Shown one piece after another: positions 1-52,529 of a stretch of DNA of 52,529 nt (its first letter is position 1; the number at the start of each line of letters is the position of its first letter). Position numbers and translations under genes: made by a program. Below the pieces are notes generated by a model. That model was not told the origin of the DNA, did not search any database, and worked only from the letters and a program-made list of their open reading frames with translations. Source of the DNA: a virus. The stretch lies in the IMG/VR virus record IMGVR_UViG_3300035074_000056, positions 1-52,529 of that record; one strand, 5' to 3'.

Positions 1-117
1 CGGGCACCATCGAGGTTGGCTCCTACGAGGTTGGCTCTTACGAGGTTGGCTCTTACGAGGTTGGCTCTTACGAGGCTGGCACCAACGAGGCTGGCACCAA
101 CGAGGCTGGCACCAACG
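1..117. repeat. terminal direct repeat (contig-end overlap)
   Basis: Bases 1-117 are identical to 52413-52529. This is the signature of a circular molecule, or of a circularly assembled one, with an unremoved overlap. The overlap lies inside a 15-bp tandem repeat array, so the copy number at the join may be mis-assembled. Removing it gives a circle of about 52,412 bp. Confidence 0.9.
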
Positions 118-212
118 AGGCTGGCACCATCGAGGCGGGCACCATCGAGGCGGGCACCATCGAGGCGGGCACCATCGAGGCGGGCACCATCGAGGCGGGC
201 ACCATCGAGGCG
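1..212. repeat. 15-bp tandem repeat array (left side of join)
   Basis: About 14 tandem 15-bp units. Variants include cgaggcgggcaccat, cgaggctggcaccaa, cgaggttggctctta. Each unit encodes one pentapeptide on the minus strand. The near-perfect DNA identity makes the array prone to slippage and to collapse during assembly. There are no spacers, so it is not CRISPR. Confidence 0.9.
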
Positions 213-332
213 CAAATCGGATAGGTCTGCGCCATTCCAGTGCTTATCCCGTAGATCCATATTTTGGAGTGTTTCAGCGTCGACAACCTCGATCACCTCT
301 CCCGTCCAACGGTTTTTAATTTCAATGCTCAT
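1..332 (-). CDS. pentapeptide-repeat protein, N-terminal part (continues at 52412)
   Basis: This is the 5' part of a gene that crosses the contig join. Translation starts at ATG 330-332, with GAGG about 9 bases upstream. About 24 non-repetitive residues are followed by pentapeptides of the A(D/N/R/S)LxG type (MDLRD, KHWNG, ADLSD, LRLDG, ARLDG and so on). Joined to the part ending at 51944, the protein is 266 residues with about 26-27 pentapeptides (residues about 25-158). Pentapeptide-repeat proteins fold into a right-handed quadrilateral beta helix, and some mimic DNA. The function here is unknown. The reverse MVPAS frame in the same stretch is a shadow. Sits in the leftward early operon downstream of the 136-residue gene at 398-808. 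Confidence 0.85.
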   Translation of the reverse strand, partial: MSIEIKNRWTGEVIEVVDAETLQNMDLRDKHWNGADLSDLRLDGARLDGARLDGARLDGARLDGARLDGASLVGASLVGASLVGASLVRANLVRANLVRANLVGANLDGA

Positions 333-397
333 TCCGTGTATCCTCATCAACTCAAACAATATGGTCTGCCGGTATATAGCCACCGGCAGGGTTTGGG

Positions 398-808
398 TTA
401 GGCTGTCGCTTTTGGCACCTGTGGGTAATGGTTTGAAACCATCATTTTTCGATCTTCAGGAATGGTTTTACTGGCTTCCGTGTAGCCGACTTTGTAGAAT
501 CGGCTTGCAACGCTTTTTGCCGCACCCCATTGGGCACCACTAAGCCCGAGTTTATCCAACCGAGCGGAAGCCTTTTCAATCGTTGGGTCTAGCTTTTCCC
601 AGATGAAATCCTCATCAGCTCTGGAGGGTTTATCGTTCAACAGATCCCGCAGCATTTCAAAGACTGTAATATGGATGCACTGCTCATACCCAGGCCCCAA
701 GCCGCCCATTTCTACGGTGTGGATAATCTCGCCTTCATCCCATCGCCTCAGTAGAGTTTCTAGTTCTTTATTGATTTCTTCATCGGTCAGTTTCACTGCT
801 TCGCTCAC
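398..808 (-). CDS. hypothetical phage protein, 136 aa
   Basis: A 136-residue acidic, soluble, mainly helical protein starting MSEAVKLTDEEIN, with GAGAGGTAAAGC-type sequence just upstream. No catalytic motif is recognised. It has no signal peptide or membrane segment. It sits in the leftward early operon between a short ORF (828-956) and the pentapeptide-repeat gene, so it is probably expressed early with the replication genes. Function unknown. Confidence 0.75.
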   Translation of the reverse strand: MSEAVKLTDEEINKELETLLRRWDEGEIIHTVEMGGLGPGYEQCIHITVFEMLRDLLNDKPSRADEDFIWEKLDPTIEKASARLDKLGLSGAQWGAAKSVASRFYKVGYTEASKTIPEDRKMMVSNHYPQVPKATA

Positions 809-827
809 TTGCTTTACCTCTCATTAA

Positions 828-956
828 CTAAATATTGACCGGAGGTTTATCCTCTCTCCGGTAGGAGGATAGCTGCTGGCCTGATGTGGTCTTTCTGGCT
901 TTCACTGCCAAGGTTCCGATACAGGCCCCGTCGTCCATGCGGCTCGGAACGCACAC
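828..956 (-). CDS. possible small protein, 36-42 aa
   Basis: A short frame in the gap between the 136-aa gene and the SSB-like gene. It starts at GTG 954-956 (42 aa) or ATG 936-938 (36 aa) and ends in TAG at 828-830. It contains the compact stretch VPSRMDDGACIGTLAV and a basic middle. A hairpin (ATCCTC 849-854 / GAGGAT 865-870) lies within its 3' end. The frame fits the operon's tight packing, but no ribosome binding site is convincing. Confidence 0.4.
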   Translation of the reverse strand: MCVPSRMDDGACIGTLAVKARKTTSGQQLSSYRREDKPPVNI

Positions 957-990
957 CGCAGACTTGTTAGGGTTCAGCAGCTACCTTGGG

Positions 991-1617
991 TTAGAAGGCA
1001 ATATCTTCGTCTGGCATATCAGCAGGGAACATGCCGTCCGGAGGAAGCTGGCTTTCTTCGTTGATATACCCTTGCCCAACCAATGCCTTGTATTCAGCCG
1101 ATTCCTTGATGGTGTTTTTCAGGAAGTCCGGAAAGCTGGCAAACACCTCCGTATTGAACTCGTCCATATCAAAGACGATCGGCTTATTCACGGGCGAATA
1201 CCCGGAAGTGCCTTTGGGTAATGCCTGAATACTGCTAACGCGGGCCTTTTTATATTCGCCTGCTTCTTTATGGATAATCCCGATGGAGCAGCTTTTGCCC
1301 ATGATGTTTTTCAGCTCAAACCCGGCCAATTCCTCATCAGTGAAAGCACGACCGCGCCAAGCCTCAAGGTCTTTCCGAAGATTGGCTTTTTTGCCAAGGC
1401 TGGCAGTGTAGTATTTGCCAGTAGTGAAGGGCTTGCCCTGGGTGTCGGTATCGTTCAACTCCCACCCGACATAAACCTGTTGCTTTACGCCTGTATTGCC
1501 CATGTACTCATATTCGTGAGTGCCGAGATCAATCAACATGTAGCTAGTGGCGATATATGTAGCCTCTGGGATCAGCTCATATTCGCCGCCGCCATTGTCT
1601 TTAACTACCAATGCCAT
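991..1617 (-). CDS. probable phage ssDNA-binding-like protein
   Basis: 208 residues starting MALVVKDNGGGEYELIPEATY. It has a beta-rich core (YVGWELNDTD, GKPFTTGKYYTASLG) followed by a segment with LRKDLEAWRGRAFTDEEL and an acidic tail ending in DMPDEDIAF. This layout is that of the phage-conserved proteins, of the DUF669 kind, usually placed with recombination and replication genes and treated as single-stranded DNA-binding. The acidic C-terminal tail ending in a hydrophobic residue is typical of SSBs, which use it to recruit partners. Family assignment rests on recognition of the pattern, not on a search. GGAGAAA lies just upstream of the ATG. Confidence 0.6.
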   Translation of the reverse strand: MALVVKDNGGGEYELIPEATYIATSYMLIDLGTHEYEYMGNTGVKQQVYVGWELNDTDTQGKPFTTGKYYTASLGKKANLRKDLEAWRGRAFTDEELAGFELKNIMGKSCSIGIIHKEAGEYKKARVSSIQALPKGTSGYSPVNKPIVFDMDEFNTEVFASFPDFLKNTIKESAEYKALVGQGYINEESQLPPDGMFPADMPDEDIAF

Positions 1618-1795
1618 TGTTTTCTCCTTTCAATTCACTTTTCAACTGTCTAATATTCTCTAAAGCTGCATTCACCCAAGACAGCGGGGTTGTTTGCTCT
1701 CCGTACCGCACCCGGTTTTCTATGTAGGCTTTCAGCTTTTGAAGGCTGATTTCTGCGTTTTCGGCGCGGCGGAGAGCGGTTTCAGTGGGGGTCAT
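1601..1795 (-). CDS. small coiled-coil protein, 64 aa
   Basis: Starts at ATG 1793-1795 (MTPTETALRRAENAE). The ATG overlaps the TGA of the small membrane-protein gene upstream (ATGA coupling), which argues against the longer frame from 1822. Heptad-like helices span most of its length (RRAENAEISLQKLKAYIE, NIRQLKSELKG). Its 3' end overlaps the start of the SSB-like gene by 17 bases, implying coupled translation. Function unknown. Confidence 0.65.
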   Translation of the reverse strand: MTPTETALRRAENAEISLQKLKAYIENRVRYGEQTTPLSWVNAALENIRQLKSELKGENNGIGS

Positions 1796-1932
1796 GGCTT
1801 CTTCCACATCCAACCAAAGCAAAAGCCCATAATGGCCCCGCTTACATGAAAGAACGCCACTTTCGGCTCAATGGGGCTTAGGATTAAAATAAAAGCCATC
1901 CCAAGAAGCATCGGGATCATACTAACGATCAC
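1792..1932 (-). CDS. small two-segment membrane protein, 46 aa
   Basis: GTG start at 1930-1932 overlaps the TGA of the preceding gene (GTGA), and its own TGA overlaps the next ATG. The 46 residues contain two hydrophobic stretches (IPMLLGMAFILIL and VSGAIMGFCFGWMW) separated by SPIEPK, with a basic WKKP end, so it is probably a two-pass inner-membrane hairpin. An internal ATG (1918-1920) is an alternative start. Stop-start overlap on both sides is the main support. Confidence 0.6.
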   Translation of the reverse strand: MIVSMIPMLLGMAFILILSPIEPKVAFFHVSGAIMGFCFGWMWKKP

Positions 1933-2201
1933 GCCGCTTCCCCTCTCCGCCGGATCTCATCCACCAGACAGCGTGTATGGCTGATCTCATCCGGTGTCGC
2001 AAAACCCTTTTCGTCCAGGCGGGCCACATATTCAGCCAACCGCTGGAGCATGGACTTATCAGGTAATTGCTTCTCAGGCATATCGGCCTCCATCATCAAC
2101 TCAAAGCTTGTGGGGAGATTCAGGCAGTATTCCAGGTGTTGAATGCACTGGACGTATACCAACGGGCTCATTACTGGTTGGTCTTCTTCGATATAGCTCA
2201 T
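1929..2201 (-). CDS. hypothetical protein, 90 aa
   Basis: A 90-residue acidic helical protein (MSYIEEDQPVMSPLVYVQ) with no recognised motif. Its ATG overlaps the TGA of the upstream zinc-ribbon gene (ATGA), and its own stop overlaps the GTG of the small membrane protein. Part of the chain of translationally coupled leftward early genes. Confidence 0.65.
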   Translation of the reverse strand: MSYIEEDQPVMSPLVYVQCIQHLEYCLNLPTSFELMMEADMPEKQLPDKSMLQRLAEYVARLDEKGFATPDEISHTRCLVDEIRRRGEAA

Positions 2202-2338
2202 GCGCGGGCCCTCCCAAAATACTGATCAACCGCCCAACCCGGAATCAGGGACCGGGCAACATCCTCTTGATAACGCTGGCACTCCGGGCAATCATCGCCT
2301 TTGTCAAACCAGACATTGCACATCTCGCAGTAATCCAT
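2198..2338 (-). CDS. zinc-ribbon microprotein, 46 aa
   Basis: Starts MDYCEMCNVWF. Two CxxC pairs (C4/C7 and C17/C20) form a probable treble-clef or rubredoxin-like zinc site. Start and stop both overlap neighbouring genes by a few bases (TGATG and ATGA). Function unknown; zinc-ribbon microproteins are common in phage early regions. Confidence 0.6.
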   Translation of the reverse strand: MDYCEMCNVWFDKGDDCPECQRYQEDVARSLIPGWAVDQYFGRARA

Positions 2339-2514
2339 CAGGCCACCACCCCGCCCAGCGCATTACACGCTTCACAAGGGGCGTAGTAGCCTTCATCTCC
2401 ATAGCTATAGAAGATCTCCTCAGCACCCCGGCACACCGGGCAAACCATCACGCCATGCAACTGCTGTGTCGCATTGATGATCAGGTCTAACATCAGTTCT
2501 CTTGGTAAAGCCAT
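2338..2514 (-). CDS. zinc-ribbon microprotein, 58 aa
   Basis: Starts MALPRELMLDLIIN. Two CxxC pairs (MVCPVCRG and APCEACNA) resemble a DnaJ-type or anti-TRAP-like zinc motif. It is coupled by TGATG to the next zinc-ribbon gene downstream and is the first gene after the leftward terminator-like hairpin at 2531-2574. Function unknown. Confidence 0.6.
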   Translation of the reverse strand: MALPRELMLDLIINATQQLHGVMVCPVCRGAEEIFYSYGDEGYYAPCEACNALGGVVA

Positions 2515-2530
2515 CTTTCAAAATCTCCGT

Positions 2531-2574
2531 CTAAAAATAAAGCCCGGCCCATCAAGTCGCCCATCCGGGCCGGG
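2531..2574 (-). terminator. rho-independent terminator-like hairpin
   Basis: Perfect 8-bp GC stem CCCGGCCC (2543-2550) / GGGCCGGG (2567-2574). Read leftward, it is followed by a T-rich tail (CTTTATTTTTAG, 2542-2531). Its place inside the early operon, just after the first three genes, suggests a control point for antitermination or partial attenuation. The 2577-2674 stretch beside it holds nothing else recognisable. Confidence 0.6.
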
Positions 2575-2674
2575 TGTCGTACTCAACTGTTTGGTAGGGA
2601 GTTAGTGTGGAATAAGGAAACGCGGCGGAGCGGGGAATTAAGAAGAGAGAAGAGCAGTTTGCCCCGCCGGAAAT

Positions 2675-2815
2675 CTAGTTAAGCCATCCGCTAGCCAGCA
2701 GCACCGCCACCAACACCAGCAGCACTACCCACCCAGAAACAGGATGATATCCACAGTATTGAGCTTGGACGGCTTGATAACGATTCATGCGGCTGTTAAT
2801 CTTTCTGGCAGTCAT
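2675..2815 (-). CDS. small single-pass membrane protein, 46 aa
   Basis: Starts at ATG 2813-2815 (MTARKINSRMNRYQ), which overlaps the TGA of the upstream gene. The basic N-terminal half is followed by one C-terminal membrane segment (VVLLVLVAVLLASGW). A longer frame exists upstream, but the ATGA overlap supports this start. Function unknown. Confidence 0.6.
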   Translation of the reverse strand: MTARKINSRMNRYQAVQAQYCGYHPVSGWVVLLVLVAVLLASGWLN

Positions 2816-3027
2816 GAGGCTACCTCTTGGCTGTGTGTACCAGAAGATTCCTCCACGAACGGAGGCAACCCCAAGCGCTCCTCCCATTGAGCGACAGCCA
2901 GCATGGCTTGACGCACCATGAAGTTGCTTGCAGAGCGGATCTCATGCGCTTCCATAAACCGTTTAAGACGGTGGTAGTTGGCGCGGGCCATCCGTGGATG
3001 GACATTGATAATGTCTTTAGCGGCCAT
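2812..3027 (-). CDS. hypothetical helical protein, 71 aa
   Basis: 71 residues (MAAKDIINVHPRMARANYHR), basic and helical in the first half. It may bind nucleic acid, but no helix-turn-helix signature is clear. It lies between the AlpA-like gene and the small membrane protein in the first part of the early operon. Confidence 0.65.
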   Translation of the reverse strand: MAAKDIINVHPRMARANYHRLKRFMEAHEIRSASNFMVRQAMLAVAQWEERLGLPPFVEESSGTHSQEVAS

Positions 3028-3029
3028 GA

Positions 3030-3218
3030 CTAAGCTCCTTCCGCTTGCTTGAAAGGCTGAGACTTGAGCGCTTCGATGTCGGCAAGAGGAATGCGCCGCA
3101 TCCAGTTCTTCAAGCGGTACTGATTAGGGAAAGCCCCCTGTTTGTCTAAGTTGTAGAAAGTTTGTCTTGAAATGCTCAACATCGCGCAAACTTCTTTTAT
3201 TGTTAGGTCGGGCATCAT
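3030..3218 (-). CDS. AlpA/excisionase-like helix-turn-helix regulator
   Basis: 62 residues. It begins MMPDLTIKEVCAMLSISRQT, then FYNLDKQGAFPNQYRL and a basic WMRRIPLADIEAL segment. This is the winged helix-turn-helix pattern of the AlpA/MerR-like excisionase group: a recognition helix at SISRQTFYNLDKQG and a wing with RRIPLADIE. As the first gene of the leftward operon, transcribed divergently from the repressor, it is a good candidate for an excisionase or early regulator controlling the lysis-lysogeny switch. Confidence 0.75.
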   Translation of the reverse strand: MMPDLTIKEVCAMLSISRQTFYNLDKQGAFPNQYRLKNWMRRIPLADIEALKSQPFKQAEGA

Positions 3219-3227
3219 TGACTTCCT

Positions 3228-3313
3228 TTGTCATTGTCAATGCTTGTCTATGCCATTATCTTATCAGGACTTTTGACATTGTCAACACTTGTCTATTCCA
3301 ATCTTTGTCAAAG
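3228..3313. promoter_or_regulatory. divergent promoter/operator region of the lysogeny switch
   Basis: Lies between the divergent AlpA-like and repressor genes. A 23-base element (ATTGTCAAYRCTTGTCTATK plus CCA) occurs twice, at 3233-3255 and 3278-3300. TTGACATTGTCAA (3273-3285) is a perfect palindrome and CTTTGTCAAAG (3303-3313) a second one. TTGACA occurs on both strands within the palindrome as possible -35 boxes. Leftward, GATAAT (3260-3255) is a possible -10, with 19-bp spacing. The layout suggests repressor operators overlapping both promoters. Confidence 0.6.
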
Positions 3314-3332
3314 CCGGGTAAAGTCCTTATCT

Positions 3333-3689
3333 ATGAGGACTTTCGGCACAAAGTTTGAGCTTTATATGAAAGCTGCTGGGTTTAACCCAAATAGCTTGGC
3401 AAAGAGGCTGGGGGAGGATGCCCCACTTATAAATAAGATTGTCAACAACAAGCGGGACATGTCTGAGCGTCTTATGGAGCTTATTGCCAGTCTGCCAGAG
3501 TTTAAATTGGTAGGCCTTACTGAAGAAATGATGCGTGAATGGAAGGGGAGCGATAAGTCAGACGAAATTATTGCAGAAGCAATGACACTTCCTGAAGACA
3601 GGGTTGCTCAGTATGTGGAAAAACGATTAGGGATACCCGCAGATGATATCCTTGAGCTTGCAAAGCAAGTTAAGAGGAAAAACAAATGA
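3333..3689 (+). CDS. short CI/Cro-type repressor
   Basis: 118 residues from ATG 3333-3335 (MRTFGTKFELYMKAAGF). An upstream in-frame start at 3228 would read through the operator region and is rejected. Residues about 10-50 form an XRE-like helix-turn-helix (NPNSLAKRL, GEDAPLINKIVNNKRDM). The rest is helical and charged, and no LexA-like autocleavage protease domain is present, so induction would not follow the classic RecA route. Divergent from the AlpA-like gene, with palindromic operators between. It overlaps the next gene by 4 bases. Confidence 0.75.
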   Translation: MRTFGTKFELYMKAAGFNPNSLAKRLGEDAPLINKIVNNKRDMSERLMELIASLPEFKLVGLTEEMMREWKGSDKSDEIIAEAMTLPEDRVAQYVEKRLGIPADDILELAKQVKRKNK

Positions 3690-4189
3690 AACGTGCCATT
3701 TTTTTGGTTTTGTTGCTGAGTCTTTTTTTATCCCAGCTTGTGTTCGCGGAGCGTTGGCAGCCAACGACGCCGTCAGGCTGGCCAGAAATTACCATCAACG
3801 CCCCTGAAAATGTTGTTGTTTCGAAATTCCAAAACTCTTTAGCCAACAAGGGTTTAATGCTTAGAAGTCGCCAACCTGGGATTGCCATCTTTGAGGGCAG
3901 ACGGGCTATGGCAAACTGGGCTGAGCGTATCCAGATCGGGATTGTGGCCGCCCCCATCAATTCCAACTACGACGGCATAACTAGAATCACGCTGAACTTG
4001 ATAGAGGTAGAGAGGCAAACCCGAATAATACTAATGACTGAGCGGGTTTTGAACCCTGGAACAAACGGAGAAATAGTTAATTCTACTGGGCAACTGCGAA
4101 AGCATTATGAGATCGGGATGGCCTACCTTCAGGAGGCTAAGCAAAAAATCGAGGCCGATCAAATCTCGGCGGTGAAAGAACAGAAATGA
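3686..4189 (+). CDS. exported protein of unknown function, lysogeny block
   Basis: 167 residues. A clear signal peptide (MKRAIFLVLLLSLFLSQLVFA, cleavage about residue 21) is followed by a mixed alpha/beta domain with no recognised motif. It is ATGA-coupled to the repressor upstream and to a membrane-anchored protein downstream, so it is likely expressed in the lysogen. The position makes it a lysogenic-conversion or superinfection-exclusion candidate. That is inferred from context, not homology. Confidence 0.7.
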   Translation: MKRAIFLVLLLSLFLSQLVFAERWQPTTPSGWPEITINAPENVVVSKFQNSLANKGLMLRSRQPGIAIFEGRRAMANWAERIQIGIVAAPINSNYDGITRITLNLIEVERQTRIILMTERVLNPGTNGEIVNSTGQLRKHYEIGMAYLQEAKQKIEADQISAVKEQK

Positions 4190-4674
4190 CAGAAGAGAAT
4201 TTAACAGTCAGCAGGTCGGATCGTCCGGGCTTCAAAACGATTGCTAGCGAGCTTGGGGCTTTAAGCTATAAAGCTAGTGGGCTGGCATCATTCTTGAGTA
4301 AGCCTAAGGATCTACTGGCTCCAGACCCGCTTCAAGCGATGAGGGATCGTATCAGTGCCCAGGATAAAGACATATACGATCTGTCTCAAGCTTTAAAAAG
4401 CCAACACAACGCGCTTTTAACGCTTTCTACAATAATGAACGCAACGATTGCCCAAAATAGTAAAGGAAGCACAGCGTTAAACACCACTAGTGGTAAATCA
4501 AAGAATACAGAAGAGGCCCAGGAAATCCCATCAATTAACAACTCTTGGCAACTCATATGGAAATTGGCCCATCCTCATTTCGGCAAACTGGTTCCATTCA
4601 TAGGAACAGGAATCATCTTATCCTTCATTATTTATATCGCTTTGCATTCACTGCGTGACCTTGGGCTTATCTGA
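4186..4674 (+). CDS. tail-anchored membrane protein, lysogeny block
   Basis: 162 residues starting MTEENLTVSRSDRPGFKT. A long hydrophilic, helix-rich portion (about residues 1-130, coiled-coil-like around QAMRDRISAQDKDIYDLSQAL) ends in one membrane segment (FIGTGIILSFIIYIAL, about 140-155). Its ATG overlaps the exported-protein stop. Repressor, exported protein and tail-anchored protein form one lysogeny transcript. It may protect the lysogen from other phages. Function unproven. Confidence 0.65.
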   Translation: MTEENLTVSRSDRPGFKTIASELGALSYKASGLASFLSKPKDLLAPDPLQAMRDRISAQDKDIYDLSQALKSQHNALLTLSTIMNATIAQNSKGSTALNTTSGKSKNTEEAQEIPSINNSWQLIWKLAHPHFGKLVPFIGTGIILSFIIYIALHSLRDLGLI

Positions 4675-4773
4675 TCATCATACCCCCTCAACCACTCGCC
4701 AACAAGCGCAAACTGTCCATCACTCAGCCCGCGCAACCAATCCTTGATTACCGTAGGGTTATATACCTGGACT

Positions 4774-4893
4774 TTAGGCGCATCCAGCCCCTGCTTTCTC
4801 TAGCTTTTCAATAAGCCAATCCAATTCTTCGCCCGTCAGTCCTTCCAGCCACGCCAAAACCGCCGCCTCTGCGCTCATCCTCTGCCCTTTCAT
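4774..4893 (-). CDS. possible small ORF or remnant, 39 aa
   Basis: A short leftward frame (MKGQRMSAEAAVLAWLEGL) ends at 4774. A second frame just downstream (about 4632-4790) reads LDAPKVQVYNPTVIKDWLRG without a start codon. Together they look like one gene broken by a frameshift. The LDAPK start of the second frame resembles part of the gene at 46625-46795. Weakly supported. The rest of 4675-5143 is AT-rich, with no other gene seen. Confidence 0.3.
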   Translation of the reverse strand: MKGQRMSAEAAVLAWLEGLTGEELDWLIEKLEKAGAGCA

Positions 4894-5143
4894 TTCCAAC
4901 GCTTCAATACTAACCGAACTAGAAAGAATTTTCTATAATTTGTTTTAGTAATGATATGAGATCATAACCCTACCAATCAGACAATCACTCAGCAGGGTTA
5001 ATACTTTTAGTTATCATGCTTAGGTATTATGAGTGGTAACTTTTTTGTAAAATAATTCTGCGATTCTCTCAAAAAACGGATCCACTCTAGAGCCCGCTTG
5101 TAGCCTCAATCCTAGCCAAGTGGCTTTCTTATTTGGGGTGGAA

Positions 5144-5174
5144 GGGGTCGCAGGTTCAAATCCTGTCGGTCCGA
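5144..5174 (+). other. attP core candidate: tRNA 3'-end identity segment
   Basis: GCAGGTTCAAATCCTGT (5150-5166) is a complete tRNA T-arm with a 5-bp stem and the canonical TTCAAAT loop. It is followed by CGGTCCGA (5167-5174), which fits the 3' acceptor strand plus discriminator base. No 5' tRNA half precedes it, so it is not a working tRNA. A tRNA 3' end just upstream of a tyrosine integrase gene is the usual attP arrangement. Integration would restore the host tRNA. Confidence 0.75.
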
Positions 5175-5195
5175 TAAGTCTTCAAAAAATAAAGT

Positions 5196-5245
5196 AAGGG
5201 ATCCCAATCGCAAGTATCGCACTTGAAACTAAATTGGGATCCCTT
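5196..5245. repeat. 13-bp inverted repeat before integrase
   Basis: AAGGGATCCCAAT (5196-5208) and ATTGGGATCCCTT (5233-5245) are perfect inverted repeats 24 bases apart. Each contains the palindrome GGGATCCC. They sit between the attP core and the integrase ATG. They could be recombinase or excisionase arm sites, an operator for integrase control, or an RNA hairpin limiting readthrough into int. Confidence 0.6.
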
Positions 5246-5257
5246 TATGATCCACCC

Positions 5258-6403
5258 ATGGATAGTGAATGGCTTGAACTTAAAGACGCCGCTCCCTTGA
5301 TGGAACTTGCGGAATCAACCCTGCGCCGGATGTGCAACATGGGTGAGGTACAGGGTGCTCGTTTGGCACCTTGGGGAAAGCGGCACAAGTGGCAGGTTCA
5401 CAGGAGCGTTGTTCAGCAACAGAAATCCTCTGGTACCTATGCCCAGCTTTTAGAACAATGGAAGCAAGAACAGATAAAGCTCCGCAAGGTCAAGCAGACC
5501 ACCATTGATAGATTGCATTTTGGGCACCGGGCCTATTGGCGATATCTTGCTGGGGACCCTAAAGACTGGGAATATCCAGGCGATGAGAGGATGCCTTTGG
5601 AACAGGTGACCATCCCCAACCTTCGCACCGCACTGATGAACATTAGCGGGAAGCCAGGGGCGGCTGACAACGTGTTTCGGTCCATGACCGCTTTTTATGA
5701 TTATCTGGTCAGGGAAGGGATTCGGCCCAAGGTAGACCCGGATATTTTAAAAGGAATGAAGCCGCCTAAAAACAAGCGGATTCGCAGAACGTTCATAAAG
5801 AATGACGAGATATTCCAGCAGTTGATCGAGGAAAACGAGAAGTGGGCACGGGGCAGGGCCTTCTATGATCGATTCCTGACCGGTGCGCTTTTGAAATTCG
5901 CCCGTTATACCGGCATGCGGAACTCGGAGATTTGCAATCTTGAGGTTCCCCATGTTGACTTTAAGGATCTGGTGATCAACGTCTACCGAGGGAAGGGGGA
6001 CAAGGATCGGCGGGTTGGCATCAAGCCGGAGCTGGTTGGTGTGCTTCAGGAAGCCATAAGTCGCCGCCCGGAGTCTAAATACTCTCACCTCTTTTTACAG
6101 CGCAACGGCAAGCCTTTGAACCGCCGCTGCATTAGTGAGCGGATCGGAGACTTGGCGGATCGGATCGGTTTAGATTTGACCCCCCATGGATGCCGACGGA
6201 CATTTATCACGGACTTGCTTTTAGAAGGACATCCAGTGGTAAAGATCCAAAAACTGGTAGGCCATAACGATTTGGCAACCACTCAGCTTTATGATGTCTC
6301 CTCAGATGAGGATGCTCTAGATATCCTTCGAGGCAAGCAAGAAAAAGCCCCAGCGCAGAAACCACTCGCCGCCAATCCGGAAGGGCCAACACTAGCTTAT
6401 TAA
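5258..6403 (+). CDS. int: tyrosine-recombinase integrase with N-terminal HTH
   Basis: 381 residues from ATG 5258-5260. A TTG start at 5234 would lie inside the inverted repeat and is less likely. The C-terminal half has the tyrosine recombinase signature: Arg in TGMRNSEICNLE, Lys in GKGDKDRRV, HxxR in HGCRRTF, His in LVGHNDLATTQ and the nucleophile Tyr in LYDVS. Unusually, the first about 60 residues (WLELKDAAPLMELAESTLRR, then a wing-like GARLAPWGKRHKWQV) look like a MerR/excisionase-type helix-turn-helix preceding a SAM-like core-binding domain. It would insert the phage at the tRNA-like attP just upstream. Followed by a terminator. Confidence 0.93.
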   Translation: MDSEWLELKDAAPLMELAESTLRRMCNMGEVQGARLAPWGKRHKWQVHRSVVQQQKSSGTYAQLLEQWKQEQIKLRKVKQTTIDRLHFGHRAYWRYLAGDPKDWEYPGDERMPLEQVTIPNLRTALMNISGKPGAADNVFRSMTAFYDYLVREGIRPKVDPDILKGMKPPKNKRIRRTFIKNDEIFQQLIEENEKWARGRAFYDRFLTGALLKFARYTGMRNSEICNLEVPHVDFKDLVINVYRGKGDKDRRVGIKPELVGVLQEAISRRPESKYSHLFLQRNGKPLNRRCISERIGDLADRIGLDLTPHGCRRTFITDLLLEGHPVVKIQKLVGHNDLATTQLYDVSSDEDALDILRGKQEKAPAQKPLAANPEGPTLAY

Positions 6404-6417
6404 CCCTCATTCACACA

Positions 6418-6446
6418 AAAACCCCCTGATTATCTCAGAGGGTTTT
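6418..6446. terminator. bidirectional terminator
   Basis: Stem AAAACCCCCTGA (6418-6429) / TCAGAGGGTTTT (6435-6446) with one mismatch. There is a T-run on the rightward side (after int) and a TTTTTG run on the leftward side. It ends integrase transcription and also the leftward transcript from 8392-6738 or from the candidate ncRNA promoter. Confidence 0.8.
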
Positions 6447-6667
6447 GCAAAAGTCCGAAGAGCGGTCGGGTTCTCACCGCCTACCTTACCCTACTACTCT
6501 AGAATTCAGGAAAGGCCCTGTTGTGCGTTTGGCGCTCCTCATAAATCGACCCGGAACAACGGCGGGCCTTCCGGGTGCCCCTGTGCGAGTTCCGGACCTG
6601 CCGGATTATCAACACACCCTCTCTTTGAGCAATCCTGCACGTCTGCTGGTTAAGCTTGAGGGGCCAT
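6418..6667 (-). ncRNA. candidate structured small RNA, about 250 nt
   Basis: No convincing protein frame fills this gap. Leftward, an extended -10 box (TGCTATAAT, minus strand 6682-6674) would start RNA near 6667, and the terminator at 6446-6418 would end it. The RNA has internal pairing, for example CCGGAAC with GTTCCGG around a GC-rich arm, and GCGGT with ACCGC near the 3' end. Alternatively this is an untranslated trailer of the 8392-6738 transcript. No RNA family is recognised. Confidence 0.4.
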
Positions 6668-6673
6668 GGAATT

Positions 6674-6682
6674 ATTATAGCA
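6674..6682 (-). promoter_or_regulatory. extended -10 promoter (leftward)
   Basis: TGCTATAAT on the minus strand is a perfect extended -10 element. The -35 position (ATAAGG) is poor, as is common for extended -10 promoters. It points into the structured non-coding stretch ending at the 6418-6446 terminator. Confidence 0.5.
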
Positions 6683-6737
6683 AAACAAAAAGCCCACCTT
6701 ATACAGGCAGGCAGAAGAGAGACGGGTGAGGTAAAAA

Positions 6738-7232
6738 CTATTTCATAGAGGTTTGGAGTTCATTCAAGTTGCCCAGGTCGTTCATGCGCCTTCCGGCTGG
6801 CTCCAGGTCCACACCTCGTGAGCTGGCGACCATCGTTCCATAGGCGCTGTAGATGGCCGGATTAAGGCCGTGGTCATCCATATATTGATGCTCCACGATC
6901 TGCACGGTTTGGCAGAGGCGAGGGTTAAAATGGAGCCCTGTTCCACACACGTCTTGCCGGTCGCGCATGATCTGAGCAAGCCCGGAGTCCTTGACCCAGC
7001 CCATAGTATCCTGAAACACAATATCTAAGGGGTTAATGTGACCAAACCAGCAAGCACTGCCCAGCGCCATAACCGATCCGACAATAACAAGGCCGACCTG
7101 ATAGCAGATTTTCTTAACAAAAAGCGGCAACATACTTCCATTTCCTTTCTCACTCACTTTCTTACGCGGTTTCTTATCGTCTAAAAAGCCTTCCATTGGC
7201 TGAGGCTCAAACCATTCCAGGGCGTCACTCAT
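6738..7232 (-). CDS. membrane-anchored protein, 164 aa
   Basis: Starts at ATG 7230-7232 (MSDALEWFEPQPMEGF), which overlaps the stop of the 41-residue upstream gene. About 40 charged cytoplasmic residues (DDKKPRKKVSEKGNG) precede one membrane segment (about residues 46-62, VGLVIVGSVMALGSACW) and an extracytoplasmic domain of about 100 residues with two Cys (CGTGLHFNPRLC) that could form a disulfide. Last gene of the leftward 8392-6738 cluster. Function unknown. Confidence 0.65.
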   Translation of the reverse strand: MSDALEWFEPQPMEGFLDDKKPRKKVSEKGNGSMLPLFVKKICYQVGLVIVGSVMALGSACWFGHINPLDIVFQDTMGWVKDSGLAQIMRDRQDVCGTGLHFNPRLCQTVQIVEHQYMDDHGLNPAIYSAYGTMVASSRGVDLEPAGRRMNDLGNLNELQTSMK

Positions 7233-7350
7233 TCCATTGCGCCTCCCATCTAGCATCCTCTTCTAGTGTGTCTTCCGCTTCCTCCTGGCGGGCGTACCGC
7301 TCAGCCATGCAGAAACCAAGGCCCAGCAGGGCCAGTATCAGGCCGTCCAT
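7225..7350 (-). CDS. small membrane protein, 41 aa
   Basis: ATG 7348-7350, preceded by CGGAGAAAGTGA. It starts MDGLILALLGLGFCMAERYA: a short hydrophobic N-terminal segment followed by an acidic helix (RQEEAEDTLEEDARW). Its TGA lies inside the first codons of the downstream gene. Probably membrane-associated. Function unknown. Confidence 0.6.
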   Translation of the reverse strand: MDGLILALLGLGFCMAERYARQEEAEDTLEEDARWEAQWNE

Positions 7351-7395
7351 TCACTTTCTCCGATTTATAGTAAAGTTACTATGGTTTACCCTTGG

Positions 7396-7587
7396 TTATT
7401 GTGGGGGATCGGGCAGCCCGTCGTTAATAGCGCCCATCATTTGCCCGCAGGCTTGCCGGTGTCCAGATTTCCGCCCAAGATTAAAGCCATCTTCGTAAAT
7501 CTTCGCAGCGTTCGGCCCATAAACAGCCAGGAGGTGAGCGCCTTGGACCTTCGCCATCTCGATGAATTCATCGGTGTATTCACTCAT
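7396..7587 (-). CDS. hypothetical protein, 63 aa
   Basis: 63 residues starting MSEYTDEFIEMAKVQG. Helical and soluble, with GRKSGHRQACGQMMGA near the C-terminus and no motif recognised. Preceded by AGGAG-like sequence within the leftward cluster. Confidence 0.6.
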   Translation of the reverse strand: MSEYTDEFIEMAKVQGAHLLAVYGPNAAKIYEDGFNLGRKSGHRQACGQMMGAINDGLPDPPQ

Positions 7588-7602
7588 AATTCATCTACTC
7601 CT

Positions 7603-7854
7603 CTATTTGTTTACGGGCTGAAAGGGCTTAACGGCGTTCAGGATTTCTGCCTTGGCCCGCCTAATACTATCCAACAAGAGCGTATTTTCTGCGTTGATAT
7701 CGGCAAGGTCTTTCACAATACGGCGGGGGAGGCTGCCAATAGTCCACTCACCGCTCGTCTTGTCATCTTCATGGACAATGCGCAGGGTGCCGTCATGCGT
7801 GAGATAAATCTTAATCTCAGCCAGCAGGATGGGCTCTTTTTCTCTTGCTTCCAT
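7603..7854 (-). CDS. hypothetical protein, 83 aa
   Basis: Start at ATG 7852-7854 (MEAREKEPILLAEIK), chosen because AAGGAG lies 7 bases upstream. An in-frame TTG two codons earlier is less likely. Beta-rich first half, then a helix (RIVKDLADINAENTLLLDSI). Function unknown. Confidence 0.65.
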   Translation of the reverse strand: MEAREKEPILLAEIKIYLTHDGTLRIVHEDDKTSGEWTIGSLPRRIVKDLADINAENTLLLDSIRRAKAEILNAVKPFQPVNK

Positions 7855-7898
7855 AATCAAACTCCTTCTAAAAAAATTCTATTAAGTCTTATATAGGG

Positions 7899-8102
7899 TT
7901 AAGGCTCGATCGTCCAGACTTCAATATCATCAATATCTTCACCGTCTGGACCTTTATCCAGCAAGATATCGGCGGCTCGCTCTATGGCTAAACTTGGAAT
8001 CATAGACTCCGAAAACCCTTCGGGTAGCTTGCCCTGAACATACACAGTGAAAGTCACGGTTGCAGAATATTTATGGGTGTAATTCAGTTTTACTGCTTCC
8101 AT
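7899..8102 (-). CDS. hypothetical protein, 67 aa
   Basis: 67 residues (MEAVKLNYTHKYSATVTF) forming a probable small beta-sheet protein with an acidic end (DGEDIDDIEVW). AGGAAT lies upstream. No family recognised. Confidence 0.6.
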   Translation of the reverse strand: MEAVKLNYTHKYSATVTFTVYVQGKLPEGFSESMIPSLAIERAADILLDKGPDGEDIDDIEVWTIEP

Positions 8103-8149
8103 CCTAAGATTCCTTTCATACTCTTATACAGTAAATAGGGGGAGGGGCT

Positions 8150-8392
8150 TTAAGCCCGGTCCTTAATCCTGACAGCCTTACTAATGACACGATCCCCATG
8201 CCGAAGAAGCGCCGATCTCGCCGGGGCAAGCTTGGAAAGACGGCCAACGAACTCAACGGAGGCCAACGCCATGAGCGCATCTGCCAAGAACTTAATGCCT
8301 TGAGCCTGCTCGAACGGCAACACAGCGTAATGCACTTCGTTGATCGCCCATTTTACACCGTCTAACAAGCCTTGTGCTTCTGATTTTTTCAT
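8150..8392 (-). CDS. hypothetical protein, first gene of leftward cluster
   Basis: 80 residues from ATG 8390-8392 (MKKSEAQGLLDGVKWAIN), placed by AGGAG about 8 bases upstream. A longer frame to 8437 enters the operator. The protein is helical, with a basic C-terminus (RHGDRVISKAVRIKDRA). It is the first gene downstream of the palindromic operator at 8429-8446, so it may be controlled directly by whatever binds there. Function unknown. Confidence 0.65.
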   Translation of the reverse strand: MKKSEAQGLLDGVKWAINEVHYAVLPFEQAQGIKFLADALMALASVEFVGRLSKLAPARSALLRHGDRVISKAVRIKDRA

Positions 8393-8428
8393 CTCTAAAA
8401 TCTCCTTTTGTTTAACCTTATGAATATA

Positions 8429-8472
8429 GATTACCACGTGGTAATCATTAATGCAACTACCACAGCGTAATC
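8429..8472. promoter_or_regulatory. palindromic operator pair between divergent genes
   Basis: GATTACCACGTGGTAATC (8429-8446) is a perfect 18-bp palindrome. A second, imperfect copy, TACCACAGCGTAATC, lies at 8458-8472, 26 bp away start to start. A leftward promoter with TTGCAT, a 17-bp spacer and TAATCT overlaps the perfect copy. Rightward, TTGATT (8476-8481), 17 bp, GATATA (8499-8504) lies just past the second copy. One dimeric regulator could therefore control both directions. Confidence 0.7.
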
Positions 8473-8536
8473 TTTTTGATTGAATTGTTTACTCTGTCGA
8501 TATATCATGTAGGAGTATTGGCATCAGGAAACCACA

Positions 8537-8722
8537 ATGAAAATAGTGTCACTTTGCAAGCTGGCAAAGCGTGAGGATGTGCATCAAGTCTATCTACGCA
8601 AGGTAGTAGGCAAATTCAAGCGCGGAGAGATTACAGACTGGCGCGGCTGGAAGTTTTTTGGCTGGTCGGCTTGCTGGCTGGCTTATAAGGATGAACCCGC
8701 AGACCTGGAGATTGATGTATGA
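8537..8722 (+). CDS. hypothetical protein, 61 aa
   Basis: First rightward gene after the divergent operator (MKIVSLCKLAKREDVHQV). Small, basic and Trp-rich (DWRGWKFFGWSACW). AGGAAA lies upstream. It could be a DNA-binding protein by charge, but no motif is certain. Overlaps the GIY-YIG gene by 4 bases. Confidence 0.65.
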   Translation: MKIVSLCKLAKREDVHQVYLRKVVGKFKRGEITDWRGWKFFGWSACWLAYKDEPADLEIDV

Positions 8723-9258
8723 ACCAAACTCATTACCTTACTCAAAATTTTCCTGTTCGGGATGGCTTTAAGTATATCTATCTTCTGAGAGAGCCTGGCA
8801 CTGATAATGTGCGGTACATTGGCTGTACCAAAAAGCCTGCAATCCGCGCTTCTCAACATGCCAAGACTGGGGATTGGGAGATGAAGATTCTTGATCTTGT
8901 TCCAGAGGATAAGGCTGCTGATTTCGAGGCTGCTTACATTCACATCTATTTGCGGGCAGGTCATCAACTGCGGAACAAGGCGAGTGTAGAGAAAGCCAAG
9001 CGTCGCCCTGAAATATTGAAGCCATGCGCCCTAAAGTACAATGTTAAAGAATGGGGACTTCCAGAGGCTTGGGTGATCCGTCGTTGTGCCAACAAAAGCG
9101 TCACGGCGAAGGTTGTTTTAGAAGAGATTGCACCCCGAGCCGCAAACGTTGGGCCGGTCTACTCTTCAGATCGTTTCAGCGATGACCAACCACCCCCAAC
9201 CGGCAAGTATGCGAACCGATGGGCTTATGAAGAAGCAACAGGCCGCAGCTTTTATTAG
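8719..9258 (+). CDS. GIY-YIG nuclease-like protein
   Basis: 179 residues. Y19-I-Y21 followed by R32-Y33-I34-G35 form the GIY-YIG core (YIYLLREP ... VRYIG). R43 (IRASQH) and E70 (ADFEAAYI) fit the catalytic Arg and Glu of this nuclease fold. A C-terminal extension (about 90-179) ends in WAYEEATGRSFY and may bind DNA. GIY-YIG proteins cut DNA as homing endonucleases, repair enzymes or phage-exclusion factors. There is no intron or split gene nearby, so it is a free-standing type. Translationally coupled (ATGA) to the 61-residue gene. Confidence 0.8.
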   Translation: MNQTHYLTQNFPVRDGFKYIYLLREPGTDNVRYIGCTKKPAIRASQHAKTGDWEMKILDLVPEDKAADFEAAYIHIYLRAGHQLRNKASVEKAKRRPEILKPCALKYNVKEWGLPEAWVIRRCANKSVTAKVVLEEIAPRAANVGPVYSSDRFSDDQPPPTGKYANRWAYEEATGRSFY

Positions 9259-9260
9259 GC

Positions 9261-9434
9261 ATGGGTGAAATCATAGACCAAGCCATAGAAGATACTAAGT
9301 CTACTGTTGACAAAGCGTCAACGGTTGAACCGGCCACCCTAAAACCCAATACTGATAAGGATTTACAGAAAAAAACACCCTCCGAACCGGCACCCCCTGA
9401 AACAGTCTATGAGCGCGTTCCTGTTGACGACTAA
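9261..9434 (+). CDS. small acidic protein, 57 aa
   Basis: Two bases after the GIY-YIG stop, ATG 9261 opens a 57-residue frame (MGEIIDQAIEDTKSTVDKAS) rich in Glu, Asp, Thr and Pro, probably disordered. No RBS of note. Position in a chain of closely packed rightward small genes is the main support. Confidence 0.5.
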   Translation: MGEIIDQAIEDTKSTVDKASTVEPATLKPNTDKDLQKKTPSEPAPPETVYERVPVDD

Positions 9435-9454
9435 CTAATAAAGAGGGATGAAAT

Positions 9455-9634
9455 ATGAGCCCAGAAAAATTGATAAAAAAATATGAGCGTCTTGCTGGAC
9501 GAGAGGCCACGGAAACGGAGAAAACAGGGATCATAGAATGTTGCCGAGTCAGCGATATTTTGCTTCGGTATGCCTTTGAGGCTTACTATAAACCGAAGGT
9601 CACTTGGCTGTCAGGCGGCCCCCCTAACAAATAA
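9455..9634 (+). CDS. small basic protein, 59 aa
   Basis: ATG 9455, preceded by AAGAGGGATGAAAT, gives 59 residues (MSPEKLIKKYERLAGREATE) forming helices, with a YYKPKVTWLSGG end. Function unknown. Packed between small rightward genes. Confidence 0.5.
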   Translation: MSPEKLIKKYERLAGREATETEKTGIIECCRVSDILLRYAFEAYYKPKVTWLSGGPPNK

Positions 9635-9662
9635 TACCCTTTGATAATGGATGGAATAGAGA

Positions 9663-9902
9663 ATGAGTGAAGACTATACCGCACGATATCTAAAAACCCG
9701 TTCAGAGTTTGTGGAAAAGAATCTGCGGTCATATTTCGGCATCACCGATGAAATATTGGAGCGATGGAAAGCCGACCCTTACCGCACCATGCAGGAGCAG
9801 GCCATCACGCGGGAGGAACTTGGGAAAATAGCCGAGGACTTTGGGGCCTTATTTGATGAGCATCGCCATCCCCTCAGAACTAACAAAGGAGAATCTTTAT
9901 AG
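9663..9902 (+). CDS. hypothetical protein, 79 aa
   Basis: 79 residues (MSEDYTARYLKTRSEFVEKN), helical and charged; contains GITDEILERWKADPYRTM. No recognised domain. Precedes a 37-residue membrane peptide with a zero-base gap. Confidence 0.65.
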   Translation: MSEDYTARYLKTRSEFVEKNLRSYFGITDEILERWKADPYRTMQEQAITREELGKIAEDFGALFDEHRHPLRTNKGESL

Positions 9903-10016
9903 ATGGAAGAGAAGTACAGGCTTTTATACTTTCTAATGAGTATATTTTGTGGTGGTGCCGGCATCATGCTTATCACAATAAGCATCATCATGACTGTCCG
10001 CTTTTACAGACCATAA
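9903..10016 (+). CDS. small membrane protein, 37 aa
   Basis: ATG 9903 immediately follows the previous stop; AAAGGAG is 9-15 bases upstream, at 9888-9894. The 37 residues are mostly one membrane segment (GGAGIMLITISIIMTV) flanked by MEEKYR and a basic RFYRP end. Function unknown. Confidence 0.55.
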   Translation: MEEKYRLLYFLMSIFCGGAGIMLITISIIMTVRFYRP

Positions 10017-10040
10017 CCCAAACAATAAATGGAGGATAGA

Positions 10041-10301
10041 ATGAGCGAGCAGCGCCGCTATTTCTGCATAAAATGCCAAGACCTAAAACCAGAAAACGAA
10101 TTCCTACCCTCCGTTTGTGCTGGGATGTTAAGCCCCTACTGTGTAGATTGCGAAAATGAGGAGATAGGGCGCGGCTTTCCATGGCCTTATCATGTAAACG
10201 AAGAAGCTCTAAAAGCCAATTACTTGGAGTTTAGAATAAAAGTTGAAGTTAGAGGCAACGCCAGCTTCATAATTGGCCCAAACAGAAAGAATAAATCATG
10301 A
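10041..10301 (+). CDS. zinc-finger-like protein, 86 aa
   Basis: Start at ATG 10041, because GGAGG (10031-10035) is at correct spacing; the earlier ATG at 10029 overlaps the RBS. MSEQRRYFCIKCQDLK begins a four-Cys motif (CIKC ... YCVDC) typical of small phage HNH-like or zinc-ribbon proteins. The nuclease His/Asn residues are not evident. ATGA-coupled to the next gene. Confidence 0.65.
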   Translation: MSEQRRYFCIKCQDLKPENEFLPSVCAGMLSPYCVDCENEEIGRGFPWPYHVNEEALKANYLEFRIKVEVRGNASFIIGPNRKNKS

Positions 10302-10558
10302 CAGATTGGAAACCAATAGAGAACATACCTGAATTTTTGAAACAGGACGAGCGCCGCGTTCAGCTTTGGACAAAGGGGCCTTTTTACCCAGATGGTGAAC
10401 CCATAACAGCCTATTGGGATGGCGACTGTTGGGAATTAGGCGGTAACGAATTTTATGAAAGCTATGATCGTGGCGGCTTTGAACAAGGAGTAACCTTTAC
10501 CCACTACGCAGAAATTACCCCACCAAACACATTGACAACGCCAAATACTACAGCTTAG
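10298..10558 (+). CDS. DUF551-like phage protein, 86 aa
   Basis: Pattern MTDWKPIENIPEFLKQDERR ... VQLW ... ITAYWDGDCWELGG ... VTFTHYAEITPP matches the small phage proteins of the DUF551 type: W-x-P-I near the start, a central WDG, and a closing THW/THY-x-P motif. That family has no known function and is common in phage accessory regions. Assigned by eye. Confidence 0.55.
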   Translation: MTDWKPIENIPEFLKQDERRVQLWTKGPFYPDGEPITAYWDGDCWELGGNEFYESYDRGGFEQGVTFTHYAEITPPNTLTTPNTTA

Positions 10559-10640
10559 AATTGTTATATTAACTTTCGCACCCCATTTTTGTTAGAGAGT
10601 CACACAATCGATTAACGGCTGCATCCGCCTCCGGGGCATT

Positions 10641-11039
10641 ATGCAGGCCGAGAGGGCGGCGGCGGCGTTGGCATATTTAGAGTGTTGCGGTTTAAAACAA
10701 AAGGCTAAGTCTTATCGCTTGGCGTCCCTGACCAACCCGGATTACAAGTTCCAACGGGCGTACGTCCTTCCCAAGTGCAAGGTTTGCAAGATTAAACTGA
10801 TGCAATGGCGAGGCGAATTACCGGATGGTTCTCTGGATCGGTGGAATGATATCGATTACAGCAACTATAAGCTTTGGCAGAAACGCATCGATAACGGTGA
10901 GGCCAAACCAGAAGCCCAACTTATGAGCGAGTACAGCGAACGCATAGCAGGCCCTATTGACGGGCAGATCCAGTATCAAACCAAGCTATGCGAAGCCCAT
11001 AAGTGGTACAAGGGAAACCGTGTGGTGGTGTCTACATGA
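10641..11039 (+). CDS. hypothetical protein with two CxxC-type Cys pairs, 132 aa
   Basis: 132 residues (MQAERAAAALAYLECCGLKQ); C-K-V-C-K and scattered charged helices, no recognised family. The start is uncertain: no clear RBS precedes 10641, and the 82-base gap upstream (10559-10640) holds nothing else. It overlaps the next small ORF by ATGA. Confidence 0.55.
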   Translation: MQAERAAAALAYLECCGLKQKAKSYRLASLTNPDYKFQRAYVLPKCKVCKIKLMQWRGELPDGSLDRWNDIDYSNYKLWQKRIDNGEAKPEAQLMSEYSERIAGPIDGQIQYQTKLCEAHKWYKGNRVVVST

Positions 11040-11110
11040 GTACTGACTTTGCATTAGGCATGCTCGCTGGGTTGGTCATAGGTCAACTACTAATCCAGAT
11101 CTTTCGATGA
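11036..11110 (+). CDS. membrane micropeptide, 24 aa
   Basis: ATGA-coupled to the previous gene and overlapping the next one. MSTDFALGMLAGLVIGQLLI then QIFR: a single membrane helix with a basic end. Supported only by the stop-start overlaps on both sides. Confidence 0.45.
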   Translation: MSTDFALGMLAGLVIGQLLIQIFR

Positions 11111-11226
11111 TTCGGTGGTTCTTGAGCTTCTTCGGTGTGCATTGCAACCGTTGTAATAAACGATTCACTCAGCGATTCAAGGGCGAACGCTACTGCTTTA
11201 AGTGTGTACAGCTCAGTAGGATGTAG
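11107..11226 (+). CDS. zinc-ribbon micropeptide, 39 aa
   Basis: ATGA overlap with the preceding micropeptide. MIRWFLSFFGVHCNRCNKRF then RYCFKCVQL gives two CxxC pairs 15-16 residues apart with basic residues between, typical of a zinc ribbon. Function unknown. Confidence 0.5.
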   Translation: MIRWFLSFFGVHCNRCNKRFTQRFKGERYCFKCVQLSRM

Positions 11227-11228
11227 CC

Positions 11229-11462
11229 ATGCACCTGACCTCTACCTTAAATGATGTAGCTTGGGCATTAGAGCAATGCAGTTATGCAGTATCCCCACAG
11301 GTTAAAGAAGTTTTAGAGCATGAGCGCAAGCGCCTACTTGAAGCATCAAAGATAATCGCCGTAACAGGTAAAGACATAGAGCTATCCAGACTGTATGCCC
11401 AAGTACAGCAGGGCATCCCAAGACCAGACCCAAGACCTGATTCAGGGGATTATCGATTTTAA
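11229..11462 (+). CDS. hypothetical protein, 77 aa
   Basis: 77 residues (MHLTSTLNDVAWALEQCSYA), helical with a Pro/Asp/Arg-rich tail (GIPRPDPRPDSGDYRF). Just upstream of the HNH gene. No motif recognised. Confidence 0.55.
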   Translation: MHLTSTLNDVAWALEQCSYAVSPQVKEVLEHERKRLLEASKIIAVTGKDIELSRLYAQVQQGIPRPDPRPDSGDYRF

Positions 11463-11465
11463 CCC

Positions 11466-11816
11466 ATGCCCAAACAGCCCCCCTCCTTCAAGCCCCTACA
11501 TCACAAAACAGATAAACAAAGACAGAAGGACAACGACCAATGGCGTGGTAGTGCTAGTAGCAGGGGCTACAACCATCACTGGCGAGAGGCAAGGGAAGCT
11601 TGGTTGATGGTACACCCTTTGTGTGTACACTGCCTCAAGCAGGGCAGGACAGAGGCCGCTACTGTGGTTGACCACATCATCCCTCACTGTGGGGATATGG
11701 TTCTATTCTGGGATAGCGCAAACAACTGGCAGTCTTTGTGTAAGACACACCACGATGTCAAGACGGCAAGTGAAGACGGTGGGTTTGGGAATAAATTCAA
11801 ATCTAAATCAAAATAA
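11466..11816 (+). CDS. HNH endonuclease of the packaging module
   Basis: 116 residues with C53xxC56 (PLCVHC), then VVDHIIPHCGD (H70), LFWDSANNWQSLC (N86 or N87, C92) and KTHHDVKT (H95/H96). This is the ββα-metal HNH nuclease with a zinc knuckle. In phages with HK97-type terminases, an HNH protein encoded next to TerS/TerL assists cutting of cos ends during packaging. Its place just before a cos-like region and TerS fits exactly. Length is typical. Confidence 0.9.
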   Translation: MPKQPPSFKPLHHKTDKQRQKDNDQWRGSASSRGYNHHWREAREAWLMVHPLCVHCLKQGRTEAATVVDHIIPHCGDMVLFWDSANNWQSLCKTHHDVKTASEDGGFGNKFKSKSK

Positions 11817-11856
11817 TAAATTATTAAAACAGAATTCAAATCTTGATTCAAATATG

Positions 11857-11925
11857 AAGGGGTAGGGGTCAATATCTCTGGTATATACGAATGACAGACC
11901 GCGCCGTCCACAAACTTTTTTCTCC
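11857..11925 (+). other. cos-like packaging site candidate
   Basis: Between the HNH gene and TerS lies a conserved-looking arrangement: a G-rich run with GTAGGGGTC (11862-11870), AATATCTCTGG, and GACAGACCGCGCCGTCC (11893-11909), then a T-run. From memory, G-rich sequence, a TCTCTGG motif and a GACCGCGC core in this order mark the cos region of HNH/P27-terminase phages. The rest of 11926-12145 is AT-rich, without a gene. Confidence 0.5.
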
Positions 11926-12145
11926 ACAAAATTCAAAGTTTTAAATAGAAGCTAAAAAGCATATACAAAATGGCTAATTTATCGCCTTTCCATATCTAAA
12001 ATTGTTTAGAAGTGTTTCTGAAATTGTTTTTAAAAAATAATAGCAACACCCCCTGAGTGGGTTTCCAGCTCTAAAAAAAGTGAGTGTTGCCGCAAACAAA
12101 GGTTTGGCGCAGGTTTCGCGCTCATGCATCATAAAGGAAATCAGA

Positions 12146-12565
12146 ATGACCAGAGGCAGACCGCCAAAGGCCACGAAAGTGCTTGAGCTGTCGGGGGCCT
12201 ACAAAAAGAACCCCCAACGCAAGAAGGCCCGCGCAAGCGAGATTCAGCCAAGCGCAGGGCCTATGCCTGAATGGCGCTGCATGGAAGGCAAGACGGACAA
12301 GGACGCCTTCGACATACTGATTGCATCCATTAACCCGGCGGTCTTGACGCCTGACGACTACGTTGTTCTTCATATCATGGCGCATTTGCTGTTTTTGAGC
12401 TGGCACGATGCCGCGACGGCTTCACAGCAGACTTTGCTGGTCAATACCCTTTGCGGAAAATTTGGCATGTCCCCATCGGATCGGGCGCGGATGCAAGGCC
12501 CGGCGAAGGAAAAGCCAAAGAACCGGTGGAGTGATGTGGGATCAGATCGCACAGAAGTACGCTGA
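12146..12565 (+). CDS. terS: terminase small subunit, P27 family
   Basis: 139 residues from ATG 12146-12148 (MTRGRPPKATKVLELSGAYK), with AAGGAA just upstream; a longer frame from 12080 lacks an RBS. The N-terminal MxRGRPPKP-type start with LxGxxKKNPQR and the helical core (TPDDYVVLHIMAHLLFL) is the P27-type small terminase pattern. It recognises cos DNA and brings it to TerL. Overlaps the TerL start by 32 bases. Confidence 0.85.
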   Translation: MTRGRPPKATKVLELSGAYKKNPQRKKARASEIQPSAGPMPEWRCMEGKTDKDAFDILIASINPAVLTPDDYVVLHIMAHLLFLSWHDAATASQQTLLVNTLCGKFGMSPSDRARMQGPAKEKPKNRWSDVGSDRTEVR

Positions 12566-14186
12566 AGATGTAGTTAAGGGGCGTATTGCTGCGGGGGAAT
12601 TCGTCAAGCTGTCTTGCAGGCGGCATTTAAACGACCTCAAGAAACAGCAGAAAAGGACGTTTCCCTACAGGCTCAACCCGAAAAAGGTCGAGAAGGTTTG
12701 TAAATTCATTTCCCAGTTGAAACATATCAAAGGGAAATGGGCCGGGACTGAAATCAAATTAGAACCCTGGCAGGTGTTTTTCCTGGCCAACGTGTTCGGC
12801 TGGGAACGGAAATCGGACGGGCTGCGGCGCTTTCGGGAAGCTTACCTTGAAGTCCCCCGGAAGAATGCCAAGTCTACCCTTGCCGCCGGAATCGGGCTGT
12901 ATATGCTCACCGCAGATGGAGAGCCCGGTGCGGAAGTGTACGCAGGGGCCACCACCGAGAAACAAGCTTGGGAGGTGTTCAATCCTGCAAGGCTGATGTC
13001 CAAGCGGGATGCTGAGTTTTTAGAACATTTTGATCTGACGGTAGCAGCTCGATCAATCTTCAGTGAGGCCAATGCGGCCAAGTTCGAGCCGATTGTAGGC
13101 GATCCTGGGGATGGCTCCAGCCCGCATTGTTCTATTACGGATGAGTACCACGAACACCCTACCGACAGACAGTACGACACAATGGCCACCGGGATGGGGG
13201 CACGGGAACAGCCGTTACGGTTGATTACCACGACTGCCGGGGTGGATATTTCTTCTCCCTGCTATTTGAAGAGGGACGAGGTGATCAAGGTTCTCAGGGA
13301 AATCATCGAAGACCCGGAGATATTCGGACTCATCTACACCTTAGATGATGAGGATGAGTGGACGGAGTACGAGAACTGGAAGAAGGCCAACCCGAATTAC
13401 GGGGTTTCCGTCTTTAATGACTACCTGATAGGCCGTCTACGAACAGCAATCAACAACCCGGCCAAGCGAAACATCATCCGCTGTAAACATTTGAACCAGT
13501 GGATGAACAGCGCGGCGCTGTGGATGGATATCCTGAAGTGGAAACGCTGCGCAGATACCACGCTGTCGATTGATGATTTTGCTGGCGAGAAATGCGAAAT
13601 CGCGCTTGACCTGGCAACCAAGATCGACCTGGCAGCGAAAGCTTATATTTTCCACAAGAACGGGAAACGCTACCTTTTCCTGAAGTTTTACGCGCCGGAA
13701 GAAGCGGTACAAAACAACTCTCGTTATCAGCAATGGGTGGCCCAAGGGTGGATTAAGGAAACCATGGGCGACGTGATCGACTTTGAGCAGATCAAGGACG
13801 ATTTACGGGAAGATTGCAAACGCTTCGACATTCAGCACATCGCCTATGACCCTTGGCAGGCCACGCAATTAGCGACAGAAATGCTAGCCGAGGGTGCCCC
13901 GATGATGGAATACCGAAACACGGTCGGCACCATGTCGGAGCCCATGAAGCAGCTCCAGTCCGACGCCTACGCGGGGAAGATCGTTTACAACGGCGATCCA
14001 GTCCTCGATTGGATGATGAGCAACGTTACCGCCAAATTAGATTTTAAAGACAACATTTTCCCGCGTAAGGAAATTGATGCAAACAAGATCGACGGCGTGG
14101 TGGCATCAATCATGGCCATGGGCTTGTCGATTCTGTATCAGGACCAGTATCTAACGGGATACGAGCATGGGATTGAATTCATATAA
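12534..14186 (+). CDS. terL: terminase large subunit
   Basis: 550 residues from ATG 12534-12536 (MWDQIAQKYAEDVVKG), inside the TerS 3' end. ATPase: Walker A-like VPRKNAKST (107-115) and Walker B SITDEYHEH (D203, E204). The C-terminal nuclease carries acidic residues in IALDLATKIDLAA and YDPWQATQLATEMLAEG. This is the P27/HK97-like (Terminase_1) large subunit that pumps DNA into the prohead and cuts it. Length is normal. Stop TAA overlaps the portal ATG (TAATG). Confidence 0.95.
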   Translation: MWDQIAQKYAEDVVKGRIAAGEFVKLSCRRHLNDLKKQQKRTFPYRLNPKKVEKVCKFISQLKHIKGKWAGTEIKLEPWQVFFLANVFGWERKSDGLRRFREAYLEVPRKNAKSTLAAGIGLYMLTADGEPGAEVYAGATTEKQAWEVFNPARLMSKRDAEFLEHFDLTVAARSIFSEANAAKFEPIVGDPGDGSSPHCSITDEYHEHPTDRQYDTMATGMGAREQPLRLITTTAGVDISSPCYLKRDEVIKVLREIIEDPEIFGLIYTLDDEDEWTEYENWKKANPNYGVSVFNDYLIGRLRTAINNPAKRNIIRCKHLNQWMNSAALWMDILKWKRCADTTLSIDDFAGEKCEIALDLATKIDLAAKAYIFHKNGKRYLFLKFYAPEEAVQNNSRYQQWVAQGWIKETMGDVIDFEQIKDDLREDCKRFDIQHIAYDPWQATQLATEMLAEGAPMMEYRNTVGTMSEPMKQLQSDAYAGKIVYNGDPVLDWMMSNVTAKLDFKDNIFPRKEIDANKIDGVVASIMAMGLSILYQDQYLTGYEHGIEFI

Positions 14187-15457
14187 TGGGTCTAATCGAG
14201 CGAATTTCAAACCTATGGACGCCCAAAGCCTCCACCCCTGGTCCATTGGACGATTTTTGGTACAACCAAAGCCCGTACATGAGCAGCGCCGGGGTCAAGA
14301 TCAACCCGGACACAGCCATGCAGATTACGGCTGTATACGCCTGCGTCCGCGTGATATCGGAGACCATTGGCTCCCTGCCGCTGATTCTGTACAAAAACAC
14401 TGGGGATTCAGCCAAAGAACGGGCGATTGAGCATCCTCTTTATAAGATTCTGCAATTCCGGCCCAATCATTACCAAACCGCGTTTGAGTTCTGGGAACAG
14501 GTCGGGATCTCCTGCTGCATGCGGGGCGTGTTTTACGCCAAGATTGTGCTGAGCCGCTCGGGACAGGTGGAAGCCTTGCTTCCTTTGCATCCGGATCGCA
14601 TGTGGATTGAGTCTCTTGCCCCGTACAAGTGGCGTTATCGCTATCATGACGAGTTCGGCAATGAAAAATATTTTATGCCGGATGAGCTGTTCAGGGTGCT
14701 TTTGTACTCGGAACCGGACGGGATTACCCCGATTTCACCGATTAGGGCCAATGCGGACAGTGTAGGCATTACTGAAGCCGCTGAGCGATACGCAGCAAAC
14801 TATTTTGGTAATTCTGCCACCCCTGGCGGATCATTGGAAGCCGATGGTAGGCTGACCGATGAGGCTAAAAAAGCAGTCGGTGAAAGCTGGAACCGCATGT
14901 TCCGAGGCCCAGACAAGGCCGGTAAGATCGCGGTGCTGGATCAAGGTTTGAAATTCAAGCAGATCACCATTAATAACGACGATTCCCAGCTTTTAGAAAC
15001 CCGGCAATTCCAATTAACGGACATTGCCCGGATCTTCCGGGTGCCACCGCACCTCATTCAAGACCTCACCCGCTCCACCTTCAGCAACATTGAGCATCAA
15101 TCGCTGGATTTCGTGACCCACACCGCCCGCCCCTGGCTGCGGCGCATTGGGCAGTGTGTTCAGCGGGATTTGCTGCTGGATAACGAGCTGGATCAGTATT
15201 TTGCGGAATTCTGGACGAAGGATCTCATGGCGGCCGATGCCAAGGCGCGGGCGGAATACAACGCCAGCGGCATTCAAAACGGCTGGATGACGCCCAATGA
15301 GGCGCGGGTTTCCGAAGGCTTGAACCCTCTGGATGACCTGGATGAGCCCATGATTCCGAATAACCTGCGAAAACTCAGCGACCCACCGCCTACAGCGGCA
15401 CCCCCTGGCAAAGAACCGGGGCAGCAGTCCACAAGCAAGGGAAATAGCGATAAATGA
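14186..15457 (+). CDS. portal protein, HK97 family
   Basis: 423 residues. The typical start of the family is seen: early KINPDTAMQITAVYACVRVI, then SETIGSLPLILY and the HPLYKILQFRPN segment; further on come LETRQFQLTDIARIFRVPPHL and FWTKDLMAADAKARAEYN. It forms the dodecameric ring through which DNA enters and to which connectors bind. Begins on the last base of the TerL stop and overlaps the protease gene by 4 bases. Confidence 0.93.
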   Translation: MGLIERISNLWTPKASTPGPLDDFWYNQSPYMSSAGVKINPDTAMQITAVYACVRVISETIGSLPLILYKNTGDSAKERAIEHPLYKILQFRPNHYQTAFEFWEQVGISCCMRGVFYAKIVLSRSGQVEALLPLHPDRMWIESLAPYKWRYRYHDEFGNEKYFMPDELFRVLLYSEPDGITPISPIRANADSVGITEAAERYAANYFGNSATPGGSLEADGRLTDEAKKAVGESWNRMFRGPDKAGKIAVLDQGLKFKQITINNDDSQLLETRQFQLTDIARIFRVPPHLIQDLTRSTFSNIEHQSLDFVTHTARPWLRRIGQCVQRDLLLDNELDQYFAEFWTKDLMAADAKARAEYNASGIQNGWMTPNEARVSEGLNPLDDLDEPMIPNNLRKLSDPPPTAAPPGKEPGQQSTSKGNSDK

Positions 15458-16389
15458 AGCTTGCAAGCTTATTCAATAGCACCATTTGGGCGATTCGGGC
15501 GGAAGAATTCGAACTTTTAAACCAATATGTCTCGCTTCAGATTCGAGGCATTCAAAACCCGGAAGTAGAAGCCCAGATTCAGGCGTTAAAGCGTGGCCGT
15601 CCGGCTAAAATCTCCGGCGGCGTGGCTGTTTTGCCGGTTCGTGGCGTAATTTCCCACCGTTCTTCCTTTTTCTCCGAGCTTTTCGGCGGGGCCAGCGTGG
15701 AAAGAATGTCCGAAGACCTCGATATGATGGTGAAAAACCCGAATATCGGGGCGATTGTGCTAGATGTAGACTCCCCCGGCGGCTCTGTCTCCGGCGTTAT
15801 GGAATTTGCCGAGCAGATTCAGGAAGCTCGCAAGGAAAAGAAAATCGTGGCCGTTGCGAACCCTCAATCGGCCTCTGCGGCGTATCATATCGCCAGCGCA
15901 GCGGAAGAATTGATAGTGGCTCCCTCCGGGTCCGTGGGTTCCATCGGTGTGTTTATGATGCACCAGGACTTTTCCGAGGCTATGAAGGCTGAAGGCATCA
16001 ATACAACCTTCATCAAGGCTGGGAAGTATAAAACTGAGGGCAATCCCTATGAACCCCTCACAGACGAGGCCAAAGAGGCCCTGCAAGAGCGCGTAGACGC
16101 TTATTATGATTATTTCGTCAAAGGCGTGGCCAAAGGCCGGGGCGTGAATGCTTCGGATGTCCGGAATGGATTCGGGCAGGGGCGCATGGTGATGGCGAAA
16201 GACGCCGTGAAGCAAGGCATGGCGGATCGAGTGGGGACGTTGGCGGATACGCTGCAAAGACTCGGTGTAAAAGCCGAAAGTGAACGAAAGTTTCTCTCCG
16301 GTGAGGCGGAAACGCCGGACATAGAAGCGACAAGCGATGACAAAGCCCTGGAAGCAGAGCGGCGGCAGCGCGAGATCGACATGTTTTAA
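15454..16389 (+). CDS. S49 (SppA-like) prohead protease
   Basis: 311 residues with the SppA/ClpP-fold signature: VLDVDSPGGSVSG (103-114), nucleophile Ser141 in NPQSASAAYH, and the general-base Lys in KAGKYKTEGNPYEPLT (K191 or K193). Such S49 enzymes replace the U35-type protease in many HK97-like phages and trim the capsid N-terminal delta domain. ATGA-coupled to the portal and followed by the capsid gene after 21 bases with AAGGAGAG as RBS. Confidence 0.92.
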   Translation: MKLASLFNSTIWAIRAEEFELLNQYVSLQIRGIQNPEVEAQIQALKRGRPAKISGGVAVLPVRGVISHRSSFFSELFGGASVERMSEDLDMMVKNPNIGAIVLDVDSPGGSVSGVMEFAEQIQEARKEKKIVAVANPQSASAAYHIASAAEELIVAPSGSVGSIGVFMMHQDFSEAMKAEGINTTFIKAGKYKTEGNPYEPLTDEAKEALQERVDAYYDYFVKGVAKGRGVNASDVRNGFGQGRMVMAKDAVKQGMADRVGTLADTLQRLGVKAESERKFLSGEAETPDIEATSDDKALEAERRQREIDMF

Positions 16390-16410
16390 CACAATAAGGA
16401 GAGAACATTA

Positions 16411-17733
16411 ATGAACGACGCGATCGTTTCGCGCCAGCGCGAGCTTGCCGCAATCAAAAAAGATATGGAAACGCTGCATAAAGACAGTGGCAATAACAAA
16501 CTGTCCAGCGATCAGGAGATCACATGGGGCCAATTGCTGGAAAAAAAGAACGCAGTTGAAGCCGCATTGCAACGGGAAGTTGAGATCCACCAAGCGGATA
16601 AAACCCTGACTGCGCTTTCTGGTTCCGAAAAAGAACAACACGAAGAAGCTGAGCGCCAAGAATCTCTTGCAAACCCGAAATTGTTTGCCTCTTTGGGCGA
16701 TCAAATGCAGGCCATTCACCGTGCGATCTCCTCGCATGGCCGCGAAGTGGATGATCGGTTGCTGAAAATCAACGCTGCCGCTAGCGGGGCCGCAACCAGC
16801 CCGCAAGAGGATGGCGGTTATTTCATTCAAAAGCAATTCATGCAGGATATCTGGCAGAACCCGGTTTCTGTTGGCCAACTGGCTGCACGTTGCTCAAAAT
16901 ACACGATTGGCAACGGGTTCAACGGGATTAAAATCCCCATGCTGCGCGACACCAACCGGACAGATGGCAACCGTTTCGGCGGTGTGGCCGTGTATCGTGC
17001 GGGTGAGGCCACTAGCGTGGATTTCACCAAGATCAAGTTCGACATTTCGGAAATGTATGCCAACAAGATGCAAGGCTACTTTGCATTGACTCACGAAGTC
17101 ATGCGCGACGCTTCCGCAGTGGAATCCTTGACTAAAATGGCCATCGGTCAGGAATTTGCCGTGGTTTTGGATGAAGAAATCTATGACGGCGACGGCGGGC
17201 AAGGTCGTTGCAAGGGCTTCATGAACAGCGGGGCTAAAATCTCCGTGTCCAAGGAAACCAACCAGGCGGCGGCAACACTGGTACCGCAGAACATCGTGAA
17301 GATGTATGCCCGCATGAATCCCCGTTTCCTGTCCAATGCAGTTTGGCTAGCCAATAACGACATTATGCCGCAGTTGGCCTTGATGACTCTGCCGATTGGT
17401 ACTGCTGGTGTGCCGGTGTTCTTACCTCCGAATGGGTTAGCCAGCGCCCCTGGCGGCATGCTGTATGGCCGTCCCATTGTTTTTGTGGAAACCGCAGAAA
17501 CGCTGGGCACCGAAGGCGACTTGGTACTGGCCGATCTGAGCCAATACGCTTTGGTCCAGAAAGAAGGCATGCGGGTTGCTCAATCCGAGCATGTCCTGTT
17601 TGCCAGCGATCAGGTTGTCTTCCGCTTCACGATGGAAGTGGGCGGTCAATCCAAGTACAACGAGCCGATCACGCCTAAAAAAGGCACCAGTAACACGCTG
17701 TCGCCTTACGTCACCCTCGCGACTCGTTCATAA
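16411..17733 (+). CDS. major capsid protein, HK97 fold
   Basis: 440 residues. The first about 110 are a coiled-coil delta domain (MNDAIVSRQRELAAIKKDME ... EEAERQESL), expected to be removed by the S49 protease. The mature part has HK97-fold landmarks: DGGYFIQKQFMQDI, ALTHEVMRDAS, ILDEEIYDGDGG-like VVLDEEIYDGDG, and PRFLSNAVWLANND. Strong AAGGAG RBS. Followed by a stable hairpin without a T-run. Confidence 0.93.
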   Translation: MNDAIVSRQRELAAIKKDMETLHKDSGNNKLSSDQEITWGQLLEKKNAVEAALQREVEIHQADKTLTALSGSEKEQHEEAERQESLANPKLFASLGDQMQAIHRAISSHGREVDDRLLKINAAASGAATSPQEDGGYFIQKQFMQDIWQNPVSVGQLAARCSKYTIGNGFNGIKIPMLRDTNRTDGNRFGGVAVYRAGEATSVDFTKIKFDISEMYANKMQGYFALTHEVMRDASAVESLTKMAIGQEFAVVLDEEIYDGDGGQGRCKGFMNSGAKISVSKETNQAAATLVPQNIVKMYARMNPRFLSNAVWLANNDIMPQLALMTLPIGTAGVPVFLPPNGLASAPGGMLYGRPIVFVETAETLGTEGDLVLADLSQYALVQKEGMRVAQSEHVLFASDQVVFRFTMEVGGQSKYNEPITPKKGTSNTLSPYVTLATRS

Positions 17734-17744
17734 CATTCATTTTT

Positions 17745-17772
17745 CCACGGGAGAAGGCGGAACCTCCCGTGG
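17745..17772 (+). promoter_or_regulatory. mRNA hairpin after capsid gene
   Basis: Perfect 9-bp stem CCACGGGAG (17745-17753) / CTCCCGTGG (17764-17772) with a 10-base loop containing AAGGCGGAA. No T-tract follows, so it is more likely an RNA-stabilising or processing hairpin after the highly expressed capsid gene than a full terminator. Confidence 0.6.
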
Positions 17773-17809
17773 AACCCTCTATTTTCAGTAAATTTTAGGA
17801 GTTTCCGCC

Positions 17810-18319
17810 ATGCAAAACCAAGGCTATCCCTTTGTTGGCAACTTGCACGTTGTCAACTCGTTGCCCCCTTCGACCAACGCCACGGGCAGTTCGAACCTCA
17901 CCAGCGACGTGATGGCGCTCAAAAACTACAACCGAGCAGCCAACATCATCACATTTTCCACCCACGCGGATGCGGGCATTCTGACGGTTTACAAGTCCAG
18001 TGACTTGACCGCCAACAGCACCCGGACCATCGCGTTCACCTATTACTACAGCACTCAGGCAAGCGTAGACACGTTGAGCACCGCGCAATCTGCTACCAGC
18101 ACCGGGATTTCCCTGGGCACGGTCGATAACGGCATTGTGGTGTTTGAAGTGTCGATGGACGACCTCACTTCTACCAGCGGCATTAGCGCCACTACAGACG
18201 TGACGTTCTCGAACTTCTACTACACCCTGACCGAATCAACCGGCCAATCGGTGTCTGGTGTGACGATCCTTTCCGGCGCTCGCTACGTTCGTAGCCCGAT
18301 GCCCACTGCAATCGCGTAG
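17810..18319 (+). CDS. probable capsid decoration/head protein, 169 aa
   Basis: 169 residues, rich in Ser, Thr and beta-strand-formers (MQNQGYPFVGNLHVVNSLPP). It lies directly after the capsid gene with AGGAG upstream, the usual place for a capsid-stabilising (decoration) protein. No sequence family recognised. Its many Ser/Thr (about a quarter of residues) would make it a possible O-glycosylation acceptor given the sugar genes in this genome, but that is only inference. Confidence 0.6.
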   Translation: MQNQGYPFVGNLHVVNSLPPSTNATGSSNLTSDVMALKNYNRAANIITFSTHADAGILTVYKSSDLTANSTRTIAFTYYYSTQASVDTLSTAQSATSTGISLGTVDNGIVVFEVSMDDLTSTSGISATTDVTFSNFYYTLTESTGQSVSGVTILSGARYVRSPMPTAIA

Positions 18320-18329
18320 GGGGTGACTG

Positions 18330-18770
18330 ATGGGACTGAAAAGTGTTTATAACTCGACCTACGGGGCAACGGAAGGCGGGTTGCGTTGGGAGTCAAACTC
18401 GACTCAAAACGCGGCGATTATCCACTCCACGCAGGTCGTGCGGCATATCCCGATCTTTACCGGGTCAACGAGTGCCACAAACCCGCAATTCGGGTTCATC
18501 ACCGTAACTTCAACAAACGGAGCGCTGGTGTATGACATCGGCGCACCGATTGCCCCTTACGGTCATGAGTTGTCGATTTTCTGTGTGGCCCATACCTCGG
18601 TCAACACCGTGAAAGTCCGGTTCAGCACCGATGCTTCGATCACCCTCGACGGCACTAATGGGGCGGTCAGTTTCACCACTGGCGGCAACATTATTGACCT
18701 GATCGCGGCCTCTTCGCAGCGCTGGTACCTGAAGAACTACTCAACACAAGTCGCATTTTCAACCAACTAG
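18330..18770 (+). CDS. probable virion protein, 146 aa
   Basis: 146 residues (MGLKSVYNSTYGATEGGLRW), Ser/Thr- and beta-rich with NTVKVRFSTDASITLDGTNG, consistent with an extracellular beta-sandwich. GGGGTGA lies upstream. It is the second head-accessory gene after the capsid gene and immediately precedes the glycosyltransferase-like gene. Function unknown. Confidence 0.6.
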   Translation: MGLKSVYNSTYGATEGGLRWESNSTQNAAIIHSTQVVRHIPIFTGSTSATNPQFGFITVTSTNGALVYDIGAPIAPYGHELSIFCVAHTSVNTVKVRFSTDASITLDGTNGAVSFTTGGNIIDLIAASSQRWYLKNYSTQVAFSTN

Positions 18771-18792
18771 TCAGCATAGAAAGGCGGAATCT

Positions 18793-19671
18793 ATGGAACC
18801 TAAAAAAACTGAAGGTCTTGTTGCTGAAGCAATCAAGGCTCAAGTAAACCCTTTTGCCAAAGGGGTTAAAAAACGCACGGACAAGGTAGCCATCGTCGGC
18901 TTTGCGCCTTCGAGCATGAACCTTGCCCCCTGGCTGGACGAGTCTTGGGAAATCTGGACGCTGAATAACATTTATTCAGCGTTCCAGCCCGGACAGCCGT
19001 TCCGCTGGGATCGCTGGTTTGAAATGCACCCGAATTTCCGGCAATATGCGCCGTTTCAAGACATCCGCATGGACGCCGGGAGCATCGTGCGCGGGGATAA
19101 CCGCCCCAGCAATGTGGTGAAAATCGAGCATATCGACTGGCTGAAAGCACAAGGCCCGGAGAAGCCGATCTATACACTGAAGGATGAGCCGGACATTCCG
19201 GGCGCGGTGCCTTATCCGATTGAAGAAGTCAAAGCGTGGTGTGAAAAAGAGGGTTTGGCCCCCTACTTCAGTAATTCGATCAGTTACATGATCGTTAAGG
19301 TGCTGATGGAAAGCAAAGTCGCAACCGGCAACCCTGACGGCTATGAAGAACTAGGGGTGTGGGGTGTGGATATGGCCGCCGGGGGCGAGTACCAAATGGA
19401 ACGGCCTTCGGTGGAATACTGGCTTGGAGTGGCTAAGAAGTATGTCAAAGTCGTGCTACCGAAAGAATGCGAGCTGTTGAAAGCGCGCCTGTATGGCTAC
19501 GAGTCCGATAGTGACTTTGTGGCCAAGATCAAAACGCGTCACGGCGAACTCGCAGGCAACATGAACCGCGCCATGATGCAACAGCGGGAAGCGGAAAATG
19601 CCGCCAATTACTTCCGGGGCGCGGCGGATGACTGTTCATATATTTTGACCAACTGGGGAAACGGAGCGTAA
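18793..19671 (+). CDS. glycosyltransferase-like / MptE-Maf-like Rossmann protein
   Basis: 292 residues. After a 30-residue leader comes VAIVGFAPSSMNLAPWLDES, then WEIWTLNNIYSAF, RWDRWFEMHP, a YFSNSISYMIVKVLME helix, and ELGVWGVDMAAGGEYQMERP. This resembles the Rossmann-like DUF115/MptE group and sugar-nucleotide-binding phage proteins; Maf pseudaminyltransferases belong near this group. A role as the transferase for the phage's nonulosonic acid is attractive but unproven. It is preceded by AAGGCGGAA (18781-18789), the leader shared with pse genes, and sits among head-accessory genes. Confidence 0.5.
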   Translation: MEPKKTEGLVAEAIKAQVNPFAKGVKKRTDKVAIVGFAPSSMNLAPWLDESWEIWTLNNIYSAFQPGQPFRWDRWFEMHPNFRQYAPFQDIRMDAGSIVRGDNRPSNVVKIEHIDWLKAQGPEKPIYTLKDEPDIPGAVPYPIEEVKAWCEKEGLAPYFSNSISYMIVKVLMESKVATGNPDGYEELGVWGVDMAAGGEYQMERPSVEYWLGVAKKYVKVVLPKECELLKARLYGYESDSDFVAKIKTRHGELAGNMNRAMMQQREAENAANYFRGAADDCSYILTNWGNGA

Positions 19672-19674
19672 AAA

Positions 19675-20034
19675 ATGGGCTTAGGCACATTCAGTGTTTT
19701 GAATTTTGAGGCGGTTACTACTGTTGCAAGCAGCAGTTCACACACCGACGCTATCAATTTAAACGGTAATGTGCCTGTTGGGCTGATCGTATCCACGAAT
19801 ACGCTTGTTTCCACCTCAATCACGTTTGAAACCGCCAAAGGCAGCACGCACACGTTTTACGCCCTGGTCAGCAGTTCTGGCGGGGCAGTTACGGTGAACA
19901 CCTCTACCCAAGCCGCACAGCAATACAAGATCGATCCGACTTGGTTCTACGGCGCGGATTTTATCAAATGCGTGATGTCCTCCACTTCGGACGTAAACAA
20001 GACGTTGACGTGGGTTACGCGCCCAATCGCTTAA
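19675..20034 (+). CDS. probable virion protein, 119 aa
   Basis: 119 residues (MGLGTFSVLNFEAVTTVASS), Ser/Thr/Val-rich, beta-type; resembles small structural proteins describing a measured or binding domain (STQAAQQYKIDPTWFYGADF). Immediately follows the glycosyltransferase-like gene. No family assigned. Confidence 0.55.
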   Translation: MGLGTFSVLNFEAVTTVASSSSHTDAINLNGNVPVGLIVSTNTLVSTSITFETAKGSTHTFYALVSSSGGAVTVNTSTQAAQQYKIDPTWFYGADFIKCVMSSTSDVNKTLTWVTRPIA

Positions 20035-20046
20035 GGAGAGTTTTTA

Positions 20047-20625
20047 ATGGATCACAATGTGCAAACAGATGTCGGATTTGGCGGATCTGTAGCAGGCAGC
20101 GGCGGTTTGGGCCTGCATGGCCGCGCGCCTCGTTCTTTGTACCATGTGGAATGCGTGGCCCCGGACGGCACCGTGCGCTGGACGGCTGATTGTGGCAACG
20201 TCGTTACGCTCGACGGGCGGATCATGTTGCTGGATCGATTCTTTAAGGGATCCACCTACACGGCGGCTTTTTACGTGGGGCTGATTAAATCCACGCAGTC
20301 TCCGAACTCTACGGACTACATGGCCTCGACCACTCGGGATTGGAGCGAATCCACCTGCTATTCAGATGGCGCTCGCCGGACATTGACTTTGGGCACTGTT
20401 TCTACAGCTTCGGTGGATAACTCAGCCAGCAAGGCCAGCTATACTATCAACCAGACCACGGAAGTCTTCGGCGCGTTCGTCACCAATAGTTCGCAGATTT
20501 CCACCGGCAGCACCTATGTGCTGTACGGTGCGGCGGTGTTTGATACCCCGTCATCCTCCGGGCGCTCGGTGGTGTCTGGGGATACGCTGAATATCACAGT
20601 AACGCTGACCGCATCCACAAGCTAG
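20047..20625 (+). CDS. probable virion-associated protein, 192 aa
   Basis: 192 residues. The N-terminus is Gly-rich (GFGGSVAGSGGLGLHGRA), then YHVECVAPDGTVRWTADCGN, LDGRIMLLDRFFKGSTY and a beta-rich Ser/Thr C-terminus (SGDTLNITVTLTAST). The VxPDGtvrW ... N-VVT-G ... LD-F layout is recognised from phage structural proteins downstream of capsids. AAGGAGAG RBS. Function unknown. Confidence 0.6.
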   Translation: MDHNVQTDVGFGGSVAGSGGLGLHGRAPRSLYHVECVAPDGTVRWTADCGNVVTLDGRIMLLDRFFKGSTYTAAFYVGLIKSTQSPNSTDYMASTTRDWSESTCYSDGARRTLTLGTVSTASVDNSASKASYTINQTTEVFGAFVTNSSQISTGSTYVLYGAAVFDTPSSSGRSVVSGDTLNITVTLTASTS

Positions 20626-20664
20626 GTGCGGCATAACGACCCTATCCTAACAAAGGTGATTTAA

Positions 20665-22755
20665 ATGTCCAGCGTCGGCCCTCAGTATGCTGGCTCAGGC
20701 GCAGAGGTCAACCACGCTTCAGGGACAGTCGCTTGGACTAGCGAAACAAACATAACTTCAGACGATAATAATACGGCTGATTGTGCGTTTGGGTCCGGTT
20801 CCGGCGCTTCCTCCGAATGGCTAGTCAGCAGCAGTCATGATTTTTCGGCGATCGGCAACAGTGACACCATTGATGGGATTGTCGTTGAAATTGGGATTAA
20901 GGCGTCCACCGCCAACCGCTGTTCCGATACCGATGTTTTCCTGACCAAAGATGGCACCAACACGGTCGGGACTGATCAGGCCACCGGCACCAACGTGACG
21001 GGCACCGAAGTCAACCGAACTTATGGCGCATCAAACAGTCTTTGGGGCACCACTTGGACAGCAGCCGAAATCAAAGCATCTACCTTTGGTTGCATGTTCC
21101 GCCTCCTGCAAGGGCTTGGGGCAACGACAGCCAACGTCGATTATATCCGGATCACGGTTTACTATACCGCTGGTTCAACCACTCACGAAGTTACTTCAAC
21201 ACTAGGTATGCGTGCGGGGGCCAAAACTTCCGCCGTCGCGGTCCTCGCTGCCGCATCCGTTCCGCTGGTGTCGCGGCAGGGGCTTGCCCTTGCCGCGTCC
21301 AGGGGCGCGGAAGTCAATATTGCCTTAGGTAGTCGGCAAGGGCTCACCAACGCAGCCGCTTGGAGTTTGGGCAGCTCGATTACCCTGGGGTCTCGCCACG
21401 GACTTTCTGAAGCCGTGTCGCTTACCCTGGATCCTGATTTAAGTTTAATCAGCCGGTTGGGGTTAAATAATACCCCCATTGCAAGCCTGGGCAATTCTTT
21501 GTCCTTTGGCTCCCGGCTGGGGTCTGCCTTCTCTGGACTCCTCACTATTCCCACCGCCATGACGTTCGGCACCCGGCAAGGGGCGTCGATGGTTGGCAGT
21601 ATCGCCTACCCGCTCGCGATCGCCTTGGGCACCCGGCAAGGCTTAAGCCTGGCAGAAACCCGAAGTGTCTACACAGCGATTGCTTTGGGCGAACGTTCCG
21701 GCTTGTCGGATTCGGTGCTACTGACTCACGGTCCGGCGCTGTCCCTAGGCTCCCGCTTGGGGCTCTCAGAATCGGTATTGCTGACCCTGGCAGCGGCCAA
21801 CACTTTCGGCACCCGACAAGGCGCGGGATTTGTCGGGGTTCTGTCGATTCCGCTGGCTCAGAGTTTCGGTGTTCGTTCCGGGCTCTCTATTATCGGCGGG
21901 CTGGCATACGAAAACGCTGTGAGCCTGGGCGCTCGAACCGGCTTGAGCCATGCCGGAAGCCTGACATACAACTATTCAATCAGCCTGGGCAATCGCTTAG
22001 GGCTGAGTTACTCACCAAATCTCATCTCTACACCTACGGTCCTTTTGGGGGCAAGAGTCGGGGAGGCCGTTTCGACGGTTTTGACTCAGGCCCCCGCCCT
22101 TTCTTTTACGGCAAGGATGGGGCAGGGTGAAGGCGGTTTGCTGACCATTTCAGCCAGCTTGCCGATGGTGGTCCTGCAAGGATTACATTTCCCCGGTAAT
22201 TTCACCCTGGAAAACTCGGTTGGCTTCGGGGCGCGGCTGGGTTACTCGGATATCGGCGGGAAAGTCGTTTCCTCTGCCATCACCCTAGGCAACCGGGTAG
22301 GCGTTGGCTTATCGGCTAACCTCACCATCAACACCGCAATCCCACTGGCAACCCGGACGGGATACGAAGCAGACGTTACTCTGAATCTCGGGCCTGCGGT
22401 TTCCCTGGGCGCTCGCGCGGGGCTGAGCGAATCCGTCACCATGACCGGGGCGCCTACAATCACCTTCGGGGCTTCCCTGGGCGCGGCGCTTGTCAATGCC
22501 CTCACGATGGGACAGAGCGTTTCCATCCCGGTGCGGGTGGGCCTGGAAAATGATTCCGCCGAATATCCCGGAACACTCACGCTCAATGTTTCAGATGTCA
22601 GCACCCTGGCTGAAGCTCTGAGCGACAGCAGCAGCGTGACACTGGCACTCACTGAATTCGGCACCTTGACAGGAGCCTTTACCTCATTTAGCACCCTGAC
22701 CGGGACCATTGTGGCAGTCAGCACCTTGACCAGTACGGAGACAACGCTTCCATGA
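20665..22755 (+). CDS. giant repeat virion protein: about 22 copies of a 20-residue repeat
   Basis: 696 residues. Residues 1-175 form a beta-rich head domain of adhesin type (SLWGTTWTAAEIKAST, ANVDYIRITVYYTAG). From about 175 to 640 the chain is nearly strictly periodic: units of 20 residues starting [LFI]G[xR]xG[LA]S, for example LGSRHGLSEAVSLTLDPDLS, FGTRQGASMVGSIAYPLAIA and LGARTGLSHAGSLTYNYSIS. The last about 60 residues have a shorter repeat around STLTGT. No Cys or signal peptide occurs in the repeats. A solenoid or extended fibre on the head is likely. It lies between head-accessory genes and pseF, and is Ser/Thr-rich. Confidence 0.75.
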   Translation: MSSVGPQYAGSGAEVNHASGTVAWTSETNITSDDNNTADCAFGSGSGASSEWLVSSSHDFSAIGNSDTIDGIVVEIGIKASTANRCSDTDVFLTKDGTNTVGTDQATGTNVTGTEVNRTYGASNSLWGTTWTAAEIKASTFGCMFRLLQGLGATTANVDYIRITVYYTAGSTTHEVTSTLGMRAGAKTSAVAVLAAASVPLVSRQGLALAASRGAEVNIALGSRQGLTNAAAWSLGSSITLGSRHGLSEAVSLTLDPDLSLISRLGLNNTPIASLGNSLSFGSRLGSAFSGLLTIPTAMTFGTRQGASMVGSIAYPLAIALGTRQGLSLAETRSVYTAIALGERSGLSDSVLLTHGPALSLGSRLGLSESVLLTLAAANTFGTRQGAGFVGVLSIPLAQSFGVRSGLSIIGGLAYENAVSLGARTGLSHAGSLTYNYSISLGNRLGLSYSPNLISTPTVLLGARVGEAVSTVLTQAPALSFTARMGQGEGGLLTISASLPMVVLQGLHFPGNFTLENSVGFGARLGYSDIGGKVVSSAITLGNRVGVGLSANLTINTAIPLATRTGYEADVTLNLGPAVSLGARAGLSESVTMTGAPTITFGASLGAALVNALTMGQSVSIPVRVGLENDSAEYPGTLTLNVSDVSTLAEALSDSSSVTLALTEFGTLTGAFTSFSTLTGTIVAVSTLTSTETTLP

Positions 22756-23039
22756 CAATCTCAGCCGCTCCCAAGGGTCAGGTCTACCGGGTGCAAACGA
22801 CCATCACCACCAACAGCACAGCGGTAACACCTACAGGGATCACGTTGTATCTCATCAGCCCAGCGGGGGTTGCCACCACCTACACCTCTTCACAGATGAC
22901 GAACTCCAGCACAGGTGTCTACTACTACGATTACACCATCGCGGCTGAAGGGATGCACTATTACAAATGGGTCACGACCGGAACCGGCGCGGGGGCGAAC
23001 TCCGGGCAGTTCCGAGGGCTCGATACACCATTCGATTAA
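22752..23039 (+). CDS. Ig-like small virion protein, 95 aa
   Basis: 95 residues starting MTISAAPKGQVYRVQTTITT, with YYYDYTIAAEGMHYYKWVTT: a single beta-sandwich module of the kind seen in phage head or tail proteins. Overlaps the repeat-protein stop by 4 bases, so the two are likely made in a fixed ratio. Confidence 0.6.
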   Translation: MTISAAPKGQVYRVQTTITTNSTAVTPTGITLYLISPAGVATTYTSSQMTNSSTGVYYYDYTIAAEGMHYYKWVTTGTGAGANSGQFRGLDTPFD

Positions 23040-23059
23040 GTCAATTGGAGGCGGAAACC

Positions 23060-23803
23060 ATGAGACTAGCCATCATTCCCGCGCGGGGCGGGAGCAAGCG
23101 CATACCGCGCAAGAACATCAAAGAGTTTCAGGGCAAGCCGATTATTGCGTATGCGATAGAGGCGGCGCTGGCGTCTAAATGTTTTGATATGGTTTTAGTC
23201 TCGACCGATGACGAGGAAATCAAGAATTTTGCGCGGGCGAACGGGGCATACACACATCCACGAAGCGAACTGAATGCCAGTGACACCGCCGGAACCGTGC
23301 CTGTATTGCTGGAAGCGCTAGATTGGCAGCATAAAACATTCAGCATTCAGACAGACGAAATCTGTTGCATTTACCCTTGCAATCCATTTCTGACGGCTTG
23401 GGGGCTTTGGTACGCATATACGCGCCACAAGAAAACCAATGCAGACAGCACTTTCCCTGTCGTGAAGTACAGCTATCCCCCACAACGGGCGCTAAAAATC
23501 ACCAAATGCAAAGCCGAAATGCTCCACCCTGAGCATTACCCAACCCGCTCACAGGATTTAGAGCCTATCTACCACGACGCTGGGCAATTCTATTGGCTGA
23601 ATACAAAAGCCCTGCTTGAGCAGCAAAAACTCTTCATGAAGCGTTCAACCCCCTTGATCTACAACGAACTTGAAGCACAAGACATAGACACGTTAGAAGA
23701 CTGGGCACTGGCGGAGGTGAAATACCAGTTATGGCGGAATACTCAGTTCTCATCATTGGCGCAGGAACCAAAGGGGCTTTCTACGACACCCCAGACAGCT
23801 TAG
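23060..23803 (+). CDS. pseF: pseudaminic acid cytidylyltransferase (PseF)
   Basis: 247 residues from ATG 23060-23062, chosen by the leader AGGCGGAAACC immediately upstream. IIPARGGSKRIPRKNIKEF is the nucleotide-binding motif of CMP-nonulosonate synthetases. LVSTDDEEIKNFARANGA, ASDTAGTVPVLLEAL, ICCIYPCNPFLT and the DIDTLEDWALAE ending all match the PseF type. It activates pseudaminic acid with CTP. The last about 24 residues overlap the next gene by 73 bases, so the tail is probably an unselected extension. Confidence 0.92.
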   Translation: MRLAIIPARGGSKRIPRKNIKEFQGKPIIAYAIEAALASKCFDMVLVSTDDEEIKNFARANGAYTHPRSELNASDTAGTVPVLLEALDWQHKTFSIQTDEICCIYPCNPFLTAWGLWYAYTRHKKTNADSTFPVVKYSYPPQRALKITKCKAEMLHPEHYPTRSQDLEPIYHDAGQFYWLNTKALLEQQKLFMKRSTPLIYNELEAQDIDTLEDWALAEVKYQLWRNTQFSSLAQEPKGLSTTPQTA

Positions 23804-24678
23804 AGGTTTTGAGTCATGCGAAGGCGTTCTCAAAGCCCCCCTTTAATCTCGTGGGTTTTGTGGATCCCGACACCAGCAAAGCCGAAAAAGCGGCCTCGAG
23901 TTGGGGTGGTGAGGCTTTTCCTGATGTTGCCACTGCTTTTGATCGCCTTGGCAGCGTGGATGTTGTCACAGTGGCTGCGCCGGACGCCACGCACTCCGAA
24001 GTCTTGCGACAGCTCGTCGGCAAACCCTGCAAGCTGATTTTTGCCGAAAAGCCGTTTACCCGCAGCGCCGAAACCGCCAAGCAATTGCTGGCAGATTTTG
24101 AGGCTCATGGGCAGACGGTGGCAGTGAATTATACCCGCCGGTTTGCTTCCGGCTTTCAAAAGCTGGCCTCGCAAATCCTAACCGGAAAGCTAGGCAAATT
24201 TCTGGGTGGGTCTGGCTTTTATGGAAACGGACTCTTCCACAATGGCTCGCATATGTTTGACATGTTGCTGATGTTGGCAGGGGGTGTCCGGGTTAAATAT
24301 TTCGACCCATTTATTGATGCCAAACAGGATGACCCTAGTGTGTTTGCCTTGCTGACGGTCGGGCAGGCTCCGTTTTATCTGGGGGTTATCCCACGCTTTC
24401 ACGTCAATGCTTTTGAAGCAACGCTTTATTTCAGCAAAGCGGCGATCCGGATTACTGATGTTGGCAGACAGATTGAAATTCTACCTGCCGAACCCAGACC
24501 AGGCTATGAGGTCGAGTTCATTTATACAGAAGCAGACGGATCTTACTTCGCTGCTGATGACGACCCAATGACCGTTGCCGTCCAAAACATCGCCGACCAC
24601 CTAACCCACGGCACCCCACTCCTCAGCCCCGCAGAAAACGCCGTGCGCGTTCTGGAAATCTGCGAGGCCCTGTCATGA
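23731..24678 (+). CDS. Gfo/Idh/MocA-family oxidoreductase
   Basis: 315 residues. The N-terminal Rossmann dinucleotide motif VLIIGAGTKGAFYDTP precedes VVTVAAPDATHSEVL and IFAEKPFTRSAETAK, the EKP signature of the Gfo/Idh/MocA family. The C-terminal alpha/beta domain follows. These enzymes oxidise or reduce sugars and sugar nucleotides with NAD(P). Such a gene often accompanies nonulosonic-acid loci that make derivatised sugars, but it is not part of the minimal Pse pathway. Starts inside pseF and is ATGA-coupled to the aminotransferase. Confidence 0.88.
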   Translation: MAEYSVLIIGAGTKGAFYDTPDSLEVLSHAKAFSKPPFNLVGFVDPDTSKAEKAASSWGGEAFPDVATAFDRLGSVDVVTVAAPDATHSEVLRQLVGKPCKLIFAEKPFTRSAETAKQLLADFEAHGQTVAVNYTRRFASGFQKLASQILTGKLGKFLGGSGFYGNGLFHNGSHMFDMLLMLAGGVRVKYFDPFIDAKQDDPSVFALLTVGQAPFYLGVIPRFHVNAFEATLYFSKAAIRITDVGRQIEILPAEPRPGYEVEFIYTEADGSYFAADDDPMTVAVQNIADHLTHGTPLLSPAENAVRVLEICEALS

Positions 24679-25589
24679 CGGCCATCGGTGCGGAAGAAAA
24701 AGCCGCAGTCATGAGAGTGCTGGATTCCGGGGTTCTCTCTGGCTTTCTGGCTGGCCAGCTTTACGGTGGGCCGGAAGTCAACGCCCTGGAAGAAGAATGG
24801 GCGGCTCACTTCGGTTTTAAACACGCCGTTGCCATGAATAGCGCTACCAGTTGCTTGATTGCAGCATGTGGGGCGGTAGGGGTAGGCACTTATAGCCAGG
24901 TGGTCGTTCCCTCTTTGACCATGAGCGCCACCGCTGCGGCTCCGAAGTTCTGGGGGGGCGATGTCATCTTCTGCGATATCGAACCGGACTACTTTTGTCT
25001 AGACCCTAAAAAAGTCCGCGATATTCCGGTGGTTAATGCCATCATTACGGTAGATTTGTTTGGGCAGTCTTCAAATCCCAATCTGAATAGTTGGAGCCTC
25101 TTTTACGACGATACACCCATCATCCAAGACGCTTCCCAGCGCCCAATTCCTGGCGGCTTTGGGGATATCGTTGTTCATTCCCTCAACTACCACAAGCATA
25201 TTCATTGCGGCGAAGGCGGGATGGCTTGCACGAATGATGATGAGCTGGCTAAAAAGCTTCGGTTAATCAGGAACCACGCTGAAAACGCCGGGGTTGATTA
25301 CTTCGGCTTCAACTTCCGCATGACCGAGATCGAAGCGGCCATTGCCCGCGTTCAGCTCACCAAGCTACCGGCTGAGATTCAACGGCGGCAAGAAAATGCA
25401 AGATTTATCAGGGATTTGGCTCCGGTGCGCCCCGGCTTTGATCATGCTTGGTATTTATACCCGCACACCACCCGGATTCCTGAAGGTTTCCGATATGCCA
25501 AACCGCTCTACAACCTGCCCGTGTTTAGTGCTGAGTCCTTACCTGTCACTGAACAAGTCTGGAAATCCATCTGGATGACGCGGCCATGA
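24675..25589 (+). CDS. DegT/DnrJ-type PLP sugar aminotransferase (PseC-like)
   Basis: 304 residues with DegT landmarks: GVLSGFLAGQLYGGPEVNAL, HAVAMNSATSCLIAACGAVG, an Asp ring-nitrogen contact in IIQDASQRP (D152), and the PLP Lys174 in SLNYHKHIHCGEGG. RLIRNHAENAG and GFNFRMTEIEAAIARVQL follow. It would transfer an amino group to a 4-keto sugar nucleotide. In the Pse pathway this is step two, after PseB. At 304 residues it is shorter than the usual 370-390, with a shortened C-terminus. Confidence 0.85.
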   Translation: MTAIGAEEKAAVMRVLDSGVLSGFLAGQLYGGPEVNALEEEWAAHFGFKHAVAMNSATSCLIAACGAVGVGTYSQVVVPSLTMSATAAAPKFWGGDVIFCDIEPDYFCLDPKKVRDIPVVNAIITVDLFGQSSNPNLNSWSLFYDDTPIIQDASQRPIPGGFGDIVVHSLNYHKHIHCGEGGMACTNDDELAKKLRLIRNHAENAGVDYFGFNFRMTEIEAAIARVQLTKLPAEIQRRQENARFIRDLAPVRPGFDHAWYLYPHTTRIPEGFRYAKPLYNLPVFSAESLPVTEQVWKSIWMTRP

Positions 25590-26173
25590 TTTTTATTAAA
25601 GGCGAACGGGTCATTCTAGAACCGCTGGACGAAAACCATTTAGGGACAGAGTATAAGCAATGGCTGAACGACCCAGAGATTAACCGTTTCACTTCTCGCT
25701 CTTCATATCCACTCAATTTGGCTGCCTGCAAGGACTATGTTCAAAGCTGTCAATCAGCCGAGCGCATAGTTCTTGCTATTTCTATAGAATTTCCAGGGCA
25801 GCCGCATTTCAAAATACACATTGGCAATATTTCTCTGCAAAAAATCAACCTTATTAATCGCACTGCCGAATTAGCCATCCTGATTGGAGAGCGTCAAGGT
25901 GAAGGCTACGGTCTGGAAGCCGCCAAGCTCGTTTGCGCCCACGGTTTCAACCAACTCGGCCTAAACCGCATCTACTGCGGCACCCATGCAGAAAACATCG
26001 GCATGCAGAAGCTGGCGCTCAAGCTGGGCATGCAGGAGGAAGGCCGCTCCCGCAAGGCTTTATTCAAAAACGGCGAATTTGCCGACGTGATTCACTACGG
26101 CATGCTTCAAGAGGATTTCATTAATGCCGATCTCGGTATCCACCAAAGCCAGCCATTATCCGATCACCCTTGA
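25586..26173 (+). CDS. GNAT acetyltransferase of the sugar module
   Basis: 195 residues (MIFIKGERVILEPLDENHLG). The GNAT core shows IGNISLQKINLINRTAELAI, the acetyl-CoA loop GERQGEGYGLEAAKLVC, and LNRIYCGTHAENIGMQKLAL. The subfamily (RimJ/PseH-like) fits N-acetylation of amino sugars in nonulosonate loci. Its final about 17 codons overlap the connector gene in another frame, and those residues look unselected. ATGA-coupled to the aminotransferase. Confidence 0.85.
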   Translation: MIFIKGERVILEPLDENHLGTEYKQWLNDPEINRFTSRSSYPLNLAACKDYVQSCQSAERIVLAISIEFPGQPHFKIHIGNISLQKINLINRTAELAILIGERQGEGYGLEAAKLVCAHGFNQLGLNRIYCGTHAENIGMQKLALKLGMQEEGRSRKALFKNGEFADVIHYGMLQEDFINADLGIHQSQPLSDHP

Positions 26174-26717
26174 AGAAGCCAAGGAACACCTTCGGGTTAC
26201 TGATACCAACAGCGATTCTTATATTCAAGGCTTAATTGCAATGGTGGCGGAACAGGTAGAAGCTCAAACCGGCAGAACACTCATTACCACGCAATACACC
26301 TGGAAGCTGGACGGGTTCCCTTGTGAATACATGATGTATGTTCCCAAGCCGCCGCTACAAAGCATTTCATCTATCACCTATATCGATACCGACGGCTCAA
26401 CGGACACCTGGGGATCAACCTACTACAGCGTTGACAACACCAGCATCCCGGCCCGGCTGTATCCGGCTTATCAGGAAACATGGCCAATTACTTTGAACGT
26501 CCCCAACGCCGTGACGATCACTTATGTAGCCGGGAGTAGCTACCTGGGCGGGGTCCCGGAAGGGTTGAAACACGCCATGAAATTCCTGATTGCTCACTAC
26601 TGGTCTAATCGTCAGGAGAGTGTGACCGCCGCCGCGCTGGTGACTTCGGTTAATACCCCCAAAGCTTCTGATTGGCTTCTAGCCAAGTATCAGGTGCCGT
26701 TCTTTGAGGGGTACTAA
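26124..26717 (+). CDS. head-tail connector (gp6/phiE125 gp8-like)
   Basis: 197 residues. YPITLEEAKEHLRVTDTNSD then YIQGLIAMVAEQVEAQTGRT is the conserved start of the phage head-tail connector family. LKHAMKFLIAHYWSNRQE near the end is also typical. It forms a ring beneath the portal. The start lies 50 bases inside the GNAT gene; the conserved N-terminus confirms it. This gene normally follows capsid directly; here 8.4 kb intervene. Confidence 0.88.
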   Translation: MPISVSTKASHYPITLEEAKEHLRVTDTNSDSYIQGLIAMVAEQVEAQTGRTLITTQYTWKLDGFPCEYMMYVPKPPLQSISSITYIDTDGSTDTWGSTYYSVDNTSIPARLYPAYQETWPITLNVPNAVTITYVAGSSYLGGVPEGLKHAMKFLIAHYWSNRQESVTAAALVTSVNTPKASDWLLAKYQVPFFEGY

Positions 26718-27043
26718 TGGACATCGGCAGAATGGATCGGCTGATTACGATCCAAACCCCAACCATCACCTATAACACCGAAGGCAGCCCTTCTAAAAGC
26801 TGGTCAACTGGGTATCAGGTTTGGGGCGAGGTGATTCAAAAGGGCGGGCGGGAAATCTTTCGGCATGAGCAAGTCAGCGCCGAAGCCGACACCATTTTCA
26901 GAATTTACTACAACACCACCGTGATCCCTGATCGCACCCAGCGCGTTGTCTACAACTCCACCAATTACAACATTATGGACGTGCGCGAGCTGGGATATGG
27001 CGAGCGTTGGGAAATTATGGCGAAGGCGACCCCTGCTGTATGA
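26717..27043 (+). CDS. head closure / head-tail adaptor protein
   Basis: 108 residues starting MDIGRMDRLITIQTPTITYN; VWGEVIQKGGREIFRHEQV and RIYYNTTVIPDRTQRVVYN are typical of the SPP1 gp16-like head-tail adaptor family (small beta barrel). It closes the head after packaging. TAATG coupling with the connector and ATGA coupling with the next gene. Confidence 0.88.
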   Translation: MDIGRMDRLITIQTPTITYNTEGSPSKSWSTGYQVWGEVIQKGGREIFRHEQVSAEADTIFRIYYNTTVIPDRTQRVVYNSTNYNIMDVRELGYGERWEIMAKATPAV

Positions 27044-27438
27044 CGATAGAAGCCGATCTCTATTCTCTGCTGACCACCAGCACCAGCCTCGCCGCGCTCT
27101 CATCCAACCGAGTGTATCAAGACCAGCTCCCGCAGAATGTTACCTACCCGGCCATCAGCTACTTTCTGGTTAGTGCGCCGCGTATCCCCTTGATGGGTAA
27201 CGACGCGGTGAACATCCCAGCCCGGTTCCAGATTGATTGCTGGGCAGCCACACCCACCGCAGCCAACACCCTGACGAACACAGTGATCGGTGCGATTGAG
27301 CGGTACGGCTCTACCAGCGGGTCTGTGGTGATTGAAACCATCTTTATAGATGACGTGCAAGCCATCCCGGAACACGATCCGGACGAGGAAGTTTTTAGGC
27401 GGGCCATTGACACAATCGTGCAGTATCGGAGTTCTTAA
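27040..27438 (+). CDS. tail completion protein (DUF3168-like)
   Basis: 132 residues from ATG 27040-27042 (MTIEADLYSLLTTSTSLAAL), overlapping the previous stop. VYQDQLPQNVTYPAISYFLV, ARFQIDCWAATPTAANTL and IPEHDPDEEVFRRAIDTIVQ match the DUF3168/SPP1 gp17-type tail-joining proteins that link neck and tail tube. Length typical. Confidence 0.85.
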   Translation: MTIEADLYSLLTTSTSLAALSSNRVYQDQLPQNVTYPAISYFLVSAPRIPLMGNDAVNIPARFQIDCWAATPTAANTLTNTVIGAIERYGSTSGSVVIETIFIDDVQAIPEHDPDEEVFRRAIDTIVQYRSS

Positions 27439-28190
27439 TGGCTAACTTTGTTTTACAAGATCAAAAAATATTAATCGGCCCGATCCACATCACCAGCATC
27501 ATGAACGCCGCCGAACTCAAGCAGGCGGTGTCCGCCCTGGATGACACCACTTTCGGGCAAGATACCATGAGCAACCTGCCGGGACTGCGGTCGATTGCTT
27601 GCAGTGTTTCCGGCTTGTATGACCCTGAACCCACTTACGACGGTGCGCTTTCCAGTCAGCTAACCTTGACCGGCAACGCTTTTACCCTGGCAGACAGCAC
27701 CACGGTCACTTCCTTGGCCTACTTTTTCAACGCGATGTTGAGTGAATACACCCCGTTTCAAAACAGCGTGGGCGAATTGGCCGGGTTCAACTGCGGCGCG
27801 GCGGCGACTAGGACCGCCACGGGCAAAGCCGATCTTGTGCGTGGGCAGGTGGGTTACTGGACGGAGAACTTTACCACCAGCGCCAACGGCACTTCGGTGA
27901 ACCTGGGTGCGGCAACCACCAGCCAGAAGGTTGGCGGGGCTTTGCATTTGTTTGGCATCCCCAGCAGCACGTTTACTTTTGCGGCCACCATTGAATCAGC
28001 CGCCAGCAGCGCGGCGAGTTCCAGCCAGTGGACCACTCGCTTTACGTTCAGCACATTTTCAACCAAGGGTTCAACATTCCAAACCAGCACGGGCAATGTG
28101 ACTGATACCTGGTGGCGCTTCACTCATGCGACTGTATCCAGCTCACAATCTACCGGCTTAAGTGCGGTCGGCGTTTTCGGAATTTATTAG
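27438..28190 (+). CDS. tail tube protein, long paralogue
   Basis: 250 residues (MANFVLQDQKILIGPIHITS). Residues about 28-55 read VSALDDTTFGQDTMSNLPGL, closely matching the next gene (VNAVDDTVMGQDTMSNLPAL); both begin MAN(F/L)V and share the early beta-strand pattern of tail tube proteins. This copy has an additional beta-rich C-terminal half with many Ser/Thr. Overlaps the tail completion gene by one base. Confidence 0.75.
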   Translation: MANFVLQDQKILIGPIHITSIMNAAELKQAVSALDDTTFGQDTMSNLPGLRSIACSVSGLYDPEPTYDGALSSQLTLTGNAFTLADSTTVTSLAYFFNAMLSEYTPFQNSVGELAGFNCGAAATRTATGKADLVRGQVGYWTENFTTSANGTSVNLGAATTSQKVGGALHLFGIPSSTFTFAATIESAASSAASSSQWTTRFTFSTFSTKGSTFQTSTGNVTDTWWRFTHATVSSSQSTGLSAVGVFGIY

Positions 28191-28221
28191 GGCGGAAAGA
28201 TTTCACAAGGAGAAATAAACA

Positions 28222-28659
28222 ATGGCAAACCTCGTGTTCGACGATTGCTATGTACTCATGAACTCAACCGCCATTTCGGGCGTTAAGTCAGTCACCATTA
28301 ACCACAAAGTCAACGCTGTAGACGACACCGTGATGGGACAGGACACCATGTCCAACCTGCCCGCCCTGAAAAACTGGGATGCTTCCATCACGTTCGCGCA
28401 GGATTTCGCAGCATCAGCGATTGATTCCCAGCTTAACGGCTTGCTGCAATCGCGGTTCCTGCTTCAGGTGCGCGTGACCAGCTCAGCCCGCAGCACCCAA
28501 AACCCCGAATACCAAGGCTATTGCATGATCACCGATTACGGCATTTTCAGCGGTTCCGTGGGTGACTTTGCAGAGGCTCCTATTTCCCTGGTCCCAGCGA
28601 AAAGCTCGACCGGTGGCACCAGCACAGCAGATCTCACAAGGACAACTTCTTCAACGTAA
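28222..28659 (+). CDS. tail tube protein, short paralogue
   Basis: 145 residues (MANLVFDDCYVLMNSTAISG) with the shared MGQDTMSNLPAL segment, then LKNWDASITFAQDFAASAID and SRFLLQVRVTSSA. Length is typical of a single-domain tube protein. AAGGAG RBS (28208-28213). Two tube-like genes in tandem suggest a core tube plus a variant (for example decorated or terminal) subunit. Confidence 0.75.
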   Translation: MANLVFDDCYVLMNSTAISGVKSVTINHKVNAVDDTVMGQDTMSNLPALKNWDASITFAQDFAASAIDSQLNGLLQSRFLLQVRVTSSARSTQNPEYQGYCMITDYGIFSGSVGDFAEAPISLVPAKSSTGGTSTADLTRTTSST

Positions 28660-28686
28660 TCCAACTTAGGCGGAAAGGCGGAACAA

Positions 28687-29826
28687 ATGATAGAGGGTTT
28701 GCAATACTGCACCCGGTGCATTATGCCGGAAACGCAGGAAGGCATTGCTTTTGATGAAATGGGCATCTGCACAGCTTGCCAGTCATCTGAGCAGAAGATG
28801 CACATCAACTGGCAACAGCGCCGGGAACAGCTCGGGGCGTTGCTGGATGAAGCCAAGGCTAAGGCCGGGGATAACTACGATTGCATTATCCCCATCAGCG
28901 GCGGGAAGGATAGCTTCTTTCAGCTTCACGTGCTGGTGAAAGAGTTCGGTTTAAAGCCTCTTGCCGTGACCTTCTCCCATAACTGGTTTTCCAAAACCGG
29001 CCAATACAATCTGAATCTGGCTTTGGAAACCTTCAACGTTGATCACATCCAGTTCACACCGAATCGGGCTTTGGTCAACAAGCTGGCGAAAAAATCAATA
29101 TACAAAATTGGGGATGCCTGCTGGCATTGTCACTCCGGCGTGGGCGCGTTCCCTCTTCAGGTGGCAGTGGAGAAGGGCATCCCTCTTTTAGTTTGGGGTG
29201 AAAGCATCGCCGAAGCCTCCGGGCGGGCCAGCTACGATGTCCCGGTCAGGCACTTCGACCGTGAGTACTTCGAGAAAGTCTCGGCCAAAGTCCCCCCGGC
29301 AGCCATGCTGGGCGAGGGCATTACCGAGCAGGATCTGAACCCGTTTAAGCTGCCAACCGCTGAACAATGCGAGGCTATTGGACTGCGCGGGATTCATCTT
29401 GGCGACTATATGTTCTGGGATGACGAAAAGCAAATGGAGTTTGTTCGCGACCATTACGGGTGGCGAGAAACGGAGATTGAAGGCACGTATAAGTGCTACA
29501 AATCCGCCGAATGCATCATGCCCGGTGTCCATGACTTCGCTTGCTACCTCAAACGCGGGTACGGGCGAGGGAGTTATCAGGCCAGCGTAGACATCCGCAA
29601 TGGCTTATTCACCCGGAAGGAAGGGCAAGCGGTAGCAGGGATGCACGACCCCGAGCGCCCGCATGCCCTGGATTACTTCCTGGATATTACCGGGATGAGC
29701 GAAGAAGAGTTTTATCAGGCGGTGGATGCCCACCGGCATGAAAAGCTGACCGAGCGCCCCCTAGTGCATCCCAAGCTCAGACCTCACCCGGAAAAACTGG
29801 TGCCTTATGTCCAACAGCTTGATTGA
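28687..29826 (+). CDS. pseA: N-acetyl sugar amidotransferase (PseA/WbpG-like)
   Basis: 379 residues. YCTRCIMPETQEGIAFDEMG with C8/C11 and C28/C31 is the zinc-binding start of the family. The PP-loop ISGGKDSFF (70-78) binds ATP, and ACWHCHSGVGAFPLQVAVEKG is conserved. These enzymes convert an acetamido or hydroxyl-bearing nonulosonic acid to the acetamidino form using glutamine-derived ammonia. Preceded by a doubled AGGCGGAA leader (28668-28683). Located between tail tube and amidase genes, overlapping the latter by 20 bases. The partner glutaminase is not visible. Confidence 0.88.
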   Translation: MIEGLQYCTRCIMPETQEGIAFDEMGICTACQSSEQKMHINWQQRREQLGALLDEAKAKAGDNYDCIIPISGGKDSFFQLHVLVKEFGLKPLAVTFSHNWFSKTGQYNLNLALETFNVDHIQFTPNRALVNKLAKKSIYKIGDACWHCHSGVGAFPLQVAVEKGIPLLVWGESIAEASGRASYDVPVRHFDREYFEKVSAKVPPAAMLGEGITEQDLNPFKLPTAEQCEAIGLRGIHLGDYMFWDDEKQMEFVRDHYGWRETEIEGTYKCYKSAECIMPGVHDFACYLKRGYGRGSYQASVDIRNGLFTRKEGQAVAGMHDPERPHALDYFLDITGMSEEEFYQAVDAHRHEKLTERPLVHPKLRPHPEKLVPYVQQLD

Positions 29827-30988
29827 TGCCTATACCCGCTGGGAACCTCAGGTTCAAGCTTGGGAATGCTACCACCCGGAACGGATCTCGAACGGCTTGA
29901 TGGTGGGCGTGAAAGACGTGATCAACACCGCCCAATGCTCTACGGAAATGGGAAGCCCGATCTGGAAAGACTTCACTCCCGGCAATGATGCCCGTGTGGT
30001 CAGCAAGCTGAAAGAAGCCGGTTGCGCGATTGCTGGCAAAACCGTTAGCGCCGAATTCGCGGTACACCACCCCGGCAAGACCAAGAACCCTCATAACCTA
30101 AACCGCACCCCTGGGACATCTTCCAGCGGGTCGGCGGTGGCGGTAGCTTGCGGCATGGCTCACGCGGCGCTAGGAACGCAGACGGCAGGCTCCATCATCC
30201 GCCCAGCGAGCTATTGCGGGGTGTATGCCATGAAGCCCAGCTTTGGCCTGATTCCCAGAACCGGGATCCTGAAAACTGCTGACACGCTGGACACTGTGGG
30301 ATTTTTCGCGCAGACGCCGGAACTCCTGCGAACCATGCTCGATATCTGCCGGGTGGATGGGCCGGATTACCCACAAACCGCGCACTTGAAAAAGCCGCGC
30401 CGGGTGAAAAAGATCGGCGTCCTTCGCCCGCCTTGTCAAGCCGAATGGCCGATTTACGCGCTGGAAGCGTTGGATCACTGGCTGTTAAGGCTTGGGGAAT
30501 TCTGGAACGTTCAAGATGCCCCATGGCACTTTGACAGCGCCTATGACACCCATCGGATCATTTATCACAAGTCTCTTTCCTACTACTTCCAACAGGAAGT
30601 CAACACCGGGGAAGTGTCGGATATCTTCCGGCAGCAGGTGCAAGAGGGGCGCGGCATTACCGTGGGCAAGTATCAGCAGGCGTTGAAGCAGCAAGAAAGC
30701 CTTGCGGCAATTGCTGACAAGATGCTGAAAGAATTCGATATCCTCATCACCCTCAGCAGCGGTAGAGAAGCGCCGGAGGACGAGCGACAAGCGCCGAAAG
30801 ACACTTGCCTAGTCTGGACCATGTGCGGGGTGCCGGTCATCAACATTCCTGCATTTACGTCCCCGGATGGTTTACCGTTCGGTATTTCCATCATTGCCAG
30901 ACGCTACCACGATTATAAGCTACTCGATTTTCTCAACATGTTACAGCGACAAGGTTTAGCCCCAGCCGGGCCGAACCCATTACTTTAA
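29807..30988 (+). CDS. amidase-signature hydrolase
   Basis: 393 residues with the complete Ser-cisSer-Lys triad of the amidase signature family: K36 in MVGVKDV, S105 in PGTSSSGSAVAVA, and nucleophile S129 in TQTAGSIIRPASYCGV, 24 residues from S105 as expected. The usual GGSSGGS is GTSSSGS. The family releases ammonia from amides, as in GatA or small-molecule amidases. An amidase of this type is very unusual in a phage. Directly coupled to the pseA-like gene, it could supply ammonia to PseA or act on the sugar. That pairing is inference. Confidence 0.85.
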   Translation: MSNSLIDAYTRWEPQVQAWECYHPERISNGLMVGVKDVINTAQCSTEMGSPIWKDFTPGNDARVVSKLKEAGCAIAGKTVSAEFAVHHPGKTKNPHNLNRTPGTSSSGSAVAVACGMAHAALGTQTAGSIIRPASYCGVYAMKPSFGLIPRTGILKTADTLDTVGFFAQTPELLRTMLDICRVDGPDYPQTAHLKKPRRVKKIGVLRPPCQAEWPIYALEALDHWLLRLGEFWNVQDAPWHFDSAYDTHRIIYHKSLSYYFQQEVNTGEVSDIFRQQVQEGRGITVGKYQQALKQQESLAAIADKMLKEFDILITLSSGREAPEDERQAPKDTCLVWTMCGVPVINIPAFTSPDGLPFGISIIARRYHDYKLLDFLNMLQRQGLAPAGPNPLL

Positions 30989-30999
30989 GGAGACGGATT

Positions 31000-31311
31000 A
31001 TGCTCAGCAAAGAAGAAATCCTTTCAATCACCGACAAGGCCACGAAAGAAATTGAAATCCCGGAATGGAACGGTAGCGTTTACGTCAAGGGCATGACCTT
31101 TGAAGATCAAGACTACATCAGCTCTTTGGGCGAGGATAACAACCAAAACCAAAAGCTGTTGATTAAGTTCGTCTGTGATGCTGACGGAAACCCTCTGTTT
31201 ACAGAGGAAGACATCCCGGCGCTGAAAAAGAAATCCGTCCAGGCGTTCAAGCGGATTATCAAAGAAGTGACCAGCTTTAACAGTATGGATGAAGCGGAAA
31301 AAAACTCTTAG
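31000..31311 (+). CDS. tail assembly chaperone (gpG-like), zero-frame product
   Basis: 103 residues (MLSKEEILSITDKATKEIEI) with VYVKGMTFEDQDYISSLGED and an acidic/helical rest, typical of the first tail assembly chaperone. Strong AAGGAG RBS. The last codons are GAA AAA AAC TCT TAG, where a fraction of ribosomes is expected to slip -1 and produce the longer chaperone that continues to 31520. Confidence 0.85.
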   Translation: MLSKEEILSITDKATKEIEIPEWNGSVYVKGMTFEDQDYISSLGEDNNQNQKLLIKFVCDADGNPLFTEEDIPALKKKSVQAFKRIIKEVTSFNSMDEAEKNS

Positions 31312-31520
31312 CGCATCCGGCTCTACTCTTCTCTTTTTCACTGGCAAAGGAATTAGGGAAGACAGTCGGGTGCCTACTCACCGGGGAGACTGGCGGGATC
31401 TCACTCCGAGAACTCTTGCACTGGATGGCGTTTAGCAAGATTGAACACGACAGAAACGATCGGGATGCTTTAAAACGCCAAGCTCAAGCCAATTTACCCC
31501 ATTATCAAAGGAAGCTGTGA
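31000..31520 (+). CDS. tail assembly chaperone (gpGT-like), -1 frameshift fusion
   Basis: Slippage at A AAA AAC (31299-31305) joins the 102-residue N-terminal part to a -1 frame of 71 codons ending in TGA 31518-31520, 173 residues in total. The -1 frame reads LLAHPALLFSFSLAKELGKT, then GGISLRELLHWMAFSKIEHD, which is the typical gpT-type domain that binds the tape measure. It has no start codon of its own. Position just before the tape measure module fits the universal siphophage arrangement. Confidence 0.85.
31299..31305 (+). promoter_or_regulatory. -1 ribosomal frameshift slippery site
   Basis: A AAA AAC, in the correct phase with the zero frame (GA-A AAA AAC TCT TAG), four bases before the stop codon. 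Both tRNAs can re-pair in the -1 frame. This is a classical slippery heptamer. A seven-A run (31298-31304) strengthens slippage. Confidence 0.85.
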
Positions 31521-31968
31521 TGGAACTGAAAGTTTCATTTGAAGGATTAGACAATCTAAAAAAAGCCTTTGATCTCCTGCCGCAACGGGTAGGGGTGAAA
31601 GCAGCTTCCAAGGCAGTGCGCGAAGGGGCCAAGGTGATCCAGAAAGCCGCCCGCGCCAAGGTGCCGGTAGATACCGGAAACCTAAAACGCAGCATCAGCA
31701 TCAAGGTACTGCATAAAAAACGAGATGCCTTACAGGTGGCCGCGATTATCGGCCCTGGAACCGGCTATTTCTCTAAGCGGGGGAAGAGCGCGGGCAAGCG
31801 GGTAAACGATGGCTTCTATGGCTTTTTTGTGGAGTACGGCACCAAAAGATCCAAAGCAACACCTTTCATGCGTCCTGCCTATGACGAAAACGTACAGGCC
31901 GCACAGCAGGCCATTGTGGACGTAATCGGCGAAGCCATTGAGAAAGAAGCGAGGGCTTTTTACCGCTA

Positions 31969-31969
<1 letters not shown>
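31520..31969 (+). CDS. HK97 gp10-family tail protein
   Basis: 149 residues from ATG 31520 (MELKVSFEGLDNLKKAFDLL). KAASKAVREGAKVIQKAARA, VPVDTGNLKRSISIKV and FVEYGTKRSKATPFMRPAYD are hallmarks of the HK97 gp10/lambda gpZ-like tail terminator or minor tail family. It normally sits with the connectors; here it follows the chaperones. The ATG overlaps the chaperone fusion stop (TGATG). Its stop overlaps the tape measure ATG. Confidence 0.88.
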
Positions 31970-35475
<3,506 letters not shown>

Positions 35476-35479
<4 letters not shown>

Positions 35480-36087
35480 GCGGGACCTTCGACACATCCA
35501 TCGTGCGCAGCGAAGAACTGCAAAGCGTTTGGCTGACCTATCCCCAGCGCTCGCTTTCCCAGCAGCGCTACGCCGTCCGGCAGACCGGCCACCGTTGGGA
35601 GATTACCATCGGCACCAAGCCTATGGAACGCGCCGACTGGCAAAAGCTTATGGCCTTCCACGGTCAGCAACGCGGGCAATACAACACCTTCAGCTATACC
35701 AGCGTGGCAATGGCGACGCCTCTGGGGGGATTGGCTGGAAGTACCTATGCCGTTACGGTTTCCGGCACTTCTCACGCTGCCGGGGGTACGACTGTTGCAT
35801 TTACCGGGCTTCCCACTTCAGCCGTGGTGCTAAAGGCCGGGGATCTGCTGAAATTTGCCAACCATGCCAAGGTCTATGCCGTGGAATCCACCAGTGTGAC
35901 CAGTAGTACAGCAGGCGCGGCGACGGTAACGCTACACCCTGAACTCGTATCTTCCGTAGCCAGTGGGGAGGCCCTCACCTATCAGAATGTGCCTTTCACC
36001 ATGTCTTTTACCGAAGACGCGCCCAAGTGGCCGGTTGACGTGGCGGGCTTGCTTGAAACGCAATTGACGCTAGCGGAGGTGTTCTAA
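35476..36087 (+). CDS. minor tail protein (distal tail region), 203 aa
   Basis: 203 residues (MSGTFDTSIVRSEELQSVWL). HRWEITIGTKPMERADWQKL and MAFHGQQRGQYNTFSY followed by beta-rich sequence resembles the distal-tail/DUF2460-like proteins of siphophages that link tube and tip. It precedes the hub-like and tip genes. Family call is tentative. Confidence 0.65.
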
Positions 36088-36648
36088 ATGACACAGCGCG
36101 GGATGTCTTCCCAGTTTTCCACGCAACTGACACAAGACAGCATAACGATATATCACTTGTATCAGGCCCAGTTTCCGGATGGCACGATTTATTTTACCGA
36201 TCTGCCGTATGACACCACCTACGGCGGGAATACTTATACCGGGGCTGGCAGTGCGCTGGGCTACGACTCCATAGAAGAGGTTTCCGGCCTCCAATCCAAC
36301 GGCATTCGTATTTATTTCAACGCCGCAAACGTTTCTCTACTATCTGTATTACTGGATCAAAACCTAATTGATCGCCCGGTGTACGTCTATCGAGGCTTGT
36401 TGGATTCCAGCAACCAGCCGATCACTGATCCCTTGTTGATTTTTGAAGGGCGCAGCGATTCCGTAAGGCTTTCGGAAGATCCCGACAAGGGATCGCTCCA
36501 GCTTATCTTCGAATGTTTTGACGAAAACGTAGACTTTGAGCGGGTGAACGGTAGACGTTCAAATCATGAGGAGCAACAAGCCTTGTTCCCTGGGGATAAC
36601 GGTTTTGCCTTCATTGCAGACGGGATGGATAAAGTCACCAAATGGTAA
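36088..36648 (+). CDS. tail hub-like protein (DUF2163/gp13-like), 186 aa
   Basis: 186 residues. ITIYHLYQAQFPDGTIYFTD, YGGNTYTGAGSALGYDSIEE and a C-terminal IADGMDKVTKW resemble the GTA ORFg13-type/DUF2163 baseplate hub or lambda gpL-like proteins. Its place between distal tail and NlpC-like proteins matches the alphaproteobacterial GTA tail-tip order. Abuts the previous stop directly. Confidence 0.7.
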   Translation: MTQRGMSSQFSTQLTQDSITIYHLYQAQFPDGTIYFTDLPYDTTYGGNTYTGAGSALGYDSIEEVSGLQSNGIRIYFNAANVSLLSVLLDQNLIDRPVYVYRGLLDSSNQPITDPLLIFEGRSDSVRLSEDPDKGSLQLIFECFDENVDFERVNGRRSNHEEQQALFPGDNGFAFIADGMDKVTKW

Positions 36649-37067
36649 TGAAAACTCAAAATTACCACAGGGCGCTGACCGATTATATCAACGCCTCTCT
36701 TAAGCTGCCCTTTGAGTGGGGCAAACGAGATTGCGTGACTTATGCCATTGGGGCCATCGAGGCCATGATCGGCAAAGAGGTCGAGAAGCCTGAATTTGCT
36801 TATACCACCGAAGAAGAAGCGCTTGAATTTTCCAAGTCCTGGAGCCTACAGGAAGGCATGATTGCGCAACTGAGCGCGTATGAAGTACCCCATAAGTTCC
36901 ACCAGCCTGGGGATATTGCGATTGTCCGAAGGGATGGGTTCGAATGCTGTCATGTGGTGTTTGATCGCCGGGCTTATGCACCGCTTTTGGATGATGTGGT
37001 GCGGGCATTCAGCGTTCACAAACTCTATGAAGAATGCCCGGACGCTAAAATTCTGAGGTTCGATTAA
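36648..37067 (+). CDS. NlpC/P60-like tail protein (DUF6950-type)
   Basis: 139 residues from ATG 36648 (TAATG coupling). LPFEWGKRDCVTYAIGAIEA places a Cys at the start of a helix, and FECCHVVFDRRAYAPL supplies a His: the Cys-His pair of NlpC/P60-like papain-fold peptidases. Phage tail-tip members may cut cell-wall peptides during DNA entry. Overlaps the tail tip gene by one base. Confidence 0.75.
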   Translation: MKTQNYHRALTDYINASLKLPFEWGKRDCVTYAIGAIEAMIGKEVEKPEFAYTTEEEALEFSKSWSLQEGMIAQLSAYEVPHKFHQPGDIAIVRRDGFECCHVVFDRRAYAPLLDDVVRAFSVHKLYEECPDAKILRFD

Positions 37068-39820
37068 TGCCGCCAGTCGTGGCAATCATTAGTGCCGTTA
37101 ATGCTTACCTGGCAGCACACGCCATCATTGCGGCAGTCGTGGGGGCGGTACTCTCAGCCGGGGTTAGCTTGGCGGCCAATGCCCTTTTTACCAGCAAGCC
37201 TAAAAAAGCCGCTTTTGGCAGTGTCTCTAACCTGTCTCGTGAAATCATTGAAAATAAGAAATCCACCGTTGAGTTTATTCCTATAGTCTACGGCCAACAC
37301 AGAGTTGGTGGGATTCAGGTCTATGAAGAGGTTTCCAGTAGTTATCTTTATCTGGTAGTGGTTTTCTGCGAAGGCACTATTAGCGCGGTTGATACCATTT
37401 ATATTGATGGTGTAGCGGCTACGGACAGCCGGTTTTCAGGACTGGTAGACGCCTATACTTTTCTAGGGGCGGACGACCAGAGTGTCACTGGCTGGACGCA
37501 TGCCATTGGTTCTGGGCCTGCGGATTTCATTTCAGCCGGTGCGCCGGGGTGGACTGCCAACCATAGGCTTTTGGGTTGTGCGGGCGTGGCTTTACGGCTC
37601 AATAAAAACACAGATGTCTTCCCACGGATTCCGCAGGTTACTGGCATTGTTAATGGCCGGAAAGTTTACGACCCGCGCGATCTCACGACCAAGTACACCA
37701 CCAACCCGGCTTTGTGCATTCGGGATTATTACACTAATACCCGTTTCGGCGCGAAGATTGCCAGCTCCCGGCTGGATGATGATAGTTGGACAGACGCTGC
37801 CAACTTCTTCGAGACTACCACGGACTACGGCAACGGCACCCAATCCCGGTTCAAAATGAACGGCATCGTGGACACCAGCCAGCGCGTTTGGGACAACATC
37901 GAGGACTTGATGCGGTCCTGCAACAGTCTACCCAAGCGGGTTAATGGCAAGCATGGCATCCTGCCCCTGAAGTCGGAAACGGTCGGCTTTAACTTCACAG
38001 ATGACAACGTGGTGGGCGGGATTTCCGTTGAGCGCCTCGGGAAGCGTTTCAAGAAGAATAAGATCAATGCCCAGTTTATCAACCCGGATAATAACTGGCA
38101 AGCAGACCTTTATGTGGTTTCAGATGCCACGTACAAGGCGCAAGACAACAACATCGATCTAACCAATGAGCTGGAATTGCGCCATGTGACTGATTGGTAT
38201 CAGACTTCACACATTGCCCGCATTGCCTTGAGGCAATCCCGACTGGAAGAGAAATACAATTTCACAGCTTCCCACGAGGCTCTGAAATGTGAAATCGGCG
38301 ATGTCGTAGACCTTACCCATAGCGTGTATGGCTTCTCTGGTAAACAAATGCGCGTCACCAGCATTACCATTGAGCCCAATGGCACCATTGGCATCGGCGC
38401 TGAGGAATACGACAGCAGCGTTTACACCGTCAGCACTGCCAATGCGCCCAATGCTGGAAGCACGACCAGCTTCGGAAGCCCGTTTGATATCGACGCCCCC
38501 GGTACGCCGTCGGTCTCGGAAACCTTCACCACCAACAGCGCGGGCTTTGTAGTCAACGTCGCCACCCTTTCATGGGCTGCCCCCGCCAGCGCTCAGGTTT
38601 CAAAATACATCGTGGAGTACAAACTCTCCAGTTCTTCCGACTGGATCAAGGCTGGGGAGCCGCAGACCACCACGTTTTCCATCAGTGATATCGTGGCGGG
38701 CACCTATGACTTTGCCGTGTCTGCCGTCAACACCATAGGCCGGATCAGCGACCGGGCTAGCCGTACCAGTGTCAGCATCGTCAACAACACCGACACCCCC
38801 GCCGATGTGACCGGCTTTTCCCACGAGTTCACCAGCGATAACCAGATTGTTTTGCGCTGGGATGAGAATTCAGACGTGACCGTGGGCGGCGGCTACCGGA
38901 TCAAGGTCAGTAACAAGACCAGCGGCGCGGCGTGGTCCGACTTCCCACAAATGAACGTGCTGATTGATGGACGAGAAACCACAGCCACTCTGGGCCTGCT
39001 GGAAGGCACGTACATGATGAAGGCTGAGAACCTGGCCGGGGTTCAAAGCGAAAACGCGGTTACTATCCCGGTGAACCTCCCGGATCATGATGAATGGGTC
39101 AACGTGGCATCCGTGACGGAATCCACGGCCTTTGCAGGAACGCACACGCAAACCGAGCTTTCCACCGGCACGCTGACCCTCACCGCTACCACCAGCGGCG
39201 GCTATTACACCTCTGGCAATTATGTTTACGCGAACCAGATGGATTTCGGCGGGAAGTTCGCCTTCCGGTTGACGCGGGTTTCGTCTGGAACCTTGTCCAA
39301 CACTGCCGCCAACTGGGATTCATTCACTGGCAATATCGACGACTACACCACTGTTTTGATCGATGATATGGCCGGACGGTCCACGGTAGACGTTAAACAC
39401 TGGTTTGCTACCAGTACCCAAAGCAGCACCGGGCCGTTTGGAGATCACCAACGGTTGCAGATGGCGGAAGGGGTGGCGCGTTATCTGAAATTTAAGACCA
39501 CCATCGACACCGAATCAAATACGGAAAACACCAATATCAGTGAGTTGGCGGTCTATGCCTGGATGAAACGACGGGCAGAGAGCAACTGGAACGTTTCCGC
39601 GTCTTCCACAGGCGCAACAGTGACATTTGCCGCGCCATTTTATACCACGCCCGCTATTTCGGTGTTTCCATTTAACGGCACCGCTGGGCAATACGTCACC
39701 GCCGCCACCAGCCAAGCCAGCCGGACAGGCTTTGAAGTGAGTTACTTCACGTCTTCCGGCGGACAGACGAGTGGAAAGTTCAGCTACGCCGCAATTGGAT
39801 ATGGCAAGGAGATTGTCTGA
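37067..39820 (+). CDS. tail tip / host-specificity protein (gpJ-like)
   Basis: 917 residues. Hydrophobic N-terminal helices (IISAVNAYLAAHAIIAAVVG) followed by IPIVYGQHRVGGIQVYEEVS, VFCEGTISAVDTIYIDG and CIRDYYTNTRFG are hallmarks of lambda gpJ/central tail tip proteins. Fibronectin type III-like domains follow at about 480-570 and 575-660 (LSWAAPASAQVSKYIVEY, LRWDENSDVTVGGGYRI). The C-terminal 250 residues are beta-rich and probably make receptor contact. The NlpC-like gene just before is the normal neighbour. Confidence 0.9.
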   Translation: MPPVVAIISAVNAYLAAHAIIAAVVGAVLSAGVSLAANALFTSKPKKAAFGSVSNLSREIIENKKSTVEFIPIVYGQHRVGGIQVYEEVSSSYLYLVVVFCEGTISAVDTIYIDGVAATDSRFSGLVDAYTFLGADDQSVTGWTHAIGSGPADFISAGAPGWTANHRLLGCAGVALRLNKNTDVFPRIPQVTGIVNGRKVYDPRDLTTKYTTNPALCIRDYYTNTRFGAKIASSRLDDDSWTDAANFFETTTDYGNGTQSRFKMNGIVDTSQRVWDNIEDLMRSCNSLPKRVNGKHGILPLKSETVGFNFTDDNVVGGISVERLGKRFKKNKINAQFINPDNNWQADLYVVSDATYKAQDNNIDLTNELELRHVTDWYQTSHIARIALRQSRLEEKYNFTASHEALKCEIGDVVDLTHSVYGFSGKQMRVTSITIEPNGTIGIGAEEYDSSVYTVSTANAPNAGSTTSFGSPFDIDAPGTPSVSETFTTNSAGFVVNVATLSWAAPASAQVSKYIVEYKLSSSSDWIKAGEPQTTTFSISDIVAGTYDFAVSAVNTIGRISDRASRTSVSIVNNTDTPADVTGFSHEFTSDNQIVLRWDENSDVTVGGGYRIKVSNKTSGAAWSDFPQMNVLIDGRETTATLGLLEGTYMMKAENLAGVQSENAVTIPVNLPDHDEWVNVASVTESTAFAGTHTQTELSTGTLTLTATTSGGYYTSGNYVYANQMDFGGKFAFRLTRVSSGTLSNTAANWDSFTGNIDDYTTVLIDDMAGRSTVDVKHWFATSTQSSTGPFGDHQRLQMAEGVARYLKFKTTIDTESNTENTNISELAVYAWMKRRAESNWNVSASSTGATVTFAAPFYTTPAISVFPFNGTAGQYVTAATSQASRTGFEVSYFTSSGGQTSGKFSYAAIGYGKEIV

Positions 39821-40164
39821 TGTCTGTTAACCCTGGCGAATTGCACCACACCACTCGTGGAATCGCTGAAATTAAGGACTTCTATACCGAGAACGGCATT
39901 CAAAAGGTGCGGTTCTGGCTGCATGTCGTAGAGCCTGAAGACGGCGTTACTCCCACCGGAGACGCTTTGCTGATGTCCACCACGCCGGACAAATTGCAAG
40001 CCTGGATCGATCGGTTCCCACGGGATATTTCAGAGCGTAAGCGGTCCGTGTCGGCCATGAAGGACATGTATCCGGCAGAGCGGGAGCGGGTGGATGGAAT
40101 CCTAGCAAGAATCAAAGAGGCGGAGGCCAAAGGGCCAAGCGTTAAGACCAAAAGGAAGCAATAG
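39820..40164 (+). CDS. small tail-associated protein, 114 aa
   Basis: 114 residues (MSVNPGELHHTTRGIAEIKD). Beta then basic helix (RFPRDISERKRSVSAMKDMY), ending KAKGPSVKTKRKQ-like. It begins on the last base of the tip stop. Possibly a chaperone or accessory of the tip/fibre. No family recognised. Confidence 0.6.
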   Translation: MSVNPGELHHTTRGIAEIKDFYTENGIQKVRFWLHVVEPEDGVTPTGDALLMSTTPDKLQAWIDRFPRDISERKRSVSAMKDMYPAERERVDGILARIKEAEAKGPSVKTKRKQ

Positions 40165-40166
40165 CA

Positions 40167-41327
40167 ATGCCCTTGCATGACTACAACGCCGCCAACCAGA
40201 CCCCGGCGTCTTTTAGGACTGATTTAAACAATTTGTTTCTGGCTATAGCTGGGTGTAATGCCAGTTCCAGCGGCATTACAACCACATTCGGCCACATGCT
40301 TTATGCGGATGTCTCCTCCTCTGGCTGGATGCGGATGCGGAACGCGGCAGACAGCACTTTCAACTATATCTTCCCCTTGGGTGTTCCGGGTGGCATCTTC
40401 ACTTACTCCGGCAACCCCAGCACTAACCACGCTTGCAAATACCAAGGACAGCCGCTTTTTGACACCGCCAACAGCGCCTATTACATTGGGACGGCGGTAG
40501 GCACGTCTTCTTCTGCCACCTGGGCGCAAGTGCAATTCACCAGCAGTTTGACGCAGGGCTTCCCCGATGGTTATATCGCCGGACCGCCTCCCCAATATGC
40601 CAGCGCAGCCACCATTACCCTCCCGGCTGGGCTGAAATGTCGGAACAGCGCAGACACGGCAGATATTGAGTTCAGTACCGCCTACACGGTGGATATCACG
40701 GTATCTGGTTCCGGTGGGCTTTCCACGGACCTGACCGAAGCAGCTGGCACTTGGTACTATTTGTTTGCTATTCGTAAATCAGGGGATGGCACGATTAATG
40801 GTATTCTAACGACTGCTACCAGCGCTCCAACCATGCCCAGTGGATATAATCAATATCGAATGTTGCCGATTGCCCTACGTAACAACGCCAGCGGGGATCT
40901 TGTCCCGTTTTATATCGGCGTCGGCTGGCCGTATCGTCCGAAAATACTATGGCGCGATTATGAAGATATCCAGACCGGGAACCCCGGCACCGTGATTGCC
41001 GCTTATAACGTGTTGAACTCAGGGGTCTCGACTGCTTTTGCCGCCGTCTCGCTGGTGAGCCTAGTCCCGCCGATTTCCAAAAATGTCGACCTCGGCGTAC
41101 TGTACATCCCTGGCGGCAACCAATTGGGGAAAGCGTATACACGCCCGACAGGTTCAGGGTTGAGTAACGGACGAATGCTCGCAGCAGGCTATAACTCGGA
41201 ATTTAACGCCAGCATCGTCCCTGACGTGTTGACGGACGCTAGTCAATCCATTGATTATCTGACCGACAACGCAAGCGCACCTATCAGCCTGTGGGTGCGG
41301 GGCTTTGCCGTCACGGAGGTGAACTAA
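40167..41327 (+). CDS. probable tail fibre / receptor-binding protein
   Basis: 386 residues (MPLHDYNAANQTPASFRTDL), with LNNLFLAIAGCNASSSGITT in the N-terminal third and a beta-rich Ser/Gly/Thr middle and C-terminus. The N-terminal pattern of asparagine-rich, fibre-anchoring sequence and its place after tail tip genes suggest a tail fibre. No enzymatic motif seen. Confidence 0.65.
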   Translation: MPLHDYNAANQTPASFRTDLNNLFLAIAGCNASSSGITTTFGHMLYADVSSSGWMRMRNAADSTFNYIFPLGVPGGIFTYSGNPSTNHACKYQGQPLFDTANSAYYIGTAVGTSSSATWAQVQFTSSLTQGFPDGYIAGPPPQYASAATITLPAGLKCRNSADTADIEFSTAYTVDITVSGSGGLSTDLTEAAGTWYYLFAIRKSGDGTINGILTTATSAPTMPSGYNQYRMLPIALRNNASGDLVPFYIGVGWPYRPKILWRDYEDIQTGNPGTVIAAYNVLNSGVSTAFAAVSLVSLVPPISKNVDLGVLYIPGGNQLGKAYTRPTGSGLSNGRMLAAGYNSEFNASIVPDVLTDASQSIDYLTDNASAPISLWVRGFAVTEVN

Positions 41328-41401
41328 TGAAACTCTGTCGCAGACATATCGGCAGCGGCGCGTTTGACAACGCCGCCGATTATCCAAACACAAAAATTTA
41401 G
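41327..41401 (+). CDS. micropeptide, 24 aa
   Basis: Begins on the last base of the fibre stop (TAATG). MKLCRRHIGSGAFDNAADYP then NTKI. No membrane segment. It may be real or a coupling leader to the RmlD-like gene. Confidence 0.35.
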   Translation: MKLCRRHIGSGAFDNAADYPNTKI

Positions 41402-41409
41402 GGGATTAT

Positions 41410-42216
41410 ATGAGGCGGATTTTAGTCTTAGGCGCAACAGGAATGTTGGGCCAAGCCCTGATGCAAGAGGGCGAGCGGCGCGGCTTTGAAATGATTGGAG
41501 GCCGGGTAGAGCTTCGGGATACCGAGGCCCTGATGGCCCATGTGGATTATCACCAGCCTGATTTGATCATTAACGCGGCGGCGGTTACGGATATTGCCGC
41601 TTGCGAAGAGAGCCCCGGCCTGGCGTATGAGATCAACACCCTGCCGGTTCTGGCAATAATCCAAGGAAACACACGGTTGGTTCAGATCTCCACGGATCGT
41701 TATTCGGATAATGTCTACGCAAAAACCAAGCAGGCCGCTGAAGATATCGCCTTGCTGAAGCCTGATAACCTCGTGGTCAGAACCAACATTGTCGGCTTTC
41801 GAGGCCACGGCAAGCCTACCTTTGCCGAATGGGCCATAGATGTCATTGAGACCGGGAAGCCGGTTACTCTCTTTGATGATTTCTATGCCCGCAGCATTGA
41901 TGTCTGGAGCTTTTCCGAGATTCTGTTTGATCTGCTAGAACTGGATATCAGCGGCAGGATTGATATTGCCAGCCGGGAAGAAGTGAGCAAAAAGCAATTT
42001 GTGGAAGCCCTGGCAGCGAAAATAGGAAAGCCCCTCAACGCCACGGTGGGCAGTATAAAAGGCTTGACACCCGCCAGATTGCCGCATTGTACACTGGATG
42101 TTAGCGGTGTTGAGCGTTTGCTTAGGCGACCCATGCCGGATCTGGATGATGTTGTTAATTCATTGGTTGAAAGGCGGAAACCATGTACCAACCCATTACT
42201 ATTAACGGACGGGTAA
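41410..42216 (+). CDS. RmlD-like SDR sugar-nucleotide reductase
   Basis: 268 residues. ILVLGATGMLGQALMQEG is the NAD(P)-binding start of the RmlD branch of the SDR family. LIINAAAVTDIAACEESPGL, QISTDRYSDNVYAKTKQAAE (YxxxK) and VVRTNIVGFRGHG are also RmlD-like. It would reduce a 4-keto sugar. It is not part of the minimal Pse pathway, so the final sugar may be a derivative. GGGGATT-type RBS. The 3' end overlaps the PseI gene by 34 bases. Confidence 0.85.
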   Translation: MRRILVLGATGMLGQALMQEGERRGFEMIGGRVELRDTEALMAHVDYHQPDLIINAAAVTDIAACEESPGLAYEINTLPVLAIIQGNTRLVQISTDRYSDNVYAKTKQAAEDIALLKPDNLVVRTNIVGFRGHGKPTFAEWAIDVIETGKPVTLFDDFYARSIDVWSFSEILFDLLELDISGRIDIASREEVSKKQFVEALAAKIGKPLNATVGSIKGLTPARLPHCTLDVSGVERLLRRPMPDLDDVVNSLVERRKPCTNPLLLTDG

Positions 42217-43127
42217 TCAACGACAACAGCCCTGCTTTTTTCATCGCAGACATTGCCAGCAATCACGACAGCGACAAGCAGCGGGCGATCGATCTCATTC
42301 ATTTGGCAGCCGAGGCCGGGGCAGACGCCGTTAAATTTCAACACTTTCTGGCAGATGAAATTGTTTCAGACGAAGGCTTTCAGAAAGTGGGCAAGCAGTC
42401 GCATCAATCCGATTGGCCGCTCTCGGTTTACGAGACTTATAAAAAGTATGAGCTAAACCGGGAATGGACGGCCACGCTTGCCGAGGAAGCTAAAAAGGCC
42501 GGGGTGGCTTTTATGTCCACGCCTTACGATTTGGAAGCGGTGGGGCATTTGGATCCGTTTGTTCCGGCTTGGAAAGTGGGCAGCGGGGATTTTGATTATT
42601 TTCCATTGTTGCATGCCCTGCTCGAAACTGGCAAACCTATTATCTTTGCCACTGGCGCAACGGCCCAATGGGAAATTGAGGCAAGAATGCAAGGAATCCG
42701 TATTCAAGAAGCTCGCCAGCCCATTGCCCTCATGCAATGCAACACCAGCTACACCGGCAGCCTTGAGAACTTCAAATACATCAACCTGCGAGTGATCAAC
42801 TGGATGCGGGCCACTTTCCCCGGCATGACCATCGGGCTGTCCGACCACACCCCCGGCCATGCTACAGTGCTGGGCGCGGTGACGCTGGGCGCAAGGCTGA
42901 TTGAAAAGCATTTCACCGATGACAACAGCCGCATCGGCCCGGATCATGCGTTTTCCATGAATCCCACAACTTGGCGTGACATGATAGACCGCACCCGCGA
43001 ACTGCAAGCCGCGCTAGGGGGTGGCGTCAAACGGGTGGAAGAGAACGAGAAAGAGACTCGCATCCTGCAACGGCGTGGGAAATGGGTTGTCAACGGTCAA
43101 GAGAAATGGCTGAGGCCAGCACTATGA
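42183..43127 (+). CDS. pseI: pseudaminic-acid-type synthase (PseI/NeuB family)
   Basis: 314 residues. AFFIADIASNHDSDKQRAI, AGADAVKFQHFLADEIVS, MSTPYDLEAVGHLDPFVPAW, KVGSGDFDYFPLLHAL and IGLSDHTPGHATVLGAV are the TIM-barrel motifs of the NeuB/PseI/LegI family. It condenses phosphoenolpyruvate with a six-carbon amino sugar to form the nine-carbon acid. The protein stops short of a full C-terminal SAF domain (family about 340-350). It has the AGGCGGAAACC leader, as in pseF, and is ATGA-coupled to a GNAT gene. Confidence 0.88.
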   Translation: MYQPITINGRVINDNSPAFFIADIASNHDSDKQRAIDLIHLAAEAGADAVKFQHFLADEIVSDEGFQKVGKQSHQSDWPLSVYETYKKYELNREWTATLAEEAKKAGVAFMSTPYDLEAVGHLDPFVPAWKVGSGDFDYFPLLHALLETGKPIIFATGATAQWEIEARMQGIRIQEARQPIALMQCNTSYTGSLENFKYINLRVINWMRATFPGMTIGLSDHTPGHATVLGAVTLGARLIEKHFTDDNSRIGPDHAFSMNPTTWRDMIDRTRELQAALGGGVKRVEENEKETRILQRRGKWVVNGQEKWLRPAL

Positions 43128-43642
43128 TCAAAGGCGAAAAGATCGGCCTGCGGGCGGTTGAGTTCAGAGACCTGAACCAACTTCAAGAATGGCGCAACAA
43201 GCCGGAGTTTCGGCAGTTCTTTCGCGAAAACCGGGAATTGAACTTTGAACAGCAAAAAAACTGGTTTCATGAAAAATGCCTCAAAGACCCAAAAACACGC
43301 ATGTTTTCAATTGTTTCACTAGGGGAAGAACACCTGATCGGCGCATGCGGGCTCTGTTATATCGACTGGGTTAATGGCAGCGCCGATCTTTCTATTTATA
43401 TCGGCCATAACGGCCTGTATATCGATGACGTTTACGCCCCTGATGCCGTGGAAACCCTCGTACAATACGCTTTTGAAGAAATGCGTCTTCATCGCCTCTG
43501 GACGGAAGTCTACAGCTTTGATGAAAAGAAACAGGCGCTTTTCCGCTCTCTGGGCTTTCAAGTAGACGGGATTCACCGGGAGACCTACTGGAAAGACGGA
43601 AAGTGGAATGATTCTGTCTTTTTCTCGTTACTGAACAACTGA
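43124..43642 (+). CDS. GNAT acetyltransferase (PseH-like)
   Basis: 172 residues from ATG 43124 (ATGA overlap with pseI). MIKGEKIGLRAVEFRDLNQL, WRNKPEFRQFFRENRELNFE and LVQYAFEEMRLHRLWTEVYS match the GNAT proteins of nonulosonic-acid loci; RSLGFQVDGIHRETYWKDGK closes the fold. PseH acetylates the 4-amino group before PseG and PseI act. Which of the two GNATs in this genome has that role is not decidable by eye. Confidence 0.85.
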   Translation: MIKGEKIGLRAVEFRDLNQLQEWRNKPEFRQFFRENRELNFEQQKNWFHEKCLKDPKTRMFSIVSLGEEHLIGACGLCYIDWVNGSADLSIYIGHNGLYIDDVYAPDAVETLVQYAFEEMRLHRLWTEVYSFDEKKQALFRSLGFQVDGIHRETYWKDGKWNDSVFFSLLNN

Positions 43643-43655
43643 GAAGGCTGGGAGA

Positions 43656-43952
43656 ATGTCTGATGACCTCGACCTCAAGACAGCGGCAAAGATTGGGGTT
43701 CCGATAATGCTGGCTTGCTTTGGCTACATTGGGTTTTCATTGTCGAAAGACGATCCAGATCTAACCACCAAGCGGTTTGTGGGCGGCGTCATTACAGCGG
43801 GCTTTGTGGCCTGGGGGGTCAACACCCTGCTTTTATCTTTAGGCACCGGCCCGGATTTTGCCAGCGTGTGCGGGGCCGTGATTGGTAGCCAAGGCCCTGC
43901 TGGGGCTTATCTGTTGGTCAATAAAGTGAAGAGGCTTTTTGAGGTCAAATGA
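43656..43952 (+). CDS. putative holin
   Basis: 98 residues with probably three membrane segments (IGVPIMLACFGYIGFSL, FVGGVITAGFVAWGVNTLLL, VCGAVIGSQGPAGAYLLV) and a basic end (KVKRLFEVK). Size, topology and place just before the L,D-transpeptidase-like gene fit a class I-like holin that permeabilises the inner membrane. ATGA-coupled downstream. No sequence family is certain. Confidence 0.65.
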   Translation: MSDDLDLKTAAKIGVPIMLACFGYIGFSLSKDDPDLTTKRFVGGVITAGFVAWGVNTLLLSLGTGPDFASVCGAVIGSQGPAGAYLLVNKVKRLFEVK

Positions 43953-44413
43953 TCTACCGCGCATTTTTCGATCGCCAACCCGGCACCATAGAGGGATTCT
44001 TTACCATCCAGGACGAACACGGCAAGCCTGTCTTCAAGCGCCTACAGGCCCGGAGTGGGCAAAATGGGCACACTAACACGGACTGGGTGCGTGGCAAAAG
44101 CCCAATCCCTTACGGCAATCATTATCTTTGGATAGGCTATCCGGTGGGCGTCGGCACCCGAGCGGGGAAGACAGGCATCGGTGAATTTTATCCAATCAGC
44201 AACATGGCCGGGGACCGCGATTTAATCCAAGGCCCCGCCCCGCAGATTCTCCGGCGCTCCATTGGGTTGCATGCTGAGAACGCATACAGAGGATCAGCAG
44301 GTTGTATTGTCCTGGTAGATGTAGAACAAGCTTATGCAGAAGTGTTTCCTTGGCTCAGAAAGATCGCAGGAGGGCAGCGGTATATGGATATCGTTGTATG
44401 TGGGAAGGTATGA
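43949..44413 (+). CDS. L,D-transpeptidase/YkuD-like protein, possible lysis enzyme
   Basis: 154 residues. SIGLHAENAYRGSAGCIVLV carries H108, S116 and C119 in the order HxxxxxxxSxGC, the catalytic motif of the YkuD/L,D-transpeptidase and related phage endopeptidase fold; KTGIGEFYPISN and SPIPYGNHYLWIGYP precede it as in this family. No signal peptide. Placed after the holin, it may be the phage's muralytic enzyme or modify peptidoglycan. No conventional endolysin is visible elsewhere. Confidence 0.7.
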   Translation: MIYRAFFDRQPGTIEGFFTIQDEHGKPVFKRLQARSGQNGHTNTDWVRGKSPIPYGNHYLWIGYPVGVGTRAGKTGIGEFYPISNMAGDRDLIQGPAPQILRRSIGLHAENAYRGSAGCIVLVDVEQAYAEVFPWLRKIAGGQRYMDIVVCGKV

Positions 44414-44871
44414 CCGTTTATTCCACTCCTGAAGATTTTCAACAGCCCATCGTTCAATTCCACAACGCGTCCCGCCTATACAGACTGATTGAGGATTACA
44501 CCCAAGAATGGGGGGCTGTAGACTTCAGGAAGCGGTTTTTTATGGCGGGCGGGTATGAATACGACGGGGCCAGCGTCCCTTGGTTTGTTCCCCCTGCTAT
44601 CGCGCCACAAGAAAAAGTCTGGCTCGCTGGCTCGTTATGGCACGACCGAGGGACACAAGAAAAAGGGGAATGGCCGCACCCTGATCTATTCCGGTTTGAA
44701 ACCAAAATTAACGGCATCTGGCGTCCTGATCTTGGTCCTGGCTGGCACCGGCAGGACTGGGATAATTTCCTTGGTCAATGCGGGCGCATGGCGGGTGCAC
44801 CAGAATGGCAATGTAGAATGTATGTTGCTGCCGTGAAGGTTTACCCGGTCAATTGGTTTAAAAACTTTTAA
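44410..44871 (+). CDS. DUF1353-like phage protein
   Basis: 153 residues from ATG 44410 (ATGA overlap). FFMAGGYEYDGASVPWFVPP, AGSLWHDRGTQ and a Trp-rich C-terminus match the DUF1353 phage family (YDGASVP and HD motifs), found near lysis genes, function unknown. The last gene of the late operon, 30 bases before the terminator. Confidence 0.75.
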   Translation: MTVYSTPEDFQQPIVQFHNASRLYRLIEDYTQEWGAVDFRKRFFMAGGYEYDGASVPWFVPPAIAPQEKVWLAGSLWHDRGTQEKGEWPHPDLFRFETKINGIWRPDLGPGWHRQDWDNFLGQCGRMAGAPEWQCRMYVAAVKVYPVNWFKNF

Positions 44872-44900
44872 CCCTCATCTCTTTAACAATATTCACTTTT

Positions 44901-44933
44901 AACCCCCGGTCTATTTGGCCGGGGGTTTTTTTA
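44901..44933. terminator. strong terminator at operon convergence
   Basis: Stem AACCCCCGG (44901-44909) / CCGGGGGTT (44919-44927), loop TCTATTTGG, then a seven-T run on the rightward side. It ends the late operon. The leftward early operon also ends here, since its last stop codon (44931-44933) abuts the T-run; leftward the stem is followed by AAAAGTGAAT-like sequence and is weaker. Confidence 0.85.
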
Positions 44934-45026
44934 TTGCCTTGGACGCAAGATAGACCACCAAACCAGAAGCCACCATACAGCCCAGAAGCCTATGGAAACA
45001 TAATCCTCAAATTCTTTAACGTTCAT
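44931..45026 (-). CDS. membrane micropeptide, 31 aa
   Basis: ATG 45024-45026, with GGAGAAGGA just upstream and overlapping the previous stop. MNVKEFEDYVSIGFWAVWWL then LVWWSILRPRQ: one Trp-rich membrane segment. Last gene of the leftward early operon; its stop touches the terminator. Confidence 0.55.
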   Translation of the reverse strand: MNVKEFEDYVSIGFWAVWWLLVWWSILRPRQ

Positions 45027-45349
45027 TCCTTCTCCTTCCAATTAAGAAAAGCTTTTACTATTGCTTCTGAGGGGGTGGCACCCAGGCCATTTCCCCATTT
45101 TGAAATATAACAATGGAAGGCTTGCTCTGGAATATAATCAGGCTGGCTCTTTAGTTGCCAGCGTAACCCTTCTAATAGCTCTATGGCTTGGTTGAGGTTT
45201 GTTGCTGGGGTGAAACGGCGACCTGCTACTTCGCAAATAGGGTCATCAGGTTCACACTTTACCCAGCAATCCCCGAGTAAATCATTTGCGTCTTGATATA
45301 TCTCTAATCCCAAAGCCTTAGCTACTCTCTCATTTATTGATTGGGTCAT
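45023..45349 (-). CDS. DUF2591-like phage protein, 108 aa
   Basis: 108 residues from ATG 45347-45349 (MTQSINERVAKALGLEIYQD), overlapping the preceding stop. FTPATNLNQAIELLEGLRWQ and KWGNGLGATPSEAIVKAFLN recall small phage early proteins (DUF2591/DUF5664-like) describing a patterned W, G and A-I-x-x-A-L. Function unknown. Confidence 0.55.
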   Translation of the reverse strand: MTQSINERVAKALGLEIYQDANDLLGDCWVKCEPDDPICEVAGRRFTPATNLNQAIELLEGLRWQLKSQPDYIPEQAFHCYISKWGNGLGATPSEAIVKAFLNWKEKE

Positions 45350-45600
45350 GGGGTTTCTCCTGTCTGCAATGCGGCAATCTCCATACAAAAATCGGTAGTA
45401 TCCTCAAGGCTTTTACGGTCCCTCAGCTTTACAAGGGCTCGGCACATTAGCTCAAACCATCCATTAGAGCGGTTATATCCTTCAAGCATTACCTCGTGAC
45501 TTTCCCAGCCGCCCTTTTGGTCGGGGAGAGTTAAACAGCAACAGTAATTCCCCCGTTCAAAAGTGCCGGTACCAAGGTTTCTAACTTCCAGGCTGATCAT
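45346..45600 (-). CDS. hypothetical protein, 84 aa
   Basis: 84 residues from ATG 45598-45600 (MISLEVRNLGTGTFERGNYC), overlapping neighbouring stop and start codons. Contains WESHEVMLEGYNRSNGWFEL. No family recognised. Confidence 0.55.
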   Translation of the reverse strand: MISLEVRNLGTGTFERGNYCCCLTLPDQKGGWESHEVMLEGYNRSNGWFELMCRALVKLRDRKSLEDTTDFCMEIAALQTGETP

Positions 45601-45890
45601 CACCCTACCTCCTTCATCTCTTGCAGGACGGCGCGGGCTCTACAACTGGAGCAAGGCCCGTATTTAGTGCAGACCTCAGGCGGCAACTGACATTTGATTT
45701 GGGCGGTAAACTCCAACGCCTCCACCATCCGATCCCGCTCGGCTTGGAGGGCTTTGATCTCTGTGAGGAGGGCGCGAGTCTCTGCATTTGCAGCTTTCAC
45801 ATCACAAGTGGCAAATCGAAAGCCTAAATGAGTATCCTTCTCCACTCTTTCCTCAATAGCTTCTATGTCTGCTTGGGTTAGTCTGGGCAT
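45600..45890 (-). CDS. coiled-coil protein with CxxC, 96 aa
   Basis: 96 residues (MPRLTQADIEAIEERVEKDT), helical with a coiled coil (NAETRALLTEIKALQAERDR) and a C-terminal CSSC motif (GPCSSCRAR). Similar small proteins occur in phage early regions. Overlaps the upstream gene by 13 bases. Function unknown. Confidence 0.55.
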   Translation of the reverse strand: MPRLTQADIEAIEERVEKDTHLGFRFATCDVKAANAETRALLTEIKALQAERDRMVEALEFTAQIKCQLPPEVCTKYGPCSSCRARAVLQEMKEVG

Positions 45891-46180
45891 TTTGTACCTT
45901 CTTTCTGGAATCGGCGTTTGTACGCTCCAACAACACGGTCATAATAAGCAGAACGGTATCCGTGCTGCTTTTCCCACTCCTGCTCTTGCAGAACAGCTTC
46001 CCACAATTCCGGCTCGTTCCACTTTTCCCAGAATGGGCGAGGATCATACGGTGGTGCGGTTTTTTGCAATTCCACCCTTGCTTCACGTATTCGCTGATTG
46101 CGATCGGCGGAGTAGTGTTTTGGGCAAAGCCCTTTGATTTTCGCGTCATCTAGACACTCATCCCGGCGGCAGAAAGTCAT
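45878..46180 (-). CDS. zinc-motif hypothetical protein, 100 aa
   Basis: 100 residues. MTFCRRDECLDDAKIKGLCP then KHY gives a C-x4-C-x8-C-x2-H zinc-finger-like start, as in small phage HNH-like proteins, followed by a charged helical part rich in Trp (FWEKWNEPELWEAVL). No nuclease residues evident. ATGA-coupled to the SpoU gene. Confidence 0.6.
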   Translation of the reverse strand: MTFCRRDECLDDAKIKGLCPKHYSADRNQRIREARVELQKTAPPYDPRPFWEKWNEPELWEAVLQEQEWEKQHGYRSAYYDRVVGAYKRRFQKEGTKCPD

Positions 46181-46632
46181 ACCCCCTCCCCCTCGTTATG
46201 GGTGGGCGCTTGCTTTAACATCCGGTCATACAGCACCACATTGGCCGTTGCCGCCAAGTTCATGCAATGCGTGGTTGGGACATAAACCCGGTGCTTACAA
46301 TTGCCCAGCACCTCTTCAGGCAGGCTGCCATCTTCCGGCCCAAAAATGTAAAGCGCCCTCTCTGGATGTTTGAACTCTGGCAAAGGGGTAGCGCCTTCAG
46401 TGATTTCAACCGCCACCTTGACGCAATCAACCGGCGGGTTTTTGAAGTTGTCAACTTCCATCAGGGGGATCTGTCGCGCTGCTTTCGCGGTATCGGTCGG
46501 GGTTTTTCGGTATCTCGCACCGCTTACCAGGATCAGGCTTGCATCATAGCAATGCGCCGCCCGGAGAATCCCGCCGATATTCTTTTCATCTTTCGGCATG
46601 TAAAGCCCGATCGCCGCGTATCCTCTACTCAT
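46177..46632 (-). CDS. SpoU/TrmH-family RNA 2'-O-methyltransferase
   Basis: 151 residues from ATG 46630-46632 (MSRGYAAIGLYMPKDEKNIG). Motif 1 is KNIGGILRAAHCY (conserved Asn-Gly-Arg), motif 2 ALYIFGPEDGSLPEEVL, and motif 3 VPTTHCMNLAATANVVLYD: the SPOUT trefoil-knot elements that bind S-adenosylmethionine. The usual Ser of motif 3 is Cys. Family members methylate ribose in tRNA or rRNA. A phage copy in the early operon could protect or retune host tRNA/rRNA during takeover. Full length for a minimal TrmH/TrmL. Confidence 0.88.
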   Translation of the reverse strand: MSRGYAAIGLYMPKDEKNIGGILRAAHCYDASLILVSGARYRKTPTDTAKAARQIPLMEVDNFKNPPVDCVKVAVEITEGATPLPEFKHPERALYIFGPEDGSLPEEVLGNCKHRVYVPTTHCMNLAATANVVLYDRMLKQAPTHNEGEGV

Positions 46633-46795
46633 GGCTGTTCTCCTCTGGCTTCTTATTGCACCACGCCCAAATAGATTCAAACTCTTCCCCGGTAATCATT
46701 AGCGGGTGGATCTTAGGCGCATCAAGCTCTATTTTTGAGCCTGCCGGACTCACAAAGTACAAGCGCCCGTACATTTTGATTTTGTCATCACTCAT
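46625..46795 (-). CDS. hypothetical protein, 56 aa
   Basis: 56 residues from ATG 46793-46795 (MSDDKIKMYGRLYFVSPAGS), ending ENSHE like its upstream neighbour. Includes ELDAPKIHPLMITGEEFESI. Overlaps the SpoU start. Its LDAPK segment resembles a broken frame near 4780. Confidence 0.55.
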   Translation of the reverse strand: MSDDKIKMYGRLYFVSPAGSKIELDAPKIHPLMITGEEFESIWAWCNKKPEENSHE

Positions 46796-47453
46796 GGCTG
46801 TTCTCCTTATTGGTGAGGGATTCTGAAACAAGTTTTCTGGCATGAATAAAGCCGTTCACGAAGTCATCCCGGTAGCCGGTTGGGATTTGGCTATCAAGCA
46901 CAGACAGCGCCCTCTCTACAGCCTCCCTCGCCCCCTCAGCCCTCAGCGCGGCGTCGTGAGCGCGGGCGGGAGACCGGAGGTCGTATATTGCTTGTTTCGC
47001 ATCCCAATAACCAAGCCAATGCTCAGGGATTGGATGTTTTGCATTGTCGTCAAACATATGCAGCAACACACTAAGCCGCCGTTGGGCCATACTTACCTGC
47101 CCCTTAAGCGCTTTGTTTTCTACTTCCAGCCGGCTCACCCATGCGATATAAGCATCTCGATCCTTGGAGATATGCCGCCCGTGTTCGTGGGGGTTGTCGA
47201 TGTCAAACCCGGCAGTCTTGCAGGCATCTAGCCTTGCCTTAAGCGCTTTAATTTCTGCCTCTGCTTCCTGGGTGGCGGCTTGGACGCCGATATTGAAAGC
47301 CTCGCAGTATTCCTCGCTCTGTCGCCCAGGGCAACCGGTCACGCAATCATAGCCTTGATCAAAGCCCATATAGTTTAGGCTTCGATTCCGGCATATGGGG
47401 CAGATTAGCTTTTCTTGGAGTTTCTCCTCTGTCACAGATATATGCTCTTTCAT
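46788..47453 (-). CDS. zinc-ribbon plus coiled-coil protein, 221 aa
   Basis: 221 residues. ICPICRNRSL and CVTGC near the N-terminus form a four-Cys zinc ribbon. A long helical coiled-coil follows (EAEAEIKALKARLDACKTA, EVENKALKGQVSMAQRRL). The C-terminus EGAREAVERALSVLDSQI to ENSHE. Architecture of several phage early proteins of unknown role. Overlaps the next gene by 8 bases. Confidence 0.65.
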   Translation of the reverse strand: MKEHISVTEEKLQEKLICPICRNRSLNYMGFDQGYDCVTGCPGRQSEEYCEAFNIGVQAATQEAEAEIKALKARLDACKTAGFDIDNPHEHGRHISKDRDAYIAWVSRLEVENKALKGQVSMAQRRLSVLLHMFDDNAKHPIPEHWLGYWDAKQAIYDLRSPARAHDAALRAEGAREAVERALSVLDSQIPTGYRDDFVNGFIHARKLVSESLTNKENSHE

Positions 47454-47474
47454 GGTTGTTTGGGTTCCTTTCTT

Positions 47475-47663
47475 TTATCCACGGGGTACGCAGTGATAAC
47501 TGTAATCGCCGCCGCCCGCTTCAAGCTTCACGGCAGACTGAGCGGCGGCCCATGTGTCATATACACCAAGGGGCTGCGCGATGGTGACGGGCTGGAATTT
47601 CACAGTCTCAATTTCCACGCGAAACTTCCCGTCATGCTGCTCAACAATATTGAAAGTCTGCAT
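47475..47663 (-). CDS. hypothetical protein, 62 aa
   Basis: 62 residues from ATG 47661-47663 (MQTFNIVEQHDGKFRVEIET). A small alpha/beta protein of the common phage type that ends in YDTWAAAQSAVKLEAG. Unknown role. Confidence 0.55.
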   Translation of the reverse strand: MQTFNIVEQHDGKFRVEIETVKFQPVTIAQPLGVYDTWAAAQSAVKLEAGGGDYSYHCVPRG

Positions 47664-47666
47664 CAC

Positions 47667-48167
47667 CTACACCCCCAAGCCTTGCTTCATAACTTCGACG
47701 GCTTCCACGAGTTGCAACATTTCAGAACGCGGGTACTCGCCCTGATGCGCTCGCCAACCTATCTGCACAGCTTCCGCCCGCCTCAACACATCCAGAATAG
47801 GCGAGGTGTTGGAATTGGAGAGGGCTTGGAACAGGGCAACTCCAGCATCCTGAAATTCCGACATATCAGGAAACCAGCCTTCAACTTTTCCGCCTTCCGT
47901 GGCATTCAAGAATCGTCTTGCAGCCACTTCCAACTCCACCACACGCGCATGGAGTTCGGCGTTTTGCTGGTGGAGTTGCCTGATCAGGCTGTCAGCGTCT
48001 TTATACCGCGTGTAATACAATTCAAATTGTGCCGGTTTCGGGATAATTTGACCGGGATTTGACTGCCCCGGATTTTCCGGCAGCAACTTCCCGCTACCAT
48101 CCGCATCCAGTAAGCTCGGATCGGGTTTGACTGGGATTTGATTCTCTGGGCTTAGTTTACTTTGCAT
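47667..48167 (-). CDS. hypothetical coiled-coil protein, 166 aa
   Basis: 166 residues from ATG 48165-48167 (MQSKLSPENQIPVKPDPSLL), the start consistent with the overlap of the lipoprotein gene. The Pro-rich leader is followed by a coiled coil (DADSLIRQLHQQNAELHARV) and a mixed C-terminus. Function unknown. Confidence 0.6.
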   Translation of the reverse strand: MQSKLSPENQIPVKPDPSLLDADGSGKLLPENPGQSNPGQIIPKPAQFELYYTRYKDADSLIRQLHQQNAELHARVVELEVAARRFLNATEGGKVEGWFPDMSEFQDAGVALFQALSNSNTSPILDVLRRAEAVQIGWRAHQGEYPRSEMLQLVEAVEVMKQGLGV

Positions 48168-48354
48168 TGGGGGTCTCCTCTTTTTCATGACGTTCAAGGC
48201 ATTTGATATAGGCGTCTGTTGCTTTTTCACAAATAGGCATCCCCTCCGAATGCTCACATCGGCTAAAGGCCAAATTGGAATAATCTACACAGGGCTCCGC
48301 ACACCCTGCCAGCATAACCAGTAGTAATAGGGGGAGGAGTTTAGGCATGGTCAT
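48157..48354 (-). CDS. small lipoprotein, 65 aa
   Basis: MTMPKLLPLLLLVMLAGCAE has a lipoprotein signal peptide with lipobox LAGC (Cys18), so it should be lipid-anchored after export. The remaining about 47 residues have four Cys (about residues 22, 33, 42, 52), possibly two disulfides. It is in the early operon, not by the holin, so it is not an obvious Rz1-type spanin; a surface-exclusion role is possible. Confidence 0.65.
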   Translation of the reverse strand: MTMPKLLPLLLLVMLAGCAEPCVDYSNLAFSRCEHSEGMPICEKATDAYIKCLERHEKEETPNAK

Positions 48355-48758
48355 TGATCGGCTCCCGTCAGTTCTACAAAATCCTGTAGGGTATAGTTAT
48401 TCCGTCTTAGAGCGTCCTGAAGCTCGTCCCAAGCGTTTTCAACCTCATCCGGAATAGGGTAAACCAACAGCCAAGGAGTATCGTGCGGGCAATCAATGAC
48501 TAGCATTGGGTCGTTTTCAGGATCATCAGGAACAAGATCCATGTGATAAGGGAATCCGCCACCTATATGCCCAGTAACTCTTATTTGCCAAGGGCTTTCG
48601 TTATCAGGCGGGTTGTCTTCCCAACGGACAGTGACAATAAGGTTTTGTTTTTTAGTCCCTACCCGGATCTTATACTCCCCTGATCCATAGCCGATCTCAT
48701 CCCGGTTTTTGCAATCGTCGATTTCAATCAGGTCATCACTAGCGCCATATATTTTCAT
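48351..48758 (-). CDS. hypothetical acidic protein, 135 aa
   Basis: 135 residues from ATG 48756-48758 (MKIYGASDDLIEIDDCKNRD), overlapping its neighbour's stop. Beta-rich and strongly acidic (VPDDPENDPMLVIDCPHDTP). Could act as an ion-binding or inhibitor protein. No family known. Confidence 0.6.
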   Translation of the reverse strand: MKIYGASDDLIEIDDCKNRDEIGYGSGEYKIRVGTKKQNLIVTVRWEDNPPDNESPWQIRVTGHIGGGFPYHMDLVPDDPENDPMLVIDCPHDTPWLLVYPIPDEVENAWDELQDALRRNNYTLQDFVELTGADQ

Positions 48759-48988
48759 CTCTTCTCCTCCCGCTCTCTGCGGATCTTCTTCTGGCATGCT
48801 TCACAAAGTGCTTGTTTCTCTTCTTTTTGGTAAAACTTCCCGGTGCAATCTGGGTGCCTGTCTGCTTCCTCCATCTTGCAATCCTTAATCTTGGCTTCCA
48901 TTGCTTTATCTAGCCTTGATCTGTTTGCTTTAGAATGGGGTGTTTCGCACAGGTAGGCGTTTTCTTTGATAGGTTTTTTGAAGGTCAT
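48755..48988 (-). CDS. zinc-motif basic protein, 77 aa
   Basis: 77 residues from ATG 48986-48988 (MTFKKPIKENAYLCETPHSK). CTGKFYQKEEKQALCEACQK with scattered Cys and a very basic tail (KKIRREREEKR) suggests a nucleic-acid-binding zinc protein. Start set by the overlap with the preceding stop. Confidence 0.55.
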   Translation of the reverse strand: MTFKKPIKENAYLCETPHSKANRSRLDKAMEAKIKDCKMEEADRHPDCTGKFYQKEEKQALCEACQKKIRREREEKR

Positions 48989-49335
48989 GTAAAATCCCTC
49001 ATAAAGCACTTCCCCGCTTTTACTGGCTGTACCAACCTCGCTCTAAGCTCCGGCTTATCACTCAAAACGTAGCTGGGTAACTTGATGGCTGTTGAGAGCA
49101 AAAGTTTTACCCATCCAAACCGATACTTAGACCGGTCCTGAATGTCTAAATACGCTTTAGACTGACGGAAAAGCCCAACACCTTTACTCGCAACCCGGCC
49201 CTGCTCTAGCTTTTTCTGGGACAATTCCCAGTTGGCTAGATAATCTTCAGCGGACTGCCGACTCATGCCGGTGTTCAACAGCAATTGCAGACGCTTTGCA
49301 GGTTCGGTTTTCTTCAGAGTGTGATGAAGGCTCAT
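48985..49335 (-). CDS. hypothetical basic protein next to replication gene, 116 aa
   Basis: 116 residues (MSLHHTLKKTEPAKRLQLLL), strongly basic and helical; GMSRQSAEDYLANWELSQKK. Coupled by ATGA to the replication initiator gene, in the place where lambda-like phages encode a helicase loader, but no ATPase motif is present. Role unknown. Confidence 0.6.
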   Translation of the reverse strand: MSLHHTLKKTEPAKRLQLLLNTGMSRQSAEDYLANWELSQKKLEQGRVASKGVGLFRQSKAYLDIQDRSKYRFGWVKLLLSTAIKLPSYVLSDKPELRARLVQPVKAGKCFMRDFT

Positions 49336-50273
49336 GGCTCCACAATCTCCATTTGGTCAAATCGTGCGGTTCGGCCTTTGACTAGGAAATAACCGCCGGT
49401 CTCACTCCATTTGAGTTCATTTCCAGCCACTTCGAAAACGTCACCATCTTCAAATCGCACCCGGACTAACTTGGCTTTCAAGTGGGGTTCCCATTTTTTG
49501 GGCTTCTGGGCTTGAGGCACCCCCCCACGGCTCGACCTGACCGCGCTGGGGCTCCAATCGGCAATGCTGTTTTCAAATGTCGTCATGTACCACTTGGCAG
49601 CAGACGCCGCCTTTGCACTGGCCTTGTCGCAAGACTCTTGCCAGACTTTGAGAATTGCCTCAGCCGGGATTTCCGGTCTGGACTTGCGAATCTCTTGGTA
49701 TTGACGGGTAAGATAGCCTTTTACCCAATGGAAATGGTGCATGTTGACGTTCCCGGATTGCATTGCGTAGGCTTCTCCGGTCTTTGAAAAATCGCTTGCG
49801 CATCTCTCTATATCTGTTTGTTTGTTTGTATTGTTCTTTGATACGGCCACGGGCGTTTCAAGGGGTTCTACAGGACTGTAGGATGTGGGTAGACTATCAG
49901 TAGACTGCGGGTAGACTGCGGGTAGACTATCGGTAGGAACGATGTGGAAGGTCAGTAGCCCGGCCTTAGAAAGTGCTTCAAGTCTCTTGACGGGTTTGAA
50001 AAAATTGGATTCCACCCCAAGAATTTCTTTCCAGTAGGATTTCAAACTAGGCAGACTGATAGAAACATCCCCATTGGCGTCAGCTTCACGCCAGAGGGCA
50101 ATAAAGCAGTCTGGGGCATCATCACAAAGCCTTCGGGCTTCCCTGACCTTTCGATCAAAGAAAAAGCCAGCATCCAAAGCGAACCACTCCCGCCGCCCCT
50201 CGGTGGGCCGCTGCCATTTCTTGAAATTGATGATGTGTATCTTCACTTCGCCGGTCACTTTCAATAACTCCAT
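49332..50273 (-). CDS. replication initiator / replisome organizer
   Basis: 313 residues. The N-terminal winged-helix-like domain (IHIINFKKWQRPTEGRREWF, ALWREADANGDVSISLP, SKAGLLTFHIVPTDSLP) is that of phage replisome organizers. A low-complexity linker with repeated TDSLP precedes a C-terminal domain (WYMTTFENSIADWSPSAV). The linker codes over a set of 11-bp iterons, as lambda O does over its origin. GGAG-like RBS. ATGA-coupled downstream. Confidence 0.75.
   Translation of the reverse strand: MELLKVTGEVKIHIINFKKWQRPTEGRREWFALDAGFFFDRKVREARRLCDDAPDCFIALWREADANGDVSISLPSLKSYWKEILGVESNFFKPVKRLEALSKAGLLTFHIVPTDSLPAVYPQSTDSLPTSYSPVEPLETPVAVSKNNTNKQTDIERCASDFSKTGEAYAMQSGNVNMHHFHWVKGYLTRQYQEIRKSRPEIPAEAILKVWQESCDKASAKAASAAKWYMTTFENSIADWSPSAVRSSRGGVPQAQKPKKWEPHLKAKLVRVRFEDGDVFEVAGNELKWSETGGYFLVKGRTARFDQMEIVEP
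49878..49939. other. iteron array, candidate replication origin
   Basis: GTAGACT starts at 49889, 49900, 49911 and 49922, each exactly 11 bp apart. Degenerate GTAGGAT (49878) and GTAGGAA (49933) continue the register, giving six phased sites. An 11-bp period is one helical turn and is not a multiple of 3, so it is not a product of the protein repeat. A T-rich stretch (49810-49845, TGTTTGTTTGTTTG) beside it could be the unwinding element. Confidence 0.75.
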
Positions 50274-50300
50274 TTGCTCTCTATAGGGTCCAGGGCGGGG

Positions 50301-51134
50301 CTATAAAAGCCCCTGTTCCCTGTATTTCTTAACAGTAACCGCCCCAATCCCAGAGATTCCCACCAAAACAACATCATTGTCTTTAAATTGCGGGTGTTCC
50401 TGCATGGCTTTCTTGATCTGTTGAAGTTTTGCGCTTGTGCGCTCTTTTGCCGCCTCCTGCTGAACGCGGCGCAAGGTTTCAGCGCGAAACGCCTTCAGTT
50501 CTTCCGGGGTCATTTTAGGCTTCTGCTCTTTGATGGGCTCGGCTACCGCCGGGATTTCCAAAACCGCATCGTGCAACTTATGCAGCCCGCTTTTTACGTC
50601 TTCAACTTGGACCCCTAGCTTAATCAGGAACTCTTCAATACTCTGAAGCATAGAACCGTGGCGCTTCATAAGTTCCAGCACCTCATGAGCCTGCTGATTG
50701 CCTTCCAGTTTCTGCATGGTCGGTTGTGCTTTGGTCATATTCAGTTGATTCACTTTCGGTAGCTCCTTCTCTATCAATGTCCGTTCGTCATGGTAGTTCT
50801 TTGTATCTTCCCAACTTGGCTTTACCCTTATTTTTCCTTCGTTTAGCACCTCTTTTACTTCCTCCTCGTCGTAAAACCCTAGCTCTCTTAGTACATTGCG
50901 GACGTTTGTAAGCTCGTAGGCGAGCAATTCCTTACTGTGAACCCGGCCAATTGTTATCCTGTGGCCCTTGGGGTGTTTCCATGTCACATGAGAGCCGGAA
51001 CGATGGAAGCTGAAGCCTAAGACTTCCAGCATGCGATATACAGGCTTTGGGGAAACACCCTCACCGGCTATGATGGCTTCTATCGTCTTGCGAACCTGCC
51101 GGGTTAATACCGGCTCTTGCTTTAAAATAGACAT
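50301..51134 (-). CDS. HicA-like domain fused to coiled-coil protein
   Basis: 277 residues from ATG 51132-51134 (MSILKQEPVLTRQVRKTIEA). Residues about 32-87 match HicA toxin/dsRBD-fold: YRMLEVLGFSFHRSGSHVTW, KHPKGHRITIGRVHSKELLA and NVRNVLRELGF. H49 is the catalytic His of the SGSH motif. The remaining about 190 residues are helical and charged (coiled coil near LQSIEEFLIKLGVQVEDVK). HicA is an mRNA interferase normally encoded alone with antitoxin HicB; no HicB is seen here. Follows the winged-helix and 130-aa genes. Confidence 0.75.
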   Translation of the reverse strand: MSILKQEPVLTRQVRKTIEAIIAGEGVSPKPVYRMLEVLGFSFHRSGSHVTWKHPKGHRITIGRVHSKELLAYELTNVRNVLRELGFYDEEEVKEVLNEGKIRVKPSWEDTKNYHDERTLIEKELPKVNQLNMTKAQPTMQKLEGNQQAHEVLELMKRHGSMLQSIEEFLIKLGVQVEDVKSGLHKLHDAVLEIPAVAEPIKEQKPKMTPEELKAFRAETLRRVQQEAAKERTSAKLQQIKKAMQEHPQFKDNDVVLVGISGIGAVTVKKYREQGLL

Positions 51135-51526
51135 CAGTCCCACCACCCTTGCCCGTAGCGGGCGATCTTCCGCCAAGCCTCGCCCCAGTGCCATTGCTCC
51201 TGCGTGTCGATACTGTCCGCCTGAGAGCGCCAGAAGATAAAGCCGGGATTCGGAACGCGCTTGGTTTTGATAACGCGCCCTTCCTCCCAGAAATCCACTT
51301 CGTAAGCATCCATGCCGGGGACATGCTCATAGCGATCGAAATGGGCGCAAACTTCCCGCATCCGTCGTGCGTCACGCGGCCCGCTCATCGTGTGGCCGTT
51401 TTCCAGCACCTTCGCCATGCGCCGTAGCTTGAATTGAATCATTCGCACCATGTACGCTTGATCCCAGTCCTCATCTTTCCAGAGGATAGGCAGCCATGCA
51501 GCGATTCTTTGAAGTTTCTTAATCAT
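51134..51526 (-). CDS. hypothetical phage protein, 130 aa
   Basis: 130 residues from ATG 51524-51526 (MIKKLQRIAAWLPILWKDED). WDQAYMVRMIQFKLRRMAKV and the Trp-rich end (EQWHWGEAWRKIARYGQGWW) are familiar from phage early regions. The family has no known function. TGATG coupling with the HicA-like gene. Confidence 0.65.
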   Translation of the reverse strand: MIKKLQRIAAWLPILWKDEDWDQAYMVRMIQFKLRRMAKVLENGHTMSGPRDARRMREVCAHFDRYEHVPGMDAYEVDFWEEGRVIKTKRVPNPGFIFWRSQADSIDTQEQWHWGEAWRKIARYGQGWWD

Positions 51527-51528
51527 CT

Positions 51529-51609
51529 CTAATACTTCCAAGCCTCAGTAATAACAGCCAAAATAGTGGTATACACAGCACCTGTGGCGATGATAATGGC
51601 GCGGGTCAT
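51529..51609 (-). CDS. membrane micropeptide, 26 aa
   Basis: ATG 51607-51609 overlaps the TGA of the winged-helix gene. MTRAIIIATGAVYTTILAVI then TEAWKY: a single short membrane helix. Supported by the stop-start overlap. Confidence 0.5.
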   Translation of the reverse strand: MTRAIIIATGAVYTTILAVITEAWKY

Positions 51610-51866
51610 GATTGAGCCTTTTTTAAAGCCAATCGGCCATTTATTGTTATTTGATAAACAGTTAGCTGCTTAACGGCATAACTGACTTTTTTTGCCGTCC
51701 TTTCCTCACGCAGAAAGCCCGCTAGTGCTAATTTCTTTAGTGAATAACTGATATTAGCCACAGAAGGAACACGCATAAACCTAGCAATAAGAGCGCCATG
51801 CATAGCATCAGAAGACTTGTTCAAAACCTTCAAAATACTGATATCGATATCTGTTAATTTTGTCAT
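51606..51866 (-). CDS. winged-helix DNA-binding protein, 86 aa
   Basis: 86 residues (MTKLTDIDISILKVLNKSSD). A helix-turn-helix (HGALIARFMRVPSVANISYS) is followed by LKKLALAGFLREERTAKKVS and a wing, giving a MarR/replication-like winged helix. It lies between the pentapeptide gene and the replication cluster. Probably an early regulator. Confidence 0.65.
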   Translation of the reverse strand: MTKLTDIDISILKVLNKSSDAMHGALIARFMRVPSVANISYSLKKLALAGFLREERTAKKVSYAVKQLTVYQITINGRLALKKAQS

Positions 51867-51943
51867 TCGCTCAAATACTCTCTATATAGCTCACTCGTTA
51901 AAATGGGGGGGGTGCCGGGCATTAGGCCGCCCGGCGGGGCCTG

Positions 51944-52529
51944 CTATGTGCCAGAGGGAGCGCCACAAGCAACAGCAATCTTTGCTTCGAACTCCTCAGC
52001 CCATTCCAGGGCGAGTTTGGCAAACTGGCTGTTCTCTGGTGTGTCGCCCTCTTGGATTGCCAGAAAGAACCGCTCAATCGGACGAACTGCGTTGGCAATT
52101 CCAAGGTCGTGATAATCAACACCGCGAGTCTTTGCGATGGTCCCCACTAGGCAACAGCACTCTCCGGTGTATGTTGATCCACTAACCTGCCCGTTGATGA
52201 GGGCCTGCTTCAGTGCCGGGATCTCATGGACCGCATCCAGCAGCACGATCCACATGTCATGCTTGATGGGATCGAGGTTGGCTCCATCGAGGCGGGCACC
52301 ATCGAGGCGGGCTCCATCGAGGTTGGCTCCATCGAGGTTGGCTCCATCGAGGCGGGCTCCATCGAGGCGGGCACCATCGAGGCGGGCACCATCGAGGCGG
52401 GCACCATCGAGGCGGGCACCATCGAGGTTGGCTCCTACGAGGTTGGCTCTTACGAGGTTGGCTCTTACGAGGTTGGCTCTTACGAGGCTGGCACCAACGA
52501 GGCTGGCACCAACGAGGCTGGCACCAACG
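51944..52529 (-). CDS. pentapeptide-repeat protein, C-terminal part
   Basis: This is the 3' part of the gene starting at 332 on the other side of the join. The frame runs as ARLDG/ANLDG pentapeptides down to about 52271, then enters a non-repetitive C-terminal domain of about 108 residues beginning ANLDPIKHDMW. That domain includes ALINGQVSGSTYTGECCCLVG and a later ERFFLAIQEGDTPENSQ-like stretch. From memory, the same repeat-plus-tail architecture occurs in other tailed-phage proteins of unknown role. The last 117 bases duplicate 1-117. An ATG at 52253-52255 gives a 103-residue open frame, but the in-frame repeats upstream show it is internal. Confidence 0.85.
   Translation of the reverse strand, partial: VGASLVGASLVGASLVRANLVRANLVRANLVGANLDGARLDGARLDGARLDGARLDGARLDGANLDGANLDGARLDGARLDGANLDPIKHDMWIVLLDAVHEIPALKQALINGQVSGSTYTGECCCLVGTIAKTRGVDYHDLGIANAVRPIERFFLAIQEGDTPENSQFAKLALEWAEEFEAKIAVACGAPSGT
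52271..52529. repeat. 15-bp tandem repeat array (right side of join)
   Basis: Continuation of the same 15-bp array (cgaggcgggcaccat, cgaggcgggctccat, cgaggttggctccat and related units). It encodes the pentapeptides of the gene ending at 51944. Together with bases 118-212, the circle carries roughly 24 near-identical units. Confidence 0.9.
52413..52529. repeat. terminal direct repeat (second copy)
   Basis: Second copy of the 117-base contig-end overlap. It matches bases 1-117 exactly, including the order of the repeat variants (three TTGGCTCTTACGAGG-type units, then CTGGCACCAACGAGG-type units). The minus-strand pentapeptide-repeat frame continues through the join without a shift. Confidence 0.9.

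Follow-up and report, generated by a model that had tools for sequence, protein, structure and literature searches.

The locus and its neighbours

The window, by which the whole analysed stretch of DNA is meant (52,529 nt, IMG/VR record IMGVR_UViG_3300035074_000056), holds a siphophage-type genome with genes for terminase, portal, protease, capsid protein, head-tail adaptor, closure, tail terminator, major tail protein, tape measure and J-like protein. An integrase gene is present and the phage was called temperate. The gene studied here occupies positions 20665 to 22755 of the plus strand, from the ATG at 20665 to the stop at 22755, and encodes a protein of 696 residues. Its parts and neighbours are as follows.

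12408–17733, plus strand: upstream head module (terminase large subunit, portal, ClpP-type protease, major capsid protein)
20047–20625, plus strand: upstream 192-aa protein, probable partner virion protein
20665–21180, plus strand: N-terminal beta-sandwich domain of CBM4/MAM-type fold (residues 1–172)
21181–21246, plus strand: linker (residues 173–194)
21247–22566, plus strand: 22 repeats of 20 residues (residues 195–634), delimited by lag identity, block cutting and the orthologue
22567–22752, plus strand: C-terminal tail of 62 residues (residues 635–696), putative virion anchor by comparison with fusions in L002, L003, L007 and L053
22752–23039, plus strand: 95-aa protein, its start overlapping the stop of the repeat gene
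26124–28659, plus strand: downstream head-tail adaptor, head closure, tail terminator and major tail proteins

The 192-aa protein matched the 'Structural protein' of PDB entry 26la (chain U, E 1.9e-8), and its homologue also lies upstream of the N-domain gene in a related locus, L053. Two adjoining major-tail-protein homologues of 250 and 145 aa were observed at 27438–28190 and 28222–28659. A 292-aa protein at 18793–19671 was 71–74% identical in the related record L187 and 34% identical to a Microcystis phage protein annotated as a type 11 methyltransferase. It was considered as a Maf-type glycosyltransferase, which was unsupported, and no family match was obtained for it in the MptE family search, Pfam or the PDB profile search. 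Elsewhere, an L,D-transpeptidase (YkuD) match at 43949–44413, near the end of the late region, is possibly a lysis or cell-wall gene, and a 297-aa ORF on the minus strand (50301–51194) contains an internal HicA-type domain match. The contig ends (3–212 and 52271–52526) carry 15-bp tandem repeats in open frames, which encode (I/Y/N)E(A/V)G(T/S) pentapeptides in one frame. The circularity suggested by a 117-bp identity of the ends may be spurious, since the identity lies inside these arrays.

The 20-residue array

It was found that residues 195–634 could be cut into 22 consecutive blocks of 20 residues with zero indels (ALSLGSRLGLSESVLLTLAA is an example unit). The initial annotation had reported about 22 strictly spaced 20-residue units between residues 175 and 640; the period and the unit number were borne out, as was the array itself, but it starts one unit later, at 195, the LGMRAG at residue 180 being one residue out of phase. 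Over residues 176–645 the identity was 0.309 at lag 20, 0.263 at lag 40 and 0.276 at lag 60, when no lag in any of 500 shuffles exceeded 0.150. The recurrent residues of the unit are Gly12 (22/22 units), Arg10 (20/22), Leu/Phe7 (20/22) and Gly8 (16/22), and the strict motif [LFI]GxRxG matched 16 times.

The DNA of the units is divergent, as had been claimed, with a mean identity of 41%, and Tandem Repeats Finder detected no DNA repeat across the array region. Identical residues shared the same codon in 31% of cases, against 29% expected from codon usage. The units are therefore old. The proposal that the period is maintained by selection at the protein level was upheld, because synonymous sites have reached saturation, yet frame and framework residues have been kept; the orthologue described below also retains the 20-residue step.

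The array also shows a super-period of roughly five to six units, with identities of 0.37 at lag 100 and 0.36 at lag 120 versus 0.27–0.32 at lags 20–80. Since blocks of 100 residues also align in register, the pattern points to an earlier block duplication. This super-period, the N-terminal domain (residues 1–172) and the 62-residue tail were missed initially. None of the arrays tested showed significant hydropathy alternation (z 0.7 for the 20-residue repeats here), and an even-lag identity pattern was for this reason not pressed.

The N-terminal domain

The N-terminal domain was predicted by AlphaFold2 with pLDDT mostly of 90–98, and the model is a jelly-roll beta-sandwich of the CBM4/MAM type, for which about 130–170 residues are expected. 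Structure matches included the CBM4-2 entries 2y6k and 4bj0 (Z 9.6) and the MAM-containing 4gwm (Z 10.1); CBM4, chitosan-binding and MAM-containing chains in general gave Z of 9–10 over 120–135 residues at 3.0–3.8 Å. Foldseek returned CBM11, CBM22, CBM30 and agarase modules with E values of about 0.002–0.02. No Pfam model recognized the domain by sequence. It was concluded from the model that the domain is a CBM/MAM-type sandwich, common to many phage and bacterial proteins, and putatively a binder of glycan or another surface ligand.

An orthologue and a gene loss

An orthologue was found in record IMGVR_UViG_3300037418_004022 (L004/L034). It has 618 residues, is 48% identical and carries 18 units, the alignment containing an 80-residue gap (four units) in the array and one single-residue insertion. 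Identity was 55% in the N-domain, 62% in the linker, 43% in the repeats and 48% in the tail. Identity was higher in the flanking proteins, at 84% (192-aa protein), 86% (head-tail adaptor) and 71% (major tail protein). Among the 18 aligned units, Gly12 was identical in all, positions 7, 8 and 17 in 61%, Arg10 in 39% (7/18) and position 15 in 11%. The Gly and Arg of the motif had both been noted as conserved; this holds for Gly12, whereas Arg10, at 7/18, is not a framework residue. By these alignments, Gly12 and the hydrophobic/Gly framework are constrained, and Arg10 is not.

In the related record L187, the 120-aa protein is followed directly by PseF, and the rest of the repeat gene is missing together with the downstream 95-aa gene. 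A 51-bp remnant of the repeat-gene linker was recognized at L187:3139-3257 (alignment score 67 versus a shuffle maximum of 25–30); it is either the scar of a deletion or a short peptide that has been retained. The repeat gene is thus not essential to this phage type, as far as a record of only 9.9 kb indicates. Length and function can be tested with the orthologue pair (22 versus 18 units) and with the L187 deletion.

Recurrence of the architecture in other phages

Viral and bacterial records were scanned for the N-domain and their ORFs were then searched with profiles, which gave 186 ORFs with the domain, from 181 loci. Tandem repeats were called by a shuffle test on the ORF parts outside the N-domain (z above 6, duplicates removed). 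Such repeats stood behind the domain in 26/84 viral ORFs versus 2/75 from bacterial genome contigs (Fisher p 1.4e-6), or in 22/80 viral ORFs when the window and L002–L004 were left out (p 1.1e-5); this enrichment is indicative, because the peptide patterns differed between the viral and the genome scan. A few repeat-positive ORFs (L080, L046 and L058) were of low complexity or weak.

The periods were mostly 20 or 22 residues or their sums (40, 42 and 44), and periods of 14, 19, 21 and 23 also occurred. Judged by their units, such as GYSQTVGFSQAAALTTPKIL (L037), HSHTAESIALTQLHGLIVENCL (L007) and ASLTGTSNINGTLAATRGLS (L042), the repeats behind the N-domain look unrelated to one another, and a profile comparison of one pair, the window repeats and those of podophage protein P0003, found no similarity. 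Similar periods in units that look unrelated may reflect either convergence or a very fast turnover of the unit sequence.

Repeat-bearing relatives adjoin head genes in L044, L052, L037 and L061, and tail-tip J/fibre genes in L016, L042, L047 and L063. In several, a virion part follows the repeats: a tail tubular protein A domain (phrog_394) in the podophage proteins P0002 and P0003, DUF2612 behind the N-domain and array in L053 (whose short array failed the periodicity test), and two Gp80 'Podophage GP4 fiber I' domains behind the N-domain and 22-residue repeats in L007. Two consecutive L007 genes (L007:3544-5931 and L007:5935-7527) each encode the N-domain and His-rich 22-residue repeats, and the first ends in the two Gp80 domains. 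In L037, L044 and L061, laminin-G/ConA-type lectin domains accompany the N-domain and precede the repeats. Since fused virion parts follow the repeats and lectin-type domains precede them, the C-terminus would by analogy lie at the virion and the N-domain would point outward.

A proposed fibre-like appendage

We proposed that the gene product is a fibre-like appendage on the head or neck of the virion, with a C-terminal anchor, a repeat stalk and the N-domain as its tip; a probability of roughly 0.6 was assigned to this reading. The C-terminal tail would attach the protein to the virion, and the 22 beta-type repeats would build a stalk. They probably do so as part of an oligomer, since prediction gave them no confident fold as a monomer. 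At the far end, the CBM/MAM-type sandwich may bind a glycan or another surface ligand on or near the host, and the gain or loss of whole units would alter the stalk length with the frame intact. The location is deduced from the gene position and the fusions: the gene lies on the same strand between the capsid genes and the head-tail connector genes, beside a relative of a solved structural protein, and its repeat-bearing relatives adjoin head or tail-tip J/fibre genes and carry virion parts on the C-terminal side of the array (tail tubular protein A, DUF2612 and Gp80). The resemblance of the N-domain to carbohydrate-binding modules, its co-occurrence with lectin-type domains, the enrichment of repeats behind it in viral records and an orthologue array that differs by exactly 80 residues are also consistent with a ligand-binding tip on a stalk of adjustable length.

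Several observations weigh against the fibre reading. The repeats yielded no confident model and no significant hydropathy alternation, and L187 lacks the gene. Sandwiches of the CBM/MAM type are widespread and do not necessarily bind sugar; the neck fibre of cyanophage A-1(L), which bears a CBM, showed no host binding (PMC10966104). The fused virion domains belong to other proteins, so that the orientation is argued by analogy.

The fold of the repeats was approached by library searches and modelling. No family was retrieved for the full repeat protein from Pfam up to E 10 or from PHROGs at E 0.01, and no sequence relative with a solved structure was found in the PDB with the full protein, the repeat consensus or the repeat profiles; the earlier statement that no family matches is correct for these libraries. 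In the full AlphaFold2 model (shallow alignment, monomer only) the repeats had pLDDT mostly of 30–60, for the greater part under 50, and a six-unit fragment, modelled as a monomer from a seven-row alignment in gapless register, reached a pLDDT of 38 and a pTM of 0.19. These low-confidence models contain strands. The structure-library matches concern the N-domain only, the lack of matches to the repeats being uninformative because the repeat model is poor.

Triple beta-spiral shafts are built of short beta repeats with an invariant Gly and rise by about 13 Å per unit, compared with about 5 Å per coil in a solenoid. An intertwined trimeric shaft of this kind, as in the adenovirus fibre, is the fold that we consider the better candidate, though still short of probable. 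The invariant Gly12 in short beta-type units and the failure of monomer prediction on the repeats fit it. Phage fibres are commonly trimeric, for which reason an oligomer was weighted above a monomeric solenoid; an obligate oligomer would also defeat monomer prediction. The neck fibre of cyanophage A-1(L) is a trimeric example (PMC10966104). However, the Pfam search up to E 10 gave no adenovirus shaft-repeat match, and the match to the adenovirus-fibre viral fold (rank 30, prob 0.28) was not significant.

A solenoid had been suggested initially from the regular step. In this case the repeats would form a monomeric beta-solenoid rod with about two strands per 20-residue coil, and the prediction would have failed only for the shallow alignment. 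The strict indel-free period, the Gly invariant at the same unit position and the strands in the models agree with such a rod, but the six units remained at pLDDT 38 despite the gapless-register alignment, and no sequence match to any solenoid was found in Pfam or the PDB. The suggestion was thus unsupported, which is no disproof, since the alignments were shallow and only monomers were modelled; we regard the solenoid as rather unlikely.

Sugar genes and the possibility of glycosylation

Genes of a pseudaminic-acid type are scattered among the same-strand virion genes of the window (22967–26173, 28687–29826, 34461–35408 and 42183–43642). Those placed individually are the following.

22967–23803, plus strand: PseF, above the NCBIfam cut-off
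23731–24678, plus strand: GFO/IDH oxidoreductase
28687–29826, plus strand: WbuX-type amidotransferase, above the NCBIfam cut-off
34461–35408, plus strand: PseB, above the NCBIfam cut-off
41410–42216, plus strand: RmlD-like gene
42183–43127, plus strand: NeuB/PseI-like synthase, below the NCBIfam cut-off

PseC-like aminotransferase and GNAT genes, below the NCBIfam cut-offs, also stand among the virion genes. Neither a UDP-sugar hydrolase (PseG) nor a transferase was identified. An Amidase-family gene (PF01425) at 29807–30988 in the late region directly follows the WbuX-type amidotransferase.

These genes raise the alternative that the Ser/Thr-rich repeat protein (171 Ser and Thr among 696 residues) is the acceptor of a phage-encoded pseudaminic-acid-type glycan that masks or decorates the virion. 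In addition to the genes themselves, the genes from PseF to GNAT stay adjacent to the repeat gene in L004. However, L187 lost the repeat gene and retains PseF, 12 other phage records with the architecture are without PseF (several of them fragments), no Maf/MptE-type transferase was found in the window by the MptE family search, and the neighbouring small virion-module proteins are Ser/Thr-rich too. In view of L187 and the PseF survey, a close tie between the repeat fibre and the sugar genes was rejected. Glycosylation is accordingly regarded only as a possibility, with the pathway not tied to the fibre, and the acceptor role as improbable.

A secreted or lysogen-expressed surface protein outside the virion would suit the integrase gene and the occurrence of the N-domain in bacterial proteins, but the late-operon site between head and connector genes and the fusion of relatives to virion domains make it more improbable still.

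A possible modular class of fibres and comparison with known systems

Beyond the single gene, siphophages and podophages alike have head, neck and tail genes in which a tip domain without a Pfam model precedes unrelated repeats of nearly equal period. We tentatively suggest a modular class of phage surface fibres, in which a CBM-like tip is kept and the stalk consists of sequence-unrelated beta repeats of about 20–22 residues, exchangeable, adjustable in length and with a repeat fold of their own; in the window such a fibre would lie beside genes for much of a nonulosonic-acid pathway that could decorate it. This generalization is possible and somewhat doubtful. If the repeats share one fold, they would represent a stalk whose sequence can be exchanged and whose length can be adjusted, and the tip domain would serve as a handle for adhesins that family libraries miss. 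Tandem-repeat phage stalks are already known; the novelty lies in the repeat sequence and in the pairing of a single tip domain with many unrelated stalks.

Close relatives in architecture are the tail tubular protein A fusions of the Manatee Spring podophages (MW202478 and MW202473), in which the same N-domain, at about 33–38% identity, is followed by tandem repeats of about 22 residues. Their repeats show no profile similarity to those of the window (P0003 was compared) and run on into the phrog_394 (gp11-like) domain, which was absent from the window protein (P0001) in the PHROGs search. Fibre I gp80 of Ralstonia phage GP4 (PF23140; PDB 8jou) is linked through L007, where a window-type N-domain and 22-residue repeats are joined to two Gp80 domains. 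The window protein lacks Gp80 by Pfam, and the upstream 192-aa protein, tried as a Gp80 relative, showed no similarity to the L007 Gp80 domains in a profile comparison.

In the adenovirus fibre shaft, a triple beta-spiral, the stalk is formed by short beta repeats that keep one Gly/Pro position; the window protein had neither a sequence match nor a significant fold match to it. The gp82-gp81-gp80 neck fibre of A-1(L), encoded in a single operon, is flexible, about 100 nm long and bears a distal carbohydrate-binding module (PMC10966104). The likeness is one of description. In the A-1(L) stalk separate gp81 trimers are joined into a chain (PMC10966104), whereas the units of the window protein are in tandem in a single polypeptide. 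Tandem repeats of a carbohydrate-associated domain, BACON, occur in a crAssphage protein, where whole domains are repeated instead of 20-residue units (PMC6949934).
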